Shown one piece after another: positions 1 to 64,000 of a DNA stretch of 64,000 bases. The position numbers and the translations under genes are program-made. Source of the stretch: Clostridia bacterium. Lineage in GTDB: Bacteria > Bacillota_A > Clostridia > UBA1212 > UBA1255. The notes beneath the pieces are model-generated. The model saw nothing but the letters and a program-made list of their open reading frames with translations, searched no databases and was not told the origin of the DNA. The first letter of the stretch is position 1, and each line of letters starts with the position of its first letter. Location: NCBI GenBank assembly GCA_017522515.1, contig JAFWZH010000259.1, positions 1 to 64,000 of the forward strand, written 5' to 3'.

Positions 1-2
1 CA

Positions 3-77
3 CTTCACTTTGATCAGACAGTAGTGGCAAGCCATTGTGGCTGCCCTGCGCATCTGCCGGAGGTAAAGGAAGATTGA
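3..77 (+). CDS. C-terminal tail of an unidentified host protein (partial)
   Basis: Frame 3 is open from the window edge and stops at TGA 75-77, 17 bp before a strong terminator hairpin. That spacing supports a real gene end. The visible 24 residues end in SHCGCPAHLPEVKED, with a CxC pair close to the C-terminus. I do not recognise the family; the rest lies outside the window. Confidence 0.4.
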   Translation, partial: LHFDQTVVASHCGCPAHLPEVKED

Positions 78-94
78 TATTCCAATTGATATTT

Positions 95-126
95 GGGTGT
101 GGATTTTTGATCCACACCCTTTTTTA
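95..126 (+). terminator. Intrinsic terminator
   Basis: A perfect 9-bp stem (GGGTGTGGA 95-103, TCCACACCC 111-119) with a 7-nt loop is followed by T6. It ends the transcript of the partial gene at the left edge. The 190 bp up to hddA is AT-rich and shows no clear promoter or gene. Confidence 0.85.
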
Positions 127-315
127 TTTATGGTAAGGATTATGTTTGTCCGTTCGAAATTTTGTGTTTGTCTAAAAATAAATGATATATAATTCCTCAC
201 ATTTGTTACAAACGACATTAAAAAAAATAAATTTATTCGTTAATTTTGACTTACAAATACAATAAAAGGAATGTATCTTCCGTTATAGGATAGAAAAGAA
301 CTTAAATTTAGGGCC

Positions 316-1338
316 ATGATATACCGTAGTAAAGCACCGTTGAGACTAGGTCTTGCAGGAGGAGGTACAGATGTTTCTCCGTTTTCAGACCTTTATGGAG
401 GAGCCATTCTCAACGCAACAATAAATATGTACGCATATGCCACTATCGAACCACTTGATAATGGCAAGGTGGAATTTGTCGGACCAGATTGTGACGAATT
501 TGAGGTTTGTGACGCGACAGAACGATTGACGACAGAAGGTTTTTTCGTTTTGGCTCGTGGAGCTTATAATAGAATTGTTTCTGATTTCACACATGCTCCA
601 CTATCTTTCCGTATAACATTGCATGTAGACGCACCTGCTGGTTCGGGTCTTGGAACGTCGTCAACACTTATGGTGGCGATAGTAGGAGCTTTTGCAGAGT
701 GGTTGAAACTTCCTCTTGGAGAGTATGATATAGCTCAACTTGCGTATAGAATAGAACGTGAGGATTTGCAGATGGCTGGAGGAAAGCAGGATCAATATGC
801 AGCCACATTCGGTGGTGTGAACTTTATGGAATTTTATGCGGACAATAAGGTGATAGTTAACCCACTCCGTGTACGTTGCCAGTTCCAGAACGAACTTGCA
901 CACAACCTTCTTCTTTGTTATACACAGACAAGCAGAGAGTCGGCTAAGATTATAGAAGGTCAGGTGAAGAATGTGAAAGGAAAAAACCAGACATCGATTG
1001 CCGCCATGCATAAGTTGAAAGAGCAGGCTATCCAGATGAAGGAGCATCTTCTTAAAGGTGACATTGATGCAATGGGAGAATTGCTTAATTTCGGTTGGGA
1101 ATACAAGAAGAAGATGACTGATGGAATTTCGAATCCGTTTATCGATAAACTATATGATACAGCACTAAAAGCCGGAGCGACGGGAGGCAAAATCTCTGGT
1201 GCAGGTGGTGGAGGATTCATGTTCTTCTATTGCCCTAACTGCACTCGTTTTGCTGTTGAAAAGGCTTTGTCTGAACTTGGTGTAGCGGCAAAAAGATACG
1301 AGTTCACTTCAAATGGACTAAAGACTTGGACAATATGA
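316..1338 (+). CDS. hddA: D-glycero-alpha-D-manno-heptose-7-phosphate kinase (GHMP family)
   Basis: A GHMP-fold sugar kinase of 340 residues, a normal length for HddA. The N-terminal RSKAPLRLGLAGGGTDV is characteristic. The ATP-binding GHMP loop PAGSGLGTSSTLMVA lies near residues 106-120, and the C-terminal glycine-rich KISGAGGGGFMFF near 290-304. HddA phosphorylates C1 of D-glycero-D-manno-heptose 7-phosphate in the GDP-heptose pathway that feeds surface glycans. Its stop overlaps the start of the next gene (ATGA), which supplies the following two steps. The assignment over other GHMP sugar kinases rests on sequence pattern plus this neighbour. Confidence 0.85.
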   Translation: MIYRSKAPLRLGLAGGGTDVSPFSDLYGGAILNATINMYAYATIEPLDNGKVEFVGPDCDEFEVCDATERLTTEGFFVLARGAYNRIVSDFTHAPLSFRITLHVDAPAGSGLGTSSTLMVAIVGAFAEWLKLPLGEYDIAQLAYRIEREDLQMAGGKQDQYAATFGGVNFMEFYADNKVIVNPLRVRCQFQNELAHNLLLCYTQTSRESAKIIEGQVKNVKGKNQTSIAAMHKLKEQAIQMKEHLLKGDIDAMGELLNFGWEYKKKMTDGISNPFIDKLYDTALKAGATGGKISGAGGGGFMFFYCPNCTRFAVEKALSELGVAAKRYEFTSNGLKTWTI

Positions 1339-2567
1339 TTACAGAAGCGATTATATTGGCTGGTGGTTTTGGCACTCGTCTGAAACATGTGCTTGGAAAT
1401 ATTCCGAAACCTATGGCACCTGTAGACGGCAGACCATTTTTGGCTTATCTGTTTGAACGTCTTCGTGGAATAGGAATCAATCACGTCATCTTGTCTACCG
1501 GCTATATGCATGAAAAGGTGCAGGAATATTTCGGTGACAGTTACCGTGGAATAAACATCAGTTATGCACAGGAAACGACGCCTCTGTTTACAGGAGGTGC
1601 GATAGCTCTCGCGTCGACTTATGCGAAGAGCAATGATATCCTTGTGCTTAATGGAGATACTCTTTTTGATATTGATTTCTCTGTCTTTCAAAAATTTCAT
1701 TTTGATAAGGGAAACAATATTACTATCGCATTACGCAAAGTGGAGAATGTGGAGAGGTATGGAGCTGTGCAGGTGGATGCTGACGGAAATTTGCTTGACT
1801 TTGTAGAGAAGGGTAAACTGACGGGAGAAGGATTCATCAACGGAGGTATTTATATAGTGAAGAAGGATTGGTTGCTTGCACAGGGAATGCCATCTAAATT
1901 CTCATTCGAAAAAGAAATTCTTGAAATGCCGTCTTTCCGTAAGAATATAGTGGCTTATCCGTTTGGAGGATATTTTATAGATATCGGTGTGCCTGAGGAT
2001 TACTATAAGGCACAGCGTGAATTTGGTGATTTGTTCCCGAAAGCTAAATATCTTTTCCTTGATAGAGACGGCACGATCAATAAGAGAGTCGTTGGAGGCT
2101 ACGTCACTAAGCCGGAGGAGTTCATCTTCCTTGATGGAGTTAAAGAAGCATTGGCGGTTTTTGCTAAGAAGTTTGATAGAATTTTCATTGTCACGAATCA
2201 GCGTGGTATTGGCAAGAAGCTGTTTACGGAGCAAGATCTTGAAGAAGTCCATTCCTCGATGATGAAAGAGATTGTCGACGCAGGAGGACAAATCGATAAA
2301 ATCTATCATTGTGTGGATCTCTCATGTGGGGAGACGGGAAGACGTAAACCAGAGATAGGCATGGCTAAAGAAGCAAAGCAGGATTTTCCTGAAGTCGATT
2401 TTGCTGAGTCGACAATGGTTGGAGATTCGATATCTGATTTACAGTTTGGTTATAAAGCAGGAATGCAGACTGTCTATCTACTCACAGATGGAGATGCACC
2501 TGTGGAAACAAAAGATTATACGGACAAGTTTTACTCAGACTTAAAAACGTTTGCGGAGACATTATAG
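1335..2567 (+). CDS. Bifunctional heptose-1-phosphate nucleotidyltransferase / heptose bisphosphate phosphatase
   Basis: A two-domain fusion of 410 residues. Residues 1 to about 230 are a sugar-phosphate nucleotidyltransferase (AIILAGGFGTRLKHVLGNIP, then PKPMAPVDGRPFL), as in HddC. From about residue 238 a HAD-IIIA phosphatase follows (LFLDRDGTIN, later VGDSISDLQFGYKAGM), as in GmhB. Together they would remove a phosphate and transfer a nucleotide to heptose-1-phosphate. I chose the ATG at 1335, which overlaps the hddA stop as ATGA, over an upstream in-frame TTG at 1326. Order and overlap with hddA indicate one operon for GDP-heptose synthesis. The exact nucleotide is inferred. Confidence 0.82.
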   Translation: MITEAIILAGGFGTRLKHVLGNIPKPMAPVDGRPFLAYLFERLRGIGINHVILSTGYMHEKVQEYFGDSYRGINISYAQETTPLFTGGAIALASTYAKSNDILVLNGDTLFDIDFSVFQKFHFDKGNNITIALRKVENVERYGAVQVDADGNLLDFVEKGKLTGEGFINGGIYIVKKDWLLAQGMPSKFSFEKEILEMPSFRKNIVAYPFGGYFIDIGVPEDYYKAQREFGDLFPKAKYLFLDRDGTINKRVVGGYVTKPEEFIFLDGVKEALAVFAKKFDRIFIVTNQRGIGKKLFTEQDLEEVHSSMMKEIVDAGGQIDKIYHCVDLSCGETGRRKPEIGMAKEAKQDFPEVDFAESTMVGDSISDLQFGYKAGMQTVYLLTDGDAPVETKDYTDKFYSDLKTFAETL

Positions 2568-2586
2568 TAGTTAAGTGATTAGGCAA

Positions 2587-2616
2587 GAAGACGTGAATGC
2601 TCACGTCTTCTTTTTT
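2587..2616 (+). terminator. Intrinsic terminator of the heptose operon
   Basis: A perfect 10-bp stem (GAAGACGTGA 2587-2596 with TCACGTCTTC 2601-2610), loop ATGC, followed by T6. It lies 20 bp after the hddC-gmhB stop. Confidence 0.92.
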
Positions 2617-2718
2617 CTATATAAACAAAAAAGTAGAGCATATAATGCCTGAAATCTGGTAAGAATTGTCATATTAAGGGATATTTTCCATTTTTTTTGA
2701 AAAAAAACGGCGAAAAGA

Positions 2719-2749
2719 TTTGCAGGTATAGAAAAATGTTGTACTTTTG
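2719..2749 (+). promoter_or_regulatory. Promoter of tRNA-Asp
   Basis: TTTG at 2719-2722, 19 bp, then TACTTTTG at 2742-2749. This matches the Bacteroidetes sigma-ABfr consensus. An A/T-rich UP-like tract lies upstream (2691-2707). The tRNA 5' end is 38 bp downstream. Confidence 0.85.
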
Positions 2750-2787
2750 CACTCGCAATCAGGAAATGAGAGCGACAACGACAAAAT

Positions 2788-2864
2788 GGTGTGGTAGTTC
2801 AGCTGGTTAGAATACATGCCTGTCACGCATGGGGTCGCGGGTTCGAGTCCCGTCCATACCGCCA
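2788..2864 (+). tRNA. tRNA-Asp (anticodon GTC)
   Basis: A 77-nt cloverleaf. The acceptor stem GGTGTGG pairs with CCATACC (one G-T wobble). The anticodon loop CTGTCAC puts GTC at 2822-2824, the T-arm is GCGGGTTCGAGTCCCGT, and the gene ends in an encoded CCA. Its last 17 bases come from or are shared with the inserted element: the 15-bp core 2848-2862 recurs at 57440-57454. In the integrated state the gene has lost its own downstream terminator, which now sits 54.6 kb away at 57458. Confidence 0.97.
2848..2862 (+). repeat. attL core (15-bp direct repeat)
   Basis: TCCCGTCCATACCGC at the 3' end of tRNA-Asp is identical to 57440-57454. The flanking bases differ on both sides (G versus T before, C versus A after), so the identity is exactly 15 bp. 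Confidence 0.93.
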
Positions 2865-2949
2865 AATTTGATTTTACATTTGATTAGCGAACTGGCGTGT
2901 TCGGAGAATGGAGATCAAATTAAAAGACACATTAAAATATTTTATTATA

Positions 2950-3069
2950 TTTTAATGAATTATGCAAAAGAGTAAATTCACTGTGAAGTGCGTTTATTCT
3001 ACTTTCTTTGTTTTATTCTTCTTTTCGTCGAAAGCGATGCAAAATTACATACTTTATTCTAAAAAACAA
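2950..3069 (-). promoter_or_regulatory. Outward promoter and ICE leader motif, copy A
   Basis: On the minus strand, TTG (3067-3069), 19 bp, then TAATTTTG (3040-3047) form a good Bacteroidetes promoter. Downstream is a small dyad TTCAC/GTGAA (2977-2987), then the leader motif GCATAATTCATTAAAA (2965-2950). This is the same sequence that precedes four ICE operons. Here it is followed 17 nt later only by a 5-codon ORF (MCLLI, ATG at 2932) and then by attL. In a circular ICE the transcript would cross attP and reach the primase gene at 57405 after roughly 220 nt. Confidence 0.65.
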
Positions 3070-3137
3070 GTTTGTAATATGATTTTTTCGCTTTGTAACT
3101 AAAAAGTTTGTCACTATATTATGTAACTGCTGATTAA

Positions 3138-3193
3138 AACTTCCCAAGTTTTGCGGAATTTCAGAAATCAACTTCCCAAGTTTTGCGGAATTT
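3138..3193 (+). repeat. Pair of 24-bp direct repeats at the left end
   Basis: The 24-bp sequence starting AACTTCCCAAGTTTTGCGGA occurs at 3138-3161 and again at 3170-3193, identical, with 32-bp spacing (about three helical turns). Position 290 bp inside attL and in-phase spacing suggest arm-type integrase or excisionase sites. The binding protein is not known from sequence. Confidence 0.75.
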
Positions 3194-3286
3194 TCCATCC
3201 GTAAAAGTTTGAGTAATAAAATTTTGTGAGCCGTACCCTCTTATAGTTCTTTTCTTTTTTTTTGACGATAAAAAGGAAACCGAAAA

Positions 3287-3318
3287 ATTGCAGGATTCGG
3301 AAAATAGAGCTATCTTTG
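3287..3318 (+). promoter_or_regulatory. Strong rRNA/tRNA-like promoter facing into the ICE
   Basis: ATTG (3287-3290), 20 bp, TATCTTTG (3311-3318), preceded by a T8/A-rich UP-like tract, closely resembling the tRNA-Asp promoter at 2719. Just after the expected start is a dyad CCACT/AGTGG (3321-3336). About 90 bp on, a hairpin with A8/T8 arms (3373-3410) could end the transcript. A short untranslated RNA is possible, otherwise this is the leader of the RepL-like gene. Confidence 0.55.
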
Positions 3319-3372
3319 CACCACTGATTTAAGTGGTTCGGTTTGTGGATTGTGAAATTCGTAATACGAAAT

Positions 3373-3410
3373 AAAAAAAAGAGGACTTGGCAACAATTTC
3401 TCTTTTTTTT
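3373..3410 (+). terminator. Hairpin with A8GAG/CTCT8 arms (possible terminator or attenuator)
   Basis: An 11-bp stem, AAAAAAAAGAG (3373-3383) with CTCTTTTTTTT (3400-3410), 16-nt loop. The T8 of the 3' arm also serves as the U tract and overlaps the TTTG of the next promoter (3408-3411). It separates the strong promoter at 3287 from the RepL-like gene. Confidence 0.5.
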
Positions 3411-3440
3411 GTTGTAATTTAAAAATTCGTTGTATTTTTG
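3408..3440 (+). promoter_or_regulatory. Promoter of the RepL-like gene
   Basis: TTTG 3408-3411, 21 bp, TATTTTTG 3433-3440. It ends 23 bp before the ATG at 3464. Confidence 0.6.
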
Positions 3441-3463
3441 CGGAACACTTGAGTCAGTGAACA

Positions 3464-4582
3464 ATGAAGAAGAAGACAAAAAAAGAGGTTTTAGTCAATT
3501 TGTTACCGGACTTAACCTACTACAGCAAACAAGGTAACTTCAAAAGAAAAGTCAGTATGGGAAGGTTCATTCCTGATGCTGTTAACTATCCCAATAACAA
3601 AGAGTTGAGTCCAGCGAAAATTTATGATGAGTTGGATAAACTTCGTCTAAAAGAGAATGCTGATGATGCTGGACTGATGGAGATCAGGAGTCTGATAAAG
3701 GATGAAAGAAAGTTTGTCAGGTTGCACCAAACATGGGAAACAAAGAATCTGTTTGAAAACTTTATGACCATCAGATCTGCTCATTTGCTTGCCTATATTC
3801 TTGATTTCATTCAGATCGACAAGAAAAATAATCTGAATGTTATCACTTTTGACAAGAATATACTTTGGAAGAAATACTTCTTTAATTGTGACAGTACCTA
3901 TAACAATGCTATTAACGACTTGATTTTCGGAGGATTGATATCAAGACCTCAAGGAAAACGGCAGGCTATGACATACTATGTTAACTCTAATATATTGAGC
4001 TGTGGAGGTGTGAAGCCTGACGATGAATCAGAGGGAATAAAAAAGAAAATTAAGATCTTGACTAAAAAGGAGTTAAACAAAAAAAATATAGATTCAAGTA
4101 TTCTTGATGTGATTACTCCTCAGGCAGATCAAAAAAGCGGTAAAACGAAAATTGCAGCTTATGTCGAAAAGAGCGATAACAGATCTGCAGTTCCATTTTT
4201 TAAGTTATACCGAAACAAATTCTCAAAGTCTCTTCTTAATATAAAGAAAAAGTCCTCATTCAGGATATTAGCCCTTATTACAGGACAATTCCTTCCAGAG
4301 GACGATGATAATGCGAGATTGATGCGAGAAATGATTATGACGTCGTTAAATTGCAAGAAATCAAATTATTATAGTTCTATCGCTGATATGATGAATGCGG
4401 ATTTGATTTATATGGACGTTAAATCTAAACAGTTTAAATTCAATCCGAATGTCTGGTTTAACGGTTGCGTAGTCAAGCTGATTGACAAACGTTTCAGAAC
4501 TCGTCGAGAGATTAAACGAGACAATTTCATTCAATATGAAAACAGAAGGCTGGCTGATTGTTTGACTGATATAGTCAATTAG
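3464..4582 (+). CDS. RepL-like winged-helix protein, putative replication initiator
   Basis: Length 372 residues. It has two RepL-style units in tandem. The first, about residues 90-185, runs from FENFMTIRSAHLLAYILDFI to TYYVNSNILSCGG. The second, about 245-345, runs from FFKLYRNKFSKSLL to FKFNPNVWFNG. Each looks like a winged helix followed by the N-x-x-F/L-x-x-G tail seen in RepL replication proteins. The function could be replication initiation of the excised circle or transcription control; there is no catalytic motif. It is the only left-end gene on the plus strand and converges on the integrase with a 4-bp gap. The family call is by pattern only. Confidence 0.5.
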   Translation: MKKKTKKEVLVNLLPDLTYYSKQGNFKRKVSMGRFIPDAVNYPNNKELSPAKIYDELDKLRLKENADDAGLMEIRSLIKDERKFVRLHQTWETKNLFENFMTIRSAHLLAYILDFIQIDKKNNLNVITFDKNILWKKYFFNCDSTYNNAINDLIFGGLISRPQGKRQAMTYYVNSNILSCGGVKPDDESEGIKKKIKILTKKELNKKNIDSSILDVITPQADQKSGKTKIAAYVEKSDNRSAVPFFKLYRNKFSKSLLNIKKKSSFRILALITGQFLPEDDDNARLMREMIMTSLNCKKSNYYSSIADMMNADLIYMDVKSKQFKFNPNVWFNGCVVKLIDKRFRTRREIKRDNFIQYENRRLADCLTDIVN

Positions 4583-4586
4583 AAGG

Positions 4587-5657
4587 TCATTTCTTTTTTT
4601 TTTCATTGTCATTAGTGGAGGTTCTGGAGGACTCCCACGCATTCAGTTTGTTCATTTGCTCTTGTCTGGCAGAATCCATCACATCGATGTACGGTTTTAT
4701 CCCTCGATAGGTCGTATGTCCAGTCCATTTCATGACCATCTCATGTCTGATATCTAAATGAAGGCAAAGGCATACGAATGTACGTCTCGCTGTGTGGGAA
4801 CTCATAGCTTGCCAGAGTCTTGTCCTGGTAACAATTTTTGCTGTGCCGGAATACTGGGTTTGTTCTATGATACGCATAAATCTTAGTTTGCGTGCAATCC
4901 TTTTTAGTATTTTGTTGTATGTGATGGTATATTTGGGGATATCGAATACCAAATGTGAAGACTTGCTCTTGAAATGCTTGAAAAGAATATTTTTTGATAC
5001 ATTGTTTAATTCGACGTAGGTAAGATGGGATGTCTTCTGTGATACAAATGCGATCCTGTTTTCTTTGAATTCTACTTCATCCCAATTAAATTTGATGAGA
5101 TCTGAAAACCTTAAGCCTGTAAAACAAGCGAATACGAAAGAGTCTCTAACTTCTTCCGCAATCCTTCCCTCATTAGATATGTCGGCTCTGTAGAATGCCT
5201 GTAATTCTTCTATTGTTAGATACACAACCTTTTTTTGAATTGTCTGTAGTCTGGGTTCTTCAATCTTTCGTACTACGCCATTGACAATATAGCCTTTGTC
5301 TCCTAACCAATAAAGGAACTTTTTATAATAGATAAACCTTTTGTGGATTGTTGTATTTTTCAGCTTTTCAGATATCAGAAATTCATAGAAGTCATCAATG
5401 CCTTCATGTGTTAAATAATAGTAAGACAAAACAAAATTTTTGTCCTTACCATTAGAAATCAGCCATAATCTAAATTTCATAAGACTTTTTCTTGTTGTCT
5501 CAAAGGTTTGTATTGAACTCTGTTTTAGGCCAGAGCGTTTGATACTCATATCTTGGAATGTCTCCCAGAGTATCATTACATTATCTATTTTTTCGTCCAT
5601 GTTTATATTTTTGTTTTTATAGTCAACAAAAATAGTGGCAGATAATTTCTCAATCAT
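4587..5657 (-). CDS. int: Tyrosine recombinase (ICE integrase)
   Basis: Length 356 residues with a SAM-like N-terminal domain (about 30-125) and a catalytic domain bearing R183 (TGLRFSDL), the beta-hairpin K near 208, H288xxR291 (SHTARRTF), H314 and nucleophile Y323 (GHTTYRGIKPYI). It would cut and join the 15-bp cores in tRNA-Asp and attP. The gene starts 36 bp after the stop of traM on the same strand with no clear promoter between, so it may be the last gene of the tra operon. An alternative ATG at 5600 (residue 20) is possible. The 3' end lies 1.7 kb from attL. Confidence 0.93.
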   Translation of the reverse strand: MIEKLSATIFVDYKNKNINMDEKIDNVMILWETFQDMSIKRSGLKQSSIQTFETTRKSLMKFRLWLISNGKDKNFVLSYYYLTHEGIDDFYEFLISEKLKNTTIHKRFIYYKKFLYWLGDKGYIVNGVVRKIEEPRLQTIQKKVVYLTIEELQAFYRADISNEGRIAEEVRDSFVFACFTGLRFSDLIKFNWDEVEFKENRIAFVSQKTSHLTYVELNNVSKNILFKHFKSKSSHLVFDIPKYTITYNKILKRIARKLRFMRIIEQTQYSGTAKIVTRTRLWQAMSSHTARRTFVCLCLHLDIRHEMVMKWTGHTTYRGIKPYIDVMDSARQEQMNKLNAWESSRTSTNDNEKKKK

Positions 5658-5693
5658 CTACCACTTCCATTGCATAATCATTAAAATTTAATG

Positions 5694-6905
5694 CTAATTC
5701 ACCTTTATTAGAATTTTATAATTGGCTGGCAAAGTAATTTTAGTTTCTTTTATTCTGTTGCTTGTAGTATTTTTTATGGTTGTCGCTGTAGTTCTGACTG
5801 CACCAACAAGTACATTTCCAACATTACCACTAGCCATACCATTGGACATTTGATTAATCCCAGAGCTGTTGTTGATAGAGTTGCTGGATGATTCTTTAGT
5901 GACGTCGTTTATTAAATTGTCAGGAACATAAAGTCCCTCAAAACCATCTTTGTCATATATTTTTCCATGGAATGGATATATATTGTTTTTATAAGCTATA
6001 TTCTCAATATATATTCCCATCCTGTTGTTTTGGAATAGAGCTCGTCCATAGATGATCGTATTTGGAGGAATAGTTGTTCCGTTTATTTCAATTTCATCTA
6101 AAATTCGCAACTGTACTTGACTTGATGTCGTTATATTTTTTTGTTCTCCATTAACAACAGCACGGATTGCTCCTTTCTCTTGCACTGTCGTTTTTGCTTC
6201 CATGGGTTTAAATCCATTGGACTTTTTGGGTTTATCTTGAAATGTTGTGACAGTCTGAGTGTTGTTTTGCGGTAAATCTCTTTTATTTTCGTTAGCAACA
6301 AACTCATCATATCCCATTGCTATTTCTTCTGGAGTAAGTTGTCGGATAAAGCACATGTCGTCATCAACAAGAACTCCCGTAGAGAACAATTGTTTTTTAT
6401 TCTTGTAAATAATTTGTTTACGCTTTTCTTCTATTATTCGTTTGTTTTTTTCTTCATTTGTCTCGATATGTGATGTCGACACTTTCTTTCTTACATTTCG
6501 ATTTATCGTGATTTCCTTTTTTTCAGGTTCTTTAATATGAACTTCTGACTCTTGGGTGCTCTCTCCTATTTTTGCTTCAAGTTGAGCTATTCTGTTGTCA
6601 ATGGTTGTTTCCTCTTGCTCCTGTATTACTGTGTCACTGAAAAAATCAAACGTGTTGAACTCCATTTGAGCATTCTGAATTTCTTGCTTTTTGTGCTCTA
6701 TTGCCAATGCTTCTTGATAACTTTCTATTCTACTGTTGTCTGTTGTTTTATCCAGTTTATATTCGGGTATAGAGATTTCAGTGTTGACTTTTTCTTCAAT
6801 TGGGTTTCCTCCGCCGAGATACCAAAATATACCGCATACAGATGCAAAACCGATTACGGTTGCTATTTGTATGAATATGATTTCATTTTTTGTTTGATTA
6901 TCCAT
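5694..6905 (-). CDS. traM: Conjugative transfer protein TraM (VirB10-like)
   Basis: Length 403 residues. An N-terminal membrane segment (about 9-32) is followed by a long charged, proline-poor periplasmic linker with coiled-coil character (90-170). The conserved TraM C-terminal domain follows (about 250-330, with PPNTIIYGRALFQNNRMGIYIENI and PFHGKIYDKDGFEGLYVP). It is the scaffold of the Bacteroides mating channel, linking inner and outer membrane. It follows traK by 4 bp. The run of Ser/Asn near 340-365 is probably a flexible loop. Confidence 0.88.
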   Translation of the reverse strand: MDNQTKNEIIFIQIATVIGFASVCGIFWYLGGGNPIEEKVNTEISIPEYKLDKTTDNSRIESYQEALAIEHKKQEIQNAQMEFNTFDFFSDTVIQEQEETTIDNRIAQLEAKIGESTQESEVHIKEPEKKEITINRNVRKKVSTSHIETNEEKNKRIIEEKRKQIIYKNKKQLFSTGVLVDDDMCFIRQLTPEEIAMGYDEFVANENKRDLPQNNTQTVTTFQDKPKKSNGFKPMEAKTTVQEKGAIRAVVNGEQKNITTSSQVQLRILDEIEINGTTIPPNTIIYGRALFQNNRMGIYIENIAYKNNIYPFHGKIYDKDGFEGLYVPDNLINDVTKESSSNSINNSSGINQMSNGMASGNVGNVLVGAVRTTATTIKNTTSNRIKETKITLPANYKILIKVN

Positions 6906-6909
6906 ATTC

Positions 6910-7536
6910 TTATCTTTTACGAGGTTCTCCGATTTGTTCGTTAAGTTCTACCTTCCAATTCTCAATCATAAGTCCATGCGGATTGTTGTCATACCTCTGT
7001 ACATTTACCAGAGTCTGTGTCGTGATAAGACTGAAATAGGTAATGGATGATGTACGCATATATGAAGTCTTTCCATACATTATTGCTTTGTATGGATAAC
7101 AATCTGTTTTGACTATAACAGAATCGACTCTTATGTCTCCTATCACATTACTTCCAATTAGAGATCGATAGAATCCTTTCTCCTGTTGATTTTTATAAAA
7201 CTCCAGGACACTATTGTCTGCCAAGAATAAAGCTTGATTAATATTATAGTCTATAGCTTCTTGATTGGGAGTCAATGTGAAAAACAACTCATGGAATCTT
7301 TTGACGTGACTCTTAATTTCAGCTTCCCTGTTCATCTGAACATCTTGTTGAAGTGCAAGGATCAAAGATTTGCCATTGTCTAGGACATAAATTTTCTGTC
7401 TTTGTTCTTCAGCATACTGAAAACTCAAAAAAATAGCAGTGCAGCTTATCACAATACACATTAGGATTGTAGCGAAAGTGATACCTTTGCTCAACTTGAA
7501 AGCTGATTCTATATTGATTAAACTTTTTAACTCCAT
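6910..7536 (-). CDS. traK: Conjugative transfer protein TraK (VirB8-like)
   Basis: Length 208 residues. One membrane helix near residues 19-40 precedes a periplasmic NTF2-like domain. The RFHELFFTLTPNQEAIDYN and DIRVDSVIVKTDCYPYKAIMYGK stretches match Bacteroides TraK. It is an assembly factor of the inner-membrane part of the transfer channel. It lies between traJ (18-bp gap) and traM (4-bp gap). Confidence 0.9.
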   Translation of the reverse strand: MELKSLINIESAFKLSKGITFATILMCIVISCTAIFLSFQYAEEQRQKIYVLDNGKSLILALQQDVQMNREAEIKSHVKRFHELFFTLTPNQEAIDYNINQALFLADNSVLEFYKNQQEKGFYRSLIGSNVIGDIRVDSVIVKTDCYPYKAIMYGKTSYMRTSSITYFSLITTQTLVNVQRYDNNPHGLMIENWKVELNEQIGEPRKR

Positions 7537-7554
7537 ATTCTTTTTCCTTTATTG

Positions 7555-8601
7555 TTAGTTGCCACTTTTCCCTTTTGCAGTCTGAACGATTTTTTTGACT
7601 GCATCAGTACTTGCATTAACTGGAACAGCAAAAGCTTTTCCGAGCATTGTAATACTTGTCATTGCTGTGCCAGTCATAAATTCGCCACCTGCACTAGAAA
7701 TAATAGAAGATGCAAGTGTTGGAATTGATAGATACATACATCCAATCACAATTGATAGAACTACACCAGCGAAACATTGGAATCCATCTACACTTGCCAC
7801 ACTGTAAGAACCTGCAATATATGCATTATTGTAAAATTCGATTTGTTTGTCGAGAAATGACTCAGTGCAACAGTTCTGAATCAATTCTAAAACATATGAA
7901 ATCGGAACCCATAGAGACGCATGGATATATCGTCCAAACCAGTGTTTTAGATTGTCATGAAAATATGGGAACATGCTAAGAGCAAAAGCAAAAGGTGCAA
8001 AAATGTATAATATTATCTTATAAAGTGAGGAGATCATAATAATAATCAGTTTGGCTACAGCCATAAATATGTCAGCGACACATTCGAGTCCATACCATAC
8101 CAGTTCTGTTAGTTGAGTCCCAATATCTTTGCCAGTAAAAAAAGAAAATATGTTCCCAATGCCAGAAGATGCTTCTTGTGGATCTTGCTGAATTACTTGT
8201 TCTCTTGCCAAAACTTTTATAGTTTCCAAAGTCTCTCTCTTCTGTGTGATCTTTTTTTGTTGATCCTGATGACAACTTTCGGTTATGGCGATAAGAGGTT
8301 CTTCGATCACAAAATCTATAGCCGGGCAAACTAACTTGCCAGACAGAGTTATAAGTATGAGAATTCCAACAGGTCGAGATAACTTCCACAGATCTATTTT
8401 TTCTTGACCTCCACTTGCAAAGATTTTTGTTAATATAGAACCGATATAAACGACAGCTCCAATACCACAGATCACTTGGCTAACAATGATAAAAGATGCG
8501 AGATAATTGTCCGTGACCTTTTGTATTATATCGTGTACGGAATCCTTAAATGGACTTTCTATATAAGCATCCAGTGTGCTTTGTAATGACAATAAAACCA
8601 T
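7555..8601 (-). CDS. traJ: Conjugative transfer protein TraJ (VirB6-like)
   Basis: Length 348 residues, a polytopic membrane protein with hydrophobic helices near 34-58, 78-95, 175-225 and 278-305, and a C-terminal lysine-rich tail. The LYIFAPFAFALSMFPYFHDNLKHW and LWVPISYVL stretches resemble the VirB6/TraJ core. It forms the inner-membrane channel. It starts 2 bp after the traI stop, implying translational coupling. Confidence 0.87.
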   Translation of the reverse strand: MVLLSLQSTLDAYIESPFKDSVHDIIQKVTDNYLASFIIVSQVICGIGAVVYIGSILTKIFASGGQEKIDLWKLSRPVGILILITLSGKLVCPAIDFVIEEPLIAITESCHQDQQKKITQKRETLETIKVLAREQVIQQDPQEASSGIGNIFSFFTGKDIGTQLTELVWYGLECVADIFMAVAKLIIIMISSLYKIILYIFAPFAFALSMFPYFHDNLKHWFGRYIHASLWVPISYVLELIQNCCTESFLDKQIEFYNNAYIAGSYSVASVDGFQCFAGVVLSIVIGCMYLSIPTLASSIISSAGGEFMTGTAMTSITMLGKAFAVPVNASTDAVKKIVQTAKGKSGN

Positions 8602-8603
8602 AA

Positions 8604-9263
8604 TTACCAGTTGATTTTTTTAGTTGATTTTTTTGCTTCTTTTTTATTGTTATGATAAACTCCATAGATTGAAAAGGCGTTTCTTTGTAGATTGCGAGTT
8701 TCCCTATCGATGTCAATCTGTTTTACTCTTAGAACCATCATGTTCAAACTCGCAATGGTTGAAGTTATCTGATATTCATAGCGAGTAATTTCATTGTAGC
8801 GTTCATGTTCGCTCATTTCACTTTTTTCAGGATGTTCTATTAATTCTTTGATTTGTTTGACATCATCAATGAGATTGTTTACCTTTTTGGTCGCAGACAG
8901 AGCAAGCGATGTTTTCTGGCTTGCTGTAAGATATCTGGATTTAGTTATTACTTCAGCTCCATAGCGAAGCAAAATCATCGCATTTTTAGATTCCTGTAAC
9001 AATTCAACAAATCGGGCTGACATTTTGATTCTGTCAGAAACTTTTGTCACTTTATTTTTGATGCTGTCCATTCGTGCCACTTGGGATCGCATTCTGTCTG
9101 CTTGTTCAAGTAATTGTTCCAGATTGCTAAGAGCATTTTCAGCATCGGCTGACATGGCAGCTACACGTTGTCCGAATGCGGACGCATCTACAACTGTTAC
9201 AGGTTGCCCGAACAAGTGAATCGACAACAGTAATGTGATGATTAATGTGAATGTCCTTGTCAT
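8604..9263 (-). CDS. traI: Conjugative transfer protein TraI (DUF4141, VirB5-like)
   Basis: Length 219 residues. A signal peptide (cleavage near residue 19, LFG|QPV) is followed by almost entirely helical, coiled-coil sequence, then a basic C-terminus. Position between the VirB4-type ATPase and TraJ matches TraI of Bacteroides conjugative transposons, a periplasmic helical protein in the place of VirB5. It abuts the traG stop directly. Confidence 0.8.
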   Translation of the reverse strand: MTRTFTLIITLLLSIHLFGQPVTVVDASAFGQRVAAMSADAENALSNLEQLLEQADRMRSQVARMDSIKNKVTKVSDRIKMSARFVELLQESKNAMILLRYGAEVITKSRYLTASQKTSLALSATKKVNNLIDDVKQIKELIEHPEKSEMSEHERYNEITRYEYQITSTIASLNMMVLRVKQIDIDRETRNLQRNAFSIYGVYHNNKKEAKKSTKKINW

Positions 9264-11792
9264 TTATTTTCTCTTTTTTTGTTTGACATATAATTCTATA
9301 GCTTGAGCCATAGAACAATTTTTCTCTTTTTTTATGTTGAAGAGAGTTGCCTTCTCTGGTCGTTCTGTTGTATATGCCATATACTCTTCAGCACTTACTT
9401 CGGTGGCAAATACTTGACTTTTTTTCTTGACAGAAATAAAAACTTCTTTATATCTGTTTCTGTTATTGAAGTCAAGTTTTTTATTGACTGATAAAAGAGA
9501 AGCGATTTCATCCGCATTCAAACCAAGAGCTTCTTGTATGGGTCGCATGTTCTCTTTATAGCCAGAAAAGTCTAGCAATATTTTGGTGTCTGCTTGACTT
9601 ATACACACGTCTTGTACTATTTTGTTTCCAACGAGATCCTTGACTTCCTGTGTCACAACGGCTATTTCGCCAAAGAATTTACGTACGGTCTTAAATAGAT
9701 ATTTGACAAACTCTGCAAGATTTTCTTTAGATAATGCTTGCCAGGCCTCTTCTATCAATATGAACTTACGTATGTTATTATTGTTAAGCTTACGCATTTT
9801 TTCAATGAAAGTATCCATTATGATGAGAGCCACGATTGGGAAAAGAGTTTTGTTATCTTTTATATTGTCTAATTCGAAGACAATAAACCTGTCATCTAAT
9901 AGATTCAATTCTTTATCACTGTTAAGAAGAAAATCGTAATTACCTCCTTTGTAATACGGTTGAAGATTATGAAGTAAATTACCTATGTTAAATTCAGAGT
10001 CATCAACCTTATCTTTTTGTGTAGCGAGAAATTCTCGAAAATCATTATCAAGATATTCATAATAAGAATTAAGATTCGCTTTGATTGATCCAGACAGAAT
10101 GAGGTCGATATAATTGTTTATCGACATCTTGAGAAAAGTAAACTCAGTTTGAGAGATTTTTTCATCTCCTTTCCATAACAAGGAGATGAGACTGACAAGT
10201 GTTCCTATTTTTTCTTCTGAATAAACATTGTCAGAAACAAAAAATGGATTGAACTGTATAGGGTCATCTTCTTTATATGTAAAATATGTTCCGTCTTTGC
10301 CGTTGGATTCTTCTTTTATCAGATTAGATAATCCTTGATATGAGTTTCCGACGTCGACAATGACATTGTGAGTATTCATTTCATAGTATTGCATCAACAT
10401 ATTATTGATAAAAAAAGACTTGCCTGAGCCACTTGGCCCAACTATAATTTTATTGCGATTGCTTATCCAACTATTTTTCATTGGCATGTCATCCAGATCT
10501 ACTTTAATAGGTATTCCAAAAATACGGTCGCATAGATTTATATGGAAGGCTTCTTTGCCTACCCAGTCTTTATAGTTCGTGTCTGTGATAATGAAATCAC
10601 ATCCATTATTGACAAAAGTGATATAAGTGTCTTCCATTGGATAATAACTTTCCGCTCCTGCTATTCCACCCCAGAAAATTTGAGGGGCTATATCAGACAC
10701 TCGTACTTGTTTACAGTCCAATTGAATGAATTCTCTTTCTATTTTTGTATTCTTTTTTTCAAGTTCTTTAGCATTCCTATCCCATGTGATGATATTGAAT
10801 GCACATCTACAGATTCGTTCTTTGGTTTCTGCTTCATGATCAATGAATTCGTCAGTTCTTTTTTTGGTAACTTCATTTATTTTGCTTAAAGAAGATGCTG
10901 ATCCCAAAAGATTGCTTTTTCTTGTTAAGTCTTTTATTACATCTATATTATCTTCTAAAAAGAAATATTGATTATAGATGTGTTCAAAGCCAAGTCTTTC
11001 GGCAAGAGGAGACACGTAAGAATTACAGACGTAATAAGGTGGTGTACTGTAAGTTACATTTCTACTGTGGGTTGCGGTATGCATTGGCAGTTGTTCACTC
11101 TCTGCTAAAGTGTGTATGGACACGATTTTGTTGCCGATTATTAAATCTCCATCTTCTGTATGAATGTCATTCAGAGTAATGAAATTCTCTTGACTAAAAG
11201 ACAGGTTGGTGTAAAGGTCAAGAAGCCCAAACTTACACGGATGTTTCGTTCCGACTAAGTCTGATGTCGTAAGTTTTTTGTATGAGACACAAATATTTTT
11301 TTCTTCATCGGACAATAACTTGAATCCTGCCATTGCCAATTCCACAGCTTTGAAAAATGCTATTTGTTCATTTTGATCAAAATTTTCTTGCGGAATAAGA
11401 GTCTTGCATAGTGGACTCTTGCGAGCTGTAATGTTTTTGAATGTGTCTTTCGTGCTTTTTGTAAAGAATAAATAGCACTTGTGCTTAAGGAAGTGCCTTC
11501 CATTAAAATGATTTGCAAAAGCTTTCTGAAGGAATGTTTCTTGTTTCCCTTCATATTTGTATTCTGCATCATAATAGATGTCTTGTTTATGTACGATTGT
11601 ATATGCAGGTAAGTCTTTGATACAATTTACCCAGTCTGAATGATTTTTCTCATAATCCAATTCTCCTAAAGTCCAAATTTCAGGAAGGTGGATTTCATAT
11701 CCTACAGTCAAGTCTCCGTTTTTACTAATAAGAATTCCATCTTCTATTTTGTATATCGGACAGACATCATCTATTTTAATTATTCTACTCAT
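9264..11792 (-). CDS. traG: Conjugation ATPase TraG (VirB4 family)
   Basis: Length 842 residues. Walker A is VGPSGSGKSFF near residue 452, Walker B is FILIEEAW near 679, and the motif KFFGEIAVVTQEVKDL follows. The N-terminal half matches the TraG N-terminal domain (SKNGDLTVGYEIHLPEIW). It powers channel assembly at the inner membrane. Its ATG overlaps the traF stop by 4 bp. It is distinct from the VirD4-type coupling protein at 17318. Confidence 0.95.
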   Translation of the reverse strand: MSRIIKIDDVCPIYKIEDGILISKNGDLTVGYEIHLPEIWTLGELDYEKNHSDWVNCIKDLPAYTIVHKQDIYYDAEYKYEGKQETFLQKAFANHFNGRHFLKHKCYLFFTKSTKDTFKNITARKSPLCKTLIPQENFDQNEQIAFFKAVELAMAGFKLLSDEEKNICVSYKKLTTSDLVGTKHPCKFGLLDLYTNLSFSQENFITLNDIHTEDGDLIIGNKIVSIHTLAESEQLPMHTATHSRNVTYSTPPYYVCNSYVSPLAERLGFEHIYNQYFFLEDNIDVIKDLTRKSNLLGSASSLSKINEVTKKRTDEFIDHEAETKERICRCAFNIITWDRNAKELEKKNTKIEREFIQLDCKQVRVSDIAPQIFWGGIAGAESYYPMEDTYITFVNNGCDFIITDTNYKDWVGKEAFHINLCDRIFGIPIKVDLDDMPMKNSWISNRNKIIVGPSGSGKSFFINNMLMQYYEMNTHNVIVDVGNSYQGLSNLIKEESNGKDGTYFTYKEDDPIQFNPFFVSDNVYSEEKIGTLVSLISLLWKGDEKISQTEFTFLKMSINNYIDLILSGSIKANLNSYYEYLDNDFREFLATQKDKVDDSEFNIGNLLHNLQPYYKGGNYDFLLNSDKELNLLDDRFIVFELDNIKDNKTLFPIVALIIMDTFIEKMRKLNNNNIRKFILIEEAWQALSKENLAEFVKYLFKTVRKFFGEIAVVTQEVKDLVGNKIVQDVCISQADTKILLDFSGYKENMRPIQEALGLNADEIASLLSVNKKLDFNNRNRYKEVFISVKKKSQVFATEVSAEEYMAYTTERPEKATLFNIKKEKNCSMAQAIELYVKQKKRK

Positions 11793-12100
11793 TGTTTGTC
11801 ATACATTATAATGTCCTGAAAAGCAGATTTGTAAAAAACACCTCTGGGTAATTTTTTATTGGCGAGGAACTTACTGAATCCATTAGCTCCAAATTTTTTG
11901 TTGAAGGCAAAAGAAATATAGATATCTGCAATTAAAATAGGAATGCAGACGCAAAGGGCAAGTATAATACTGAACATTTGTAAAATGATGAACAATATGA
12001 AACTCCCAAAAAAGATTGAGAGTCCCAATATTGCCCATCGCATCTGAAGCCCCCCAAAAATAGGGTACTTGCCTACTCCAATACTTGAGATGTGGAACAT
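11789..12100 (-). CDS. traF: Conjugative transfer protein TraF (DUF4133, VirB3-like)
   Basis: Length 103 residues. Two membrane helices lie near 27-47 and 48-70, after a short N-terminus ending PIFGGLQMRW, with a basic C-terminus. Size, topology and position just upstream of the VirB4-type ATPase match DUF4133/TraF, which takes the VirB3 place in the channel. Confidence 0.88.
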   Translation of the reverse strand: MFHISSIGVGKYPIFGGLQMRWAILGLSIFFGSFILFIILQMFSIILALCVCIPILIADIYISFAFNKKFGANGFSKFLANKKLPRGVFYKSAFQDIIMYDKQ

Positions 12101-12110
12101 CAGAATAAAA

Positions 12111-12434
12111 TTAGAAGAATAGAACTTTAACCAAAGTACTTAGTGCGGTAAGTATCAAAACTCCTCCAATCCATCCAGTCAGAGCTTTGTTGGCATCTTG
12201 CTCATTTGCAAGGTGCTTTTTTACGACAGATAGAATTCCATAGATGGAAGCTAGTCCACAGATTACCTGCACCAAAGTCAAAAGTCCTTTGCCAAAAGTC
12301 TTCAGTGTTGCTGTTGTTTCTGTGATTTGTGTATTAATAGCAGATGCATCAAGATCTGCAAACGAATTTGTTGCAATACATAAGAATAATGCAACCATGC
12401 TCCATTTTAAAGAGCTGTTCTTTTTTCTGTTCAT
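12111..12434 (-). CDS. traE: Conjugative transfer protein TraE (DUF4134, VirB2-like)
   Basis: Length 107 residues. A signal peptide (cleavage after NSFA near 26) is followed by two hydrophobic helices (about 49-68 and 88-106) separated by a polar turn. This is the DUF4134 pattern of the pilin-like TraE. It lies 10 bp ahead of traF. Confidence 0.9.
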   Translation of the reverse strand: MNRKKNSSLKWSMVALFLCIATNSFADLDASAINTQITETTATLKTFGKGLLTLVQVICGLASIYGILSVVKKHLANEQDANKALTGWIGGVLILTALSTLVKVLFF

Positions 12435-12459
12435 ATTTGTTTTATTATATAGGTTATTA

Positions 12460-12597
12460 TTATTTTTCTAGTGTTTTGATGCAAAATGCGACTAAGCACA
12501 TTATTGCAAAAAGAACAAGAAAGAAAATTCCATATTGTGGAAATACTGCATTCAAGAAAGAGAATGCGATCGTTACTAATATCAATATTTTTTTCAT
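12460..12597 (-). CDS. Small two-helix membrane protein of the tra operon
   Basis: A 45-residue ORF, ATG at 12597, stop TAA at 12460. It begins MKKILILVTIAFSFLNAVFP and continues QYGIFFLVLFAIMCLVAFCI. Two hydrophobic segments are split by a short PQYG turn, with a basic N-terminus and KTLEK tail. It sits exactly in the gap between the first operon gene (12 bp away) and traE (25 bp away), on the same strand. Helix-turn-helix membrane topology resembles a minimal VirB2/VirB3-like peptide, but no family is recognised. Confidence 0.6.
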   Translation of the reverse strand: MKKILILVTIAFSFLNAVFPQYGIFFLVLFAIMCLVAFCIKTLEK

Positions 12598-12608
12598 GTC
12601 TTATTGAT

Positions 12609-13118
12609 TTAGTTCCAATTATAACTATTGCCTATTGTCTCATATTCTTCTAAATCCATTATGTTTGATTGTGTAGAAGTCAGAACTTCTTCTTGTATAG
12701 GTTCAATAGGAATGGTTTCTTCTTTATTGTCATCATCAGGTTCTTCAGAAGGTAATTCAACATCAATTGTCACATTTTCAAAATCTATGGACATATTATT
12801 ATCACATACAACTTCTGATTGTGCGGTCAAGTCGTCAGCCAATTGAAATAACTCTTTTTCAGATTCTGATGATATCATATCAGGAATGTCATCGTAATTG
12901 AAGTTGTCGTCAAATGTCGCATTTTCTGGCTCTACTACTGAATATTCAGATTGTGTGGATTCTTCGTTCGCAAGATCATTTTTGGTTATATAAGTGTCTT
13001 TTGTTTCTTTGTTGCTTTTCCTTATACATTTATAAGAAAAGAATCCATCAATAGCTAAAGCTAATGGCATTGATACGCAAAGGAAATTATTCCAGGATAT
13101 ATTCTCTATTCCAAACAT
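12609..13118 (-). CDS. Acidic membrane-anchored protein, first gene of the tra operon
   Basis: Length 169 residues. One membrane helix (about 10-30), a short basic segment (KCIRKSNKETKD), then about 125 residues very rich in Asp, Glu, Ser and Asn with no motif I recognise. The acidic tail would face the cytoplasm or periplasm depending on orientation. The ATG lies 9 nt after leader motif B, so this is the first gene of the traE-traM transcript. Function unknown. Confidence 0.75.
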   Translation of the reverse strand: MFGIENISWNNFLCVSMPLALAIDGFFSYKCIRKSNKETKDTYITKNDLANEESTQSEYSVVEPENATFDDNFNYDDIPDMISSESEKELFQLADDLTAQSEVVCDNNMSIDFENVTIDVELPSEEPDDDNKEETIPIEPIQEEVLTSTQSNIMDLEEYETIGNSYNWN

Positions 13119-13127
13119 TTATTTCTA

Positions 13128-13175
13128 TTTTAATGAATTATGCATTTTGTTCTCTTGAAGAACGATACAAAAATA
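13128..13175 (-). promoter_or_regulatory. tra operon promoter and leader, copy B
   Basis: Minus strand: -7 box TATTTTTG at 13175-13168. At the expected transcript 5' end is a stem-loop GTTCT/AGAAC (13149-13163), then GCATAATTCATTAAAA (13143-13128), then 9 nt to the ATG at 13118. The -33 element is weak. Confidence 0.7.
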
Positions 13176-13222
13176 CAAAAACTTAATTATTGTTGTTATA
13201 ATAATCTGTTTTTTTTTAAGAA

Positions 13223-13255
13223 AGAACCGACTTCATATCACAAGAAGACGGTTCT
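13223..13255 (-). terminator. Terminator-like hairpin after the partition operon
   Basis: AGAACCGACTTC pairs with GAAGACGGTTCT (11 pairs, one A-A mismatch, 9-nt loop). On the minus strand it is followed by TTTCTT. It lies between the end of the parA operon and the tra promoter. Confidence 0.6.
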
Positions 13256-13481
13256 AAAATCAAAAATGATATTGTATTGATACATAGTTTTATATATAGT
13301 TCCAAGTCAATGTTGTGTTCAGTCCATAAAAGAACATTTTGAAAAGTGATCGTGTCCAATTAAGGAATGCACAACCTCGAATTAACCTGGCTTTCCTAAG
13401 AATAGCACGGTGTAAAACAAATTTCCGATAGGAATCGTAGGGATGTGTATTTGCGTAAATCTTCATATTTAATGTAAGATA
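13256..13481. other. Non-coding, structured gap below the partition operon
   Basis: No ORF above 14 codons with promoter support. The stretch 13350-13445 is visibly less AT-rich than its surroundings. It contains AGGAATGC/GCTTTCCT (13361-13404 region) and TTCC-GATA-GGAA (13426-13435 region) dyads. It could be a non-coding RNA, an oriT candidate or the untranslated tail of the parA operon. I cannot decide between these. Confidence 0.35.
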
Positions 13482-13760
13482 TTATAGCCAAAAATTTTTG
13501 GCCATAAGTTCGTTGACTCTATCTTTATTCTGTTCAAGATAAAGATTTAAAATATTATGCACGATATCAGCCACACCCATCTTTTTTGTTGACATTAATT
13601 TAGATAAAGTGTGTATTTTGTTTAAGTCCAAAGAATAAAGTTTTATGGATTGTTTATCAAGGTTCAGTGAATCTTGATTTTTACAAGTAAAAACTTCGTC
13701 GAAAGAAGAAATGTGTTCGATATCTTCTTTTCCTATTTGTTGGGACTTCTTTTGTGTCAT
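13482..13760 (-). CDS. DUF3408-type protein, short paralogue
   Basis: Length 92 residues. From residue 18 on it repeats the C-terminal half of the gene just upstream (FDEVFTCKNQDSLNLDKQSIKLY..., GVADIVHNILNLYLEQNKDRVNELM). This fits the DUF3408 proteins of Bacteroides conjugative transposons, which have a ribbon-helix-helix-like C-terminus. The pair looks like a tandem duplication in which this copy lost the N-terminal extension. Encoded with ParA, 4 bp after its paralogue, it is a plausible DNA-binding partner of the partition ATPase. Confidence 0.65.
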   Translation of the reverse strand: MTQKKSQQIGKEDIEHISSFDEVFTCKNQDSLNLDKQSIKLYSLDLNKIHTLSKLMSTKKMGVADIVHNILNLYLEQNKDRVNELMAKNFWL

Positions 13761-13764
13761 CTTT

Positions 13765-14262
13765 TTAGAATGAAAAGTTTTTTAACATGATTTCTTTAAC
13801 ACTCTCCTTATTTTGTTCTAAATATATATTAATGATATTATGAACAATATCAGCAATACTTGTTTTGGCTGTCATAGATTTTGATATAGTATTTAATCTA
13901 TTGAAGTCAGAAGCGTATAACCTTACCATTTGTTTGTCGAGATTTTGAGTGTCTTGATTTCTACAAGAAAAAACTTCAGAAAAAGACAAGATATCTCCAT
14001 CTGTGAATTTTTTCTTGTTGGAAAACACTTTTTTTTCTGTTTCCTCAGTTGTTAAGGTTGCAGTTGACGGATAATTATCAACTGCAATGTTTTTAGAAGC
14101 AGAGACTTCTTTTGAAGTCTCATTTGATTTTTTTTGCTCCAATTTTTTTTGCTCATAGTAAGGTAGCTCCGTAAGAGCTCGCATAGGACGATCTTCTGGT
14201 GGATCTGGTAAAGTGCCTAATAAATCATCAAATTCCTTAAAAACGTCGTCGGATGGTGCCAT
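13765..14262 (-). CDS. DUF3408-type protein, putative partition adaptor
   Basis: Length 165 residues. A flexible N-terminus (1-85, Pro/Lys/Glu-rich) is followed by the C-terminal domain shared with the downstream paralogue (FSEVFSCRNQDTQNLDKQMVRLY, then TSIADIVHNIINIYLEQNK). The C-terminal beta-strand plus two helices suggests a ribbon-helix-helix fold, as in ParG-type partners that bind centromere repeats. It lies 2 bp after the parA stop. The fold is inferred from pattern. Confidence 0.65.
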   Translation of the reverse strand: MAPSDDVFKEFDDLLGTLPDPPEDRPMRALTELPYYEQKKLEQKKSNETSKEVSASKNIAVDNYPSTATLTTEETEKKVFSNKKKFTDGDILSFSEVFSCRNQDTQNLDKQMVRLYASDFNRLNTISKSMTAKTSIADIVHNIINIYLEQNKESVKEIMLKNFSF

Positions 14263-14264
14263 AT

Positions 14265-15047
14265 TTATTTTGTTATTATTGAATAAAACTCGTCAATAAA
14301 ACTTCCTATTCTGCCTTCATTTCTGTAACCTTCATTTTCATATCCTGTCAGAAATTTATGTTTTATAGGCAGAACAGTGTTAACGCAGTCGAAAGATCTC
14401 ATTCGAATGGAGTCTGAAACTCCATTTCCCATCTTGTAATCAACATTTAATTTGTTATAAACTTCAAGAATTTTTTGCTCTGCTTTACTACCAGAGAAAA
14501 AATTACCTTGGTTAGGTATTTTGTTGAAGAATGTTATAATTTTTGTAGATGGATTCATTTTTTTTATGAATTTCGTCATGATAAGAGTCGACTGATATTG
14601 AGATAGTAGAGATAAGTCAGAAAACTCAAAAGGAATAAAAATGTAGTCCATTTTTGCAAGACATTGGTGCATAATGTCTGCATTTTCAGCAAAGTCCATA
14701 GAACCTACAAAATCGACGAAAACGTAATCTCCTAAGCGTTCACGAAAACGTTCGTCAAGAATAAATGGGGCAACGTCTTTTGTTTCTTTATCGTTGATAC
14801 TTGGAGTTCCAAGACAACAAGGGAAAATGGGAAAACAATGTGACAATGGACGTTTTTCTTTTACAGACTCAGGTAACTTGGAATAATCGAGCTTGCGTTT
14901 GTTGATCATTGAATGCTGTGGATAGTCAGCGTCAAGAACTGAAACTTTTTTCCCTTGACTGTAAGCTAAATAATTAGCACATAAAATAGAAAGGGTTGTT
15001 TTTCCACATCCACCTTTCTGACCGAAAAATGTAATGAATTTTGCCAT
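14265..15047 (-). CDS. parA: ParA-family ATPase (TraA-like)
   Basis: Length 260 residues. The deviant Walker A KGGCGKTT is at 11-18, VLDADYPQH near 38, and the switch region VFVDFVGSMDF near 108-118. This is the TraA/ParA-like ATPase of Bacteroides conjugative elements. It would dimerise on ATP and bind DNA to segregate or position the element. It is the first gene of a three-gene operon with two DUF3408 paralogues, started by leader copy C, and a 23-repeat array lies directly upstream. Confidence 0.9.
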   Translation of the reverse strand: MAKFITFFGQKGGCGKTTLSILCANYLAYSQGKKVSVLDADYPQHSMINKRKLDYSKLPESVKEKRPLSHCFPIFPCCLGTPSINDKETKDVAPFILDERFRERLGDYVFVDFVGSMDFAENADIMHQCLAKMDYIFIPFEFSDLSLLSQYQSTLIMTKFIKKMNPSTKIITFFNKIPNQGNFFSGSKAEQKILEVYNKLNVDYKMGNGVSDSIRMRSFDCVNTVLPIKHKFLTGYENEGYRNEGRIGSFIDEFYSIITK

Positions 15048-15057
15048 TTTATTAATC

Positions 15058-15131
15058 TTAATGAATTATGCTTTTATGTCCTTTTCTAGAAGGACAATGC
15101 AAATATACTACTTATACTCAAATATCAAAAA
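15058..15131 (-). promoter_or_regulatory. parA promoter and leader, copy C
   Basis: Minus strand: TTTTTG (15131-15126), 18 bp, TATATTTG (15107-15100). A stem-loop GTCCTT/AAGGAC (15078-15095) lies at the expected transcript 5' end. The motif GCATAATTCATTAA (15071-15058) ends 10 nt before the parA ATG at 15047. Confidence 0.75.
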
Positions 15132-15162
15132 TTTTTTTAAGAAAAAAAGATTTTGATATTTG
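15119..15162. repeat. 12-bp inverted repeat over the parA promoter
   Basis: CAAATATCAAAA (15119-15130) and TTTTGATATTTG (15151-15162) form perfect arms. The spacer itself has T7/A7 complementarity. It overlaps the -33 element of parA and separates it from the repeat array. It is a likely operator or structural boundary. Confidence 0.7.
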
Positions 15163-15171
15163 TATATAAAC

Positions 15172-15585
15172 GTAAAAAAGTTTACACGAGTAAAGAAGTT
15201 TGCACGAGTAAAAAAGTTTACACGAGTAAAGAAGTTTGCACGAGTAAAGAAGTTTGCACGAGTAAAGAAGTTTACACGAGTAAAAAAGTTTGCACGAGTA
15301 AAAAAGTTTGCACGAGTAAAGAAGTTTGCACGAGTAAAAAAGTTTACACGAGTAAAGAAGTTTGCACGAGTAAAGAAGTTTACACGAGTAAAAAAGTTTG
15401 CACGAGTAAAGAAGTTTGCACGAGTAAAAAAGTTTACACGAGTAAAAAAGTTTACACGAGTAAAAAAGTTTGCACGAGTAAAGAAGTTTGCACGAGTAAA
15501 GAAGTTTGCACGAGTAAAGAAGTTTGCACGAGTAAAAAAGTTTACACGAGTAAAAAAGTTTGCACGAGTAAAGAAGTTTGCACGA
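15172..15585. repeat. Array of 23 head-to-tail 18-bp repeats
   Basis: The unit is GTAAARAAGTTTRCACGA, exactly 23 copies (414 bp) without spacers or indels. Sixteen positions are invariant. Only the two R positions vary, and only A/G; all four combinations occur (AA 6, GG 10, GA 2, AG 5). Across unit junctions each repeat gives a dyad TTTRC-ACGA-GTAAA. The array lies 10 bp beyond the inverted repeat at the parA promoter. This is the layout of an iteron-type centromere or origin. Long ORFs crossing it on both strands are artefacts of a stop-free unit. Confidence 0.95.
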
Positions 15586-16153
15586 AAACAAGCCTTTTTA
15601 TGTACAAGTGACCTCAAAAAAAATAAAAAACCCCTCCTTTTCACAAAGGAAGAGTTTCGTATCATTATAATTTATCAAATTTTCAAAAAGTATTTGTGCA
15701 AATGTATAGTATATTTGAAAAAAACGCAACTTATTAGCATCTGTATTTCTTTTTCTTTTAATGAAGAATTATCAGTTTGTCTACATTATGACACTTGTGA
15801 TAGGTGTATTATTAAATATTGTGTAGTAATAATGTTTCAATGGCAATAAAAATTCTTTTTTTATTGTCAGCCCCCCCCCAAAAAAAAAAATAATTAATAA
15901 AAAATTAATTAAAATTATCTCCAAAATCAATGAATGAAAATGGTCCCAAAAATCTTTTTTCGAAAAAAGTGCAAGATGTAGTTTTGGACGCCCACTTTGT
16001 TCGTCCAAAACTAAAAGTGAAGACAAAAACACAGTTTTTGTCTTCATCCTCATTTTGTTTCCTAATGGTAAAATTGAGGATTTTTTGAACAATCTCCAAA
16101 GTCGATTGCCAAGTAAAAGAAGCATAAATTATCTTCAATTAATTTATTTTTTT
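15586..16153. other. Non-coding structured region between repeat array and nuclease gene
   Basis: 570 bp with no supported gene. It is very AT-rich with a C9A11 homopolymer (15871-15890), a perfect 16-bp palindrome CTTTTTTCGAAAAAAG (15954-15969), and two adjacent long hairpins (15980-16045). A CAATAAA/TTTATTG dyad is near 15844-15868. The combination beside an iteron-like array is suggestive of an origin (oriV, ssi or oriT) but not proof. Confidence 0.5.
15980..16045. repeat. Two adjacent perfect hairpins (11 bp and 12 bp)
   Basis: The first hairpin is AGTTTTGGACG (15980-15990) with CGTCCAAAACT (16002-16012), 11-nt loop. The second is GAAGACAAAAAC (16019-16030) with GTTTTTGTCTTC (16034-16045), 3-nt loop. 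No T tract follows either one, so simple termination is unlikely. Single-strand initiation or relaxase/primase sites often have paired stems like these. Confidence 0.75.
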
Positions 16154-16218
16154 TCACTCAGTGATAAATAAAAATTATATTTTTGCATTGTTAATACATC
16201 ACTCAGTGATAAATAAAA
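16154..16218 (+). promoter_or_regulatory. Promoter flanked by twin palindromic operators
   Basis: TCACTCAGTGATAAATAAAA occurs identically at 16154-16173 and 16199-16218. Each copy contains the palindrome TCACT-C-AGTGA. The -7 box TATTTTTG (16178-16185) lies between them, so a bound repressor would cover both the -33 region and the start site. The downstream copy ends 7 bp before the ATG at 16226, whose product has a winged-helix domain and may be the repressor. Confidence 0.75.
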
Positions 16219-16225
16219 TAGAACT

Positions 16226-17257
16226 ATGGCACATGAAAATTTAAAAAGATTTCTCATTGGAGATTCAGGAAAGAGGTTTGTCAAAGATATGACAACAGCA
16301 ACCTATGAGTGGGCGAACAAAGTTCCTTCTGAGTTTTTCAATTTTCGCATTTTTGAGGAGTTGACAATTCGTTATGAGACTGGCGAAAAAACTCGTTTAG
16401 GACTAGACCGACAAGATCATTATCGTTTTGATGCTGTTTTCTATATTCAGCCTGGAAGACGTGCATTAAATCAAAAGCAATGTTACAATGTCGGCATTGA
16501 ATTGAAGAACTCTAAAGCGGATCTTATGGGAGATCAAAAGATAAGCAAATATATCGGGTGGACTGATTTCTTTTTCATAGGAGTTCCTTCCAATCTGATT
16601 AATGATGCAAAGCAGAAGGTCAATAATATATATAATGATAATGAGACTTTAAAGGGATATATTGGAATTATGAATGTCGAGACTGGTGAAATTGTGACTT
16701 TGCCTGATCGTCAAAACGTGTCAATTGACAACGTGTGCAAATTACAGGAGCAGATCATATATAATATTATATTCGCAGATGTGAAAGCGATATCATTTAA
16801 GATAGAGGATGTATTTGTCGATACAGAATCTCCTATCACAAACAAATACGATGCGGAGGAAGATAAGAAACGTCGTTTAGCATATGCTGAATATAAGCAG
16901 GCAACACTCAATGAACTTGCGAGACGAGCAACTAATCTTCCATTTGGCACTGCACAAGTCTACAATAAACTAGATATTAATGCAAAGCAAGTTTTTTGGG
17001 GAATACTGGACGAACAAGGAGAGACAAACACAAGAACTCAGATCAGTGAGAAATCGGGTGTGTCTCTCCAAAAAATAGATCGTAGTCTTACTATTCTGAC
17101 AGAATATGGACTTATAAAAAGAGAAGGATCAAAAAAGAAAGGACGTTACGTTGTTGACATGCCAATAGACAAGAGAGCCAGTTGTGCTTCTTGTAAACTG
17201 AAAAATAAATGTGAATATACAGGAGCCGAAACAGGCAATTGTGCAAGGTTTAGATAA
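16226..17257 (+). CDS. MmcB-like PD-(D/E)XK protein fused to winged helix and Cys cluster
   Basis: Length 343 residues in three parts. Residues about 25-130 resemble MmcB-type nucleases: YRFDAVFYI supplies D, GIELKNSKADL the E-x-K, and DQKISKYIGWTDFFFIGVP the downstream signature. Residues about 250-310 form a winged helix (RTQISEKSGVSLQKIDRSLTIL). The last 25 residues hold four cysteines (CASCKLKNKC...GNC), possibly a zinc or Fe-S site. It is the only plus-strand gene in this part and is under twin operators, so autoregulation is likely. The role (DNA processing, ICE regulator or defence) is open. Confidence 0.6.
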   Translation: MAHENLKRFLIGDSGKRFVKDMTTATYEWANKVPSEFFNFRIFEELTIRYETGEKTRLGLDRQDHYRFDAVFYIQPGRRALNQKQCYNVGIELKNSKADLMGDQKISKYIGWTDFFFIGVPSNLINDAKQKVNNIYNDNETLKGYIGIMNVETGEIVTLPDRQNVSIDNVCKLQEQIIYNIIFADVKAISFKIEDVFVDTESPITNKYDAEEDKKRRLAYAEYKQATLNELARRATNLPFGTAQVYNKLDINAKQVFWGILDEQGETNTRTQISEKSGVSLQKIDRSLTILTEYGLIKREGSKKKGRYVVDMPIDKRASCASCKLKNKCEYTGAETGNCARFR

Positions 17258-17260
17258 AAA

Positions 17261-17290
17261 AAGTCGTTGCACATCACTGTGAAACGGCTT
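17261..17290. terminator. Bidirectional terminator between convergent genes
   Basis: AAGTCGTT (17261-17268) pairs with AACGGCTT (17283-17290) with one G-T wobble. CACA/TGTG extends the stem inside. On the minus strand a T7 run follows (17254-17262). It lies between the stop of the nuclease-like gene and the stop of the coupling protein gene. Confidence 0.8.
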
Positions 17291-17317
17291 TTGATTATTG
17301 TTAGTTTAAATAAGAAG

Positions 17318-19606
17318 TTATTTTTTGCCTTTGTTTTTTGATTGAATTATCAACCATATCTCTTTGAGTCTATTGTCCGTACTATTTTGGAGTTCTTTCA
17401 TTTGATTGTCTAATAGATCTGCAATGTCTGCAGATATTCTATCATGATTAGCTCTTAATATCTCGTTCATTCGTTTGTCTCTGATTTCCTGAACTCTTCT
17501 TTGTATATATCCTGAACTATCTTCATTAGATATCTTTTCGTAAACAGTTAAAAGTTCTTTAGGATTTTTGGCTGATCTAATAGCATTGAAGTATGATTTT
17601 GCTATAGTGTTGAGTGTTTCGTTGCCTTCTAATTCGTAATACAAGTTACGAAGATTAATAAAAACTTGCTTGTCATCAAAGGTCTTAAAATCGGGAATTT
17701 GTTTTCCTTCGTTTTTTTCTCGTTTGACCGCTTCCATATCAACATCTATGTTGCAATGAAAGACTTTATGATCTGACTCTTTTCCGAAATCGTCTGCATA
17801 CAAACCGACAAATTTTCCTTGAGAAAGTTGCGAAATACGACTTTGTGGAATCATATAGTCCAGTTGTTCAGAGATGGAGATGCTTGTTCCTCCATCGTTG
17901 ATTGACATTGATTTTTTCTGTTGCTTGTTCTTTCCGAATCGTTCAGAAAGATTTTTCGCAGTTTCGTCAAATACTTGGCCAGAGAAAACGTTACCAATTG
18001 TTTTGATGATTTTACTAGCTTCTTCTTTACCGTAAACAGCTTCTAGTTGGGAAAAATCTTGAAACCCAAGACAAACGGCAATTTTGTTAGAACGAGCTGT
18101 GGCTATAAGGTTGTCAAGTCCCATAAAGTATATTGTAGGAAGCTCGTCGACGATAATTGATAGCTTTGCTTTGTTCTGTTTGTTCGTTAGTTTTGTGACT
18201 CGACCATTAAAGAGTCCTAGGGCAACACCATAAATTTTGTCGTATTCGGGATTATTACCAAGACATAGGACTTTAGGTTCATGAGGGTTGTTTAAATCAA
18301 GAGAAAAATCATCACCACTCAATGCCCAATAAAGTCCATCCGAGATCAAATCGGTTATGGCAATTTGGATGCTGGCAACCTGTCCAGACAACTGGTCAAC
18401 AGCTCCGTTTTTCCAAGACTCAAAAAAGTTAGACATGGAAGCTTTAAGATCAAGAGAATTGAGAGAGTCTAAGTGAGCGTACATCAATGGAATCATTTTA
18501 TCCATTGGTGAACATATAAGTTCAATTACATGTGGAAAAGTACAATATTTTCCATTTTCTGTTCTAGCTAAATACCATATTGCACATTTTAAAAGGGAGA
18601 TAGCAGATTTCGCAAAAAAATCTTGGTTTTTGATCCAGTCTTTCTGAAGGTTAAGTGCTATGACTGTTGCTATTTCTACAGCTTGTGCCTGATCTTCCAA
18701 AAATTCTGCTTTAATAGGATTACATCTGTGACTTTTTCGAGGATCATCGAAATTCACAACACAAAATTTAGGTTTACATCCATATCTTTTAAGGAATTCT
18801 TTTTCGTTCCAGATTGTATTGTTATAAACAATTTCGGATAGAGTAGGGAACTTGTAATCGTAACAGTACATACAATATCCTTTTGCAAGTTGTTGTCTTA
18901 TCATTTGATTGATAATAGCAAAAGATTTACCTGAACCAGGTGTTCCTAAAACCATTGTGGCACGGAACGGATTAATGATGTTTATCCATCCATGGCGTAT
19001 TTCTTTCATATATTTATAAATTGTACGAAGATTCACGCTATCGTCTGTTTCTATTAGCACCTCGTTTTGTTTGAATGCACTTTCTTCTATTTGGTTAAAT
19101 TCGTCATTTCTATCTAGTGTCTCATCTAAAGACGCCGTATAAATAGTTCCTCCATAGATGATACCATAAAAACTATTGATAAGAATCAATATGTATAAAA
19201 ACACAATAATAGGATGTGGAGAATACTCTCCTTTTGATATTAATAAGATAGGGTTCAAAAAATATACAATTGAAGCCAAACCGATAACTTTTCTGCCGAT
19301 TGCTTTTGTTGGAACAAATTCTTTTTTGAAAAATTTAAGTTTGTCTTTTTTGGGAGCCGTATCTGATATGATCATAAATATTGTCAATATATAAATGACA
19401 ATAAGAGAAATATATGGACTCTCAAATACAGATATGGCTTTGCCTATTTTTAGATAGACAATATGGCATATATTAAAAAATGGATTTTGAAATTCTGCAT
19501 GTAGAAAATCAAAACAATACCATGTGATGTTATATATAAACATCACAAAAATAATTAGCCAAAAAAATGCTAACCATTTTCTGAAGACTTCATCATTTTC
19601 TTTCAT
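17318..19606 (-). CDS. Type IV coupling protein (VirD4/TraG-like, MobC-like)
   Basis: Length 762 residues. Membrane helices lie near 10-28, 64-82, 108-123 and 132-152. Walker A is GTPGSGKSF (221-229) and Walker B LSIIVDELPTIYF near 490. The VirD4 signature ATARSNKIAVCLGFQDFSQL follows. It carries the relaxase-DNA complex to the transfer channel. It is the third gene of the mobilisation operon, 12 bp after the relaxase, and ends at a bidirectional terminator. The roughly 150-residue C-terminus after the ATPase is lysine/glutamate-rich and helical. Confidence 0.93.
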   Translation of the reverse strand: MKENDEVFRKWLAFFWLIIFVMFIYNITWYCFDFLHAEFQNPFFNICHIVYLKIGKAISVFESPYISLIVIYILTIFMIISDTAPKKDKLKFFKKEFVPTKAIGRKVIGLASIVYFLNPILLISKGEYSPHPIIVFLYILILINSFYGIIYGGTIYTASLDETLDRNDEFNQIEESAFKQNEVLIETDDSVNLRTIYKYMKEIRHGWINIINPFRATMVLGTPGSGKSFAIINQMIRQQLAKGYCMYCYDYKFPTLSEIVYNNTIWNEKEFLKRYGCKPKFCVVNFDDPRKSHRCNPIKAEFLEDQAQAVEIATVIALNLQKDWIKNQDFFAKSAISLLKCAIWYLARTENGKYCTFPHVIELICSPMDKMIPLMYAHLDSLNSLDLKASMSNFFESWKNGAVDQLSGQVASIQIAITDLISDGLYWALSGDDFSLDLNNPHEPKVLCLGNNPEYDKIYGVALGLFNGRVTKLTNKQNKAKLSIIVDELPTIYFMGLDNLIATARSNKIAVCLGFQDFSQLEAVYGKEEASKIIKTIGNVFSGQVFDETAKNLSERFGKNKQQKKSMSINDGGTSISISEQLDYMIPQSRISQLSQGKFVGLYADDFGKESDHKVFHCNIDVDMEAVKREKNEGKQIPDFKTFDDKQVFINLRNLYYELEGNETLNTIAKSYFNAIRSAKNPKELLTVYEKISNEDSSGYIQRRVQEIRDKRMNEILRANHDRISADIADLLDNQMKELQNSTDNRLKEIWLIIQSKNKGKK

Positions 19607-19618
19607 ATATAATAATGT

Positions 19619-21817
19619 TTAATGTTTCTTGATATATCCCATTTTCTTATTTTCTCCAAGATCTTCTGGAAGATCTGATAGTGTGTTATAAATTTGATTT
19701 ATATCACCTGTCGCTATTGACGCTGATAACCTATTAGCAAGAATAGGATTGTATTTAGAAATTTTAGTTATCTCATACTCTATTCTTTTCATGTTATTAG
19801 ATCTGAATGCTATGCTAATTTCGTTCATTACTTTGAATTTGTTACTTGGTAATCCCCAACTATTGTAATGTCGCAAACGAATATCATTGTATGTGTTTTG
19901 ATAGTTTATTTTGTCTAAAAGGACACGGTAATTGTCCTTTAGTTTGACATAACCTACTCTGTCGATATCATCATATCTTCCAATGAAATATTCTATAGTG
20001 CCGTTTGGTTGTGTTTTAGGGATGATAAGTAGTCCATTCTGTTGTAGAATGTTAACTTGGATTAAAATATCCTGGTTCTTGTTTGCATTGAGCAGTTTGT
20101 CAACGAAATTGATTGTAATCTTTTTGGCCACATCGCTTTTCGACTGATTGTCAAGAAAATCTAAAAACATTGGCCGAGAGTGGATGTCATCATATTTGAT
20201 TCCTGATATGCCACTTTTTAAGAAATCCTCAATCATATTTTTATCTGATTTAGAGAATGTTTTTTCTTCTTTGAAATTTATGTTGTTGAGTAATGATACA
20301 TTACTTTCATAATGTACTTTGTTGTTTTGTTTGTGATAGAAAGATTTTCCATCATACATTATATTGTATTTTGCCAAAAAACATCCAGTTAGATCTTCTG
20401 ATAAATTAAGCTGATGGGCGGTTTCAATTGCAGAGTTAACTTGATATTTAAAGTACTCAATTTCTTTATTTTTGATGTGGTCAAATTCTTTCTTCTTGAA
20501 ATTGATATAATTATTTATGCATAAATCAACCAATTCTGGCAAATGACATTCTTTTATAAGTAGTTCTCTAAACAATTCTCTTTTTGAATCTAAATTGACA
20601 ATCATATCAGACTCGAAGAAATAATTTTTCTTCTTTTCCTTGTCATAGATGTCTCTTAATTCTTTAGAAATATCTTGTATTAACTTAAATCTCTCAGAAG
20701 AAGATAATGTTTTTTCTTTGGTAAGGTTATCTTTCAATCGAGATTGGATATCTTTATCTAGTTCACTTAATTTAAAGACGATTCCTTTTACGTTATTGAC
20801 AAATGAAACACCAAGTAGTCTACCGTCATTATTGATGCTATACTGTACATCGATACCGCTATTTTTCAAAATGTCCTTGAAGTCATCATAAGAAATCCCC
20901 TGCTTATATTGATTAAGGGTTCTAATGATTTGTTTTGACATAAAATCTTTGATTTGTTTTATAGCAAGTTTTTCCTGTTTGAAATATTTTTCGTCATTTT
21001 CAAACTTTTGCTCAAAATGAGAATATGAGAATTGCTGGCTGATGGTACTGCCAGACAACCCTTTTTTTTCTTCGGTGTCTTCGAGTGTATAAAACATTAT
21101 GCCATTATAATTTTCTCCATCTTTTTTTGTCCCCGATACAACTTTTGCTTTTATGTTATATTGCAATAAGATTTTGTTTAGCTCATTTGTGTTTTTATAT
21201 CTATAATTTTTTGTTATATATCTTAATATCTTTCTTATCTTCTTTACAAGATCTTTTTCTCCATAATGTATAGCGTCTGATCCTGGAGTTATTTTACTTT
21301 CTTCCATGAAAGCATTTACATTGTCTATTACTTTCTTTGCTTTCTCTTTTGGTGTCAATTTAGTATTTTCTGCAGGTTCAAGATTATATTTGATTTCAAG
21401 GTCTTGCCTTACTTTATTTGCTCTTTTTTTCTCATAGTTAGTGTCAATCTTGTTGCCATTAAAATCAATGTTAGTTGTAACTATATGAATATGTATCTTG
21501 TCGATGTCCTCATGTTTGACAACAAGGCAAGGCTGGTTGTCCCATCCCATCTGATTCATGAAATCTGTAGCTATATTATTTAATGTGTCATCGTCCAAAT
21601 TGTTTTCAGCTGGATTTATTATTATGTGTTTTGCCACATTTTTTATTCTACTGTCTTGAGAAGTTAATTCATTCAGATATTTAAGATGCTGTTTAAATGA
21701 AGCTTTTAGACTCATATAGTTAGATGATAATGGAGTGGCCACCTCACCTTCAACCTTTTTCAGGTTGTAAGCGAGAATACTAGATATACTGTTGCTATTA
21801 CATATTTTTACAATCAT
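19619..21817 (-). CDS. Relaxase (MobB/BmgA-like, MOBP-type)
   Basis: Length 732 residues. The relaxase domain lies in the first 200. The likely catalytic tyrosine is Y17 (SSILAYNLKK), AKHIIINP is near 62-69, and the metal-binding 3H motif has H102, H109 and H111 (KHEDIDKIHIHIV). The remaining 500 residues are helical and unassigned; a long C-terminus is not unusual for relaxases of Bacteroidales ICEs. It would nick oriT and pilot the strand. It starts 4 bp after the accessory protein stop. Confidence 0.9.
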   Translation of the reverse strand: MIVKICNSNSISSILAYNLKKVEGEVATPLSSNYMSLKASFKQHLKYLNELTSQDSRIKNVAKHIIINPAENNLDDDTLNNIATDFMNQMGWDNQPCLVVKHEDIDKIHIHIVTTNIDFNGNKIDTNYEKKRANKVRQDLEIKYNLEPAENTKLTPKEKAKKVIDNVNAFMEESKITPGSDAIHYGEKDLVKKIRKILRYITKNYRYKNTNELNKILLQYNIKAKVVSGTKKDGENYNGIMFYTLEDTEEKKGLSGSTISQQFSYSHFEQKFENDEKYFKQEKLAIKQIKDFMSKQIIRTLNQYKQGISYDDFKDILKNSGIDVQYSINNDGRLLGVSFVNNVKGIVFKLSELDKDIQSRLKDNLTKEKTLSSSERFKLIQDISKELRDIYDKEKKKNYFFESDMIVNLDSKRELFRELLIKECHLPELVDLCINNYINFKKKEFDHIKNKEIEYFKYQVNSAIETAHQLNLSEDLTGCFLAKYNIMYDGKSFYHKQNNKVHYESNVSLLNNINFKEEKTFSKSDKNMIEDFLKSGISGIKYDDIHSRPMFLDFLDNQSKSDVAKKITINFVDKLLNANKNQDILIQVNILQQNGLLIIPKTQPNGTIEYFIGRYDDIDRVGYVKLKDNYRVLLDKINYQNTYNDIRLRHYNSWGLPSNKFKVMNEISIAFRSNNMKRIEYEITKISKYNPILANRLSASIATGDINQIYNTLSDLPEDLGENKKMGYIKKH

Positions 21818-21821
21818 GATA

Positions 21822-22214
21822 TTATAAAGACTCTCTATATTCCTGTTCTATTTTATCTGCTAATTCTTTAATATAATTGGCAATTTGTATAACAACAAAT
21901 TGGTTTTCTCTTAATTTTTTTAGCTCTGTAATGAGGAATGTCTTTTCTGTAATGTCATTCATCTTTAGATTTAAGATATGTGTTGATTGATTAATATTAT
22001 TGCCTAACATGTTAAGCTCTTTGACTGCACTCGACAATACCCTCCAAATATCGATGTCTGTATATCGCTTGTATTTTTTTTCAGAGTTATAAATAGTGTC
22101 ATGAAAAAATTTGCTGACAGATTTGTATTCACTGTCCTTAAATTTTTGCATTATTGTTTCATATTCACTGTCGGATAATCGAAGCGTAAACCTTTTTGTT
22201 TTAGTTCTGCTCAT
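21822..22214 (-). CDS. Mobilisation accessory protein (MobA/MobC-like, RHH)
   Basis: Length 130 residues. The N-terminal strand KRFTLRLSDSEYETIM and following helices form a ribbon-helix-helix. The central LNMLGNNINQ is the hallmark of MobC-type relaxosome proteins. It would bind oriT and help the relaxase. It is first in the mobilisation operon, 8 nt after leader copy D, so oriT may lie in the 90-bp gap upstream. Confidence 0.9.
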   Translation of the reverse strand: MSRTKTKRFTLRLSDSEYETIMQKFKDSEYKSVSKFFHDTIYNSEKKYKRYTDIDIWRVLSSAVKELNMLGNNINQSTHILNLKMNDITEKTFLITELKKLRENQFVVIQIANYIKELADKIEQEYRESL

Positions 22215-22222
22215 ATGGTAAA

Positions 22223-22275
22223 TTTTAATGAATTATGCATTAGCAAAATTACATATATTTTGTTAGTTTTGACAA
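22223..22275 (-). promoter_or_regulatory. Mobilisation operon promoter and leader, copy D
   Basis: Minus strand: TTG (22275-22273), 21 bp, TAATTTTG (22251-22244), then GCATAATTCATTAAAA (22238-22223), then 8 nt to the ATG at 22214. Unlike copies B, C and E there is no separate stem-loop, because the motif begins almost at the expected transcript start. Confidence 0.72.
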
Positions 22276-22304
22276 TAAAAAAGAAAATAGTAAATAAAAT
22301 AAAT

Positions 22305-22790
22305 ATGAAGAAAAGTGAAATTGAAGATTTGATATGGAAAATCGAAAGTGCACACACAAGGTTTGATTTTGACAGTCTAGTGGCGGAGTTGAAGAAAGAG
22401 GGTGGGGCAAAGAGTCTATTGTATGGAAATAATGTTGGTGAACCTGACTTTTTGCGTGATCTGTATGAGACGAGTCTAGCGAACGGAGGTTTTTATTTTG
22501 AGAGTATGTGGGAATCAAAAATACTGCCAGAAGGAGCAAAAGAATGCATTTTTGATTACGATATAATCTATAGAGAATTGGAGCGTCAATCTAATTTGGA
22601 ACAAAACAGAGTTCAGGGAGTTTTGGCAAAATATATGGCTGATTTTCCTGTGCTACCTACTTATCAAAAAGGATTTAATTTCGATGAGTGTTTTATTAGA
22701 TTTTTGAATGACGACCATTTTGATATGTCAATTATGTTTTCGAACCGTTTGTATTGGTGGTATGATCTGCATCGAGAATTGTTTGATTAA
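22305..22790 (+). CDS. Hypothetical protein, ICE cargo
   Basis: Length 161 residues from the ATG at 22305. The frame is open back to 22215, but that part overlaps the divergent mob promoter and reads as junk. The protein is acidic, aromatic-rich at the C-terminus (SNRLYWWYDLHRELFD), with no recognised motif. It is divergent from the mobilisation operon and 67 bp upstream of the AbiE-like pair's ATG. It may belong with that pair, though the pair has its own promoter. Confidence 0.65.
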   Translation: MKKSEIEDLIWKIESAHTRFDFDSLVAELKKEGGAKSLLYGNNVGEPDFLRDLYETSLANGGFYFESMWESKILPEGAKECIFDYDIIYRELERQSNLEQNRVQGVLAKYMADFPVLPTYQKGFNFDECFIRFLNDDHFDMSIMFSNRLYWWYDLHRELFD

Positions 22791-22809
22791 AATATATTGT
22801 GCTTTAGTC

Positions 22810-22841
22810 TTGATGGAAGATAGAAATTTAGTTTAACTTTG
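22810..22841 (+). promoter_or_regulatory. Promoter of the AbiE-like pair
   Basis: TTG (22810-22812), 21 bp, TAACTTTG (22834-22841), 16 bp before the ATG at 22858. Confidence 0.7.
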
Positions 22842-22857
22842 TGAAAAAATAAGGCAT

Positions 22858-23190
22858 ATGAAAAATCTGGATGAAAATATTGTAAAAAAGAAAATAGATT
22901 TGAGCCAATATCTATATTTTAAGAATGTCTTATGGTCTTACAGAAGGAATAAACATGCCAGGTTACAAGACAATGATCTAATTGTAACCAGTTTGACTTA
23001 TCTTGAACTGGAAGAAATGGACATGTTGTTTGATATTTTTTCTTATGATAAAGTGAAACAAGTCTGGGTTGAAAAAATGGTTTCTCATGAGGATTATTAC
23101 GGAGTCTTAAATAAGATGTTGGCGTATCTTATATTTGGAATTAAAAATTACAATAAATTTAGAGAAGAAGTATGTGGAAAGAGATGCTGA
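22858..23190 (+). CDS. DUF6922-like protein, putative antitoxin of the AbiEii partner
   Basis: Length 110 residues. The pattern YLYFKNVLWSYRRNK...DNDLIVTSLTYLELEEMDMLFDIF...VKQVWVEKMV matches small DUF6922-type proteins that commonly precede nucleotidyltransferase toxins in Bacteroidetes. It overlaps the toxin gene by 19 bp, which implies coupled translation. It is probably helical and cytosolic. Antitoxin function is inferred from gene order. Confidence 0.65.
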   Translation: MKNLDENIVKKKIDLSQYLYFKNVLWSYRRNKHARLQDNDLIVTSLTYLELEEMDMLFDIFSYDKVKQVWVEKMVSHEDYYGVLNKMLAYLIFGIKNYNKFREEVCGKRC

Positions 23191-24494
23191 CACCCAATAC
23201 TCAAAGCGTTATTGAGAATATATCAAAATTGGAGTGTATAAAAGATTTTCATTTATGTGGAGGAACTGGCATTGCGTTACAATTAAAACATAGACGTAGT
23301 GAGGATTTAGATTTTGAACTGCTTTCCGTTCAGGGAAAAAATGAAGAATCAAAACGGTTGGATCATGGACGGATAATTGATGAATTGAAGTCTGTGTTTG
23401 GTTCAGTTGAAAATGGAGAAGGTGTTGTTACAAACAACCATTTCGAGTGTTTTGTCGGGAATCATGTTAAATTGTCTTTTTTCAAACCAACATATAAAGT
23501 CCCTGTGTTGAATGAGGTCAGCATACTCAACAATTTGAAAACAGTGTCTCTCCAAGATGCGTTGGGCATGAAGTTATATGTTATAACACAACGAGATAAG
23601 TTTAGGGATTATTATGACATTTACTCTATACTAAAAGAAGGTTATTCTTTGGAGGACGGTATTAGGTATGCATTGTCTTTTTCTAGACATGATATTTCAT
23701 CTAATAACATCATTCAAAAGATATTATCAAAAGATTTTTTTGATCCATCAAAAAAAGAAGGATATTTTGATTTTAATGAATTAAAGGCAAAATATAATGT
23801 TAGTTCATCTCAAATATGTGACTTTATTGAAGAAAAGTTAACTAGAGTACAGATAAAGAAAATCAAGGTTGATACGACAATAAATAAGTCAATAGGCAGG
23901 TTGTTCTACGAAACATTTATAAATGTAAAAGCGAATCGATTAGTTAGAATTCTAGATTGCTTTCAAGAATATAAGGAACTTCAGAATGGTGATGCTAAAA
24001 TTAATTATTTAAGCGGATTATTATCTTCTGTTGGTGTTAATGTAGCTCCTTATGATTTTAGCAATGCTGATTTTCTTGAATTGAGAAAAAATAAAGATGT
24101 AGACAGCTTAAAAAAAGTTGATGAAATAATATCAGAATATGACTTGTATAACAAGTTGAGACTCGAAATAGAACAACAGAATCATGCAATAAAAGAAGCA
24201 CAAGAAGTAAAAATGGAATATTCACTTAAGAGTATTCTTATTGAAAATTGTAATTTGAAAATTGATGATTTAAAGAATCAACTTAAAGATTTGCGTTTCT
24301 TTGAAGAGTTTGAAAGTGCAGAAAGAGAGAAATTTAAACTCAAGACAAAAGTAGAAACAAAAAAAAATTGTAAAAAAATGGATGCAATTCTTGATTCAGA
24401 TTTAAATCTGATGAGAGATAACATTAAACAAAAGCAGGAGGATTCAGAGAAACAAAAAGAAACGAATACGAGGACAATAAAAAGAAAACGGTAA
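23172..24494 (+). CDS. AbiEii-family nucleotidyltransferase toxin with long coiled-coil C-terminus
   Basis: Length 440 residues. The nucleotidyltransferase core lies in residues 1-170: LCGGTGIALQLKHRRSEDLDFEL gives the G-G-T and D-x-D-F motifs, then VSLQDALGMKLYVITQRDKFRDYYDIY. The usual family length is about 200-300. Here residues 200-440 add a helical extension, from about 310 a Lys/Glu-rich coiled coil ending in a very basic tail (TNTRTIKRKR). It probably works as an abortive-infection toxin by modifying tRNA or protein, as known for relatives. The extension could bind nucleic acid or a partner. Confidence 0.8.
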   Translation: MWKEMLTPNTQSVIENISKLECIKDFHLCGGTGIALQLKHRRSEDLDFELLSVQGKNEESKRLDHGRIIDELKSVFGSVENGEGVVTNNHFECFVGNHVKLSFFKPTYKVPVLNEVSILNNLKTVSLQDALGMKLYVITQRDKFRDYYDIYSILKEGYSLEDGIRYALSFSRHDISSNNIIQKILSKDFFDPSKKEGYFDFNELKAKYNVSSSQICDFIEEKLTRVQIKKIKVDTTINKSIGRLFYETFINVKANRLVRILDCFQEYKELQNGDAKINYLSGLLSSVGVNVAPYDFSNADFLELRKNKDVDSLKKVDEIISEYDLYNKLRLEIEQQNHAIKEAQEVKMEYSLKSILIENCNLKIDDLKNQLKDLRFFEEFESAEREKFKLKTKVETKKNCKKMDAILDSDLNLMRDNIKQKQEDSEKQKETNTRTIKRKR

Positions 24495-24582
24495 AAGTGG
24501 ATTTTAAGTTATTCTATAAAACATATTACATTACATACTTCAGTTGTCATTGGGTGATCACTGCGGTATTCTGGACAAAACG

Positions 24583-24617
24583 AAAAGAGGGCATATCATT
24601 TTGATACACCCTCTTTT
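24583..24617 (+). terminator. Terminator after the AbiE-like pair
   Basis: A 9-bp stem AAAAGAGGG (24583-24591) with CCCTCTTTT (24609-24617), with inner TATCA/TGATA pairing. It lies 90 bp after the toxin stop. The 90 bp from there to the antitoxin stop at 24706 holds nothing I recognise. Confidence 0.8.
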
Positions 24618-24705
24618 ATAGGGGTTACAAATCATCTTTTTTTTGTGTTTATTTTGGATGAAATGATGTCGGATTGATGTTCTTTTTCTCTTATTTGTCT
24701 TTTGT

Positions 24706-25020
24706 TTATAATGCCATTGTTGCTTCCATGCAGGAGATTCCAAGCTTTCTTTCTATCTCCGCTATACTTTTGAATGAAAAATTTGTCTTGCCTGATAGAA
24801 TACGGCTTACATACTGTGGCGACACGTCCAGTTTGTCTGCTATATCCGATCTGGAGAGTCCGTTCTCTTGCATATAGTCAACTATCTTCATGGCTATTTT
24901 TCGTGACCACTTTAGCCATTCCTCGTTTTCTTGTCGCCATGCTGCATCTTCTATAAATGTTGATGGCATCTCACTTTTGTGAGACTCCAAAAATTCCAAT
25001 GTCTTTTGTTTCATATTCAC
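24706..25020 (-). CDS. XRE-family antitoxin (HigA-like)
   Basis: Length 104 residues. A helix-turn-helix occupies about 46-98 (MQENGLSRSDIADKLDVSPQYVSRILSGKTNFSFKSIAEIERKLGI). It is the second gene of a two-gene unit and overlaps the upstream gene by 4 bp (ATGA). It is expected to neutralise the partner and repress the promoter at the palindrome 25611-25640. Confidence 0.82.
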   Translation of the reverse strand: MNMKQKTLEFLESHKSEMPSTFIEDAAWRQENEEWLKWSRKIAMKIVDYMQENGLSRSDIADKLDVSPQYVSRILSGKTNFSFKSIAEIERKLGISCMEATMAL

Positions 25021-25568
25021 TCCTCCTTAAAGAAATCTATAAAACTGTCTTGATCAAATACTCCATTATGTTTTAGATAGTCTCGGCAGATGTTGAGCTT
25101 GTCAAGCTCCTTCTGCGTATGTTCTCGCTCCTGCATGGTGGCAGTCAATTTTATTGCACCTCCAGTAACTATATATACATTGGGTTCTATTCGTATAGCA
25201 TAGATACGCAACCAACTTGGATGCTGTCTTCTTCCCCAATTCCTCGCTTTCTCTCGTGTCAGTTCATGTGCTCTGTCGTCGGATAAGCTTAGTGGATGGA
25301 ACAATCCGTCAAGTTGTTCCGTATAGGGAAAGTCAAGTATTAGTCGCTCCAACTCCTGGGCATCCTCCATTGTGTCCTCTATGGCATCGCTTACCTTTTC
25401 TATGTGGAAGAATCCTTTTAGGTCTTCAAGGTTGGCGAAAAAGAAGTCGAGAAGATAGTTGAAGTTACTCCATTGACGGAAAAGCAATGACAACTCGTCT
25501 GTCTCCTTCACTTCATCCTTTACTGCCCACAGATGATTGTATCCTGGTATGATTTGTACAAATCTCAT
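25017..25568 (-). CDS. Putative HigB/RelE-type toxin
   Basis: Length 183 residues, long for a RelE-fold toxin (about 90-120). The C-terminal part, SWLRIYAIRIEPNVYIVTGGAIKLTATMQER, resembles the RelE core. Residues 1-100 are an uncharacterised helical region. The toxin-first order with a downstream HTH gene matches HigBA systems. Activity is inferred from context and partial motif. Confidence 0.6.
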   Translation of the reverse strand: MRFVQIIPGYNHLWAVKDEVKETDELSLLFRQWSNFNYLLDFFFANLEDLKGFFHIEKVSDAIEDTMEDAQELERLILDFPYTEQLDGLFHPLSLSDDRAHELTREKARNWGRRQHPSWLRIYAIRIEPNVYIVTGGAIKLTATMQEREHTQKELDKLNICRDYLKHNGVFDQDSFIDFFKEE

Positions 25569-25590
25569 ATTCTATTTCTTCTTTTCTATG

Positions 25591-25640
25591 CAAAAGTAGT
25601 AATATTTTGCAAAAAATGCAACTTATAAGTTGCATTTTTT
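25591..25640 (-). promoter_or_regulatory. HigBA-like promoter with 30-bp perfect palindrome
   Basis: On the minus strand the -7 box TACTTTTG is at 25598-25591. About 20 bp upstream a TTG falls inside a perfect 30-bp palindrome (25611-25640) whose centre is ATGCAACTTATAAGTTGCAT. An HTH dimer bound there would cover the -33 element. The A/T flanks could also terminate transcripts from either side. Confidence 0.75.
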
Positions 25641-25674
25641 ATCTTTGCTTTTGGGTTTACTTGCACATTTCCCC

Positions 25675-25712
25675 AAAAGATAAGCGAGAGGAAAATACTC
25701 TCGCTATCTTTT
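25675..25712 (-). terminator. Terminator overlapping the stop of the giant gene
   Basis: AGCGAGAG (25683-25690) pairs with CTCTCGCT (25698-25705). Beyond a one-base bulge AAAAGAT pairs with ATCTTTT, about 15 bp in all. It closes the long traN-to-giant-protein operon on the minus strand. Confidence 0.75.
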
Positions 25713-28700
25713 ATTTTTTTATGACTTTAATTGCTATGTCATTCACTTTGATGATATAACTTCCAGATGGGATTTGGATAGTGGAAATAATAACATTATC
25801 TGTAGCAGATCCATTTGCAATCTCAATTCCAATCTCATTGAAAATAGAATAGTTGAAAATTCCAATGCAATCGATGTGCAATTCAGATGTGAACACAGTT
25901 GGATAAACCTCTATTGAGGTAATATTCATCTTTGGTTTCATAATCTCTTTATATGCTTTTTCAATAGCAAAGTCTACATTTTCATCATCGAAGTTATAAG
26001 AACGTAATGTTCCATTTTGAACAGAAACGCCTGATTCCCAAATGGCGTTGCTTTCGCATTTTCCTGAGAATGAAGTAAGAATAAATGAATATACACCCTC
26101 GTTATATACGTATAAAAGAGGTGACTCAACAAGACTTGTCGCCATTTTGATTCCGTCATAATAGACTTCCCATCTATAAGACTTGCCGTTGTCGCTTCGG
26201 TTTTTTAGCTGAATTTTTGTTCCGGATGCGACCTCTGCTGTTCTTGTAACTTGAACACTATCGAGCCATTCTCCTTTCGAATCTGGAGATCCATATTCTA
26301 CTCCTTCTGCGATGATACTAAAGCTTGCTCCAACCGCCTGTGACATATCTATTTTTTTTATGTACTTGGTTGATACTCCTTTGTAAGACTTTGTGATTAT
26401 AACATCAACCGTTCCGTCGATTCCAGTAATTTTGATTCCATTCTCACCTTCATCTTCCTTATTTAAGTATTCGCCAAGAATCTCGAAATAATACTTATAG
26501 TAGTCTTTTCGGTAGTTCTTACTTTCATCATCATAACAAATGATTTTTGCACTCTTTTCGCAATCATTAAGTTCTGTTTCAATACAGCCCTCTGTTATTG
26601 GTGAGATTGTGGCCACCGCAACATATATAGAATCTGTGGACGTTGTTCCGCAAGCGTTTTTCGCAACAACTCTGTAATATACAGGATTTACAGGAGTGAT
26701 TTCTAATGTTTGAGAATCCAAATGTGTAGAGTCAAATTTATATGCAGTAATCCAGGTTTCGCCATCTTCAGAACTTTGCCATTCTCCACTTTCGGCATCA
26801 TCGATGAAGCAGTTTAGAGTTACTGTCATTCCTATATTCAACGTCATATAGAAGTCATTGATCTTTAGATTTTGCTTTATTAAAGAGTCTTTTTCTAACG
26901 GACTGATTCTCGATATAGATGGCCCATTTGCAGATACGGTAAGAACATTGCTTTTTAGCGTATATTTTATGTTGTCTGTATTATAATATGCCACTCTTAG
27001 CATTTTACTCTTTTCTTCATCTATAGTCAATTCAAAGTTTTTACTTGTGACATCAGTAAAGTACATCAATGAATCGTTTGCAAATTTGTACCACTTGTAT
27101 GTCACATCAGACTCAGGTGCATTTACAACATCCTCTCCTATGATAGTTTTGCCTGTAGACAAACATTCAGTGAAGATTTGACCTTCCTTCAAAGGACTTA
27201 TTATAACAGGAGAATAACAGATCATATTTCCGTCAGTTCCAAGTTTTGAAGTGACAAAAACTTTTTCGGTTTCCTTCGTGAGTGATATTTTGTCTTTAAA
27301 GTCATAATCTATACTGTCGTTAACAATGAGAGCAAGAGTTGCCATGTCTGTGTTGTTATTGCCAACAATAATAACACCATCAGATGAAGTCTCCACATCG
27401 AAGGTCATAGGATTGTCGATATTTTTCTTTCCTCCGACCTTTACATAATTACTGATGATACTGTCCTTACATCCATTTGAAAGGATTGTTCGATAGTAAG
27501 CAGTATCATTGACAATAATTTTGTTTATTGTCTGGTATTCGTTGTCCTCTTTAATTACGCTCCATGTCTTTGTGTCTTTTGATATCTCTATTCTTTGTTT
27601 CAGAAACTCTGGCAAAGAATAGTCGGTAGTTGAAGAGATTGTGATTGAACTTCCCTCACATACAGATTCCGCATCGGAAAGGATAGAGCTTTCCACTCCT
27701 GAAAAATCAGGACGAGGAAGTATTGTCTTTTTTACCATTTCAGACTTACAAGTGTAAGTGCTATCCCAAGTAATGATGCCGAAAATGTTTTCTGATAAAT
27801 CATTACCCTTAATTCTGCCTTTGGGGTTCTCCAATGTTAATTCTACCTCTTTAATTGTATCTTTCTCAAGCCTGTAGACAACCACATTAAAATTATCGAC
27901 TATACTATCTGTAAGAGTGATTATCATGTCTTGATTCTTACATAGATTCTCTTCGATAGAAACACTAATCGGTTCTATCTTGTCTGCAACTTTATATAGG
28001 ACAGACTCTGATGTAATAGTGTCTTTACAAATGTCTGTGAATACAAGTCTTCTTACAAACATGTCACTTCTTACATCTTCATAAAAGAAATCTTTATTCG
28101 TATTGGCATCATTCCATTTTTCATTATCGTAAGAGTATTGCCATAAGTAACTTTTTATTCCGGTACCACCTGTCGCAGTTGAAAGTTCGATGTTCAGGTC
28201 TGATCCGAAGCATAGAAGTGAAGTCTGTGTAGGTACAGAATTCTGTTGTAATGAAGGTAAACTATCGATGTCGAAAAAGATAACGCTTGTTTTGCATCCA
28301 CTTGTTACATGTTTGCCTTGAACGTAATATTCACTTACAATATAAGCTGGATTTTTGTCGAAATCCATTTTATATTTTGTATCAAAATCTGTTTGTAAAG
28401 GATTGGCCGTATCTGTTATGGCCGCCCATTTATACAAGTAATCTGTTTTATTTTCAACAGCGAAACTTATGAATCTTGAATTACAACTGTCTGACTCAAT
28501 ATACAATTCTGGATCTTGAGTCTTTGCCCAGACAATAAAAGAGAAAGGGTCACTTTCAATTACACCACATTCTGCATCTGTAAATACAGCTTTAACATAG
28601 AATGTGACATCCTGATTCCTTTGTTTATCTTCAAAATATGAATATACGATACCACTTCCATATACTTCACTTGTACCTCCAAATGCGATACTTGTGTTCC

Positions 28701-31700
28701 TGTATTCATGCCAATTTGTTCCGTCTACTGAATACATCCAATTTAATGAATAGGAAGTGTTTTTATATTCAGCAGAACCTCCTGTTGGAGATTCGGTGAT
28801 GATTACTGGTACATTTTCTTCTGCACAATAAGCGGTTTTTGCTCCTGCTTCTTTCCATGACAATTCTGATACCTTCATTTGTTTGTATTTTTCCAGTGAA
28901 ATCACATTTGAGTATCGTGTATATTTGGCATTTGCGTCAACAACTTCTTTCCCATTATAGATAGGTGTAGCAGATCTTCTAATAAAGTTAGTTTTTCTAC
29001 TATCAAGTTCTCTTCTGTAAGTTGCATAATTTAGAGTGTCTTCAAATGCTCCTTGAATTTCATTCCAGCAACTGCAAGCTTCTGACGTGTCGGTCGTGAT
29101 TTCCCAACGGTATTTGAATTCTTCTGTTCCGCCAAATGCAGACTCATAGTTTTTCAGATCCGCAAATTCACCATCAGGACAAATACATTGATTTGAACTG
29201 ATTCTTCCTCCATGACTGGTAGGATGAACTTTCAAAGGTACTTCAAAATAGTCAGATTCAACACAAGTGATGTTATTCTTCTCGTTAATTCTTTTATGAT
29301 ATAAACGAGTAGCAAACGTTACACTATCAAGAATAATGTAGTAATCTGTACCGATTAGACCTTTTTCATTCTTACTTGAGTACCATTCGTTGTCCATGTT
29401 TTCAAAGTTTGTCACTTTGATTTTGTCTCCCTCTTCAATGTATTTTTCGTCAATTGCTTGTCTGTCGATTGTATAATTGTCGGAATTGTCCTTATCAAAA
29501 GTCATTACAGATAATGCAATCTCAGTTGTGCTTGTTGTAGAACATCCGTCTGTTATTGTAAATCTTACGTATGTTGTCGTGTCAAGCTCATCCAAGTAGA
29601 ATTTGCTCTCAAAATCCTCATATGGTACAGCATCAGATACTTGAACATAGTTTTTCTTATTGCCTTTCGATGCTTCCCAATATCCAAACAAATCATGATC
29701 CTCAAACATCAAAGCTCCAAAATCCTTTGTTTCGTATCTTTCAACAATATCATCTTCTGTTGTTAGTACGATAGTGCCACTTCTTTCAACTCCACCACAG
29801 TATGAGTTTGTTTGAGCTTTAATGGAACCCGCAAGTTTTTCTATATTGCTATTAATAAGCTGTGGAGCGACATTGATATAAAGAGTGTCGCTATATTTGA
29901 CGTATGGAGTATAAACTCCATCAGACTGCATCACATTCATACTTGCTTGTCTGAATATAGCATATGTTTTGATCTTGTTGCCCTTTTCGTTATTAGTCGC
30001 AATATTTGTTCCAAACTTCATGGTATCTGCATTGAATACAGCAGTATTAACAGGAAGACCTTTGTCATCCAAAACTTTCTCTCTTTCTCCTTTTTCGATG
30101 TAGTACCATTGATATGTGATATTTGAACCTCCATTTGCAACTTTCTCATCAACGATTCTACCAATTTTTTCTCCATGACAAATATCGATAGATTTAGAAT
30201 CATAACTTTCAAAAGCAATCCTTCCAGCAGAAATCTCTTCAATACCTTTAATAATAAAAGTGTCGGCTACACTTTTACATCCTATTTTGTCGGTTTTGTA
30301 GATTTCATATTTTTCTGTATCATATGCAACGGCAGGCATAGTACCGAAACTATAATCGGTTACACCGAATGTTTTCTCCTCTTTGACGTCTTTAACGCCA
30401 TCTTGGTTGATATGTGAAACCATATAAGACGAAACGTGTAACAAGTCCCTTACAGCAATATAAGGGATTTTACCTTTTTCGCTATAACTGGCATGTTCGT
30501 ATTCGTCTGTGCTCATTTCGAGTTTTTCCCTTACTGCAAGTGAGATATCGAATGTGTCTTTGATTCCACAACCATCCGTTGCTATTCGTCTAAATGTCGT
30601 TTGATCATAGATCGCATCCAATTCAAGAATATCTGTTGTCGGATAAATCTTGTTGTCATTCAAATTAATCCATCTGTATGAGACATCTCCATATGAAGAT
30701 TTAACATCGCCAGCTTTCAACTCGACACCTTCTCCATAACAATATTGAGATTTGTCACATGTGGCTTTAGCAATTTCAAATTTAGGGTTGATTTCCAAAA
30801 TGACAGTAGATGTTTTGACTGACTTAATTGGATATCCTTCGTTGCTTATTTCTGCAAAAAAATAACATGTATGCTCAAGACCATTGATGTTGTAAATTCT
30901 TCCATTTTCAATGTTCCCCTGATCATTTGGCATCATATTATATTTGAAGTCTATAACTGTTTCGTCGACCTTTTTGAAGTATTCTTGATTGTCAAATCTG
31001 TAATACCAGATAGCGGTCATTCCTTTTTCGGGAAGTCCACCACTTTTATATACAATATTTATATTTCCACTTTGGTCATCAGCTTTTGGACAAGTGTTTG
31101 ATAGACTCATTTGAATATCAGTCTTCAAAGGTTCGATAATCTCGTAATCAACAACAACTTTGTCACTTTTACAGCCGTTGTTTAACATGACTTTTTCGAT
31201 ATAGACTTTGTGCTTGCCGAATGAATAATCGAAATTATCATGACTATTTCCATTTAATGCATCATATGTAAATTTTTGTGATGAAGATCCATTTGACTCA
31301 ATAATTTGTCCGTCTTCGTTATAGTATGTATATGTGTAGATTTTATCATCACTATAATTCACAAAGAAATTAACATCATAAAGATCCGTGTTTTGTACGA
31401 GTTTATTTGACATTATATTCACATCTTTGGCTGTTAAGTCCATAGCTTTGTGTGTCTTTGTAAGAAGAATGTTAGATGTTGTTGTTTCACCACATAAATC
31501 AGTCATTACAGCTCTGAAATAAGTTCCTTTTGTCATCGCACTTTCAACGAATCTCAGGGTTGATATATTGTTGTTTTGGGCTATTGAAACAATAAGATCG
31601 TCAGTAGTTACTGATTTTAAGTCTATCCATTCCTTTCCATCATAACTTTTTTGCCAGAAGTATGTGTTTTTGGCGTCTATAACGTCATCAGGATTACTCC

Positions 31701-34700
31701 ATGTATTTGTCTCTAACTCAAATTCAACAGCTCCTGCATAACAGAAATTCATATCTCCATCAGCAAGCCGAATATTAAAGTTTGGTTTTTCGACATTTCT
31801 TACTTCTATTACATTAGACGATTGTTTGTACACTTTACCATCTATCGTTGTACTTACCACCAATTTATAAAAATCACTTCTATTTTCAAGTCCTTTCGTT
31901 GATATTACAACTTCTGCTTTTGTGTCTTCTGTTAAAGCAAACCATACTCCGCTGGAAGTCTTTCTGTACCATTGCATCTTATATTTATTTGTCTCAAGAA
32001 TGGTTCCATTGAAGATGATTTCACTATTTTCTAGCTGTAATAATCCTTCATCGCAAAAATAGAAGATCTCTCCAGCTTTTAAATTATCTCCTTCTGCGTT
32101 GATGCTGATTGCGTCAAAACCTTTGTTTGGTGCAATATTAAGGGAAAATGTATCACTGACACATGTTTTTGTAGAAGATAATCTGTATGTCCTATAAACA
32201 GCACCTTCTAACATATCTACATCATCTTCCAATTCATCCTCTTCAAGAGAAAAATTCACAGCAAATTTACCACTTGAAACTTTTGTCTCTTTATAGTCAC
32301 TTCCATTGAAACTGAAAGCATCACTTATTTGTCCTAAATTTTTAGTGTCAGTGAGAGTTACAGTAACAACCTTTGTCTTTTCATCAAATAAACTTGGACT
32401 GATATCTGATGGAGATATTGTAATATCTTCATCTTTGATTTTCAAATTAGGAGCTACAGTCACAGAATATTTGTTGGAAAGAGTATAATTGTCACATTTT
32501 TCACTTGTCATTTCAACTTCATAATCTATGTCTCCTGTTGATTTAACGAATTCTTTGATTGTGTTGGAAGTATAAGATTGATCTTCCCCATTTTTTTTCC
32601 AACTTGTAATATTGTAACCAGCAATAGGATCTACATTTACTTCAATTTCTTCTCCATAACAAATCTCTTTCGCTGAAGCTGAAATAGTAGGCACTGATGT
32701 TGACTTTTCAAGAACGTCAATCTTGATTGTGTCTGTCTTTACCTCGCAATTATCACCAAGAACTCTTTTCCTGTAAAATTCATTTCCGTTTAAGAGCAAA
32801 ACATTTATATCCTTTGATAATCCATTTTGGATGGTTGCTCCTGAAGTCTTAGAAGACCAGGAATATTTTACGTTTGCTTCTTCTGTATCGTTGTCTTCTA
32901 TTTTGTAATTTTTTGATATACATACTAAGTTGTTTTCAGAAGACAAAGAATTCTCTTTCAGAGATAGTTGTCTATCTTGTAGAGGTGTCAGTACATTTTT
33001 GATTTTGATTGTTTGTTTTTTATAACAACCGTCAAAAGTTCGTGTTATCTCAATATTGATACTTTTAGATTCGACATCATCTAATTGAGATGGTAATTTA
33101 ATGCAACTAGTTCCAACCTTTCCTGTATTCACTGTAATGCCACCTATTTTGTAAGAGTATGTAGAAGAATCATCAATTTTAGGTGTTATATCCAATGTCT
33201 TGCCTAACATAGGACAGTCGTAAGCAAAATCCGCATCTTTAAAAGTCAGGTCTTCTTTAACTGATAAAGAGATAGAATTTGCAGAGTTCACGCTGGTTCC
33301 ACAAAATTCTTGTATTGCAGACACAGTTGCATCATAGATAAATTTCCATCCTTGAAATTTTGAAGTTCCTGTGATTAGTGTGTCTACTTTTGTTTTTTGG
33401 TTGTCAACATCTTTGTATGTCTTGATATTGTATGATGTTTGGCCAACATGATCTTTTGCATTTGGCTCTTCGCTTAAATAAGAAATATTGAAAATAGGCA
33501 TTTCTTCGTAGCAAATATATCCATCTGACAAGATGGAGCCGTTCATTGTCATGTTGAATGTCGGAACAGAATACACTTTGATCTTTAGTGGGTTGCTCAC
33601 GTTTTCAAAAGTGCCATTTCCCATTTTTATCACTCTTACAACTTCACAATCTTCTGTTACGTCAAATAGTCCAGCTGACAAAGAATACTCTTCTCTATCT
33701 GAGCCTGGAATCTGTTTTCCTGTATTTTTAAATCTCCATACTATGGTTTGTTCTCCATAACCTCCAGCGATAGAATTAGCACCAGTGCCTGCAATTATAG
33801 GATTTTTCTCTCCTTTACATAAGTAGTAAGTATTGTCTTTGACATTACTTTTGTCTTCAAACCAAATTTCGTTGCCTGAGATATCCTCTACAACTTCAAT
33901 AACAACAGGAATCGGGTCTCCAATACAGCCGATAGAATTAATTCCCTTATTGACTTTCTGAAGGGTCATATTGTTGGTCTTATTCAAAGATGTAGTACCC
34001 ATTCTTAAAGGTAAATCCATAAGGTTACCCATATTGTCATTAAGAATGTATTTGTAGTTGGTTTTAGACTTTACCCCCCAAATTATATGAGCGTCTTTAC
34101 GAACTTGAATATGCAGAGTTCCATCTTCAAATTCGTAATTGCATCCTTCTAGTGTGATTTCCTCCTCTGGATCTGCCACGACTTTTTCTACCTTTAATGT
34201 TGTCTGATAATCAACAGCGTTGGTTTCACACACTTGATCTTCGATAGTCACCGTATAGGTGGTGTTTTCGCTTAATCTATCTGTTATTCTCCATTTGGCA
34301 AGCTCATAATCGTTTGGGTTTACATTGTTGAATCTTTCTGCTGAAGGTTCAATGGTGTAACTGATATTTGGATTAAAAACCTCATTTTTGTTTTTTTGCT
34401 TAAGAGTTATGATTCCATGTCCTTCGTCAAATTCGTTATCTGCACAGACTGTTTTGTCTGAAATCTCCAATTTCAGATTGCTTGCTGTTGGTTTTGCGTA
34501 TGGGATGATCTCATAAACTACGTTGTCTTTAGGATAAATATCATAGTCAAATGTTGATAAATATACTTTTGGTCTAAAATAAATAGAACCTCCGTTACCG
34601 TAAATAGAAAAGAATTTTCCAGTCACGTTAATGTTCATTTCCTTTTCGTCTGGGATATCTATCCAAGAACGACCGTCCAGAGAATACTCCCACGAATACG

Positions 34701-35772
34701 TTAATCCGTAATCGCTTTTGTCATAATATTTTGAGCTGATAACAGCAAGACAACCTTCAAGTTTAACGGAGCTTGTGTTGCTGGATGCACATAGATACTG
34801 ATTTTTGTTTGACTCAAAATTTATTGGTTTTACCAATGAAATCGGCTCGTAATGTTCGAAATATATTTTGTTAGAATAACACAGTGTGTTTTTTTCTTGA
34901 GTGTAATACTTACGTCTTATTGAATAAAACTCTTCTGCAGTCAGACTATTCTCTTTCTCAAAATCAAGAACGCTTATGCTTCCTGTTTTGTAAGGAAACT
35001 CGTTTGTCGGTGTAATTTTGTTGATTTCAGTTTCATCTCTTACATAAGGAGAACTCTCTAAATCCGCTATTATTTCTGATGTGTTCTCCATCTGTATGAA
35101 ATGTGTCCTTTTATAATCTTCACTGTCATAAATTGCGTAATTGTTCTCGGTTATGGCAGGAATGGTTGTCTTTTCGGCCATCCCTATATATCCACCAGAG
35201 CATCTATACAACGTTGTCGATCGATATGAAGATTCTCCCTTCATTGCTCTGTCATTACCATCTCCTTCCACATGCATAAACAAATCCCATACAAATCGAA
35301 AATCGACATTAACTGTTGCTTTATTTTTAAAGTCTTCAATTTTAATGTCATGTTTTTTTGTGTATCCTTTTATTACAGGATAAGTCCAATCGTCGGTATA
35401 TTTTAATTCTCCACTCCATCCGTCGGGATTCAACTTTCCAGCTTCCCATGTTCCAGAGTATTTGTTCAAGTCTATCCATGAACCGTTCTCTACTCTATAT
35501 TGCCATCTTAAATCATATCTGAGATAATATATCTCATTTCTTTTGAACAATCCGTCCGCTCCTCGACATTGTATCTTTTTCTCATTAGAAGACACGAGGA
35601 TAGAAAATGTTTCGTCAAAGCCTGTAGAATTGGGAGTTTTCGGAACAACTCTATCGTCAATGGTTATACTTACAGAACCGTCTTCCCATCGTAGAAAACT
35701 ATCTGTTGCATTTGCTACAGAAAAGCAAAAAAATAGTTGTAGTAGTGCAACTACTCTAATTATATTTCCCAT
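25711..35772 (-). CDS. Giant T9SS-exported repeat protein (3353 residues) encoded by the ICE
   Basis: A signal peptide (1-22, cleavage near VANA|TDS) is followed by about 3200 residues of repeated Ig/PKD-like beta modules. They recur as a C-x-G element, a GG-x-n-Y-x-W strand and a W-x-x-S-x-D-G-x-x-W strand, for example WQYSYDNEKWND and WMYSVDGTNWHEY. A T9SS type A C-terminal sorting domain ends it (from about 3270: IEVYPTVFTSELHIDCIG, end SYIIKVNDIAIKVIKK). Many paired cysteines suggest disulphides outside the cell. It starts 32 bp after traO with no promoter between, so it belongs to the traN-traO operon. A cell-surface mating adhesin is the best inference; no enzyme motif is seen. Confidence 0.85.
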   Translation of the reverse strand: MGNIIRVVALLQLFFCFSVANATDSFLRWEDGSVSITIDDRVVPKTPNSTGFDETFSILVSSNEKKIQCRGADGLFKRNEIYYLRYDLRWQYRVENGSWIDLNKYSGTWEAGKLNPDGWSGELKYTDDWTYPVIKGYTKKHDIKIEDFKNKATVNVDFRFVWDLFMHVEGDGNDRAMKGESSYRSTTLYRCSGGYIGMAEKTTIPAITENNYAIYDSEDYKRTHFIQMENTSEIIADLESSPYVRDETEINKITPTNEFPYKTGSISVLDFEKENSLTAEEFYSIRRKYYTQEKNTLCYSNKIYFEHYEPISLVKPINFESNKNQYLCASSNTSSVKLEGCLAVISSKYYDKSDYGLTYSWEYSLDGRSWIDIPDEKEMNINVTGKFFSIYGNGGSIYFRPKVYLSTFDYDIYPKDNVVYEIIPYAKPTASNLKLEISDKTVCADNEFDEGHGIITLKQKNKNEVFNPNISYTIEPSAERFNNVNPNDYELAKWRITDRLSENTTYTVTIEDQVCETNAVDYQTTLKVEKVVADPEEEITLEGCNYEFEDGTLHIQVRKDAHIIWGVKSKTNYKYILNDNMGNLMDLPLRMGTTSLNKTNNMTLQKVNKGINSIGCIGDPIPVVIEVVEDISGNEIWFEDKSNVKDNTYYLCKGEKNPIIAGTGANSIAGGYGEQTIVWRFKNTGKQIPGSDREEYSLSAGLFDVTEDCEVVRVIKMGNGTFENVSNPLKIKVYSVPTFNMTMNGSILSDGYICYEEMPIFNISYLSEEPNAKDHVGQTSYNIKTYKDVDNQKTKVDTLITGTSKFQGWKFIYDATVSAIQEFCGTSVNSANSISLSVKEDLTFKDADFAYDCPMLGKTLDITPKIDDSSTYSYKIGGITVNTGKVGTSCIKLPSQLDDVESKSINIEITRTFDGCYKKQTIKIKNVLTPLQDRQLSLKENSLSSENNLVCISKNYKIEDNDTEEANVKYSWSSKTSGATIQNGLSKDINVLLLNGNEFYRKRVLGDNCEVKTDTIKIDVLEKSTSVPTISASAKEICYGEEIEVNVDPIAGYNITSWKKNGEDQSYTSNTIKEFVKSTGDIDYEVEMTSEKCDNYTLSNKYSVTVAPNLKIKDEDITISPSDISPSLFDEKTKVVTVTLTDTKNLGQISDAFSFNGSDYKETKVSSGKFAVNFSLEEDELEDDVDMLEGAVYRTYRLSSTKTCVSDTFSLNIAPNKGFDAISINAEGDNLKAGEIFYFCDEGLLQLENSEIIFNGTILETNKYKMQWYRKTSSGVWFALTEDTKAEVVISTKGLENRSDFYKLVVSTTIDGKVYKQSSNVIEVRNVEKPNFNIRLADGDMNFCYAGAVEFELETNTWSNPDDVIDAKNTYFWQKSYDGKEWIDLKSVTTDDLIVSIAQNNNISTLRFVESAMTKGTYFRAVMTDLCGETTTSNILLTKTHKAMDLTAKDVNIMSNKLVQNTDLYDVNFFVNYSDDKIYTYTYYNEDGQIIESNGSSSQKFTYDALNGNSHDNFDYSFGKHKVYIEKVMLNNGCKSDKVVVDYEIIEPLKTDIQMSLSNTCPKADDQSGNINIVYKSGGLPEKGMTAIWYYRFDNQEYFKKVDETVIDFKYNMMPNDQGNIENGRIYNINGLEHTCYFFAEISNEGYPIKSVKTSTVILEINPKFEIAKATCDKSQYCYGEGVELKAGDVKSSYGDVSYRWINLNDNKIYPTTDILELDAIYDQTTFRRIATDGCGIKDTFDISLAVREKLEMSTDEYEHASYSEKGKIPYIAVRDLLHVSSYMVSHINQDGVKDVKEEKTFGVTDYSFGTMPAVAYDTEKYEIYKTDKIGCKSVADTFIIKGIEEISAGRIAFESYDSKSIDICHGEKIGRIVDEKVANGGSNITYQWYYIEKGEREKVLDDKGLPVNTAVFNADTMKFGTNIATNNEKGNKIKTYAIFRQASMNVMQSDGVYTPYVKYSDTLYINVAPQLINSNIEKLAGSIKAQTNSYCGGVERSGTIVLTTEDDIVERYETKDFGALMFEDHDLFGYWEASKGNKKNYVQVSDAVPYEDFESKFYLDELDTTTYVRFTITDGCSTTSTTEIALSVMTFDKDNSDNYTIDRQAIDEKYIEEGDKIKVTNFENMDNEWYSSKNEKGLIGTDYYIILDSVTFATRLYHKRINEKNNITCVESDYFEVPLKVHPTSHGGRISSNQCICPDGEFADLKNYESAFGGTEEFKYRWEITTDTSEACSCWNEIQGAFEDTLNYATYRRELDSRKTNFIRRSATPIYNGKEVVDANAKYTRYSNVISLEKYKQMKVSELSWKEAGAKTAYCAEENVPVIITESPTGGSAEYKNTSYSLNWMYSVDGTNWHEYRNTSIAFGGTSEVYGSGIVYSYFEDKQRNQDVTFYVKAVFTDAECGVIESDPFSFIVWAKTQDPELYIESDSCNSRFISFAVENKTDYLYKWAAITDTANPLQTDFDTKYKMDFDKNPAYIVSEYYVQGKHVTSGCKTSVIFFDIDSLPSLQQNSVPTQTSLLCFGSDLNIELSTATGGTGIKSYLWQYSYDNEKWNDANTNKDFFYEDVRSDMFVRRLVFTDICKDTITSESVLYKVADKIEPISVSIEENLCKNQDMIITLTDSIVDNFNVVVYRLEKDTIKEVELTLENPKGRIKGNDLSENIFGIITWDSTYTCKSEMVKKTILPRPDFSGVESSILSDAESVCEGSSITISSTTDYSLPEFLKQRIEISKDTKTWSVIKEDNEYQTINKIIVNDTAYYRTILSNGCKDSIISNYVKVGGKKNIDNPMTFDVETSSDGVIIVGNNNTDMATLALIVNDSIDYDFKDKISLTKETEKVFVTSKLGTDGNMICYSPVIISPLKEGQIFTECLSTGKTIIGEDVVNAPESDVTYKWYKFANDSLMYFTDVTSKNFELTIDEEKSKMLRVAYYNTDNIKYTLKSNVLTVSANGPSISRISPLEKDSLIKQNLKINDFYMTLNIGMTVTLNCFIDDAESGEWQSSEDGETWITAYKFDSTHLDSQTLEITPVNPVYYRVVAKNACGTTSTDSIYVAVATISPITEGCIETELNDCEKSAKIICYDDESKNYRKDYYKYYFEILGEYLNKEDEGENGIKITGIDGTVDVIITKSYKGVSTKYIKKIDMSQAVGASFSIIAEGVEYGSPDSKGEWLDSVQVTRTAEVASGTKIQLKNRSDNGKSYRWEVYYDGIKMATSLVESPLLYVYNEGVYSFILTSFSGKCESNAIWESGVSVQNGTLRSYNFDDENVDFAIEKAYKEIMKPKMNITSIEVYPTVFTSELHIDCIGIFNYSIFNEIGIEIANGSATDNVIISTIQIPSGSYIIKVNDIAIKVIKK

Positions 35773-35804
35773 GTTTGATATTGACTAATTGTTAAAGTAA
35801 AATT

Positions 35805-36341
35805 TTATTTATACCAGACATATCTGATTCCAAGATAGAAATTTGGCTTCAGATAGTTGGTCCCTTTGCCGAACAGCAAATATTGTTGTCCGCCGATAAT
35901 GACGGATACCTTATTAGTAGGGTATAATTCCATCGCACCTCCTATATCCGCACCTCCTACTATTCCTGACTTTTTAGCATCAAGTATTTCGCAAGACCAG
36001 GAATCGTAACCTACATTTCCAATCAGATTAAGATCTATAAACATCCAGGATGTAGGATGAAAACACATGATTTCCAATCCAGCACCCAAAAGAAATTGAT
36101 TCGTAAATTCTGAATGGCCAAAGGATGCTTTTTCCATATCTAATTGACAGAGCAATCCAGTTCTTTGACTGAAACATCGCTGATACTCCAATCCGATATC
36201 AAATCGGTTTTTTGTTCCTTTCCCGTATCTTGCACCTAAAGACTGATGGCCTTTTGTATGCAACAAACTACTTTCTTCATGTTCTGCCAACACGTTTGTT
36301 ATTGCTAACAATGAAAATAAAATTGCTATAATGTACTTCAT
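35805..36341 (-). CDS. traO: Conjugative transfer protein TraO
   Basis: Length 178 residues. A signal peptide (1-19, NVLA|EHE) precedes alternating beta-strands with aromatic ends. The C-terminal VGGADIGGAMELYPTNKVSVIIGGQQYLLFGKGTNYLKPNFYLGIRYVWYK matches the TraO outer-membrane barrel family. It is a part of the outer-membrane side of the transfer apparatus. It lies 4 bp after the lipoprotein gene and just before the giant protein. Confidence 0.8.
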   Translation of the reverse strand: MKYIIAILFSLLAITNVLAEHEESSLLHTKGHQSLGARYGKGTKNRFDIGLEYQRCFSQRTGLLCQLDMEKASFGHSEFTNQFLLGAGLEIMCFHPTSWMFIDLNLIGNVGYDSWSCEILDAKKSGIVGGADIGGAMELYPTNKVSVIIGGQQYLLFGKGTNYLKPNFYLGIRYVWYK

Positions 36342-36345
36342 GATC

Positions 36346-37539
36346 TTAATCTAAAATTATTTTTTGTGTTATATAGTCACTCCATAGACCATACTCATCT
36401 TGACAGCGTACCGAAATGGTATGCTCTCCTTTTGATTGGAATGTATGGTATATTTCATTTCTTGTGGTTGGTGTTATAAAATCAGCTTCTATTTTTTCCC
36501 ATTTCATTGTTTCCTTTCCCATGCCGAATGTGGAATAATAAAAACATTTTTCTTCATCTAAGGATTTCAAAATACTGATATTGGTTGCGATAGAATTGTA
36601 GTAAAGATTTCCGTCAACAATATAAGCAGGTGCACTGCCTTCATATTCATGATGCATTATGTCATCACTGCCTATTTTGAAAGGAAGATAATCAAACAAG
36701 TATGACCACTTGACAATTTTATGACCGTCAAGATCAGTTCCTCCAGCCAGAATCTTATACTCTCCATTTTCTTTATCCACACATGTCACTTCCAAAGATG
36801 GAACAGGCTGTCTGTTCGGTTTTATTTTAACATGCAGGTATTCTGTCGTCTCTACTCCAATTTTATTCTTTGCGGTTAGACTGTATCTTGCAGAAACCTC
36901 TTTCGAAAATGGAATCTCTCTCCAAAAAGCATCTGCTAGACTTCCTAAATCATATCCTTTTCTATATTCTACAATTTGTTTTCTATAGTCACCAGCGATA
37001 TTTTTTGTTCTTTCTTCGTCTAAGGAAAAAATGATTTTGCCGTTTGATTTTTTCATTTTTAGAAATGGATCCGCAATGTCATAATATCTCATGTAGATAC
37101 TGCCATCTAAATCTATCACTTCTGTTGTCTTTGAGTATTGTCCCATATCGGCAATATCCAGATTACCATATGTAGAAGGTATTTCTTTCACCATAATTCC
37201 AGGTATGCAGACATCTTCCCCAAAGAAATATAGTAATTCTTCCGCATAAACGCCATTCGCTTCGTTTTCCGCAGGAATGCTTGTAAGCCTGAAATCATAG
37301 GTGCATTCCTTGCCATAAGGGTCGTTAATAGAAAAAGTCAAAGTGTCTGGACGACCGAATCCGACCTCTATGATTCTATACTTTTTCCCTTCCCAAAATT
37401 CACTGCTCATAGTGTCATTGGCGGTTTTCATCTCAATGATTGGAGTTTCTCCGTGCTCCAAAAAATAATCGTCTCTTGTATCACAGGCGTTTAATGACAC
37501 AAGAATAGCACTTAACCAAATTAATTTTTCTTTTTTCAT
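36346..37539 (-). CDS. Outer-membrane lipoprotein with PKD-like domain
   Basis: Length 397 residues. The lipobox SLNAC puts the lipidated cysteine near residue 19. The C-terminal region (about 245-397) holds PKD-like signatures: PVPSLEVTCVDKENG, AGGTDLDGHKIVKWSYLFD and FQSKGEHTISVRCQDEYGLW. The N-terminal 220 residues are unassigned. Position between topB and traO suggests a surface or periplasmic part of the mating apparatus, in the place where other Bacteroides elements carry the TraQ lipoprotein. I see no convincing TraQ match. Confidence 0.65.
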   Translation of the reverse strand: MKKEKLIWLSAILVSLNACDTRDDYFLEHGETPIIEMKTANDTMSSEFWEGKKYRIIEVGFGRPDTLTFSINDPYGKECTYDFRLTSIPAENEANGVYAEELLYFFGEDVCIPGIMVKEIPSTYGNLDIADMGQYSKTTEVIDLDGSIYMRYYDIADPFLKMKKSNGKIIFSLDEERTKNIAGDYRKQIVEYRKGYDLGSLADAFWREIPFSKEVSARYSLTAKNKIGVETTEYLHVKIKPNRQPVPSLEVTCVDKENGEYKILAGGTDLDGHKIVKWSYLFDYLPFKIGSDDIMHHEYEGSAPAYIVDGNLYYNSIATNISILKSLDEEKCFYYSTFGMGKETMKWEKIEADFITPTTRNEIYHTFQSKGEHTISVRCQDEYGLWSDYITQKIILD

Positions 37540-37542
37540 ATT

Positions 37543-40275
37543 TTATTGTTTTGTATTAGGAAAATACATTGTCACATTATCTCCAAATGGAGCTTCTTTA
37601 GATATGCTCAATCCAGCTGAGTATGTCCCAGATCCATCTTTCTTAACGAACATTAGATTTTCAATTTTTTTGTCCTTGCATAAAATTTTGATCTCTTCGT
37701 CTGTAAGAATATGGCCGTTCTTATTCACGAACACTTTAAAATCGCCTTTTGTACATCGATATACGACGTTCGCTTTATAGACAGAATCTCCACAGAACGG
37801 ACATTTGCATATTTCTGTGTGTTCTATGGTCTGTACATTAGGGTTTTTGAATACAAGATAGTCACTTCTGTCATTTTTAGGATTTTTCTCCACCTCTACA
37901 TTAAGCAGAACCTCTTCTTCTTCATTAGAATCTTTTTTCTTTATAAAGAATTTGACTTTTTCTAGTTTTTTCTGTTCGCATAACAGTCTTATTTCTTCAT
38001 CTGTAAATTCATGTTTGCTTCGTGACTTGAAAACAAAGAAATCTTTGTTTTTACAACGATAAATTTTTTCGTAAGAATAGACAGAGTCTCCACAAAACGG
38101 ACATTTGGCAATTTCTATTAGTTCAGAATCGTCGTTGTAAAGCTCAATTTTTTTAGATACAGTGTTGTATCTTACTTTGGCCGTGAACATAGAGCCATCT
38201 TTCTTTGTCAATTCAAGAGGCTTGTCTATCTGATGTTTGCCAGTAAGCAATGCGACACATTCTTCTTCTGTAAGAGTATGTCCTAAGAAATTATAAGGAA
38301 TAGAGAAAGAACATTTTTGGGCAAGAATGTTTTTGCAACATATTCCATATTTTGTCTCGATAATTGGCGATCCGCATATAGGACATGAAAAATTAGCGTG
38401 TAGTAATTTTACTCTGTCTGTACTTGTTGTGGAATTTGGAGTATATTGTTCTTTAAGTTCTTTCATGATTCCTATTGTAAACTCTTTTATTTCCTCATAA
38501 AATTTAGAAATATCATAGTCTCCATCTGCCATCTGATTAAGTTTCAATTCCCATTCGCCTGTAAGTTTTGGGGAAGAAAAATTGTAATTCTTAATTTGAT
38601 TGTAGATATATAAGCCATTCTCTGTTGGAACAAGATATTTTTTGTTCTGAACCTCAATGAAATTTCCTCCTTTTAAGCTTTCGATGATACCAGCTCTAGT
38701 TGCGGGTGTGCCAATCCCACAATCTTTCATTGCCTTCTGCAATTCTTTTTCTTCTATGACGCTTCCTGCAGTTTCCATTAGTTTCAGTAAGGTGGCTTCT
38801 GTCAATAATGGTGGCTTTTGCGTCATTTTGTCCTGGAGTTCTTTACTTGCTACAAGAACATGTGTCTTTGCTTGTAAATTAGGCAAGACTTGGTTCTCTT
38901 CATCATCATTATCTTTATCTCCTTTGTAGCTTTGTGCAATTCTCCACCCCAGATCTGTATATGTACTGCCACTCGCTTTGAAATATTCCATTGTATCATG
39001 AAACATAAAGGAATAAGTGAGAATGTTTTTTTTAGCAGGAGGAAGTAGAGACATTATCAATTGTGTCGCAATCAAATCGTATACTTTTCTTGATGTTGAG
39101 TCAAGACTGTTTAATTTATCGAGATTAGAGAAAGTTGGTATTATAGCATGATGATCTGTTAATTTAGTATTATCAAAACATGCTTTCTGAATACCTTTTT
39201 CTTTAAAAATTTCAAAACTCTTATCTTGATTTCCTGAGAATACACTTTGCAACAATTGTATTTTTGATGATATCTCTGGAATCATATCTGTCGCAAGATA
39301 GCGACTATCTGTACGAGGATAAGTTAAAAACTTCTCTTCATACATTTTTTGTATACAATCTAATGTTTGTTGTGCGGACAGATTGAATTTTTTGTTTGTA
39401 GCTTGTTGTAATGCTGTCAATGAATAGGGTAGAGGTGCTTTTTCTGTAACTTCTTTTGTGTCTTTGTCTTCTAAAAAGATAGTTTCTTTTACCATGTTGA
39501 GCACCTGCTGAGCTTCCTCTTTTGTATTAAATTTAGTAGGGTAGTGTGCTTTAAACTCTACACCACTTTCACTTTTAAGAGTTAATTGAAGAGTGTAATA
39601 TGGAGTAGGCACAAAATCTCTATTGTTTAAATACCTTTCTACAATAAATGCTAAAGTGGGAGATTTAACTCGCCCTACATTAGTTATCTTGTTGTTATTG
39701 ATGGAGAATCCAACTGTTGCGTTAACCCCCATAACCCAATCCGCAATAGCTCTTGCTTTTGCTGATCGTGCAATGTCATCGAATTCTGAACTGTCGTGAA
39801 GTTTTGCAAACCCTTCTTGAATTGCAGTCTCTGTCAGAGAAGATATCCATAATCGTTTCACTGGTTTATTGCTTTTTGCCCAATTATAGATATATCTAAA
39901 AATCGCTTCCCCTTCGCGACCTGCATCGGTCGCACAAATGATTTCTTCGGCTTCCTTGAACAAAGCTTTTATGACATTAGCTTGCTTTTTTGCAGAAGTA
40001 TCTCCTTTTAGTTCATATTTGAAATCGTTGACTGAATTAGGAATTATTGGAAATATATCGTAAGTCCAACGCACTTTTCCTTTTTCAGTCAGATACTTTA
40101 TTTTTTGTTCTTCATTCAGATAAACTTCCGAGTCACAAAGACCCACTAAGTGACCAAACGCCCATGTCACTATCCAACCATTGCCCTCAAGGTATCCGTC
40201 TTTTGTTTGTGTCGCACCCAACACTTTTGCGATTTCTTTCGCTACGCTAGGTTTTTCGGCCAATACAACTCTCAT
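37543..40275 (-). CDS. topB: DNA topoisomerase III (type IA)
   Basis: Length 910 residues, longer than E. coli TopB (653) because of the C-terminus. The Toprim domain is at the N-terminus (VVLAEKPSVAKEIAKVLG, ATDAGREGEAIFRYIY). The active-site tyrosine is in FLTYPRTDSRYL near residue 319. After about residue 640 come repeated topo zinc-type modules: one CPICG...C-x-n-C and two near-identical CPFCGDSVY modules. It probably resolves intermediates during ICE replication or transfer. It lies in the middle of the traN-traO operon. Confidence 0.95.
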   Translation of the reverse strand: MRVVLAEKPSVAKEIAKVLGATQTKDGYLEGNGWIVTWAFGHLVGLCDSEVYLNEEQKIKYLTEKGKVRWTYDIFPIIPNSVNDFKYELKGDTSAKKQANVIKALFKEAEEIICATDAGREGEAIFRYIYNWAKSNKPVKRLWISSLTETAIQEGFAKLHDSSEFDDIARSAKARAIADWVMGVNATVGFSINNNKITNVGRVKSPTLAFIVERYLNNRDFVPTPYYTLQLTLKSESGVEFKAHYPTKFNTKEEAQQVLNMVKETIFLEDKDTKEVTEKAPLPYSLTALQQATNKKFNLSAQQTLDCIQKMYEEKFLTYPRTDSRYLATDMIPEISSKIQLLQSVFSGNQDKSFEIFKEKGIQKACFDNTKLTDHHAIIPTFSNLDKLNSLDSTSRKVYDLIATQLIMSLLPPAKKNILTYSFMFHDTMEYFKASGSTYTDLGWRIAQSYKGDKDNDDEENQVLPNLQAKTHVLVASKELQDKMTQKPPLLTEATLLKLMETAGSVIEEKELQKAMKDCGIGTPATRAGIIESLKGGNFIEVQNKKYLVPTENGLYIYNQIKNYNFSSPKLTGEWELKLNQMADGDYDISKFYEEIKEFTIGIMKELKEQYTPNSTTSTDRVKLLHANFSCPICGSPIIETKYGICCKNILAQKCSFSIPYNFLGHTLTEEECVALLTGKHQIDKPLELTKKDGSMFTAKVRYNTVSKKIELYNDDSELIEIAKCPFCGDSVYSYEKIYRCKNKDFFVFKSRSKHEFTDEEIRLLCEQKKLEKVKFFIKKKDSNEEEEVLLNVEVEKNPKNDRSDYLVFKNPNVQTIEHTEICKCPFCGDSVYKANVVYRCTKGDFKVFVNKNGHILTDEEIKILCKDKKIENLMFVKKDGSGTYSAGLSISKEAPFGDNVTMYFPNTKQ

Positions 40276-40283
40276 ATTTTTTC

Positions 40284-40874
40284 TTATTTTAAAAGTGAAT
40301 ATAGATTAGATCTAAATCCTTTATGATTTTTGTAATAATCAATGAAACGACTTGCTTTTAATGTAGGATCAAGCATGTCGTCTAATAATTCTTTTGACAT
40401 GAAATATATATTTTCTAGTTGCTCAAAGATATGTTCTTCAAAAATCTTAATACTTTGATGTTTTGGCTCAAATTTTGGATAAAGAAAATCTATATAACCG
40501 TCAATATCACCATCTTTGTAAACACATAATGCTGTACAGCAAGAAGATGTGTTTTGATGTGAGAATTGGTACACTTTGTCAAGATGATTAAGAGATTTGT
40601 TCTCACATACTCTTTTTTTCATTTCTAGAATCACTTTGTGGGATTCCATGAAAATAGTCTTTTCTGTTCCAAAATTACCGTTCCATCGGGCGAAAGGAGC
40701 ATTGTCATATAATCCTTTGTCATTAAGGAAATATATTCTACGAGAGAGGTTAGGATATATAAGATAATATCCTGTGTCATGTGGAATTACATAAACACCA
40801 CTAAATTCAGTAGTGTCAAAATCCCCATCCTCCCTTCTTGTTCTTATTTCTGTGTAGGCAATTTGTAATTCCAT
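40284..40874 (-). CDS. Hypothetical protein of the traN operon
   Basis: Length 196 residues, no signal peptide, no motif I recognise. The N-terminal half is beta-rich (TEFSGVYVIPHDTGYYLIYPNLSRRIYFLNDKG). Next come a Cys-containing strand (TSSCCTALCVY) and helices. It lies between the LRV-repeat protein (8 bp) and topB (8 bp). Co-transcription suggests an ICE maintenance or transfer role. Confidence 0.6.
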   Translation of the reverse strand: MELQIAYTEIRTRREDGDFDTTEFSGVYVIPHDTGYYLIYPNLSRRIYFLNDKGLYDNAPFARWNGNFGTEKTIFMESHKVILEMKKRVCENKSLNHLDKVYQFSHQNTSSCCTALCVYKDGDIDGYIDFLYPKFEPKHQSIKIFEEHIFEQLENIYFMSKELLDDMLDPTLKASRFIDYYKNHKGFRSNLYSLLK

Positions 40875-40882
40875 ACGTCAAG

Positions 40883-41524
40883 TTATTTGAAAATTCTCAA
40901 TATTTTTTCGATCTCTTTGCCTTGAACTTCTTTAACTCCATTGTCTTGATCAAGCCTTTTTTTTACCTCGTTTGGAGTGTGTGGATTCTCTAAAAGTGAA
41001 TATCTAACATCATCACTTTTGTCATTTGCCATAGAAACCAAAACGTCTTTCGGTGTTCTGTCATTTTCTGCCACTGATATACGTACTTGTTCGTCCTCGT
41101 CTTTCGCTAGAAGACCATATATCTTTTTGGGCAATCTGTCTTCTGCCATGTTTTGTCTTACCTCGACATCATTGCATTGAGTAAGTTTAGTGTAAAGACT
41201 TAACGAAAGTTCGGTTGGAGTCTTAGGGTTTTGAGCGACATAATATTGCACCCAGTTACGAGCGTCGAGAGAAAGTTGTACAAGTAATTCTTCTGATATC
41301 TTTTCATTACAGGCAAGTCCAGTTCGGATGCTTTCGTTGTCTATCTCTGCCAAATATTTCATGATCTCAGTGTCTTCACAATACTCAGCAAGCTCAGAAA
41401 GTGCCCAGGAATCATTCTTCTCGATTAGAAAATGGATGATCTCATCCCGTTTTTCTTTTGTAGAATTCTTGTCAAGAGCAAGATCGATCAGCTCTTCTCT
41501 TTTCATTTTTTTTAACTCTTCCAT
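40883..41524 (-). CDS. LRV/HEAT-like repeat protein
   Basis: Length 213 residues. About five repeats with the leucine-rich-variant pattern V-R-x-x-x-A-x-N-x-x-T-P-x-x-x-L-x-x-L-A-x-D, for example VQYYVAQNPKTPTELSLSLY, VRISVAENDRTPKDVLVSMA and VRYSLLENPHTPNEVKKRL, after a charged helical N-terminus. Such solenoids bind proteins or DNA. It is cytosolic, encoded between traN and the hypothetical gene. The partner is unknown. Confidence 0.72.
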   Translation of the reverse strand: MEELKKMKREELIDLALDKNSTKEKRDEIIHFLIEKNDSWALSELAEYCEDTEIMKYLAEIDNESIRTGLACNEKISEELLVQLSLDARNWVQYYVAQNPKTPTELSLSLYTKLTQCNDVEVRQNMAEDRLPKKIYGLLAKDEDEQVRISVAENDRTPKDVLVSMANDKSDDVRYSLLENPHTPNEVKKRLDQDNGVKEVQGKEIEKILRIFK

Positions 41525-41530
41525 GTTTTT

Positions 41531-42670
41531 TTATTTTATGTTTAATTCTGTTTTGGCTTCTCCTATAATTTCTGCTTTTAGAATCAGACTGTTTGCACAT
41601 GTAAACTTCAAATGCCTTCCTCCATTTTTCTCGAATAATTCAAAGAAAAACAAATGATTGTTTGGAATCGTGAACCGTTTAAAAAATAATATAGTGCTGT
41701 AATTCCCATTTGCGTCTATTACCTCTTTATTGTCCGATTTATATACGTGAATAGGTATGATTTCATCATCTTGTGATGTCTGTTTTTTATTCTTTTTTTT
41801 ATTCTTTATATAAGAACGTATAAAATCAATTTCGTATGCCACTTGACTTCTGTTTTCTACATACAAATAAAACATTAGTATGTCGTCTTGAATACAAATG
41901 GATTTTAAACAAAAAACAATTTTATCGTTCATGATTCCAATATTATTGAAACGAGTGCCTTTTTGTATTATTTTTTGTCCTAACTCATCTAATTCCGAAT
42001 CATTCAGGCTTGCTTTTGAGAATTTTGCTTTTGTGTTCTCAGTCGCAAGAGATATATTAATGTTGGTAGGATTGTCGTTATGTGTGACATTAAAAGGATA
42101 TATGTTACCGTCCGCAGTCACTATTGTCATACTTGTTTCTTTGAAATATTCAAAATTTGATACAGCTCTGGCTCTCACGATATTATTCATATCCTCTATT
42201 TGCTCTGCAATTATAGCATCGGAACCTACTGTAACGTCTACAACTTTGTCTTCTACTACAATATGTGATGTTCTTAATTTACTAAGTTCTATATTGTAAT
42301 TCTTTATTACGTTAGAATAAGGGATTGTGTCATTAACATTTGACATATTTATCGCTAAATATTCAGGGTTCATTTCATAACATAACTGAAGAGTGTAGAT
42401 GTCTCCATTATTTGTAATGATAGTAGTTGTTGTGTTATCGAAAGATGGAATCTTGCTTTTTATTCTCAATATGCTTTTAATTGTAGTCTTCTCCATCTGT
42501 ATGTCATCGGTTCCCATGTCGACGTACTTTACATCAGAAGAAAATTTCAGATATACCCACTTAACATCGGATATTTTTAAGGGTGTTTTCTTCAGACTTT
42601 CTATACTTTGTGAAAGTGCAACAGTTGCACTAAAGCATAGTGCTAATATGAATGTATATACTTTGTACAT
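41531..42670 (-). CDS. traN: Conjugative transfer protein TraN (DUF4138, VirB9-like)
   Basis: Length 379 residues. A signal peptide ends near residue 20 (VALS|QSIE). DUF4138 signatures include KISDVKWVYLKFSSDVKYVDMGTDDI, VENRSQVAYEIDFIRSYI and the C-terminal FELFEKNGGRHLKFTCANSLIL. It is an outer-membrane-side channel component. It is the first gene of the second tra operon, 10 nt after leader copy E, and is separated from traE-traM by about 29 kb, which is unusual for this family. Confidence 0.88.
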   Translation of the reverse strand: MYKVYTFILALCFSATVALSQSIESLKKTPLKISDVKWVYLKFSSDVKYVDMGTDDIQMEKTTIKSILRIKSKIPSFDNTTTTIITNNGDIYTLQLCYEMNPEYLAINMSNVNDTIPYSNVIKNYNIELSKLRTSHIVVEDKVVDVTVGSDAIIAEQIEDMNNIVRARAVSNFEYFKETSMTIVTADGNIYPFNVTHNDNPTNINISLATENTKAKFSKASLNDSELDELGQKIIQKGTRFNNIGIMNDKIVFCLKSICIQDDILMFYLYVENRSQVAYEIDFIRSYIKNKKKNKKQTSQDDEIIPIHVYKSDNKEVIDANGNYSTILFFKRFTIPNNHLFFFELFEKNGGRHLKFTCANSLILKAEIIGEAKTELNIK

Positions 42671-42680
42671 ATTTTATTAC

Positions 42681-42729
42681 TTTAATGAATTATGCGTAAA
42701 TGGAATACTCCCATTTATGTGCAAAGTTA
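42681..42729 (-). promoter_or_regulatory. traN operon promoter and leader, copy E
   Basis: Minus strand: -7 TAACTTTG (42729-42722). A 5'-end stem-loop AAATGG/CCATTT (42698-42716) follows, then GCATAATTCATTAAA (42695-42681), then 10 nt to the traN ATG at 42670. The -33 element is weak. Confidence 0.72.
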
Positions 42730-42799
42730 TATTTTTTTACATTTCGACCATCAACAATATTTTTTTTGTTGATACACAGCAAATGAATTTTAAGAAGAT

Positions 42800-43024
42800 T
42801 TAAAGGAATTTTTTTCTATATTTCTTTATAAGTTCATTTAGCTCATTTTTTATTTCTGTAAATGATTTATTATCTAGCTCTTCTGGTTCAAAAAAATCAA
42901 TTGGCCAATCAGGATCATGGTTAATGATATAAAGCAGATATTCCGCTATTGTATCAAAATCCTGAATGAATCCCTTGTCATCAGAAATCCATTGCTGGAT
43001 TATTTTATCAATGTTTTTTTTCAT
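42800..43024 (-). CDS. Small acidic hypothetical protein
   Basis: Length 74 residues, soluble, acidic in the middle (FDTIAEYLLYIINHDPDWPIDFFEPEELDNKSF) with a basic C-terminus (KKYRKKFL). It stands alone with its own -7 box (43060-43053) and a 13-bp inverted repeat at the -33 region. This looks like a small regulated ICE protein. No family recognised. Confidence 0.6.
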   Translation of the reverse strand: MKKNIDKIIQQWISDDKGFIQDFDTIAEYLLYIINHDPDWPIDFFEPEELDNKSFTEIKNELNELIKKYRKKFL

Positions 43025-43052
43025 AGCCTTTTATTTTTTTGTTTCTACGCAA

Positions 43053-43093
43053 CAAAAATACATAATTTATTTTAATAGCAAAAATAAATTATG
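43053..43093 (-). promoter_or_regulatory. Promoter with 13-bp inverted-repeat operator
   Basis: -7 TATTTTTG (43060-43053) on the minus strand. Directly upstream CATAATTTATTTT (43061-43073) and AAAATAAATTATG (43081-43093) are perfect arms with a 7-bp spacer, covering the -33 position. Confidence 0.65.
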
Positions 43094-43218
43094 TAAAAAT
43101 TTCTTAAATAAGTATGTTGCAAAGTGTTTTTAGGGGTTACTTTGATGTCTCAATAAAAAGTGGATGTTTGAACATTCCAATATAAATGTAAGTTTTATAT
43201 TAATTTGCGAATATTTCC

Positions 43219-43226
43219 TATCTTTG
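43219..43226 (+). promoter_or_regulatory. -7 box of the H1-like gene
   Basis: TATCTTTG, 23 bp before the ATG at 43250. No clear TTG at the right distance. Confidence 0.5.
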
Positions 43227-43249
43227 TGTTAAAATTAAACGTTATAGTC

Positions 43250-43426
43250 ATGAAGGAGATTATAGAAAAACTAAATGTCGTATTAGATTCATTTATGAAA
43301 GATGCGAATGCACAGATTGAGTCATCTAACAAATCAGCTGGCATTAGAGCCAGAAAGACAAGTTTGGAAATAGAAAAGTTGATGAAGGAATTTCGTAAAA
43401 TATCTTTAGAGGAATCAAAAAAATAA
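43250..43426 (+). CDS. Histone H1-like protein
   Basis: 58 residues from the ATG at 43250: MKEIIEKLNVVLDSFMKDAN then AQIESSNKSAGIRARKTSLE and IEKLMKEFRKISLEESKK. This is the pattern of the small Bacteroidetes H1-like (Hc1-like) DNA-binding proteins, with the conserved N-K-x-A-G-x-R-A-R-K core. The frame runs upstream to 43205, but that part overlaps the -7 box. It may compact ICE DNA or tune host chromatin after transfer. It is monocistronic. Confidence 0.85.
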   Translation: MKEIIEKLNVVLDSFMKDANAQIESSNKSAGIRARKTSLEIEKLMKEFRKISLEESKK

Positions 43427-43533
43427 TAGAGATTCTTTTTTACTTTGTATATAGTGTGGATATGTTACATTTTTGTAGCAAAAATCAAGCATCTGTTTAT
43501 GGGTGCGTGGTTTGAAGTATGGAAAAGTTTTTA

Positions 43534-43567
43534 AATGGCAAGAGAAATAACTATCTTGCCATTTTTT
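43534..43567 (+). terminator. Intrinsic terminator downstream of the H1-like gene
   Basis: AATGGCAAG (43534-43542) pairs with CTTGCCATT (43555-43563), 12-nt loop, followed by a T run. It lies 108 bp after the stop. The intervening segment has only ORFs of 11-17 codons. Confidence 0.8.
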
Positions 43568-43612
43568 ATATTTGTGTCATATTTAGATAAACTGAGACAT
43601 TTTTGTTTTATG

Positions 43613-43867
43613 TTATAGAGGGTCATAGTCAGTATCAAAAAAACTTTTGATTATTACCTTAGCTCCTTTAGGATCACACAACAAAATAAAACTAAAGATC
43701 TTAATCAATCTTGATAAGTATAAGAGAATATAGCCAATAGGACGCAATAGAAAAACGATTAGTAAAAACAACCATAATAGAATTTTGCCAAAAGTGCCAA
43801 CTTCATAAAATACCAAGCCCAAATATTTATTAATAATAAAATCAAAAAACTTTTTAATTGTGTTCAT
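43613..43867 (-). CDS. Small two-helix membrane protein, end of right-arm operon
   Basis: Length 84 residues. Hydrophobic stretches lie near 25-42 and 43-64 (GKILLWLFLLIVFLLRPIGY, then ILLYLSRLIKIFSFILL). The C-terminus is charged. It overlaps the stop of the methylase-helicase gene by 4 bp, so it is the last gene of that operon. No family recognised. Confidence 0.6.
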   Translation of the reverse strand: MNTIKKFFDFIINKYLGLVFYEVGTFGKILLWLFLLIVFLLRPIGYILLYLSRLIKIFSFILLCDPKGAKVIIKSFFDTDYDPL

Positions 43868-46800
43868 CTGTTTATCTTTGTTATGATTTTATTCATATCT
43901 TCATAAATACCTTCTTCAAGCCTTTCCTGATTGAAGTATTTCATATTAGAAATGGTTTCCGTTATTTCAAGAGTCTTTTTCTCCTTATCAACCTTCGCTT
44001 TGGCAAAAATTTGTTGAAATACAGGATTCTTAGCCAATGCTGGATTCTGATATTTACTTTCTGCAATTTCAAATGAACGATTTATTCTGTTGTAATCACA
44101 ACGCAACATCTGAATCTGATGGTATTCACTGGCAATATCGTTCACAATTGATAGAGACTGAACGTCAATGTCAACTCTTTGTCGTCTGATATTACTAGGA
44201 AGAACGTCATAATCAACTAGCTTTATATTGCTATCTGTCTTTTTTATAGTTTCTTTAATAAGATTAAGACTACCTTCGTAATCAATCGATTTGTCTTCGT
44301 TAATATATTTACCTGACGTATATTCATCTAATGCAAATAAAAGAATTTGTCTTTTTTCATTGTCTTGTAGACAATTTGATATGATTGATTCAAATTGTTT
44401 TCCTACCGTTGCATCTTCTAGAATCTGCTTGTAGATTAGTGATTCGCTTAAATTCTTTCCTTGTTCGATGATTGATTTAAGTGCATGTTCATCAGACATA
44501 GAAAGATTTGATTTTGACTCAATGAGTTTCATATCTCGTAATTGTTCGCTCAACATGTCAATCTCGTTTTCATTAAAACAAGAAGAAATAACAATTATAG
44601 TATTGTCATCTAATTCTCCATTTTGGTGATGCCATATAAGCTCATAGGCTGGTGAGATTACAGAATTAAGTTTATCTAGGATTTCTTCTACACTTTCTTT
44701 TTGTGACTCGTCGATCATCATTTGCTCGCTAACAAGAGACACTATTTCCTCTCCTCCATCTCGATACATATTACGAGATTCAATTAATTCTGTATAGTTT
44801 ATCTTTCCTTGTTCGAATTGATCTATAATTGTTTCACTTAATGACAAGGATTTTTTTATAGCAACAACAGATGAATCAATTTCCTGAATTTTTTCTTTTT
44901 CTATAGAAAGCAGTTCACTTAGACTATACGTCTCAGCTGTGCTATATCCAGTCCAGTCTTCAGATAATCCGTTTATATAATCATCGCCATCCCAAGACAG
45001 TACGGATATGGTTCGAGTCCCATAGATATTAAAAGTTCCTTCTTCATTGATTCCAGAACCTTCAAAATAGTTTTTAAATGCTTTTCTTGCACCATTAGCG
45101 ATATCTCTAACCATTTTCTCATATATTTCAGAGTTAATGTTGTTAGCACAAACCTCAAATTGTTTTGTAGACATGAATTTTTTTGATAATTCCATATCTT
45201 CTTCAAGAGAATATGTTCCATCAGGTATTCCAATTTTTGAAAATCTGCTCTGCCACATTGGAAGCTTAGATTCAACTCTGTCTGCATAAGGAAATTCATA
45301 CTTGTTCGGTTCCATTTGATTATTCTCATTTTTAATTTCTTCAACGACAATGGAAGATTCGTCTTCAGAAATATGATTTGAATCATTTTCTGTTATCTCT
45401 ATCGTTTCAATGTCTTCTACGGCATTGTTATCTTTTTTATTGTCAAGAAGACGTCGCTCAAAAATGTTAAACCCATTTTTGAGCCTATTATAATCATTTT
45501 GCGATATGATCCCCTGTGTTAACAACTCGTCTTCAATGAATTTTATTTCTGTTCCATTAGCAACATTAACAGCATATTCAATATTAGGATGTAAGGTGTT
45601 CACATCCTTGCAGTCAAAAATCTTCTGTTCTGATTGACCTTCCGAAATAAGAACTCCCATTAAATAATCTCCTTCAGAATTAGAAACATACCTGTATGGA
45701 TAGAATTTGCCACAGTTATGATTGTACTTGTCAAGAATACTGTATTCAAAAAGAGCTATATTTAGATGATCAAGAGACAATTCTTCTTTATTCTCACTCA
45801 ATTTTCTACACTGAGATGTAATAGCTTCAAGTGTATTATATGCATCTTCTTTTTTATCTATGTCGGCATCACGATCAAGCGGAGCAAGTAATTTCTTTTT
45901 TTCTTCATCTCCGATTATTAAAGAAAGCAAAATATCATTTTCCAACGATAAAAATTGAGATGATGTTTGAGCGACAGAAATGGTCTTAAATTTAATGTCG
46001 TTGATTGCTGAAATTAGCACTCCTCTATTTTCTTTATCTGACGAAATAAGATCTTCTACTAATTCTTTAAATTCAGAAGCTTGTGAACGAGAGTAAATTT
46101 TCCTTCCATTATTCTCAATTGATTCGCATTCGTCCCATTTTTTACTAAGGGTAGTTAGAATATCTCCTTTGTCGAAGATCTGTACTTTTTGAGATTGAAT
46201 TGTGTTTAATTCTTCTTTTAGTTTCTCATTGCTTGTATGATATCTTGACTCCTGTGACAATTGATATTTGATCAAATCTCCGAAAAGATGAGCTAGTTTG
46301 TCGTCTGACAAAGAAAAGTCTATTTCTTTTTCAAGAATATTAACTTGTTCTTTGTTAAATTCAATACTCATTTGCTCTCCCTCTTTTACCGTTCGATTAC
46401 TTATGACAATATCTTTTAGGTTATTGATCTTAATAAAAATTTTATTTTCTGATCCTTTTCCTTCTATGGTTCCATCAATGCCAAACGCACTGATTTTTGC
46501 TTTTCGATTACTATGTTCAAAAGACCTTATCGCCTTGGCAATTGATTTTATATTAGAATATTCAACCCCATCGATATTCAGATAAACAGAATCTTTTTTT
46601 ACTAATGAATTTTCAAACAAATCCTGGTTGTCTTTATCTTTTACTTTAGCAAGCCTTTCTGCGTAAATGGCATCCGCTATTTTGCTATTATAAAATGCAC
46701 AATTCTCTTTTAGATAGGTGGCATTTGCTTGTAAATCATTAAGAATAGCAGTATTCTTTTCATATGCTTTTTGTGTTTTAGCTAATTTTTTCTCTCGATC

Positions 46801-49800
46801 ATCGACTTGATTTCTTGATCGGGTTTGCTCTGTTTCCAGCTGGGTGATTTTATCTTTAAGTGACTGTTTTATTTCAAGGTTAAAATTAGAGTTAAGATTG
46901 GCCATACACTCTTCAGCACTTACACTTAATTCTCCATTTGCGTCAGTTGCAAGTCCTTTGCTAACAAAATCTGCGTTTCGTTCTATAGTCGTTCCATTCT
47001 TAATACTACGGATCATATTACCTTTGCGGATGATTTTGTCGTACATAAAAACATCGTTTGAATTTTCTTGTGTGAAACGATATGCTTTTATTCCGCCCCA
47101 TTTGTCCAGAAGCTCTTTGGGAATTTTATTCCCTTGACGCATCATTCGGCCAAGTCTTTGTTCGTCGTCAGAAGCTTTCCATGGAGCATCAAGCATTATT
47201 CCTCCTACAATGCTTTCTTGCAAATTATTCCCCACGCCCATTGACTCAGAAGACCCTATAACAACTCTGTATTTTGCTGAATTAATGCCGCTAATAAGTT
47301 GTTCTTTCTTTTTATTGTCGGCACCATAAGTTGAGTTATTAAAAAATACAATTTCATTAGCTGGAATACCAGCTTTAATTAAATCTTTCTTTAATACCTC
47401 ATAGAATGACCATTTATGATGGGTTTTTGTTTCATCTTTAGCTCGTTCTAATTGAACAATGATATCTTTGGCTTCTTTTCCTAGAATCTCATCTTCAAGA
47501 TCATAATTGTTTCTTATATGATCAATCATATTGTCAATATGATTGTTAAGTTCATCATTTTTAAGATACTCATAATCATCTTCACCTGACTCTCCACCGT
47601 TAGTTTTCTTTTTTAGACTTGCCATCATAATCTTAAGATCTTCGTCTAATGCGATAAACTTATTGTGGTTTTCTAAAAGTGATGTAAACACAATCTCTTT
47701 TTTCTCATATCTTGCGTTACTAACTTGATCGCAGAATATAAGTTGCACACCTTTGTATTCTTTGCCATTGAAAACGCCTACAGTCTCATCATACCTGTCT
47801 TTTATCATCTTAACACACGTCTCTCTTTTAGAGTTACGTGTGAGCAAACTTACAGGTATGTTGTAATCTGTCGCAATCGTTTTGAGAACCTCTTGAGGAA
47901 TCACAAAGTCAACGTCAACCGTTCCTCTTCTGGCAATAGATATTGCAGTAAGAGACAATGCCTTTCTTTCCCCTTCTGTAAGTTTTATATATTTTAATTC
48001 ATTAAGTGATCTTGCTGGCTCTTTATGAGAACTAATTGCTTTTTGATATTCAAGAATTAATTTAATATCTTCTGTAACTGCATAATAAGCAGATGACGAA
48101 GGAATCATGATTTGCTCCACGTTCCCCTTTGGTCTGTTTTTTAGTAGAAGAGGAGTATTTTCTGTATCGACAACATTTGCGAGAGTCATATACATTGGAG
48201 ATAAAGCGTTTATGTTACTTATCTTTCCATAAACCTTTTGTCTTCTTGGTGTTCCGATTGCATCATATGTTATCTCTTCTGTTGGAGGATAAAATGTATT
48301 TTCGAAATTTTTGTCATCCCATCCAGCTTTTTTTAGAAAATTGGGCTTTATATACTTGAAATATACCAGCATTTCGGTAATGGCATTTGTTATGGGCGTT
48401 CCTGTTGCCATGACAATGCCAGTATCAGTATTGTTGTTAAGGGTATGGATATAATGACACAAGCTCATCATATTTTTAGCCTTGTTTGAGCTTTCTGCAA
48501 CACCTGAACCTTGTGTCATTTGTTTTCCTGTCTCTGTTGCAAGATTTTTATATCCGTGGGCTTCATCGACACAGAAAAAATCGAACCCTAAATCACTAAT
48601 TCCAATTTTTGTTTTTTTGTCTTTTTCTTCTTGGATCTCAAGGAGTTTTAGATTCTCATGTAATTTTGAGATTCTTTTTCTTATCTCATTAAGAACAGTT
48701 TCATATTTCGTTGACTTTTGATTATCAGATAAAATAGCATCCATCAATTCATTTTGGTATACAATATCTCGTTTTATATCTATTAATTCAGCGTTTGGCA
48801 CATATATATGAGCAAGAGCTGATTCTGTCATAACACATAAGTCAAAGTCCTCATTTTTTATACTTTTTAATGAATTGGCAATGCTATTGTTTTTACCATC
48901 ACCTGCCATTACATATACTATTTTCGTATTTTCAAAAGAAGACTCCAAATCTTTTTTAATTGATGCAATGTTGTTAGGACGAACAATCATAACAGGACGA
49001 TTGCACATATTCATCTTCTTCATTGTTTTCATAAGTGATGCCATTGTCAATGTTTTTCCAGCTCCAACTGCATGATCAAGTAGACCTGTTCTATTATATA
49101 ACATCTGTGCTATTGCCCGTCTCTGATAGTCATATAAATCTTTGCGTAAACCGTCAACTTGGATAAAAGATCCGTCAAACTTAGGAACGACATAAGAATT
49201 AAGAGAATCATTATATTTTTTCTCAACAATTGCAGAATGTCCTGGTGTGTTTTTTATAAATCTTTTCAGTAATTTGTTAAGTTCAACGAACAGATTCTTT
49301 GCTTCAAATTCCCAAATTCCTTTTCTTTTAGCATAGACCTCATATGATTCATCCTTTTTCTGACGAGTTCCAAATGTTGCAACTCCCCCTTGAACAAAAC
49401 AATCTAATGCGTTATTCAATCTTTTTAGTTTAGACGATACAGAATCTTCACTATCAAATGGCATGCCCTCAGATAAGGACAAACCAAATTTAGATGCAAT
49501 TTGGTTAAAATATTTATTTTCATTTTTCCCTCTCGATACACATTCTATAGTACAAAGAGTTTCATTGAACTGGAATGTGTAAGAATTAGTTCCTATTCCT
49601 TCATTAATTGCATCACAAAAAGAAGAATATATTTCTTTACTAATATATGGTAATCCGCCTTGAATATCAATTTCGTCTATTGTAAGTCGTTTGGGCATGG
49701 CTTCTTTCAAAGCTGATATGTTTTCAGCGTATTTCTCTGCAAGACCTGATGACTCTATATAATTAATTTTGTCAGCAATGTTACCTGACAAATAGATATT

Positions 49801-51909
49801 CTTAGGAATAAACTTTTCTTCTTCAGGACAAAAGAAAATTTCTCCTTTGCATATATCTTGCCAATTAGCTCCAAAATTTTCTTCTAGATACGCAATGTCA
49901 ATTTCTCCGAATTTCTTATTCATCGAATACAAGACATGCTCCTCTATGGAAGTAGGTAATTTTTGCTTGGAATTAACGAAGATATTTCGTTCTAAAATAC
50001 TTGCTACAACGATTTTCCCTTCTTCATTTTTCTTCTCTAAGAGTATGATGTCAAGAAAATCTTTATCGTAATCTTTAATGAATTGAATTTCTTTATTATC
50101 AAAAAGATTACCATTTTTTTGTATGAAATTTTCATATATGTTTTTTATATGAACAAGACTTTTATCAAAATCTTCACTATCCTTTATTCCTGCATTATCC
50201 TTTGCTATTTTACGATGAGTTTTGTATGCATTTCTCAACTCAATGTAGTCACATAAAATAGATATTTGTTTATCAGATAATCCTTCAATTTTTTCTATGA
50301 CTGAGGATTGTTCCCCATATTTAGAATAAGTAAAATATTCTACGTATGGAACTTTTATTCCGTTTTCTTCTATTATTATCGCATTTCGATTGAATGTTGT
50401 TGGAATGTTTTTAACTTCATCAACAGTTTGTTGTTCCGGAATTATACTCAAAAATTCACCTTCTTCTTTAATTTGATCAAGTATTGTACTTTTTATTTTG
50501 ACACTTAAATCTTTCAGATCTTTAGAAGAAAGAATATTTGATGGATTCTGATTGTCAATGTCAATCGATTTGATTGGATTAACAAAAAAGTCTTTTTTGA
50601 CAAATTTTCCAAGAGCTCTAGTGCCGATTGATAGATTTCCTAAAATAAGAGAATCTTTATTTACTACTTCTTCCTTATTATTAGCTAATGTTTTATATGA
50701 CTCTATAAAAAGATTGTTTACATATCTAGTGTTATAAGAATTGATAGAATCTCCTTTTTTGTCTGGGTTCTTTTCTATAATGGTAACTGCATTACTTTCT
50801 ATGAAGTCGAATTTCTGTATCTTGTCTTCACCTTTTTTCCATTTGCGGAAAATTAGCAAATCACATTCTGTTTGCTCAGAATCAACAAAAATTCCAGAGG
50901 GAAGACGAACTACACCTATCAACTTGGCTTGATTGGCAATTTCTTTTCTTACTTCATTTCGGCTGTTGTCTAGGAATCCAGTACTGGTAATGATCACACT
51001 CATTCCGCCTTCCTTTGTTTGCTCCAACATCTTCATAATGTAATAATTATGAAGTGAGTTTTTGGCCATTTTTTGTGCTGATGATTTATAATCCCAAGTC
51101 AAATCTACAACATTGAGGGAGTTTCCAGAAAAAGGCACATTAGTGGCTGTTATATCAAAATCTTTTTTTAGATTCCTTACGTCTTGTAAGGCACTATTGA
51201 TGGTATTTACATAAGGATATAGTATTTTAGTCGTTAAACTGGCTAATATATCTATATCTATGCCTGTTATGTTTAATCTTTTGTCTTCATAGTCTTTGAC
51301 GAATGCCCCCATGCCAACCGCAAAATCTCCCAATTTTTGACCATTTTGCAGACCTGCTGATTTGACTATATCTGCTAATATGGAAGTTATTTCTTTAGGT
51401 GTATAATAACTGGTGTTTTTACTATAAGCATCACTTAATGCATTGTTGTTATTTTTCCCATGTACAGAATCACATAAATCTTTCCATAAATTGGAGATTG
51501 TCGTTTCTGCATGTTCGTTATCCTGACTATATTCTGGAGACAAACATTTGTATTGAGTTGCATAGTATTTAGGGGATTCGTATGCATATGTCGAGAAATA
51601 TCGAAACAGTTTATCTTTTACTGATGAATTGTTTCGATTTAATCCTGTAATGTCGTCTGTAAAATTTTTAACAAAGAAACGCAAAGTCTCGTTTTCTTTT
51701 TCTGTGAAAGAAAATAAATTAATTCCTTTTGCTTTTGCATATTCATTAAGATAGGCTGTGCCTACAATTGTCTCAGTTCCATTTCTGAATTGACCAATTC
51801 CCAATCTGTTTTTCAGATTTCTGATTTCATTTTCATCGTAATGTATATCATTGATAGATTTGTGCTTATAACCTTCTATCTTATTATCAGTTAAAATATC
51901 ATTTTTCAT
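43864..51909 (-). CDS. Giant N6-methylase-like / SNF2 helicase protein (DarB-like)
   Basis: About 2681 residues from the ATG at 51909. The frame is open to a TTG at 51957, but that part lies in a 17-bp hairpin. In numbering from 51957, the methylase-like domain has GDFAVGMGAF near 214 (motif I) and TNVPF near 275 in place of NPPY/F. The helicase motifs are HAVGAGKT near 962, CVDEAHGYKN near 1130, MATGTPITN, and DEQRLGRMMRQGN near 1602. The last 1000 residues are mostly coiled coil. Similar proteins (DarB of phage P1, large ICE methylase-helicases) protect incoming DNA from restriction. The altered motif IV may mean altered catalysis. Confidence 0.85.
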   Translation of the reverse strand: MKNDILTDNKIEGYKHKSINDIHYDENEIRNLKNRLGIGQFRNGTETIVGTAYLNEYAKAKGINLFSFTEKENETLRFFVKNFTDDITGLNRNNSSVKDKLFRYFSTYAYESPKYYATQYKCLSPEYSQDNEHAETTISNLWKDLCDSVHGKNNNNALSDAYSKNTSYYTPKEITSILADIVKSAGLQNGQKLGDFAVGMGAFVKDYEDKRLNITGIDIDILASLTTKILYPYVNTINSALQDVRNLKKDFDITATNVPFSGNSLNVVDLTWDYKSSAQKMAKNSLHNYYIMKMLEQTKEGGMSVIITSTGFLDNSRNEVRKEIANQAKLIGVVRLPSGIFVDSEQTECDLLIFRKWKKGEDKIQKFDFIESNAVTIIEKNPDKKGDSINSYNTRYVNNLFIESYKTLANNKEEVVNKDSLILGNLSIGTRALGKFVKKDFFVNPIKSIDIDNQNPSNILSSKDLKDLSVKIKSTILDQIKEEGEFLSIIPEQQTVDEVKNIPTTFNRNAIIIEENGIKVPYVEYFTYSKYGEQSSVIEKIEGLSDKQISILCDYIELRNAYKTHRKIAKDNAGIKDSEDFDKSLVHIKNIYENFIQKNGNLFDNKEIQFIKDYDKDFLDIILLEKKNEEGKIVVASILERNIFVNSKQKLPTSIEEHVLYSMNKKFGEIDIAYLEENFGANWQDICKGEIFFCPEEEKFIPKNIYLSGNIADKINYIESSGLAEKYAENISALKEAMPKRLTIDEIDIQGGLPYISKEIYSSFCDAINEGIGTNSYTFQFNETLCTIECVSRGKNENKYFNQIASKFGLSLSEGMPFDSEDSVSSKLKRLNNALDCFVQGGVATFGTRQKKDESYEVYAKRKGIWEFEAKNLFVELNKLLKRFIKNTPGHSAIVEKKYNDSLNSYVVPKFDGSFIQVDGLRKDLYDYQRRAIAQMLYNRTGLLDHAVGAGKTLTMASLMKTMKKMNMCNRPVMIVRPNNIASIKKDLESSFENTKIVYVMAGDGKNNSIANSLKSIKNEDFDLCVMTESALAHIYVPNAELIDIKRDIVYQNELMDAILSDNQKSTKYETVLNEIRKRISKLHENLKLLEIQEEKDKKTKIGISDLGFDFFCVDEAHGYKNLATETGKQMTQGSGVAESSNKAKNMMSLCHYIHTLNNNTDTGIVMATGTPITNAITEMLVYFKYIKPNFLKKAGWDDKNFENTFYPPTEEITYDAIGTPRRQKVYGKISNINALSPMYMTLANVVDTENTPLLLKNRPKGNVEQIMIPSSSAYYAVTEDIKLILEYQKAISSHKEPARSLNELKYIKLTEGERKALSLTAISIARRGTVDVDFVIPQEVLKTIATDYNIPVSLLTRNSKRETCVKMIKDRYDETVGVFNGKEYKGVQLIFCDQVSNARYEKKEIVFTSLLENHNKFIALDEDLKIMMASLKKKTNGGESGEDDYEYLKNDELNNHIDNMIDHIRNNYDLEDEILGKEAKDIIVQLERAKDETKTHHKWSFYEVLKKDLIKAGIPANEIVFFNNSTYGADNKKKEQLISGINSAKYRVVIGSSESMGVGNNLQESIVGGIMLDAPWKASDDEQRLGRMMRQGNKIPKELLDKWGGIKAYRFTQENSNDVFMYDKIIRKGNMIRSIKNGTTIERNADFVSKGLATDANGELSVSAEECMANLNSNFNLEIKQSLKDKITQLETEQTRSRNQVDDREKKLAKTQKAYEKNTAILNDLQANATYLKENCAFYNSKIADAIYAERLAKVKDKDNQDLFENSLVKKDSVYLNIDGVEYSNIKSIAKAIRSFEHSNRKAKISAFGIDGTIEGKGSENKIFIKINNLKDIVISNRTVKEGEQMSIEFNKEQVNILEKEIDFSLSDDKLAHLFGDLIKYQLSQESRYHTSNEKLKEELNTIQSQKVQIFDKGDILTTLSKKWDECESIENNGRKIYSRSQASEFKELVEDLISSDKENRGVLISAINDIKFKTISVAQTSSQFLSLENDILLSLIIGDEEKKKLLAPLDRDADIDKKEDAYNTLEAITSQCRKLSENKEELSLDHLNIALFEYSILDKYNHNCGKFYPYRYVSNSEGDYLMGVLISEGQSEQKIFDCKDVNTLHPNIEYAVNVANGTEIKFIEDELLTQGIISQNDYNRLKNGFNIFERRLLDNKKDNNAVEDIETIEITENDSNHISEDESSIVVEEIKNENNQMEPNKYEFPYADRVESKLPMWQSRFSKIGIPDGTYSLEEDMELSKKFMSTKQFEVCANNINSEIYEKMVRDIANGARKAFKNYFEGSGINEEGTFNIYGTRTISVLSWDGDDYINGLSEDWTGYSTAETYSLSELLSIEKEKIQEIDSSVVAIKKSLSLSETIIDQFEQGKINYTELIESRNMYRDGGEEIVSLVSEQMMIDESQKESVEEILDKLNSVISPAYELIWHHQNGELDDNTIIVISSCFNENEIDMLSEQLRDMKLIESKSNLSMSDEHALKSIIEQGKNLSESLIYKQILEDATVGKQFESIISNCLQDNEKRQILLFALDEYTSGKYINEDKSIDYEGSLNLIKETIKKTDSNIKLVDYDVLPSNIRRQRVDIDVQSLSIVNDIASEYHQIQMLRCDYNRINRSFEIAESKYQNPALAKNPVFQQIFAKAKVDKEKKTLEITETISNMKYFNQERLEEGIYEDMNKIITKINR

Positions 51910-51926
51910 ATTTTCTATGTTTATAT

Positions 51927-51964
51927 ACGAGCTTTGAACTTCCATCTGGAAGTCCAAAACTCGT
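51927..51964 (-). promoter_or_regulatory. 17-bp stem-loop in the leader of the methylase-helicase gene
   Basis: ACGAGCTTTGAACTTCC (51927-51943) and GGAAGTCCAAAACTCGT (51948-51964) pair along all 17 positions as minus-strand RNA, with two G-U wobbles and a 4-nt loop. It lies between the stop of the 606-residue gene and the chosen ATG, and contains an alternative ATG at 51945. No U run follows, so it is more likely a processing, stability or translation-control element. Confidence 0.75.
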
Positions 51965-51991
51965 AGTTGTTAGACAATACAGAATCTTATG

Positions 51992-53812
51992 TTACTTGCC
52001 AATCTTGATGGTTTTTCTTTCGTTTTCAAGATTTTGTACCTTACTTTCTTTTGCTTTCTCCATTTTAAGGAAATCGCTGATTTTGAGGACTCCTTTGGCA
52101 AGAATGTGCTCTTGTACTGAATTTACAAGCTCATGGCATTCCTCAAGCGAACGTCCTTTAATAGGATATTGTCTTTGCTCTAATTCTCCAGTTTGTTGAT
52201 TAACTTTTTGCATTATGTCAGCAGAGGAGAATCCAATAGACATTGATCCTCTGTCGGAAATGACAAAACCTCCTAATTCTCTAACTTGGGAACATATTTC
52301 TTTCATCGTTTTGTTATCAAGATTATCTGTCTTAAGACGGATCATGACAACTTCAGGAGCATCTTTGATTGTGTATGTCAGATTTTGAGTTAAGTTATGA
52401 TACTCCTTTTTTTCCGCATTAATAAGTACTTTGATTTCGTTATCCATCTGATTTAAGTACTTCTGACATGTTGTTGCTCCTACTTCTAATGATGCAATTT
52501 TAGACTGCAACATACTTGCCTTAAATTGCAATTCATCAAGATCTACTTGCCTATCTTCTTTAGAAAGTCCATTTTTTGTTGACGTTACAAATGTCGCTTT
52601 GATGCTCCCATCTGCGTACTCTTTCCAGGAGTTCTCTTTTAGTTTGAATCCGTATTTTTCTGCGTCACTTGTTATTTTTGCACCTTTAGGCAAATGGTTG
52701 ACTTCAACGGAAACAAAATCTTTGTCTTCTTTAGCGGAAATGATAGTATCAACACTCATTACCGATGTCGTACCGTTTAACTTTGATGTTAATGTTTGAA
52801 CTTCATCCCTAACTTGCAAAGCTGTTTCCAAATCATTGTTGGGAATAATGATCTGACGAGAAGTATAATTGTTTCCTTGTTTTGATACCTTCTCTTCAGA
52901 AACAATCGTCAATCCCTTTTCTTTAAGAAATCCCTGTAATCTTTCTAACTCAACTTTGTTAGAATCTTTTCCCATGTCGACATTTTTGTCAATATATACA
53001 GGAATAATTAGAGAATCCAATCCTTCTCGACGAATACCTCTCATCTTGAAGTTCTCTTTTACAATGGAATCAAGTTCCTTCTTAAATGTCATCATGCATT
53101 CGTATGCATCTTTTTGAGACACAAAAGTGCGAAATTCCCTCACCTCTCGTCCGTTCTGGATGTCGTTGTTACGAGCTTTCTCAAGGAAAAAGTCGCTATA
53201 CTTTATTGGAAAAGTGATTATTGTAGAATGGTACATCGACGTGGAAAGCTTTGCAATACCATTCTCTTTGACTTTGTCAGAAAGTGATTTGAACTGTTCT
53301 GGTGTGAGTTCGTTATTGTTGTAAATCAACCTTACCTCATTGTCCGATACTGTAACTCGATACTTTGTCAAACTGTATTCGGAACGGATCTTGGTGGCAG
53401 ATACAATTACAGCATCTTCATTAAGTTCTGGATTGTTACGATTCAAACCAATAAAATCATTTGCGTCGGTTTCTGACGCAAACTGAAAAGAATATGTGTT
53501 CTTCTCCATATCGTTATCAAACACAATATCTTTAATCGCTTTTGTCATGTATACACCATGACATTGTTCGCAGACAGTTTTGATCGCATGAAACTGAGAT
53601 GGAGTTAATTTTTCATCGCTGATTGTGACTACGACTCCAGCATCAATGCCATCAAGATCCTTTTTTTCTGTTGATACAGCCATGTTCTGCATCATGTTCC
53701 ACACCTTTCCAAGAGTGATGTCTGCACTCTTCTGAACTTCTTCTGAATGAGAAGCTGTTACCTGATTGTCTGGATTTAAGACAAATTCAGGTGTTACATT
53801 TTCGTTTGCCAT
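51992..53812 (-). CDS. Hypothetical protein with repeated alpha/beta domains
   Basis: Length 606 residues, cytosolic. Several segments share a beta-strand/helix/beta pattern built on L-T-P-x-Q-F or similar (VVVTISDEKLTPSQFHAIKTVCEQCHGVYM near 60; IYNNNELTPEQFKSLSDKVKENGIAKL near 170; VMIRLKTDNLDNKTMKEICSQVRELGGFVI near 510). This suggests tandem copies of one small domain, with a coiled-coil region near 425-480. It precedes the methylase-helicase by one hairpin. Function unknown, possibly its partner. Confidence 0.65.
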   Translation of the reverse strand: MANENVTPEFVLNPDNQVTASHSEEVQKSADITLGKVWNMMQNMAVSTEKKDLDGIDAGVVVTISDEKLTPSQFHAIKTVCEQCHGVYMTKAIKDIVFDNDMEKNTYSFQFASETDANDFIGLNRNNPELNEDAVIVSATKIRSEYSLTKYRVTVSDNEVRLIYNNNELTPEQFKSLSDKVKENGIAKLSTSMYHSTIITFPIKYSDFFLEKARNNDIQNGREVREFRTFVSQKDAYECMMTFKKELDSIVKENFKMRGIRREGLDSLIIPVYIDKNVDMGKDSNKVELERLQGFLKEKGLTIVSEEKVSKQGNNYTSRQIIIPNNDLETALQVRDEVQTLTSKLNGTTSVMSVDTIISAKEDKDFVSVEVNHLPKGAKITSDAEKYGFKLKENSWKEYADGSIKATFVTSTKNGLSKEDRQVDLDELQFKASMLQSKIASLEVGATTCQKYLNQMDNEIKVLINAEKKEYHNLTQNLTYTIKDAPEVVMIRLKTDNLDNKTMKEICSQVRELGGFVISDRGSMSIGFSSADIMQKVNQQTGELEQRQYPIKGRSLEECHELVNSVQEHILAKGVLKISDFLKMEKAKESKVQNLENERKTIKIGK

Positions 53813-53885
53813 AAAATTTATGTTTTTAATTAATAGAATCTGTCGATAACTAAGTATCCGTAATTCAAGTAGAACGAAGAATCGT

Positions 53886-54497
53886 TTAATGTGCCAGGAA
53901 AAATGATTTCTCTATTTCCTGACGCTCCTCGTCCTGTGAATTGAGTCTTTTTAGTTTTTCTCCATAAACCAAATAAAGATTTGCCAAATCATTCATCTTT
54001 TTTTGATACTTTAGTATATGTGGTTTGATTATATTGAAATAATCATTTATGTTTTTATCTCTTTCTTCTTTATTGACTCCTACTTTTGTTATATCCTTAA
54101 ATTGTTCAATCAACATTGTTAGAATTTCCTTAAGAGAAACAACCCTGTCAAGAACAAAACGTGCTTCATTAACTTTATTTATTAGACCCTGAAAAAAATA
54201 AGTTGTCATATTTAGATTGTTGCTAATTGTGATGATTTCAGTCTGCAATGCTTCCAAATCGCAGAATTTACGATGAAGATCATTGTATATCTGACTCACA
54301 CAAGTTAAAGGGATTGGACTATAAAACATTGTTGCGATTTGTTCTACAGAGCCAGCAATCTCTGTTAGAATGACATTTCCTAATTTTATTACTGTTTCTG
54401 CGAATCCGACCTGAATCCAACGAACCTGATATTTAGAAAACAACTCATCGTTAAGTTGATCTTCTGTTATGTGTAATAATTCTTCCATTTTTTTCAT
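53886..54497 (-). CDS. Hypothetical helical protein of the right-arm operon
   Basis: Length 203 residues, mostly helical, with no motif I recognise. The central FFQGLINKVNEARFVLDRVVSLKEILTMLIEQF and C-terminal LYLVYGEKLKRLNSQDEERQEIE look like coiled coils. It overlaps the upstream gene by one base. A 73-bp gap follows, with no separate promoter seen. Confidence 0.6.
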   Translation of the reverse strand: MKKMEELLHITEDQLNDELFSKYQVRWIQVGFAETVIKLGNVILTEIAGSVEQIATMFYSPIPLTCVSQIYNDLHRKFCDLEALQTEIITISNNLNMTTYFFQGLINKVNEARFVLDRVVSLKEILTMLIEQFKDITKVGVNKEERDKNINDYFNIIKPHILKYQKKMNDLANLYLVYGEKLKRLNSQDEERQEIEKSFFLAH

Positions 54498-56323
54498 TAT
54501 CTAATTTTTACACCAGCACCTTCTGTTTGATATATGTTTTTCTCTGGTAGGACATCTTTTTTGTTGAAAATCTTAAGAACTAAATTTGTCTTTGCTTTAA
54601 ACGATAAGTCTTTTGCTTCTTGTCTTGTTTGATTGTTGATTGATAGATTTGTCAAAGCAATATCAGCATTTTTTGTTTTGCCATTTTTTGTTTGATATTC
54701 TATGTTCAAAGATTCTCCAGCTCGAAGTCTCAGTAAGTCTTTGTCGCTTAAATTATATTCGTTTTTTATTTCTTCTAGAAGAAGATTGGGTAATCGTTCA
54801 ATCTTCACTTCGTCTCCTTCTTTTCTGACAACAAAATCTTGTCCGTCTTTTGAGACGAAGTATCTATTGTTTTTTTTTCTGTCTTCTTTTTGCTCCGATG
54901 TTAAGTCTGTTTTTAATAATTCTATTTTATTATTATCTACAGTTACGACTTTATAATCACCTTCTTCATTTCGAATAAGTTTGAGTCTTCCTTCTGTTGA
55001 AATATTCAATATATTGCTGTCATCTCCACATGGAGTTTTGATACTCATAGTGGAAGTCTCCTGTCCCATAATGAATCTTTCGTAATTGTTATCTTTTTGA
55101 AGCATTGATTTTGTGATTCCAGTATTCTTCTCTATTGCTTTCCAGTTGATATTCTTCTCAATTTCAGCAATAGGAATGTCTAGATTTTTTAGTTGCGAAT
55201 ATTCAGATTTTAAAATTGAGTTCTCGTCCTCAAAATCTTTTGTAGTTAACCAATTTGCTTTTTGGGATAATTCAACATCGATATTGGCTATATCATCTTG
55301 AGTCAATGCTATATCGGAGTGATTTAATATATCTTCTATCGTTGATATAGAATTCTTTTCGACTTCAAATGTGTCGATTTTAAGATTCTTGTCTTTATAT
55401 TTTTCGAGATCTAATGTAAATGCTTGATTTTCTTTTGAACATACATTAAAACTCACATTTCCATCTTTATCTTCTATCCTGGTAACAATACGGAGTTCTT
55501 TTGTTTGTTCTGTTTCTAATTTTTTTTCTTGTGAATTTCTTATACTTTCCCAGATTTCTTCAATATCTCCTTTGATCTTCAATTCATGATAGAAGGAAGT
55601 AAGAAAAGCAAGAAGATAATCTTCTTTCATGACATCTATATCTCTATGTATAGAAGAATGTTTTTTATTTGTGTTTTTTTGTGAAGATTCTTCTTTAGTA
55701 ATGTCTATTGCATCTTTTGCTATTTCTTCTGGAATAACATTACTTTCTTCTTCCTTTTTATCGTTTAATCCTTGTGTTTGGATTTCACTGGTAAGACTGT
55801 TCTCGTCTTGATCTTTAACATCGGATTCAATGTGTGACGAAACGTTAGATATATTTGTAATAACATTGTCCTGAGAAACAAGAATAGAGTCTGAAGTCAA
55901 TCCTTTTTTTTCGGCCCATTCTTTATTCTTCCCAAGAAAAGCTTCTCCGCTCATTAAAGAATTTTCCCATACCGCCAGTAATGTTTTTTCTTCTTCGTTG
56001 TATTCAAAATTTGTTCCTGCATAATTTAATTTTATGCACATATCTTCCGCCGCTTTCTGTTCGGCTTTTGTTAATATTAAATCTTTAATCTCAACATATC
56101 CATACTCTCTTTCTTCTTCAGGCCTGCTAACATATCCGATTTCAACTTTGTCTTTGTCCATGTCAGCAAATTTCTTCCAGAGATCACAAACCATAATGTT
56201 TTTGTCAATAGGCATAACCTTATTGGTTTCTTCTGGAGAAGAAATCTCGTTTTTTTCATTTGAAGATCCAAGAATGCTGTTAAATACTTCTTGGTTTATT
56301 TTAGAATAATCTATTTCCTCCAT
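54497..56323 (-). CDS. DUF4099/DUF3945-type ICE protein
   Basis: Length 608 residues. The N-terminal 60-300 is acidic and low-complexity. The C-terminal part matches the pattern of DUF4099 and DUF3945 proteins common in Bacteroidales elements: an NWKAIEKNTGITKSMLQKDNNYERFIMGQ unit near 395-425, then LPNLLLEEIKNEYNLSDKDLLRLRAGESLNI and an NADIALTNLSINNQTRQ strand region near 540-575. The biochemical role of the family is not established. Its stop and start overlap those of its neighbours by one base each, so translation is tightly coupled. Confidence 0.65.
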   Translation of the reverse strand: MEEIDYSKINQEVFNSILGSSNEKNEISSPEETNKVMPIDKNIMVCDLWKKFADMDKDKVEIGYVSRPEEEREYGYVEIKDLILTKAEQKAAEDMCIKLNYAGTNFEYNEEEKTLLAVWENSLMSGEAFLGKNKEWAEKKGLTSDSILVSQDNVITNISNVSSHIESDVKDQDENSLTSEIQTQGLNDKKEEESNVIPEEIAKDAIDITKEESSQKNTNKKHSSIHRDIDVMKEDYLLAFLTSFYHELKIKGDIEEIWESIRNSQEKKLETEQTKELRIVTRIEDKDGNVSFNVCSKENQAFTLDLEKYKDKNLKIDTFEVEKNSISTIEDILNHSDIALTQDDIANIDVELSQKANWLTTKDFEDENSILKSEYSQLKNLDIPIAEIEKNINWKAIEKNTGITKSMLQKDNNYERFIMGQETSTMSIKTPCGDDSNILNISTEGRLKLIRNEEGDYKVVTVDNNKIELLKTDLTSEQKEDRKKNNRYFVSKDGQDFVVRKEGDEVKIERLPNLLLEEIKNEYNLSDKDLLRLRAGESLNIEYQTKNGKTKNADIALTNLSINNQTRQEAKDLSFKAKTNLVLKIFNKKDVLPEKNIYQTEGAGVKIR

Positions 56324-57405
56324 TATTTTTTCTTTTTTATAGTTGATGTAGCATCCTCATTGATCCTTTGGAAATCAAATTCTAAATCACAATCTGTAAC
56401 TAATTTATGAATCAACCGATTGTTCTTGATTATTTCAATTTTGCTATAACAATATTTCCAGAAGTCATTCAAATCTCCAAAATTGCTGTATTTATATCGC
56501 AGATCTTTTACCCTTTGTTTGCCGAATGTTTCTGTGAAGTATCGGGTCGCAAGAGCCCCAGCTTCATCATTGTCTAGGCAGAGATATATCGTTTGAGAAA
56601 AATTCAATGCTTCTAATGCTTTATTTTTCAAACTTGTTGAATTCAGTACAAGGTAATTAAATTGATTTATATCTAATCCTTTGTATTTCATCATTTCTAT
56701 GAATGAAAGCATATCAAAGAACCCTTCAAACACACAAACTGATTGCTTGTTGTTATGATAGTAAGTGATATCTTTAGTGATTTTTTCTCCTGTAGTATTT
56801 CCTATCAGTTTGATGCTTGTATTTCTAATTTCAAAATGATTTTTTGTATTGGTAGGAAATCCTACAGCGTTATATGTCTGATTGCTTTTTTTATTGTAAA
56901 GAGTTATTTGTTTGCAAAAAGTGTTCAGAGTTTCCTGGCTGATACCTCTATCTTGAGCGTATTTGATTATTTCTTTGTCGGAAAACGAAGACAGGTTTAT
57001 AATTCTGTTATTGTAGACAGGAATATTATTTACTCCTATTTCGTCTCCTAATTCTTCAAGCTTTTTTTTGTTTCTACTATATTGATGATTGAAAGAGTTA
57101 TTCGTGTTGTAAGAAACCACACCTCCTAAGAGGTTGTTGCAGTATGCTATGATTGTTTTAAAGTCTGTAGTCCCGATGAATCTTCCTACCAAATCAATGA
57201 TAGAATAACCTTTGTCGTTCAAGTCGTTTTCGGAAAGATCTTTCCAGATTTTGCCATCTCTGGATATTGTCAAAGAAGGATGAACATCATCTCGAAATGG
57301 AGAATGATATAGATACCCAGAAGACGTATGCCTAACAGGTTCTATGCCATTGTTCTTTAAGAACTCAACACAGGTAAGCTGATCCTTGATTTGGGTAATG
57401 TTCAT
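56323..57405 (-). CDS. Toprim primase-like protein (TraP-type)
   Basis: Length 360 residues. The N-terminal CVEFLKNNGIEPVRHTSSGYLYHSPFRDDVHPSLTI has the layout of a CHC2 primase zinc domain but lacks the C-H-C-C ligands. The Toprim domain has VCVFEGFFDMLSF near 223 and YLCLDNDEAGALATRYF near 278. It likely primes the transferred strand in the recipient. It is the first gene inside attR. The 34 bp between its ATG and attR contain no TAnnTTTG box. An in-frame TAA 6 bp upstream excludes a fusion across attP. Confidence 0.85.
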   Translation of the reverse strand: MNITQIKDQLTCVEFLKNNGIEPVRHTSSGYLYHSPFRDDVHPSLTISRDGKIWKDLSENDLNDKGYSIIDLVGRFIGTTDFKTIIAYCNNLLGGVVSYNTNNSFNHQYSRNKKKLEELGDEIGVNNIPVYNNRIINLSSFSDKEIIKYAQDRGISQETLNTFCKQITLYNKKSNQTYNAVGFPTNTKNHFEIRNTSIKLIGNTTGEKITKDITYYHNNKQSVCVFEGFFDMLSFIEMMKYKGLDINQFNYLVLNSTSLKNKALEALNFSQTIYLCLDNDEAGALATRYFTETFGKQRVKDLRYKYSNFGDLNDFWKYCYSKIEIIKNNRLIHKLVTDCDLEFDFQRINEDATSTIKKKK

Positions 57406-57439
57406 ATCTTCTTAATTATTAATTCGTATATGATTACAT

Positions 57440-57454
57440 TCCCGTCCATACCGC
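57440..57454 (+). repeat. attR core (15-bp direct repeat)
   Basis: TCCCGTCCATACCGC, identical to 2848-2862. It is followed by host sequence AAGAGG and the original tRNA-Asp terminator, so the uninterrupted host gene would end ...CCATACCG-CAAG. Confidence 0.93.
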
Positions 57455-57457
57455 AAG

Positions 57458-57486
57458 AGGAGTTCAGAAATGAACTCCTTTTTTGT
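57458..57486 (+). terminator. Displaced tRNA-Asp terminator
   Basis: AGGAGTTCA (57458-57466) pairs perfectly with TGAACTCCT (57471-57479), loop GAAA, T7-8 tail. It lies 3 bp after the core, as expected for the terminator of an intact tRNA-Asp gene. Confidence 0.9.
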
Positions 57487-57659
57487 TTTATGATATTTTG
57501 TGTTTATTGCTTATATAAATAAACAGAAATACATTTTTGAAATGATTATGCTTTGTGAGTCAACAATGGTCGTGGAGGCGGAAAACTTTAATGGGTGAAA
57601 ACTAGTACATCAGAAAGCCAATTAGCAATCTAAATCTCCATTATTATCCAAAAAAAATG

Positions 57660-57667
57660 TAATTTTG
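57660..57667 (+). promoter_or_regulatory. -7 box of aroK
   Basis: TAATTTTG, 23 bp before the aroK ATG at 57691. The 170 bp between it and the tRNA terminator shows no other feature. Confidence 0.55.
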
Positions 57668-57690
57668 CACCGTCTAATTATAAATTGATA

Positions 57691-58191
57691 ATGAAGCGTA
57701 TATTCTTGGTGGGTTATATGGGTAGCGGAAAGACTACCTACGGCAAGATGTTGGCCGAAAAATATAACTTGGATTTTAAGGATTTGGACATATATATCGA
57801 GCAGCGTCAATTCAAGACAGTCTCTCAGATCTTCAAGGAAAAAGGAGAGGAGGGATTTCGTAAGATTGAGCATAACATGCTAAAAGAGGTCTCTGAATTT
57901 GAAAATATAGTGATTTCTGCCGGTGGTGGCACTCCATGTTTCTTCGACAATATGGATATAATGAATGCGGCAGGTGACACTGTTTACCTTGAGGCGAGTG
58001 CAGAGGTGCTTTTCGACTATCTACGCTCAGCTAAGAATGAGCGTCCGCTTCTTAAATATAAGAGCGACGAGGAGATGCTTGAGTATATCAGGGAATCTCT
58101 TGCTAAAAGGATCCCATTCTACGAGAAGGCTAAATATAGAGTAGACGCGAGAAATGTCGACTGGAGCCTTTTCGAAAAACTATTGAAATAA
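57691..58191 (+). CDS. aroK: Shikimate kinase
   Basis: 166 residues from the ATG at 57691 (an in-frame TTG at 57685 is less likely). The P-loop GYMGSGKTT is at 8-16, DLDIYIEQR near 31-39, FRKIEH near 57, and ISAGGGTPCF near 75-84. It phosphorylates shikimate in aromatic amino acid synthesis. It is 14 bp upstream of guaA and probably co-transcribed. Confidence 0.93.
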   Translation: MKRIFLVGYMGSGKTTYGKMLAEKYNLDFKDLDIYIEQRQFKTVSQIFKEKGEEGFRKIEHNMLKEVSEFENIVISAGGGTPCFFDNMDIMNAAGDTVYLEASAEVLFDYLRSAKNERPLLKYKSDEEMLEYIRESLAKRIPFYEKAKYRVDARNVDWSLFEKLLK

Positions 58192-58205
58192 CAAAAAACT
58201 ATTAT

Positions 58206-60002
58206 ATGCAGGATAAAATCATAGTTCTGGACTTTGGTGGACAGTATGCCCACCTGATAGCAAACAGAGTGCGCCGTTTGGGTGTGTTTACAGAGATATT
58301 GCCTCCTACAGCCTCAGTAGAGGAGTTCGCAGGAGCAACAGGTATCATCTACAGTGGTGGACCATCAAGCGTCTACGCAGAGGATGCTCCCGACTACAAT
58401 CCTGAAATTTTGAATATCCCTGTTCCTAAACTAGGAATCTGCTATGGCCACCAGTTGATGGCTTCGCAGCTTGGAGGAACAGTTCGCCCAGGTAAGGTGA
58501 AGGAGTATGGAATAGCTGACCTTCTTTTGAAGGAGCCTCAGCATCCGCTTTTGAAGGATATCCCTGCGTCTTCGCCAATGTGGATGAGCCATGGCGATGC
58601 AGTTGAAAAATTGCCTGAGGGTTATAAAATCATCGCGTCGACGAAGGATTGCCCTATTGCAGCAGTGGCTCTCGACGATCGTAAAATCTATGGAATCCAG
58701 TTCCATCCTGAGGTGACTCACAGTAAGTATGGAATGAAGATTCTCGACAATTTCATTGATATTTGTGGATGCCAACGCACATGGAACATGAAGAGCTATA
58801 TGCCTCTTATCTCTGAGAAGATCAAGAAAGAGGTTGGCGACAGAAAGGTGTTCTTGCTTGTGTCTGGAGGTGTCGACAGTACTGTAGCATTCGTGCTTTT
58901 GAACCGTGTGTTGGGTACAGACCGTGTGATGGGACTTCATATCGACAACGGTATGATGCGTATGGATGAGTCGGCAAAGATTATTGATTTCTTGAAGGCT
59001 GAAGGCATGCATAATCTTCGTGTCGTAGACGCTACAGATACATTCTTGGGCAAACTTGAGGGTATTACAGCTCCAGAGGAGAAGAGAAAGAGAATCGGTG
59101 CTACATTCTTGGTTGTGAAAGACGAGGAGATGGCTAAATTGAATCTTGATCCAAAAGAGTGGATGATCGCTCAGGGAACTATTTACCCAGATACAATCGA
59201 GAGTGGAGGTACAAAGAATGCCGACCTTATCAAGACTCACCACAACCGTGTTAAGGAGGTGATGGATTTGATGGCACAGGGCTTGCTTCTTGAGCCGTTG
59301 GCAGATCTATATAAGGATGAGGTACGTATGTTGGGAGAGGAGCTTGGTATTCCTCACAACCTTGTATGGCGTCACCCATTCCCTGGTCCAGGTCTTGGTG
59401 TTCGTTTGCTTTGCACAGATGGCAAGGGAGAGTTCGCAACAAACGCAGATGTGCCTGGTCTAGCAGAGTATTTGAAGGAGAACAATATAGAAGGAAAAGT
59501 CCTTCCTATCAAGAGTGTAGGAGTGCAGGGCGACGGTAGAACATACGCACAGCCATTCTTGCTTACTACACAGAATCTTACTTGGAAGCAGTGTGAGAAA
59601 TTCTCAACTGAATTGGTTAACCGTTTCAAGGTAATCAACCGTGTGATCTGGCAGGTAGGTAGTGTAAGCGACGAGAATCCGAAGTTGGTGGAGCAGTATG
59701 CTACAAAGAAGAACTTCGATGTTCTACGTAAGTTTGACAATATCTGTACTGAGTTCTTGCAGGAGAACAATCTATACGAATCAATATGGCAGATGCCGGT
59801 TGTGTTGGTTCCGCTTACAGTGCAGAACAAACCATGTATCGTAATGCGTCCTGTAAACTCATCAGAGGCTATGACAGCTAATTTCGCTGAGATCGACCAG
59901 AAGCTTCTTGATGGACTTTGGGGTAGATTCGTAGCAGAAGGAGCAGGTTCGTTGTGGTACGACGTTACACACAAACCTCCTGGTACAATTGAGTGGGAGT
60001 AA
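58206..60002 (+). CDS. guaA: GMP synthase (glutamine-hydrolysing)
   Basis: Length 598 residues, about 70 longer than E. coli GuaA (525). The class I glutamine amidotransferase triad is C79 (GICYGHQ), H167 and E169 (QFHPEV). The ATP-pyrophosphatase P-loop SGGVDST is at 220-226. The dimerisation domain follows, ending KPPGTIEWE. It makes GMP from XMP. The extra length lies in the C-terminal half (inserts around 290-340 and 400-470), a form seen in some lineages. Confidence 0.96.
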   Translation: MQDKIIVLDFGGQYAHLIANRVRRLGVFTEILPPTASVEEFAGATGIIYSGGPSSVYAEDAPDYNPEILNIPVPKLGICYGHQLMASQLGGTVRPGKVKEYGIADLLLKEPQHPLLKDIPASSPMWMSHGDAVEKLPEGYKIIASTKDCPIAAVALDDRKIYGIQFHPEVTHSKYGMKILDNFIDICGCQRTWNMKSYMPLISEKIKKEVGDRKVFLLVSGGVDSTVAFVLLNRVLGTDRVMGLHIDNGMMRMDESAKIIDFLKAEGMHNLRVVDATDTFLGKLEGITAPEEKRKRIGATFLVVKDEEMAKLNLDPKEWMIAQGTIYPDTIESGGTKNADLIKTHHNRVKEVMDLMAQGLLLEPLADLYKDEVRMLGEELGIPHNLVWRHPFPGPGLGVRLLCTDGKGEFATNADVPGLAEYLKENNIEGKVLPIKSVGVQGDGRTYAQPFLLTTQNLTWKQCEKFSTELVNRFKVINRVIWQVGSVSDENPKLVEQYATKKNFDVLRKFDNICTEFLQENNLYESIWQMPVVLVPLTVQNKPCIVMRPVNSSEAMTANFAEIDQKLLDGLWGRFVAEGAGSLWYDVTHKPPGTIEWE

Positions 60003-60036
60003 TTTTTGAATGCTGAATTCGAAATTATAAATGATA

Positions 60037-60071
60037 AAATGGAGGTGTCAATCAGACACCTCCATTTTTTT
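60037..60071 (+). terminator. Terminator of aroK-guaA
   Basis: AAATGGAGGTGTC (60037-60049) pairs perfectly with GACACCTCCATTT (60055-60067), with a continuing T run. Confidence 0.93.
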
Positions 60072-60112
60072 ATTTAATAGTATAGACGCGGCATCTCGAC
60101 GTCTACAAAACA

Positions 60113-60144
60113 ATAAAAAAGGTCGACACTGATGTGCCGACCTT
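60113..60144 (-). terminator. Terminator of the large surface protein gene
   Basis: AAGGTCG (60119-60125) pairs with CGACCTT (60138-60144). On the minus strand a T6 run follows (60120-60115). It lies 23 bp after the stop of the convergent gene. A small AGACG/CGTCT dyad is at 60084-60104 between the two terminators. Confidence 0.85.
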
Positions 60145-60167
60145 CAATTATTTTGTCCTGCTTGGTA

Positions 60168-63100
60168 TTATTTATTAATCACAAGCTTATGAACAGTTGT
60201 CTCATCGTTGATAGTTGTGCGAACGAAGTAAACACCATTAGAAAGAGTTGAAGTGTCAATGTCTTTTCTGTTGCTTACCTTCACAACTTCTCCAACCATG
60301 TTAAGGATCTCAACCTTTTCTACAACTTCCTCAGCGATCACAGAGATCTTTGTTGTCGCTGGATTAGGAGTGATAGAGACTGTCTTTGCAAGAGTATTTG
60401 TCAAAGATGTCTGCTCTCCATTGATGACTACACCGACAAGAACAGTGTCGCTCATACAACCATTTGCTGATTCAAGGTAAGTGTAATACCACAAGTATTC
60501 ATCATCTTTGCTGTCTACATTTTTAACTGTTGGAACAGGGATTGTAGAACTTGCTTTACCAAGTTTGGCACTCTTTAGATCTGGTGCTGTTGCTTCTGTC
60601 GCATCCTCAACAATACCAATCTTCAATGTGTAGACACTTGATGCCAATGCTGATTTGAATACATCTTCGTCCTGCTGGTCAAGTGATTTCAAAGAATCTT
60701 TTTTGGCATCCTTTTTGTAATACTCGATTTTGTTTGTGTTGTCTACGGTGTTCTTGATGTCTTTACATGTAATCACACAATTCAAACCTGCTACAACGGG
60801 AACAAGAGAGATAGATACATTTCGACAACTAGATGATGCGGATTGTTTCTTCCATGATTGGTTTGCGATCAATTCTGAATACTCACCAGTGACGACACGG
60901 AAATAGATACGATTAGCAGTGTCATTATGTAAAGAAGTGAAGTATTCCTCAACGTCCACATCAAAAGAGTCTGTTTCCACCACTTCTTCTTTGTGAATAG
61001 TTTTCCACTCAATTTTGTTAATCTCATTTTCTGTAGATGGATCCTGGAATGTATATTGATATACATAACCTAACTTCTTATTTGAATCAAATCTACCATT
61101 GCTATACAAATAGAATTTCTTTACAGCATCAGATGTCACAGAAGAAAGAGTCAACACATCACCAGAACATAGATCAAGAAGATTCTTACCTGTATTTACT
61201 GAAGATTCCAAATTTACATCTGGAGGAGTACAAACTTTAACGAATATATTGTCAATCGCATAGTCACGGCCTACTCCCATTACGGCACTTGTTGGAACAT
61301 GAGCTGTATCATGCTTCATCTTCATTGTAAGTGTGACCTCAGATTTTCCATTAACATCTTCAGAATTTAGCGTAAACACTTTATCGATACATCTCCAACC
61401 ATCAGAGCCTCCATTTACACTTTTATATTCAGATGCCAAAACTTTTCCGTTATATTCGAATGATACTTCAATGGCTCCTGGATGTTCACTGATTGATGAG
61501 AAATCGACACCAAAGGAAACAGCTTTTCCTACACAGATATTGTCGATATCAACCTCGAAGAACTCATCCTGTGATCCGTCATCAAGAAGGTCAAACTGAA
61601 GCATGCCACCAGTCTTAGTGCCAGAATTGTCGTAAGCTATACCACTAGGATAAGCACCATGTGCAGAGACTGCATACATTCCAAGGTTGTAAATATCTTT
61701 ATCAATTCCAGCATCTTTAAGATATGGCATATGCAACGTCGCACCTGTTGATTCAATATTATAAGCTCTCACGCAAGGAGTTTTATCCGAAAGACTTACA
61801 CTCTGTGCAATATGTGAGTGTCCTGCAGGAATCTGCTCTGTATGAGTCATTCTATATTTATCTTTCCATTCGTATGTGCTGTCAGATGTGAAATTGCCGA
61901 AATCATCAAAGAATAAGTAAGTCATTGACATAGGCGCACCGTCAGCATTTTCACAACAGTTTTCTGAATGGATAGTCAGAACATCCGATTTGGCTGCACT
62001 CAGACCTGGAGCTGTTACCTCAAGCGTTACACTATAATCTGTATTTGCAGCGTCAGGGATAAAAATAAAGCTTGTATCTGTAGAAGTCTGACCTGTCACA
62101 GATTCTTTCCACAAGAACTTTGTTCCTTCTGGATAGCTTTGTTTTGCAGTCAAACGTATAGGCTGTTCAGGACATGGTGTGCCTGTATATGTTATTGAAG
62201 GTTTTGTTGTGCTCTCGACCTTCGTTACTCCAGCAACCACAGGAATATTAGAGATAGAAACTTTACGGCATGAAGATAATGCGGAATGTTTCTTCCACGT
62301 CTGGTCGGCAATCAAATCTGAATACTCACCAACAACAACACGGAAATAGATGCGGTCGTTTGCTTCCATTTTAGAGAAGATGCCATCCCAATATTTTTCT
62401 ATATCCACATTAAAAGAGTCTGTCTCTACTACTTCATCTTTGTGAATAGTCTTCCACTCAATTTTATTTATCTCGGTTTCAGTAGTCGGATCCTGGAATG
62501 TATATTGATATACATAACCTACCTTCTTGCTTGGGTCAACTTGACCATTGTTATACGAATAGAATTTCGTTACCGCATCAGATGTGACAGCAGAAAGAGT
62601 AAAAACATCTCCTGTGCTTAGCTCGAGGAGATCCCCTTTGTTTATAGAATATTGCAAAGCCACATCTGGAGGTGTACAAACACTAATGAAAATATTGTCA
62701 ATCGCATAGTCACGACCATAACCTAATACATAACCGCCTGGAATACAAGATGGGTTGTGCTTTATCTTCATTGTAAGTGTAACTTCTGATGCATTGTCAA
62801 CATCTTTGGAGTTTATAATAAGAGCTTCGTTGACACTCTGCCAACCATCAGAACCACCATTAAAGCTCTTATGATTTGAAGCCAAAACGTTTCCATTGTA
62901 TTCTAGAGATACTTCAATGCATCCAGGATGTTCAGACATTGATGCAAAATCAGCACCAAAGGAAATCTCCTTACCTGTACAGATATGCTCAATATCTACC
63001 TCAAAGAACTCATCCTGTGTTCCGTCTTCAAGAAGGTCAAACTGAAGCATGCCACCAGTCTTAGTGCCAGAATTGTCGTAAGCTACACCTCCAGGATAAC

Positions 63101-64000
63101 CACCATACTTCGACACAACATATACACCATGGTTGTACAATTCACTCTTTGTTCCACCTGCCATAGGTACAGCCAATTTGGCTCCACTGTTTTCAATATT
63201 ATATGCTTTTACATATGGTATCTTAATATCAGTGTTATGGGATTGAGAAGTGTGGGTTTGTCCTGCTGGAATCGTCTCTGTATGAGTTTCTCCAAACCTA
63301 TCTGTCCATTCGTATAAATCATCAGATATGAAATTACCGAAATCATCATAGAATAAGTATGCCATTGCCATAGGTGCACCGTCGGCACTTGTACAACAAG
63401 TTCCTGAATGAAGATTTAATGCTTCCGACTTAGAATCTTTACATCCAGGTAAAATGACTTCAAGTGTTACACTATAATCGGTTTCCGCTGCATCTGGAAT
63501 AAACTTAAAGCTTGCATCTGATGATGTTTGATTTGTAACAGATTCTTTCCATGAGAACTTAGTCCCTTCTGGATATTTTTGTTTTGAAGTTATAAGTATC
63601 GGCTGCTCAGGACAAGGATTGCCTTTTGCTGAAATTGTAGGAATTATTTCCCCTGTCACCTTTATGTTATCAATACCAACAGGTACCTTGATACAGTCGG
63701 TTGTCTTATAGAAATAGAAAGTCAAATTGCCAGTTTCCGGTACTGTTGTAGAGTATGTAATGTCAACACTGCTGCCATGAGCGACTTTTGTAGTCTTTTC
63801 TTTTGTAAGTGCATCTCTCTTAAGCATATTATAATTATACGGATCAAACAGGACCTCTCCTGCTTTAACATCAGCAGAAGAAGTAACTCCCAATTCAAGA
63901 CCATTTCCACCTCCAATAGATTTGGTCGATGAAACATAATTGTACCCTGTAATGAAATCAGACATTTTCTTTTTCGCATTTGCACCAGTACAAACAGTAT
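60168..64000 (-). CDS. Large T9SS surface protein, C-terminal part (N-terminus outside window)
   Basis: The frame is open through the right edge. Codons upstream of the ATG at 63965 read TVCTGANAKKK without a stop, so that ATG is internal and the gene is partial. The visible part has two homologous segments of 480 residues, each with PCPEQPI...YPEGTKF-x-WKESVT, a DGAPM-x-M-x-YLF-x-DDFGNF element and a jelly-roll-like DFAS/DFSS domain. It ends in a T9SS type A sorting domain (VSITPNPATTKISVIAEEVV, then GVYFVRTTINDETTVHKLVINK). It is a host, not ICE, protein. Ligand unknown. Confidence 0.88.
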   Translation of the reverse strand, partial: TVCTGANAKKKMSDFITGYNYVSSTKSIGGGNGLELGVTSSADVKAGEVLFDPYNYNMLKRDALTKEKTTKVAHGSSVDITYSTTVPETGNLTFYFYKTTDCIKVPVGIDNIKVTGEIIPTISAKGNPCPEQPILITSKQKYPEGTKFSWKESVTNQTSSDASFKFIPDAAETDYSVTLEVILPGCKDSKSEALNLHSGTCCTSADGAPMAMAYLFYDDFGNFISDDLYEWTDRFGETHTETIPAGQTHTSQSHNTDIKIPYVKAYNIENSGAKLAVPMAGGTKSELYNHGVYVVSKYGGYPGGVAYDNSGTKTGGMLQFDLLEDGTQDEFFEVDIEHICTGKEISFGADFASMSEHPGCIEVSLEYNGNVLASNHKSFNGGSDGWQSVNEALIINSKDVDNASEVTLTMKIKHNPSCIPGGYVLGYGRDYAIDNIFISVCTPPDVALQYSINKGDLLELSTGDVFTLSAVTSDAVTKFYSYNNGQVDPSKKVGYVYQYTFQDPTTETEINKIEWKTIHKDEVVETDSFNVDIEKYWDGIFSKMEANDRIYFRVVVGEYSDLIADQTWKKHSALSSCRKVSISNIPVVAGVTKVESTTKPSITYTGTPCPEQPIRLTAKQSYPEGTKFLWKESVTGQTSTDTSFIFIPDAANTDYSVTLEVTAPGLSAAKSDVLTIHSENCCENADGAPMSMTYLFFDDFGNFTSDSTYEWKDKYRMTHTEQIPAGHSHIAQSVSLSDKTPCVRAYNIESTGATLHMPYLKDAGIDKDIYNLGMYAVSAHGAYPSGIAYDNSGTKTGGMLQFDLLDDGSQDEFFEVDIDNICVGKAVSFGVDFSSISEHPGAIEVSFEYNGKVLASEYKSVNGGSDGWRCIDKVFTLNSEDVNGKSEVTLTMKMKHDTAHVPTSAVMGVGRDYAIDNIFVKVCTPPDVNLESSVNTGKNLLDLCSGDVLTLSSVTSDAVKKFYLYSNGRFDSNKKLGYVYQYTFQDPSTENEINKIEWKTIHKEEVVETDSFDVDVEEYFTSLHNDTANRIYFRVVTGEYSELIANQSWKKQSASSSCRNVSISLVPVVAGLNCVITCKDIKNTVDNTNKIEYYKKDAKKDSLKSLDQQDEDVFKSALASSVYTLKIGIVEDATEATAPDLKSAKLGKASSTIPVPTVKNVDSKDDEYLWYYTYLESANGCMSDTVLVGVVINGEQTSLTNTLAKTVSITPNPATTKISVIAEEVVEKVEILNMVGEVVKVSNRKDIDTSTLSNGVYFVRTTINDETTVHKLVINK
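60780..63620 (-). repeat. 1440-bp tandem duplication inside the surface protein gene
   Basis: Two in-frame units with a period of exactly 1440 bp. The PCPEQPI codons lie at about 63601 and 62161, and the VSIS-x-x-PVVAG codons at about 62229 and 60789. Some blocks (around 61566-61640 and 63006-63080) are nearly identical at DNA level. Confidence 0.8.

Follow-up and report, generated by a model that had tools for sequence, protein, structure and literature searches.

Why would an integrated element carry at its left tip a promoter-like sequence that points out into the chromosome with no gene ahead of it, and at its right tip an operon with no recognizable promoter? Both features occur in the 64,000-nt stretch of DNA analyzed here, which we call the window. 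The original prediction held that excision would join the two ends, so that the operon would be made only from the circular form.

The element and its right-end operon

The window, DNA of a gut-type bacterium, holds an integrative and conjugative element (ICE) of about 54.6 kb, bounded by two exact, directly repeated copies of a 15-bp core, TCCCGTCCATACCGC, at 2848-2862 (attL) and 57440-57454 (attR), neither core being assigned a strand. No other site in the window matches this core, even with up to three mismatches allowed. The left core is the 3' part of a tRNA-Asp(gtc) gene (2788..2864, plus strand), the integration target, and family searches identified a tyrosine recombinase at 4587..5657 on the minus strand. 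Conjugation genes include a relaxase (PF03432), a coupling protein (T4SS-DNA_transf, PF02534), P-loop_TraG (PF19044), TraM, and TraN (DUF4138), together with a weak TraO match below its cut-off. End repeats in a tRNA gene, an integrase, a relaxase, a coupling protein, and T4SS genes of the Bacteroidales Tra type are what is expected of an ICE. In its TraM, TraN (DUF4138), TraG-like ATPase, weak TraO, relaxase, and coupling protein, the element resembles the CTnDOT-type Bacteroidales transposons, these families being the CTnDOT set. The TraN and topoisomerase genes, at 37.5-42.7 kb, have their own promoter.

A scan of IMG/VR gave 0 matches to the attP junction of this ICE and found a relative of neither end protein. 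A plasmid collection held no DNA match to the left end, and its primase matches (27 records) were all below 60% identity. Three other regions of the element may be recorded here. Positions 15172-15585, adjoining a ParA-like gene, hold 23 copies of the 18-bp tandem repeat GTAAAGAAGTTTGCACGA, possibly a partition or origin site and so another replication or partition candidate. A 3,353-aa protein almost without recognized domains is encoded at 25711-35772, with relatives of 58% identity in element G330 and of 54%, over part of its length, in element G001b. A likely toxin-antitoxin pair occupies 22858-24494: a 110-aa ORF and, after it, a gene encoding an AbiEii-type nucleotidyltransferase domain (23172-24494).

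The right-end operon lies wholly on the minus strand and begins with a Toprim (DnaG-like) primase (56323..57405; Pfam, NCBIfam, and PHROGs searches), the NCBIfam DnaG match of which falls below its cut-off. There follow a 608-aa DUF4099 protein (54497..56323; Pfam), a 203-aa protein (53886..54497) and a 606-aa protein (51992..53812), for which Pfam, NCBIfam, and PHROGs gave no family and no convincing family, respectively, and a 2,697-aa DarB-like antirestriction/helicase protein (43864..51957), with helicase domains from Pfam and a DarB-like antirestriction match from PHROGs. These genes are consecutive from 57405 to 43864, with intergenic gaps of at most 73 nt; an 84-aa ORF (43613..43867) overlaps the end of the last. 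This inventory agrees with the original prediction for DUF4099 and the 203- and 606-residue proteins, and not for DUF3945, which Pfam did not find at E<=0.01. The proposed methylase-helicase keeps its helicase half, as identified by Pfam; the methylase half has a single basis, a match to a PHROGs "DNA methyltransferase" family. Support for the suggested roles of the operon, replication and antirestriction, comes from its Toprim/DnaG-like and DarB-like matches.

In Bacteroidota the promoter consensus has TAnnTTTG at -7 and TTTG near -33, according to a published Bacteroides map (PMC7366714). We call a strict box any TTG followed after 18 to 22 nt by TAnnTTTG. The primase ATG lies at 57405, and the 34 nt between it and the attR core (57406..57439, minus strand) contain no promoter box, as had been predicted. 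TAnnTTTG is in fact absent from the minus strand between 51107 and 61088, and within the operon the minus strand has a single strict box, at 47845 in coding sequence. A one-mismatch box occurs 223 nt upstream of the primase ATG, in host DNA. The best partial box within 170 nt of the ATG matches 6 of 9 positions here and 7 of 9 in five other right ends. A hybrid promoter assembled at attP from both arms was considered and rejected, as it reaches only 6 of 9 in the window.

The outward promoter, its leader, and the left-end gene

At the left end, a predicted promoter, TTG-N19-TAATTTTG (3040..3069, minus strand), matches the strict consensus and is conserved in two related elements, G001a and G333. 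As the prediction had stated, the box at 3069-3040 faces out through attL and, in the integrated state, has no gene ahead of it; the first feature beyond it is the tRNA-Asp gene, which is read antisense. No other 30-nt block of the left end is as well conserved as that around its -7 box, with 28 of 30 positions identical between the window and G001a.

How often would such a box arise by chance? Dinucleotide shuffles of the left intergenic region of the window placed a strict outward box within the 250 nt adjoining the att site in 1.2% of cases, and the same test on six left ends gave 1.2 to 2.7% each, the edge of G001b being assumed. The window, G330, and G001b together have 59 gene starts preceded by a gap of at least 100 nt (ORFs of at least 100 aa), and 26 of these have a strict box in the 250 nt upstream. 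In the direction without a gene start, a strict box occurs in 3 of 55 cases, two of them at the left tips of G330 and G001b; the window tip stands outside this count, its box being separated from the nearest ORF by more than 250 nt. Since only 26 of the 59 operon heads have a strict box, its lack before the primase is weak evidence when taken alone. A scan of other primase loci was uninformative, as TAnnTTTG is rare there, with 5 sites on the gene strand in 18 loci; the longest-ORF rule used in that scan also missed the primase start in several.

With the transcription start set 5 nt past the box, the joined leader in the circle comes to 221 nt, in keeping with the roughly 220 nt predicted. 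Within it we predict an RNA hairpin (2964..3002, minus strand) of 15 pairs, three of them compensatory and one broken in the window. The hairpin is a consensus fold of three sequences, to which only two lineages contribute; its covariation was reached by 23 of 500 shuffles, and sliding the partners by 2 yields two such pairs, such that the compensatory pairs are modest evidence for the fold. An AU-rich hairpin, CATTAAAATAT..ATATTTTAATG (2930..2957, minus strand), has conserved arms, one G-C pair, and a predicted energy of -7.3 kcal/mol, and is possibly an attenuator or weak terminator; a terminator scan of 2700-3470 called none.

The leader motif that the prediction placed downstream of the promoter, GCATAATTCATTAA, is present exactly at 2952 on the minus strand (2952..2965). 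This 14-nt motif occurs five times in the window, always on the minus strand. The other copies lie at 13130..13143, 11 nt before the ATG of a 169-aa ORF (12609-13118); at 15058..15071, ahead of the ParA-like gene; at 22225..22238, ahead of a 130-aa ORF preceding the relaxase gene; and at 42682..42695, ahead of the TraN (DUF4138)/topoisomerase genes. Four of the five leaders have the motif 10 to 11 nt ahead of an ATG; in that of the left end, the closest ATG comes 19 nt after it, and the primase lies far away. The copies are mostly downstream of a small predicted hairpin, and their sharing by five leaders looks, on sequence, like a common RNA-level control of a transfer regulon. We infer that the left-end leader may be one of the transfer regulon that the att site has parted from its gene. 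The idea of a conserved leader peptide downstream of the motif was dropped, as the reading frame, compared by eye, differs between G001a and G333.

The leaders of the relatives vary around this plan. The circle of G001a would also contain an 8/9 box closer to att. In the joined leaders of elements G329 and G330, a hairpin is predicted across att (-12.8 and -16.7 kcal/mol, respectively), and no run of T follows. A different leader motif, TATTACAATT(T)AACTTTAATAAAA, recurs together with hairpins in distant relatives (in G330 at oriented positions 63458-63611, within locus L051); in G330 this motif is found even inside the right-end operon, between the primase and TraN genes, without a strict box.

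Inward of the promoter lie two iteron-like repeats on the minus strand (3138..3161, with the core GCAAAACTTGGGAAGTT, and 3170..3193), a pattern formulated after the sites had been seen. An inward promoter (3288..3318, plus strand) and a second box (3412-3440) precede a gene for a 372-aa protein (3464..4582, plus strand), putatively DNA binding and Rep-like. Searches of Pfam, NCBIfam, PHROGs, and PDB sequences gave no useful match to this protein. A first structure model had a pLDDT of 33, and a second, mediocre model has two winged-helix regions; initiators of the Pi/RepE type bind iterons with two winged-helix domains. Against the model, Pi is equalled or outscored by other winged-helix chains, and to call the protein an iteron-binding initiator is a guess with some support. 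It matched 3 proteins in a protein database by single query and 7 by profile; the profile matched 4, then 5, of 358 genomes of the family (Paludibacteraceae), and among 393 sampled genomes of the order it was found only in genome G001 again. From these few matches we take the protein family to be small.

A layout kept in diverged relatives

The comparison covered seven elements, namely, those of the window, G001a, G333 (left end only), G329, G330, G331, and G001b, the last six coming from genomes G001 (two elements), G329, G330, G331, and G333. A scan of genome contigs had returned a single locus (L001), in a Paludibacteraceae metagenome-assembled genome from horse faeces, whose primase is 85% identical over residues 1-246. 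A primase profile matched 13 of the 358 family genomes, mostly through distant primases. A strict outward box is present at all seven left ends. At none of the six right ends does a strict inward box occur within 400 nt of the primase start codon; a search with the core sequence did not find the seventh, that of G333. At three of the six, the primase is faced by a one-mismatch box, 175 to 333 nt upstream and in host DNA. At the five right tips examined for an outward box, it was absent from all.

The element at L001, G001a, is also inserted in tRNA-Asp, beside an unrelated flanking gene; its left end (L003) has the same promoter and leader as the window, and its primase ATG is 35 nt from the core. 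A second tRNA-Asp with the same 3' core occurs at G001:C6:50625 and G333:C6:13178, where what comes directly after it is not this element but another tRNA-like sequence. G329, G330, and G331 have a different 15-bp att sequence, TATAGAAATTTTAAT, and a different promoter sequence, the box of which ends 26 nt from att; their primase ATG lies 49 to 50 nt inside that att. In this type the promoter is still present, although the insertion target differs and the junction contains no tRNA. For G001b an att site was sought and not found, the element abutting another conjugation-gene fragment, so that its ATG distance of 36 nt is counted from an assumed edge and not from an att site.

The left intergenic regions are 94% identical between G001a and G333, 70 to 71% between the window and these two, 82 to 93% among G329, G330, and G331 (82% for G329 and G330), 67% between G001b and G330, and 53 to 59% between the two types. 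The left ends thus comprise two types, with G001b a diverged member of the second, and are probably related by common descent; they may all share one ancestor, and hence they are not independent inventions. On sequence comparison, the layout is retained while the rest of the left region has diverged. The left-end gene order of G330 is that of the window and its primase is likewise the first gene at the right end, at identities of only 29% for the left-end protein, 26% for the integrase, and 29% for the primase. Its right-end operon encodes the primase, TraN, a 178-aa protein, and a topoisomerase, and G001b has the same layout. Retention of the arrangement in diverged relatives with another promoter and att, and the rarity of boxes without a gene, give good support to that part of the prediction in which a promoter is joined to a promoterless operon.

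Beyond the conserved ends, G330 (oriented 47.7-58.5 kb) and G001b (oriented 48.8-56.8 kb) contain arrays of cargo ORFs, each preceded by a near-identical promoter and leader that differ between the two elements. On contig C68 of G001 (oriented 2-1318), a second TraN-like and TraO-like set adjoins the left flank of G001b, which suggests tandem or nested conjugative elements.

Excision as a probable switch

The excision-dependent reading, that the ICE couples a replication and antirestriction operon to its own excision, is in our judgment probable (roughly 0.75). It is partly supported as a whole: its anatomy is well supported by sequence, from which we also infer promoter activity, silence in the integrated state, readthrough across attP, and the initiator role. 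In the integrated element, the left promoter (3069-3040) would fire across attL, antisense to tRNA-Asp, and no protein would be made from it; the right-end operon, with no recognizable promoter before it and the neighbouring host gene directed away from it, would be silent or nearly so. On excision, attP would join both ends, and one transcript with the leader of about 221 nt would run into the primase gene. Such joining would act in the donor after excision and in the recipient once the incoming strand had been closed and copied. Formation of the circle would also unite the putative initiator, the iteron-like sites, the promoter, and the primase as one continuous replication module. The AU-rich hairpin could stop this RNA in the tRNA-Asp type, and a weaker primase promoter outside the strict consensus is possible.

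Could the left promoter have been kept for an RNA of its own? A stand-alone RNA of about 100 to 120 nt, ending at the AU-rich hairpin, might act in trans on the transfer operons that share the motif, with the primase expressed by other means. Conservation is indeed greater from the promoter to this hairpin than from the hairpin to att, where it falls; the hairpin is followed by a run of 6 to 7 T in G001a and G333; its 3' arm, ATTTTAATG, can by eye pair with CATTAAAAT in the transfer leaders; and the compensatory changes in the leader hairpin would suit a functional RNA. However, the box of the G329 type, 26 nt from att, leaves no room for such an RNA inside the element, the hairpin has a single G-C pair and was not called by the terminator scan, and the primase operon would be left without a promoter. 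We regard this explanation as unlikely. A combined reading, in which one promoter gives two products according to the state of the element, seems to us rather improbable. The integrated form would yield a free leader RNA whose 14-nt motif and complementary arm damp or titrate control of the transfer operons, and the excised form would use the same leader on the replication and antirestriction mRNA, with circle formation again joining initiator, iterons, and primase in one replicon.

That the primase instead has its own non-consensus promoter in or near attR, served by an alternative sigma factor or an activator, with the outward box incidental or a leftover, would be in keeping with the 33 of 59 operon heads without a strict box and with the weak 7/9 matches near five right ends and one-mismatch host-DNA boxes at three. 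In the Bacteroides promoter map, too, a second motif is reported beside the main one (PMC7366714). But the five right ends with a known att leave just 34 to 50 nt of element DNA between the ATG and the core; beyond the core is host DNA, and the flanking proteins of the window, G001a, and the G329 group have no mutual match. An incidental outward box at seven of seven left ends is also improbable, and we give this explanation little credence. Very much less credible is a role for the promoter in the integrated state, as in reading antisense across tRNA-Asp or host DNA, for example to keep host transcription out of the left end. In the tRNA-Asp type the promoter does read through the tRNA in antisense, and by eye a likely-looking tRNA terminator hairpin has been displaced beyond attR, but the G329 type keeps the promoter with no tRNA at its junction.

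Excision-coupled expression, by analogy with Tn916 (Porf7) and ICEclc (Pcirc), is the likely mechanism. An outward promoter without a gene ahead of it, as expected of a circularization-dependent promoter, is indicated by consensus at each left end compared. Pcirc of ICEclc acts across attP in the circle. Published accounts describe it as an outward constitutive promoter and list it for the intB13 transcript (PMC9286271, PMC2892462). The element described here shares with ICEclc an outward-facing promoter at the element end but differs in that its integrase gene is internal (4587-5657) and the first gene of the circle is the primase, whereas Pcirc leads into the integrase gene. In Tn916, a Gram-positive ICE, processing and conjugation genes are promoterless when integrated and are read from Porf7 after circularization, a terminator and an antiterminator RNA accompanying this transcription, according to a published study (PMC11658703). 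As in Tn916 with Porf7/canT, a predicted promoter and an operon that appears to lack one occupy opposite ends of the element. Unlike in Tn916, the operon encodes primase and antirestriction functions, or primase, TraN, and topoisomerase in relatives; the promoter is of the Bacteroidota type; and no clear terminator/antiterminator pair was found. The likeness considered here is one of layout. Among the titles and abstract openings of the literature searched, mostly apart from subscription papers, none described expression across joined ends in Bacteroidota, including CTnDOT-type elements. The principle is known in other mobile elements; what is new here is the unusual cargo placed under the proposed switch, together with an arrangement retained among diverged elements.

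If the excision-dependent reading is right, the logic of Tn916 and ICEclc would extend to Bacteroidota, and the position of a primase gene at the extreme end of the element would be explained. It would mean that a family of Bacteroidales ICEs holds its primase and antirestriction genes off until the element is circular, with excision as the switch, and that some members likewise hold a T4SS gene and a topoisomerase gene off until the circle forms. It would also suggest that antirestriction proteins can be produced in a recipient before integration.
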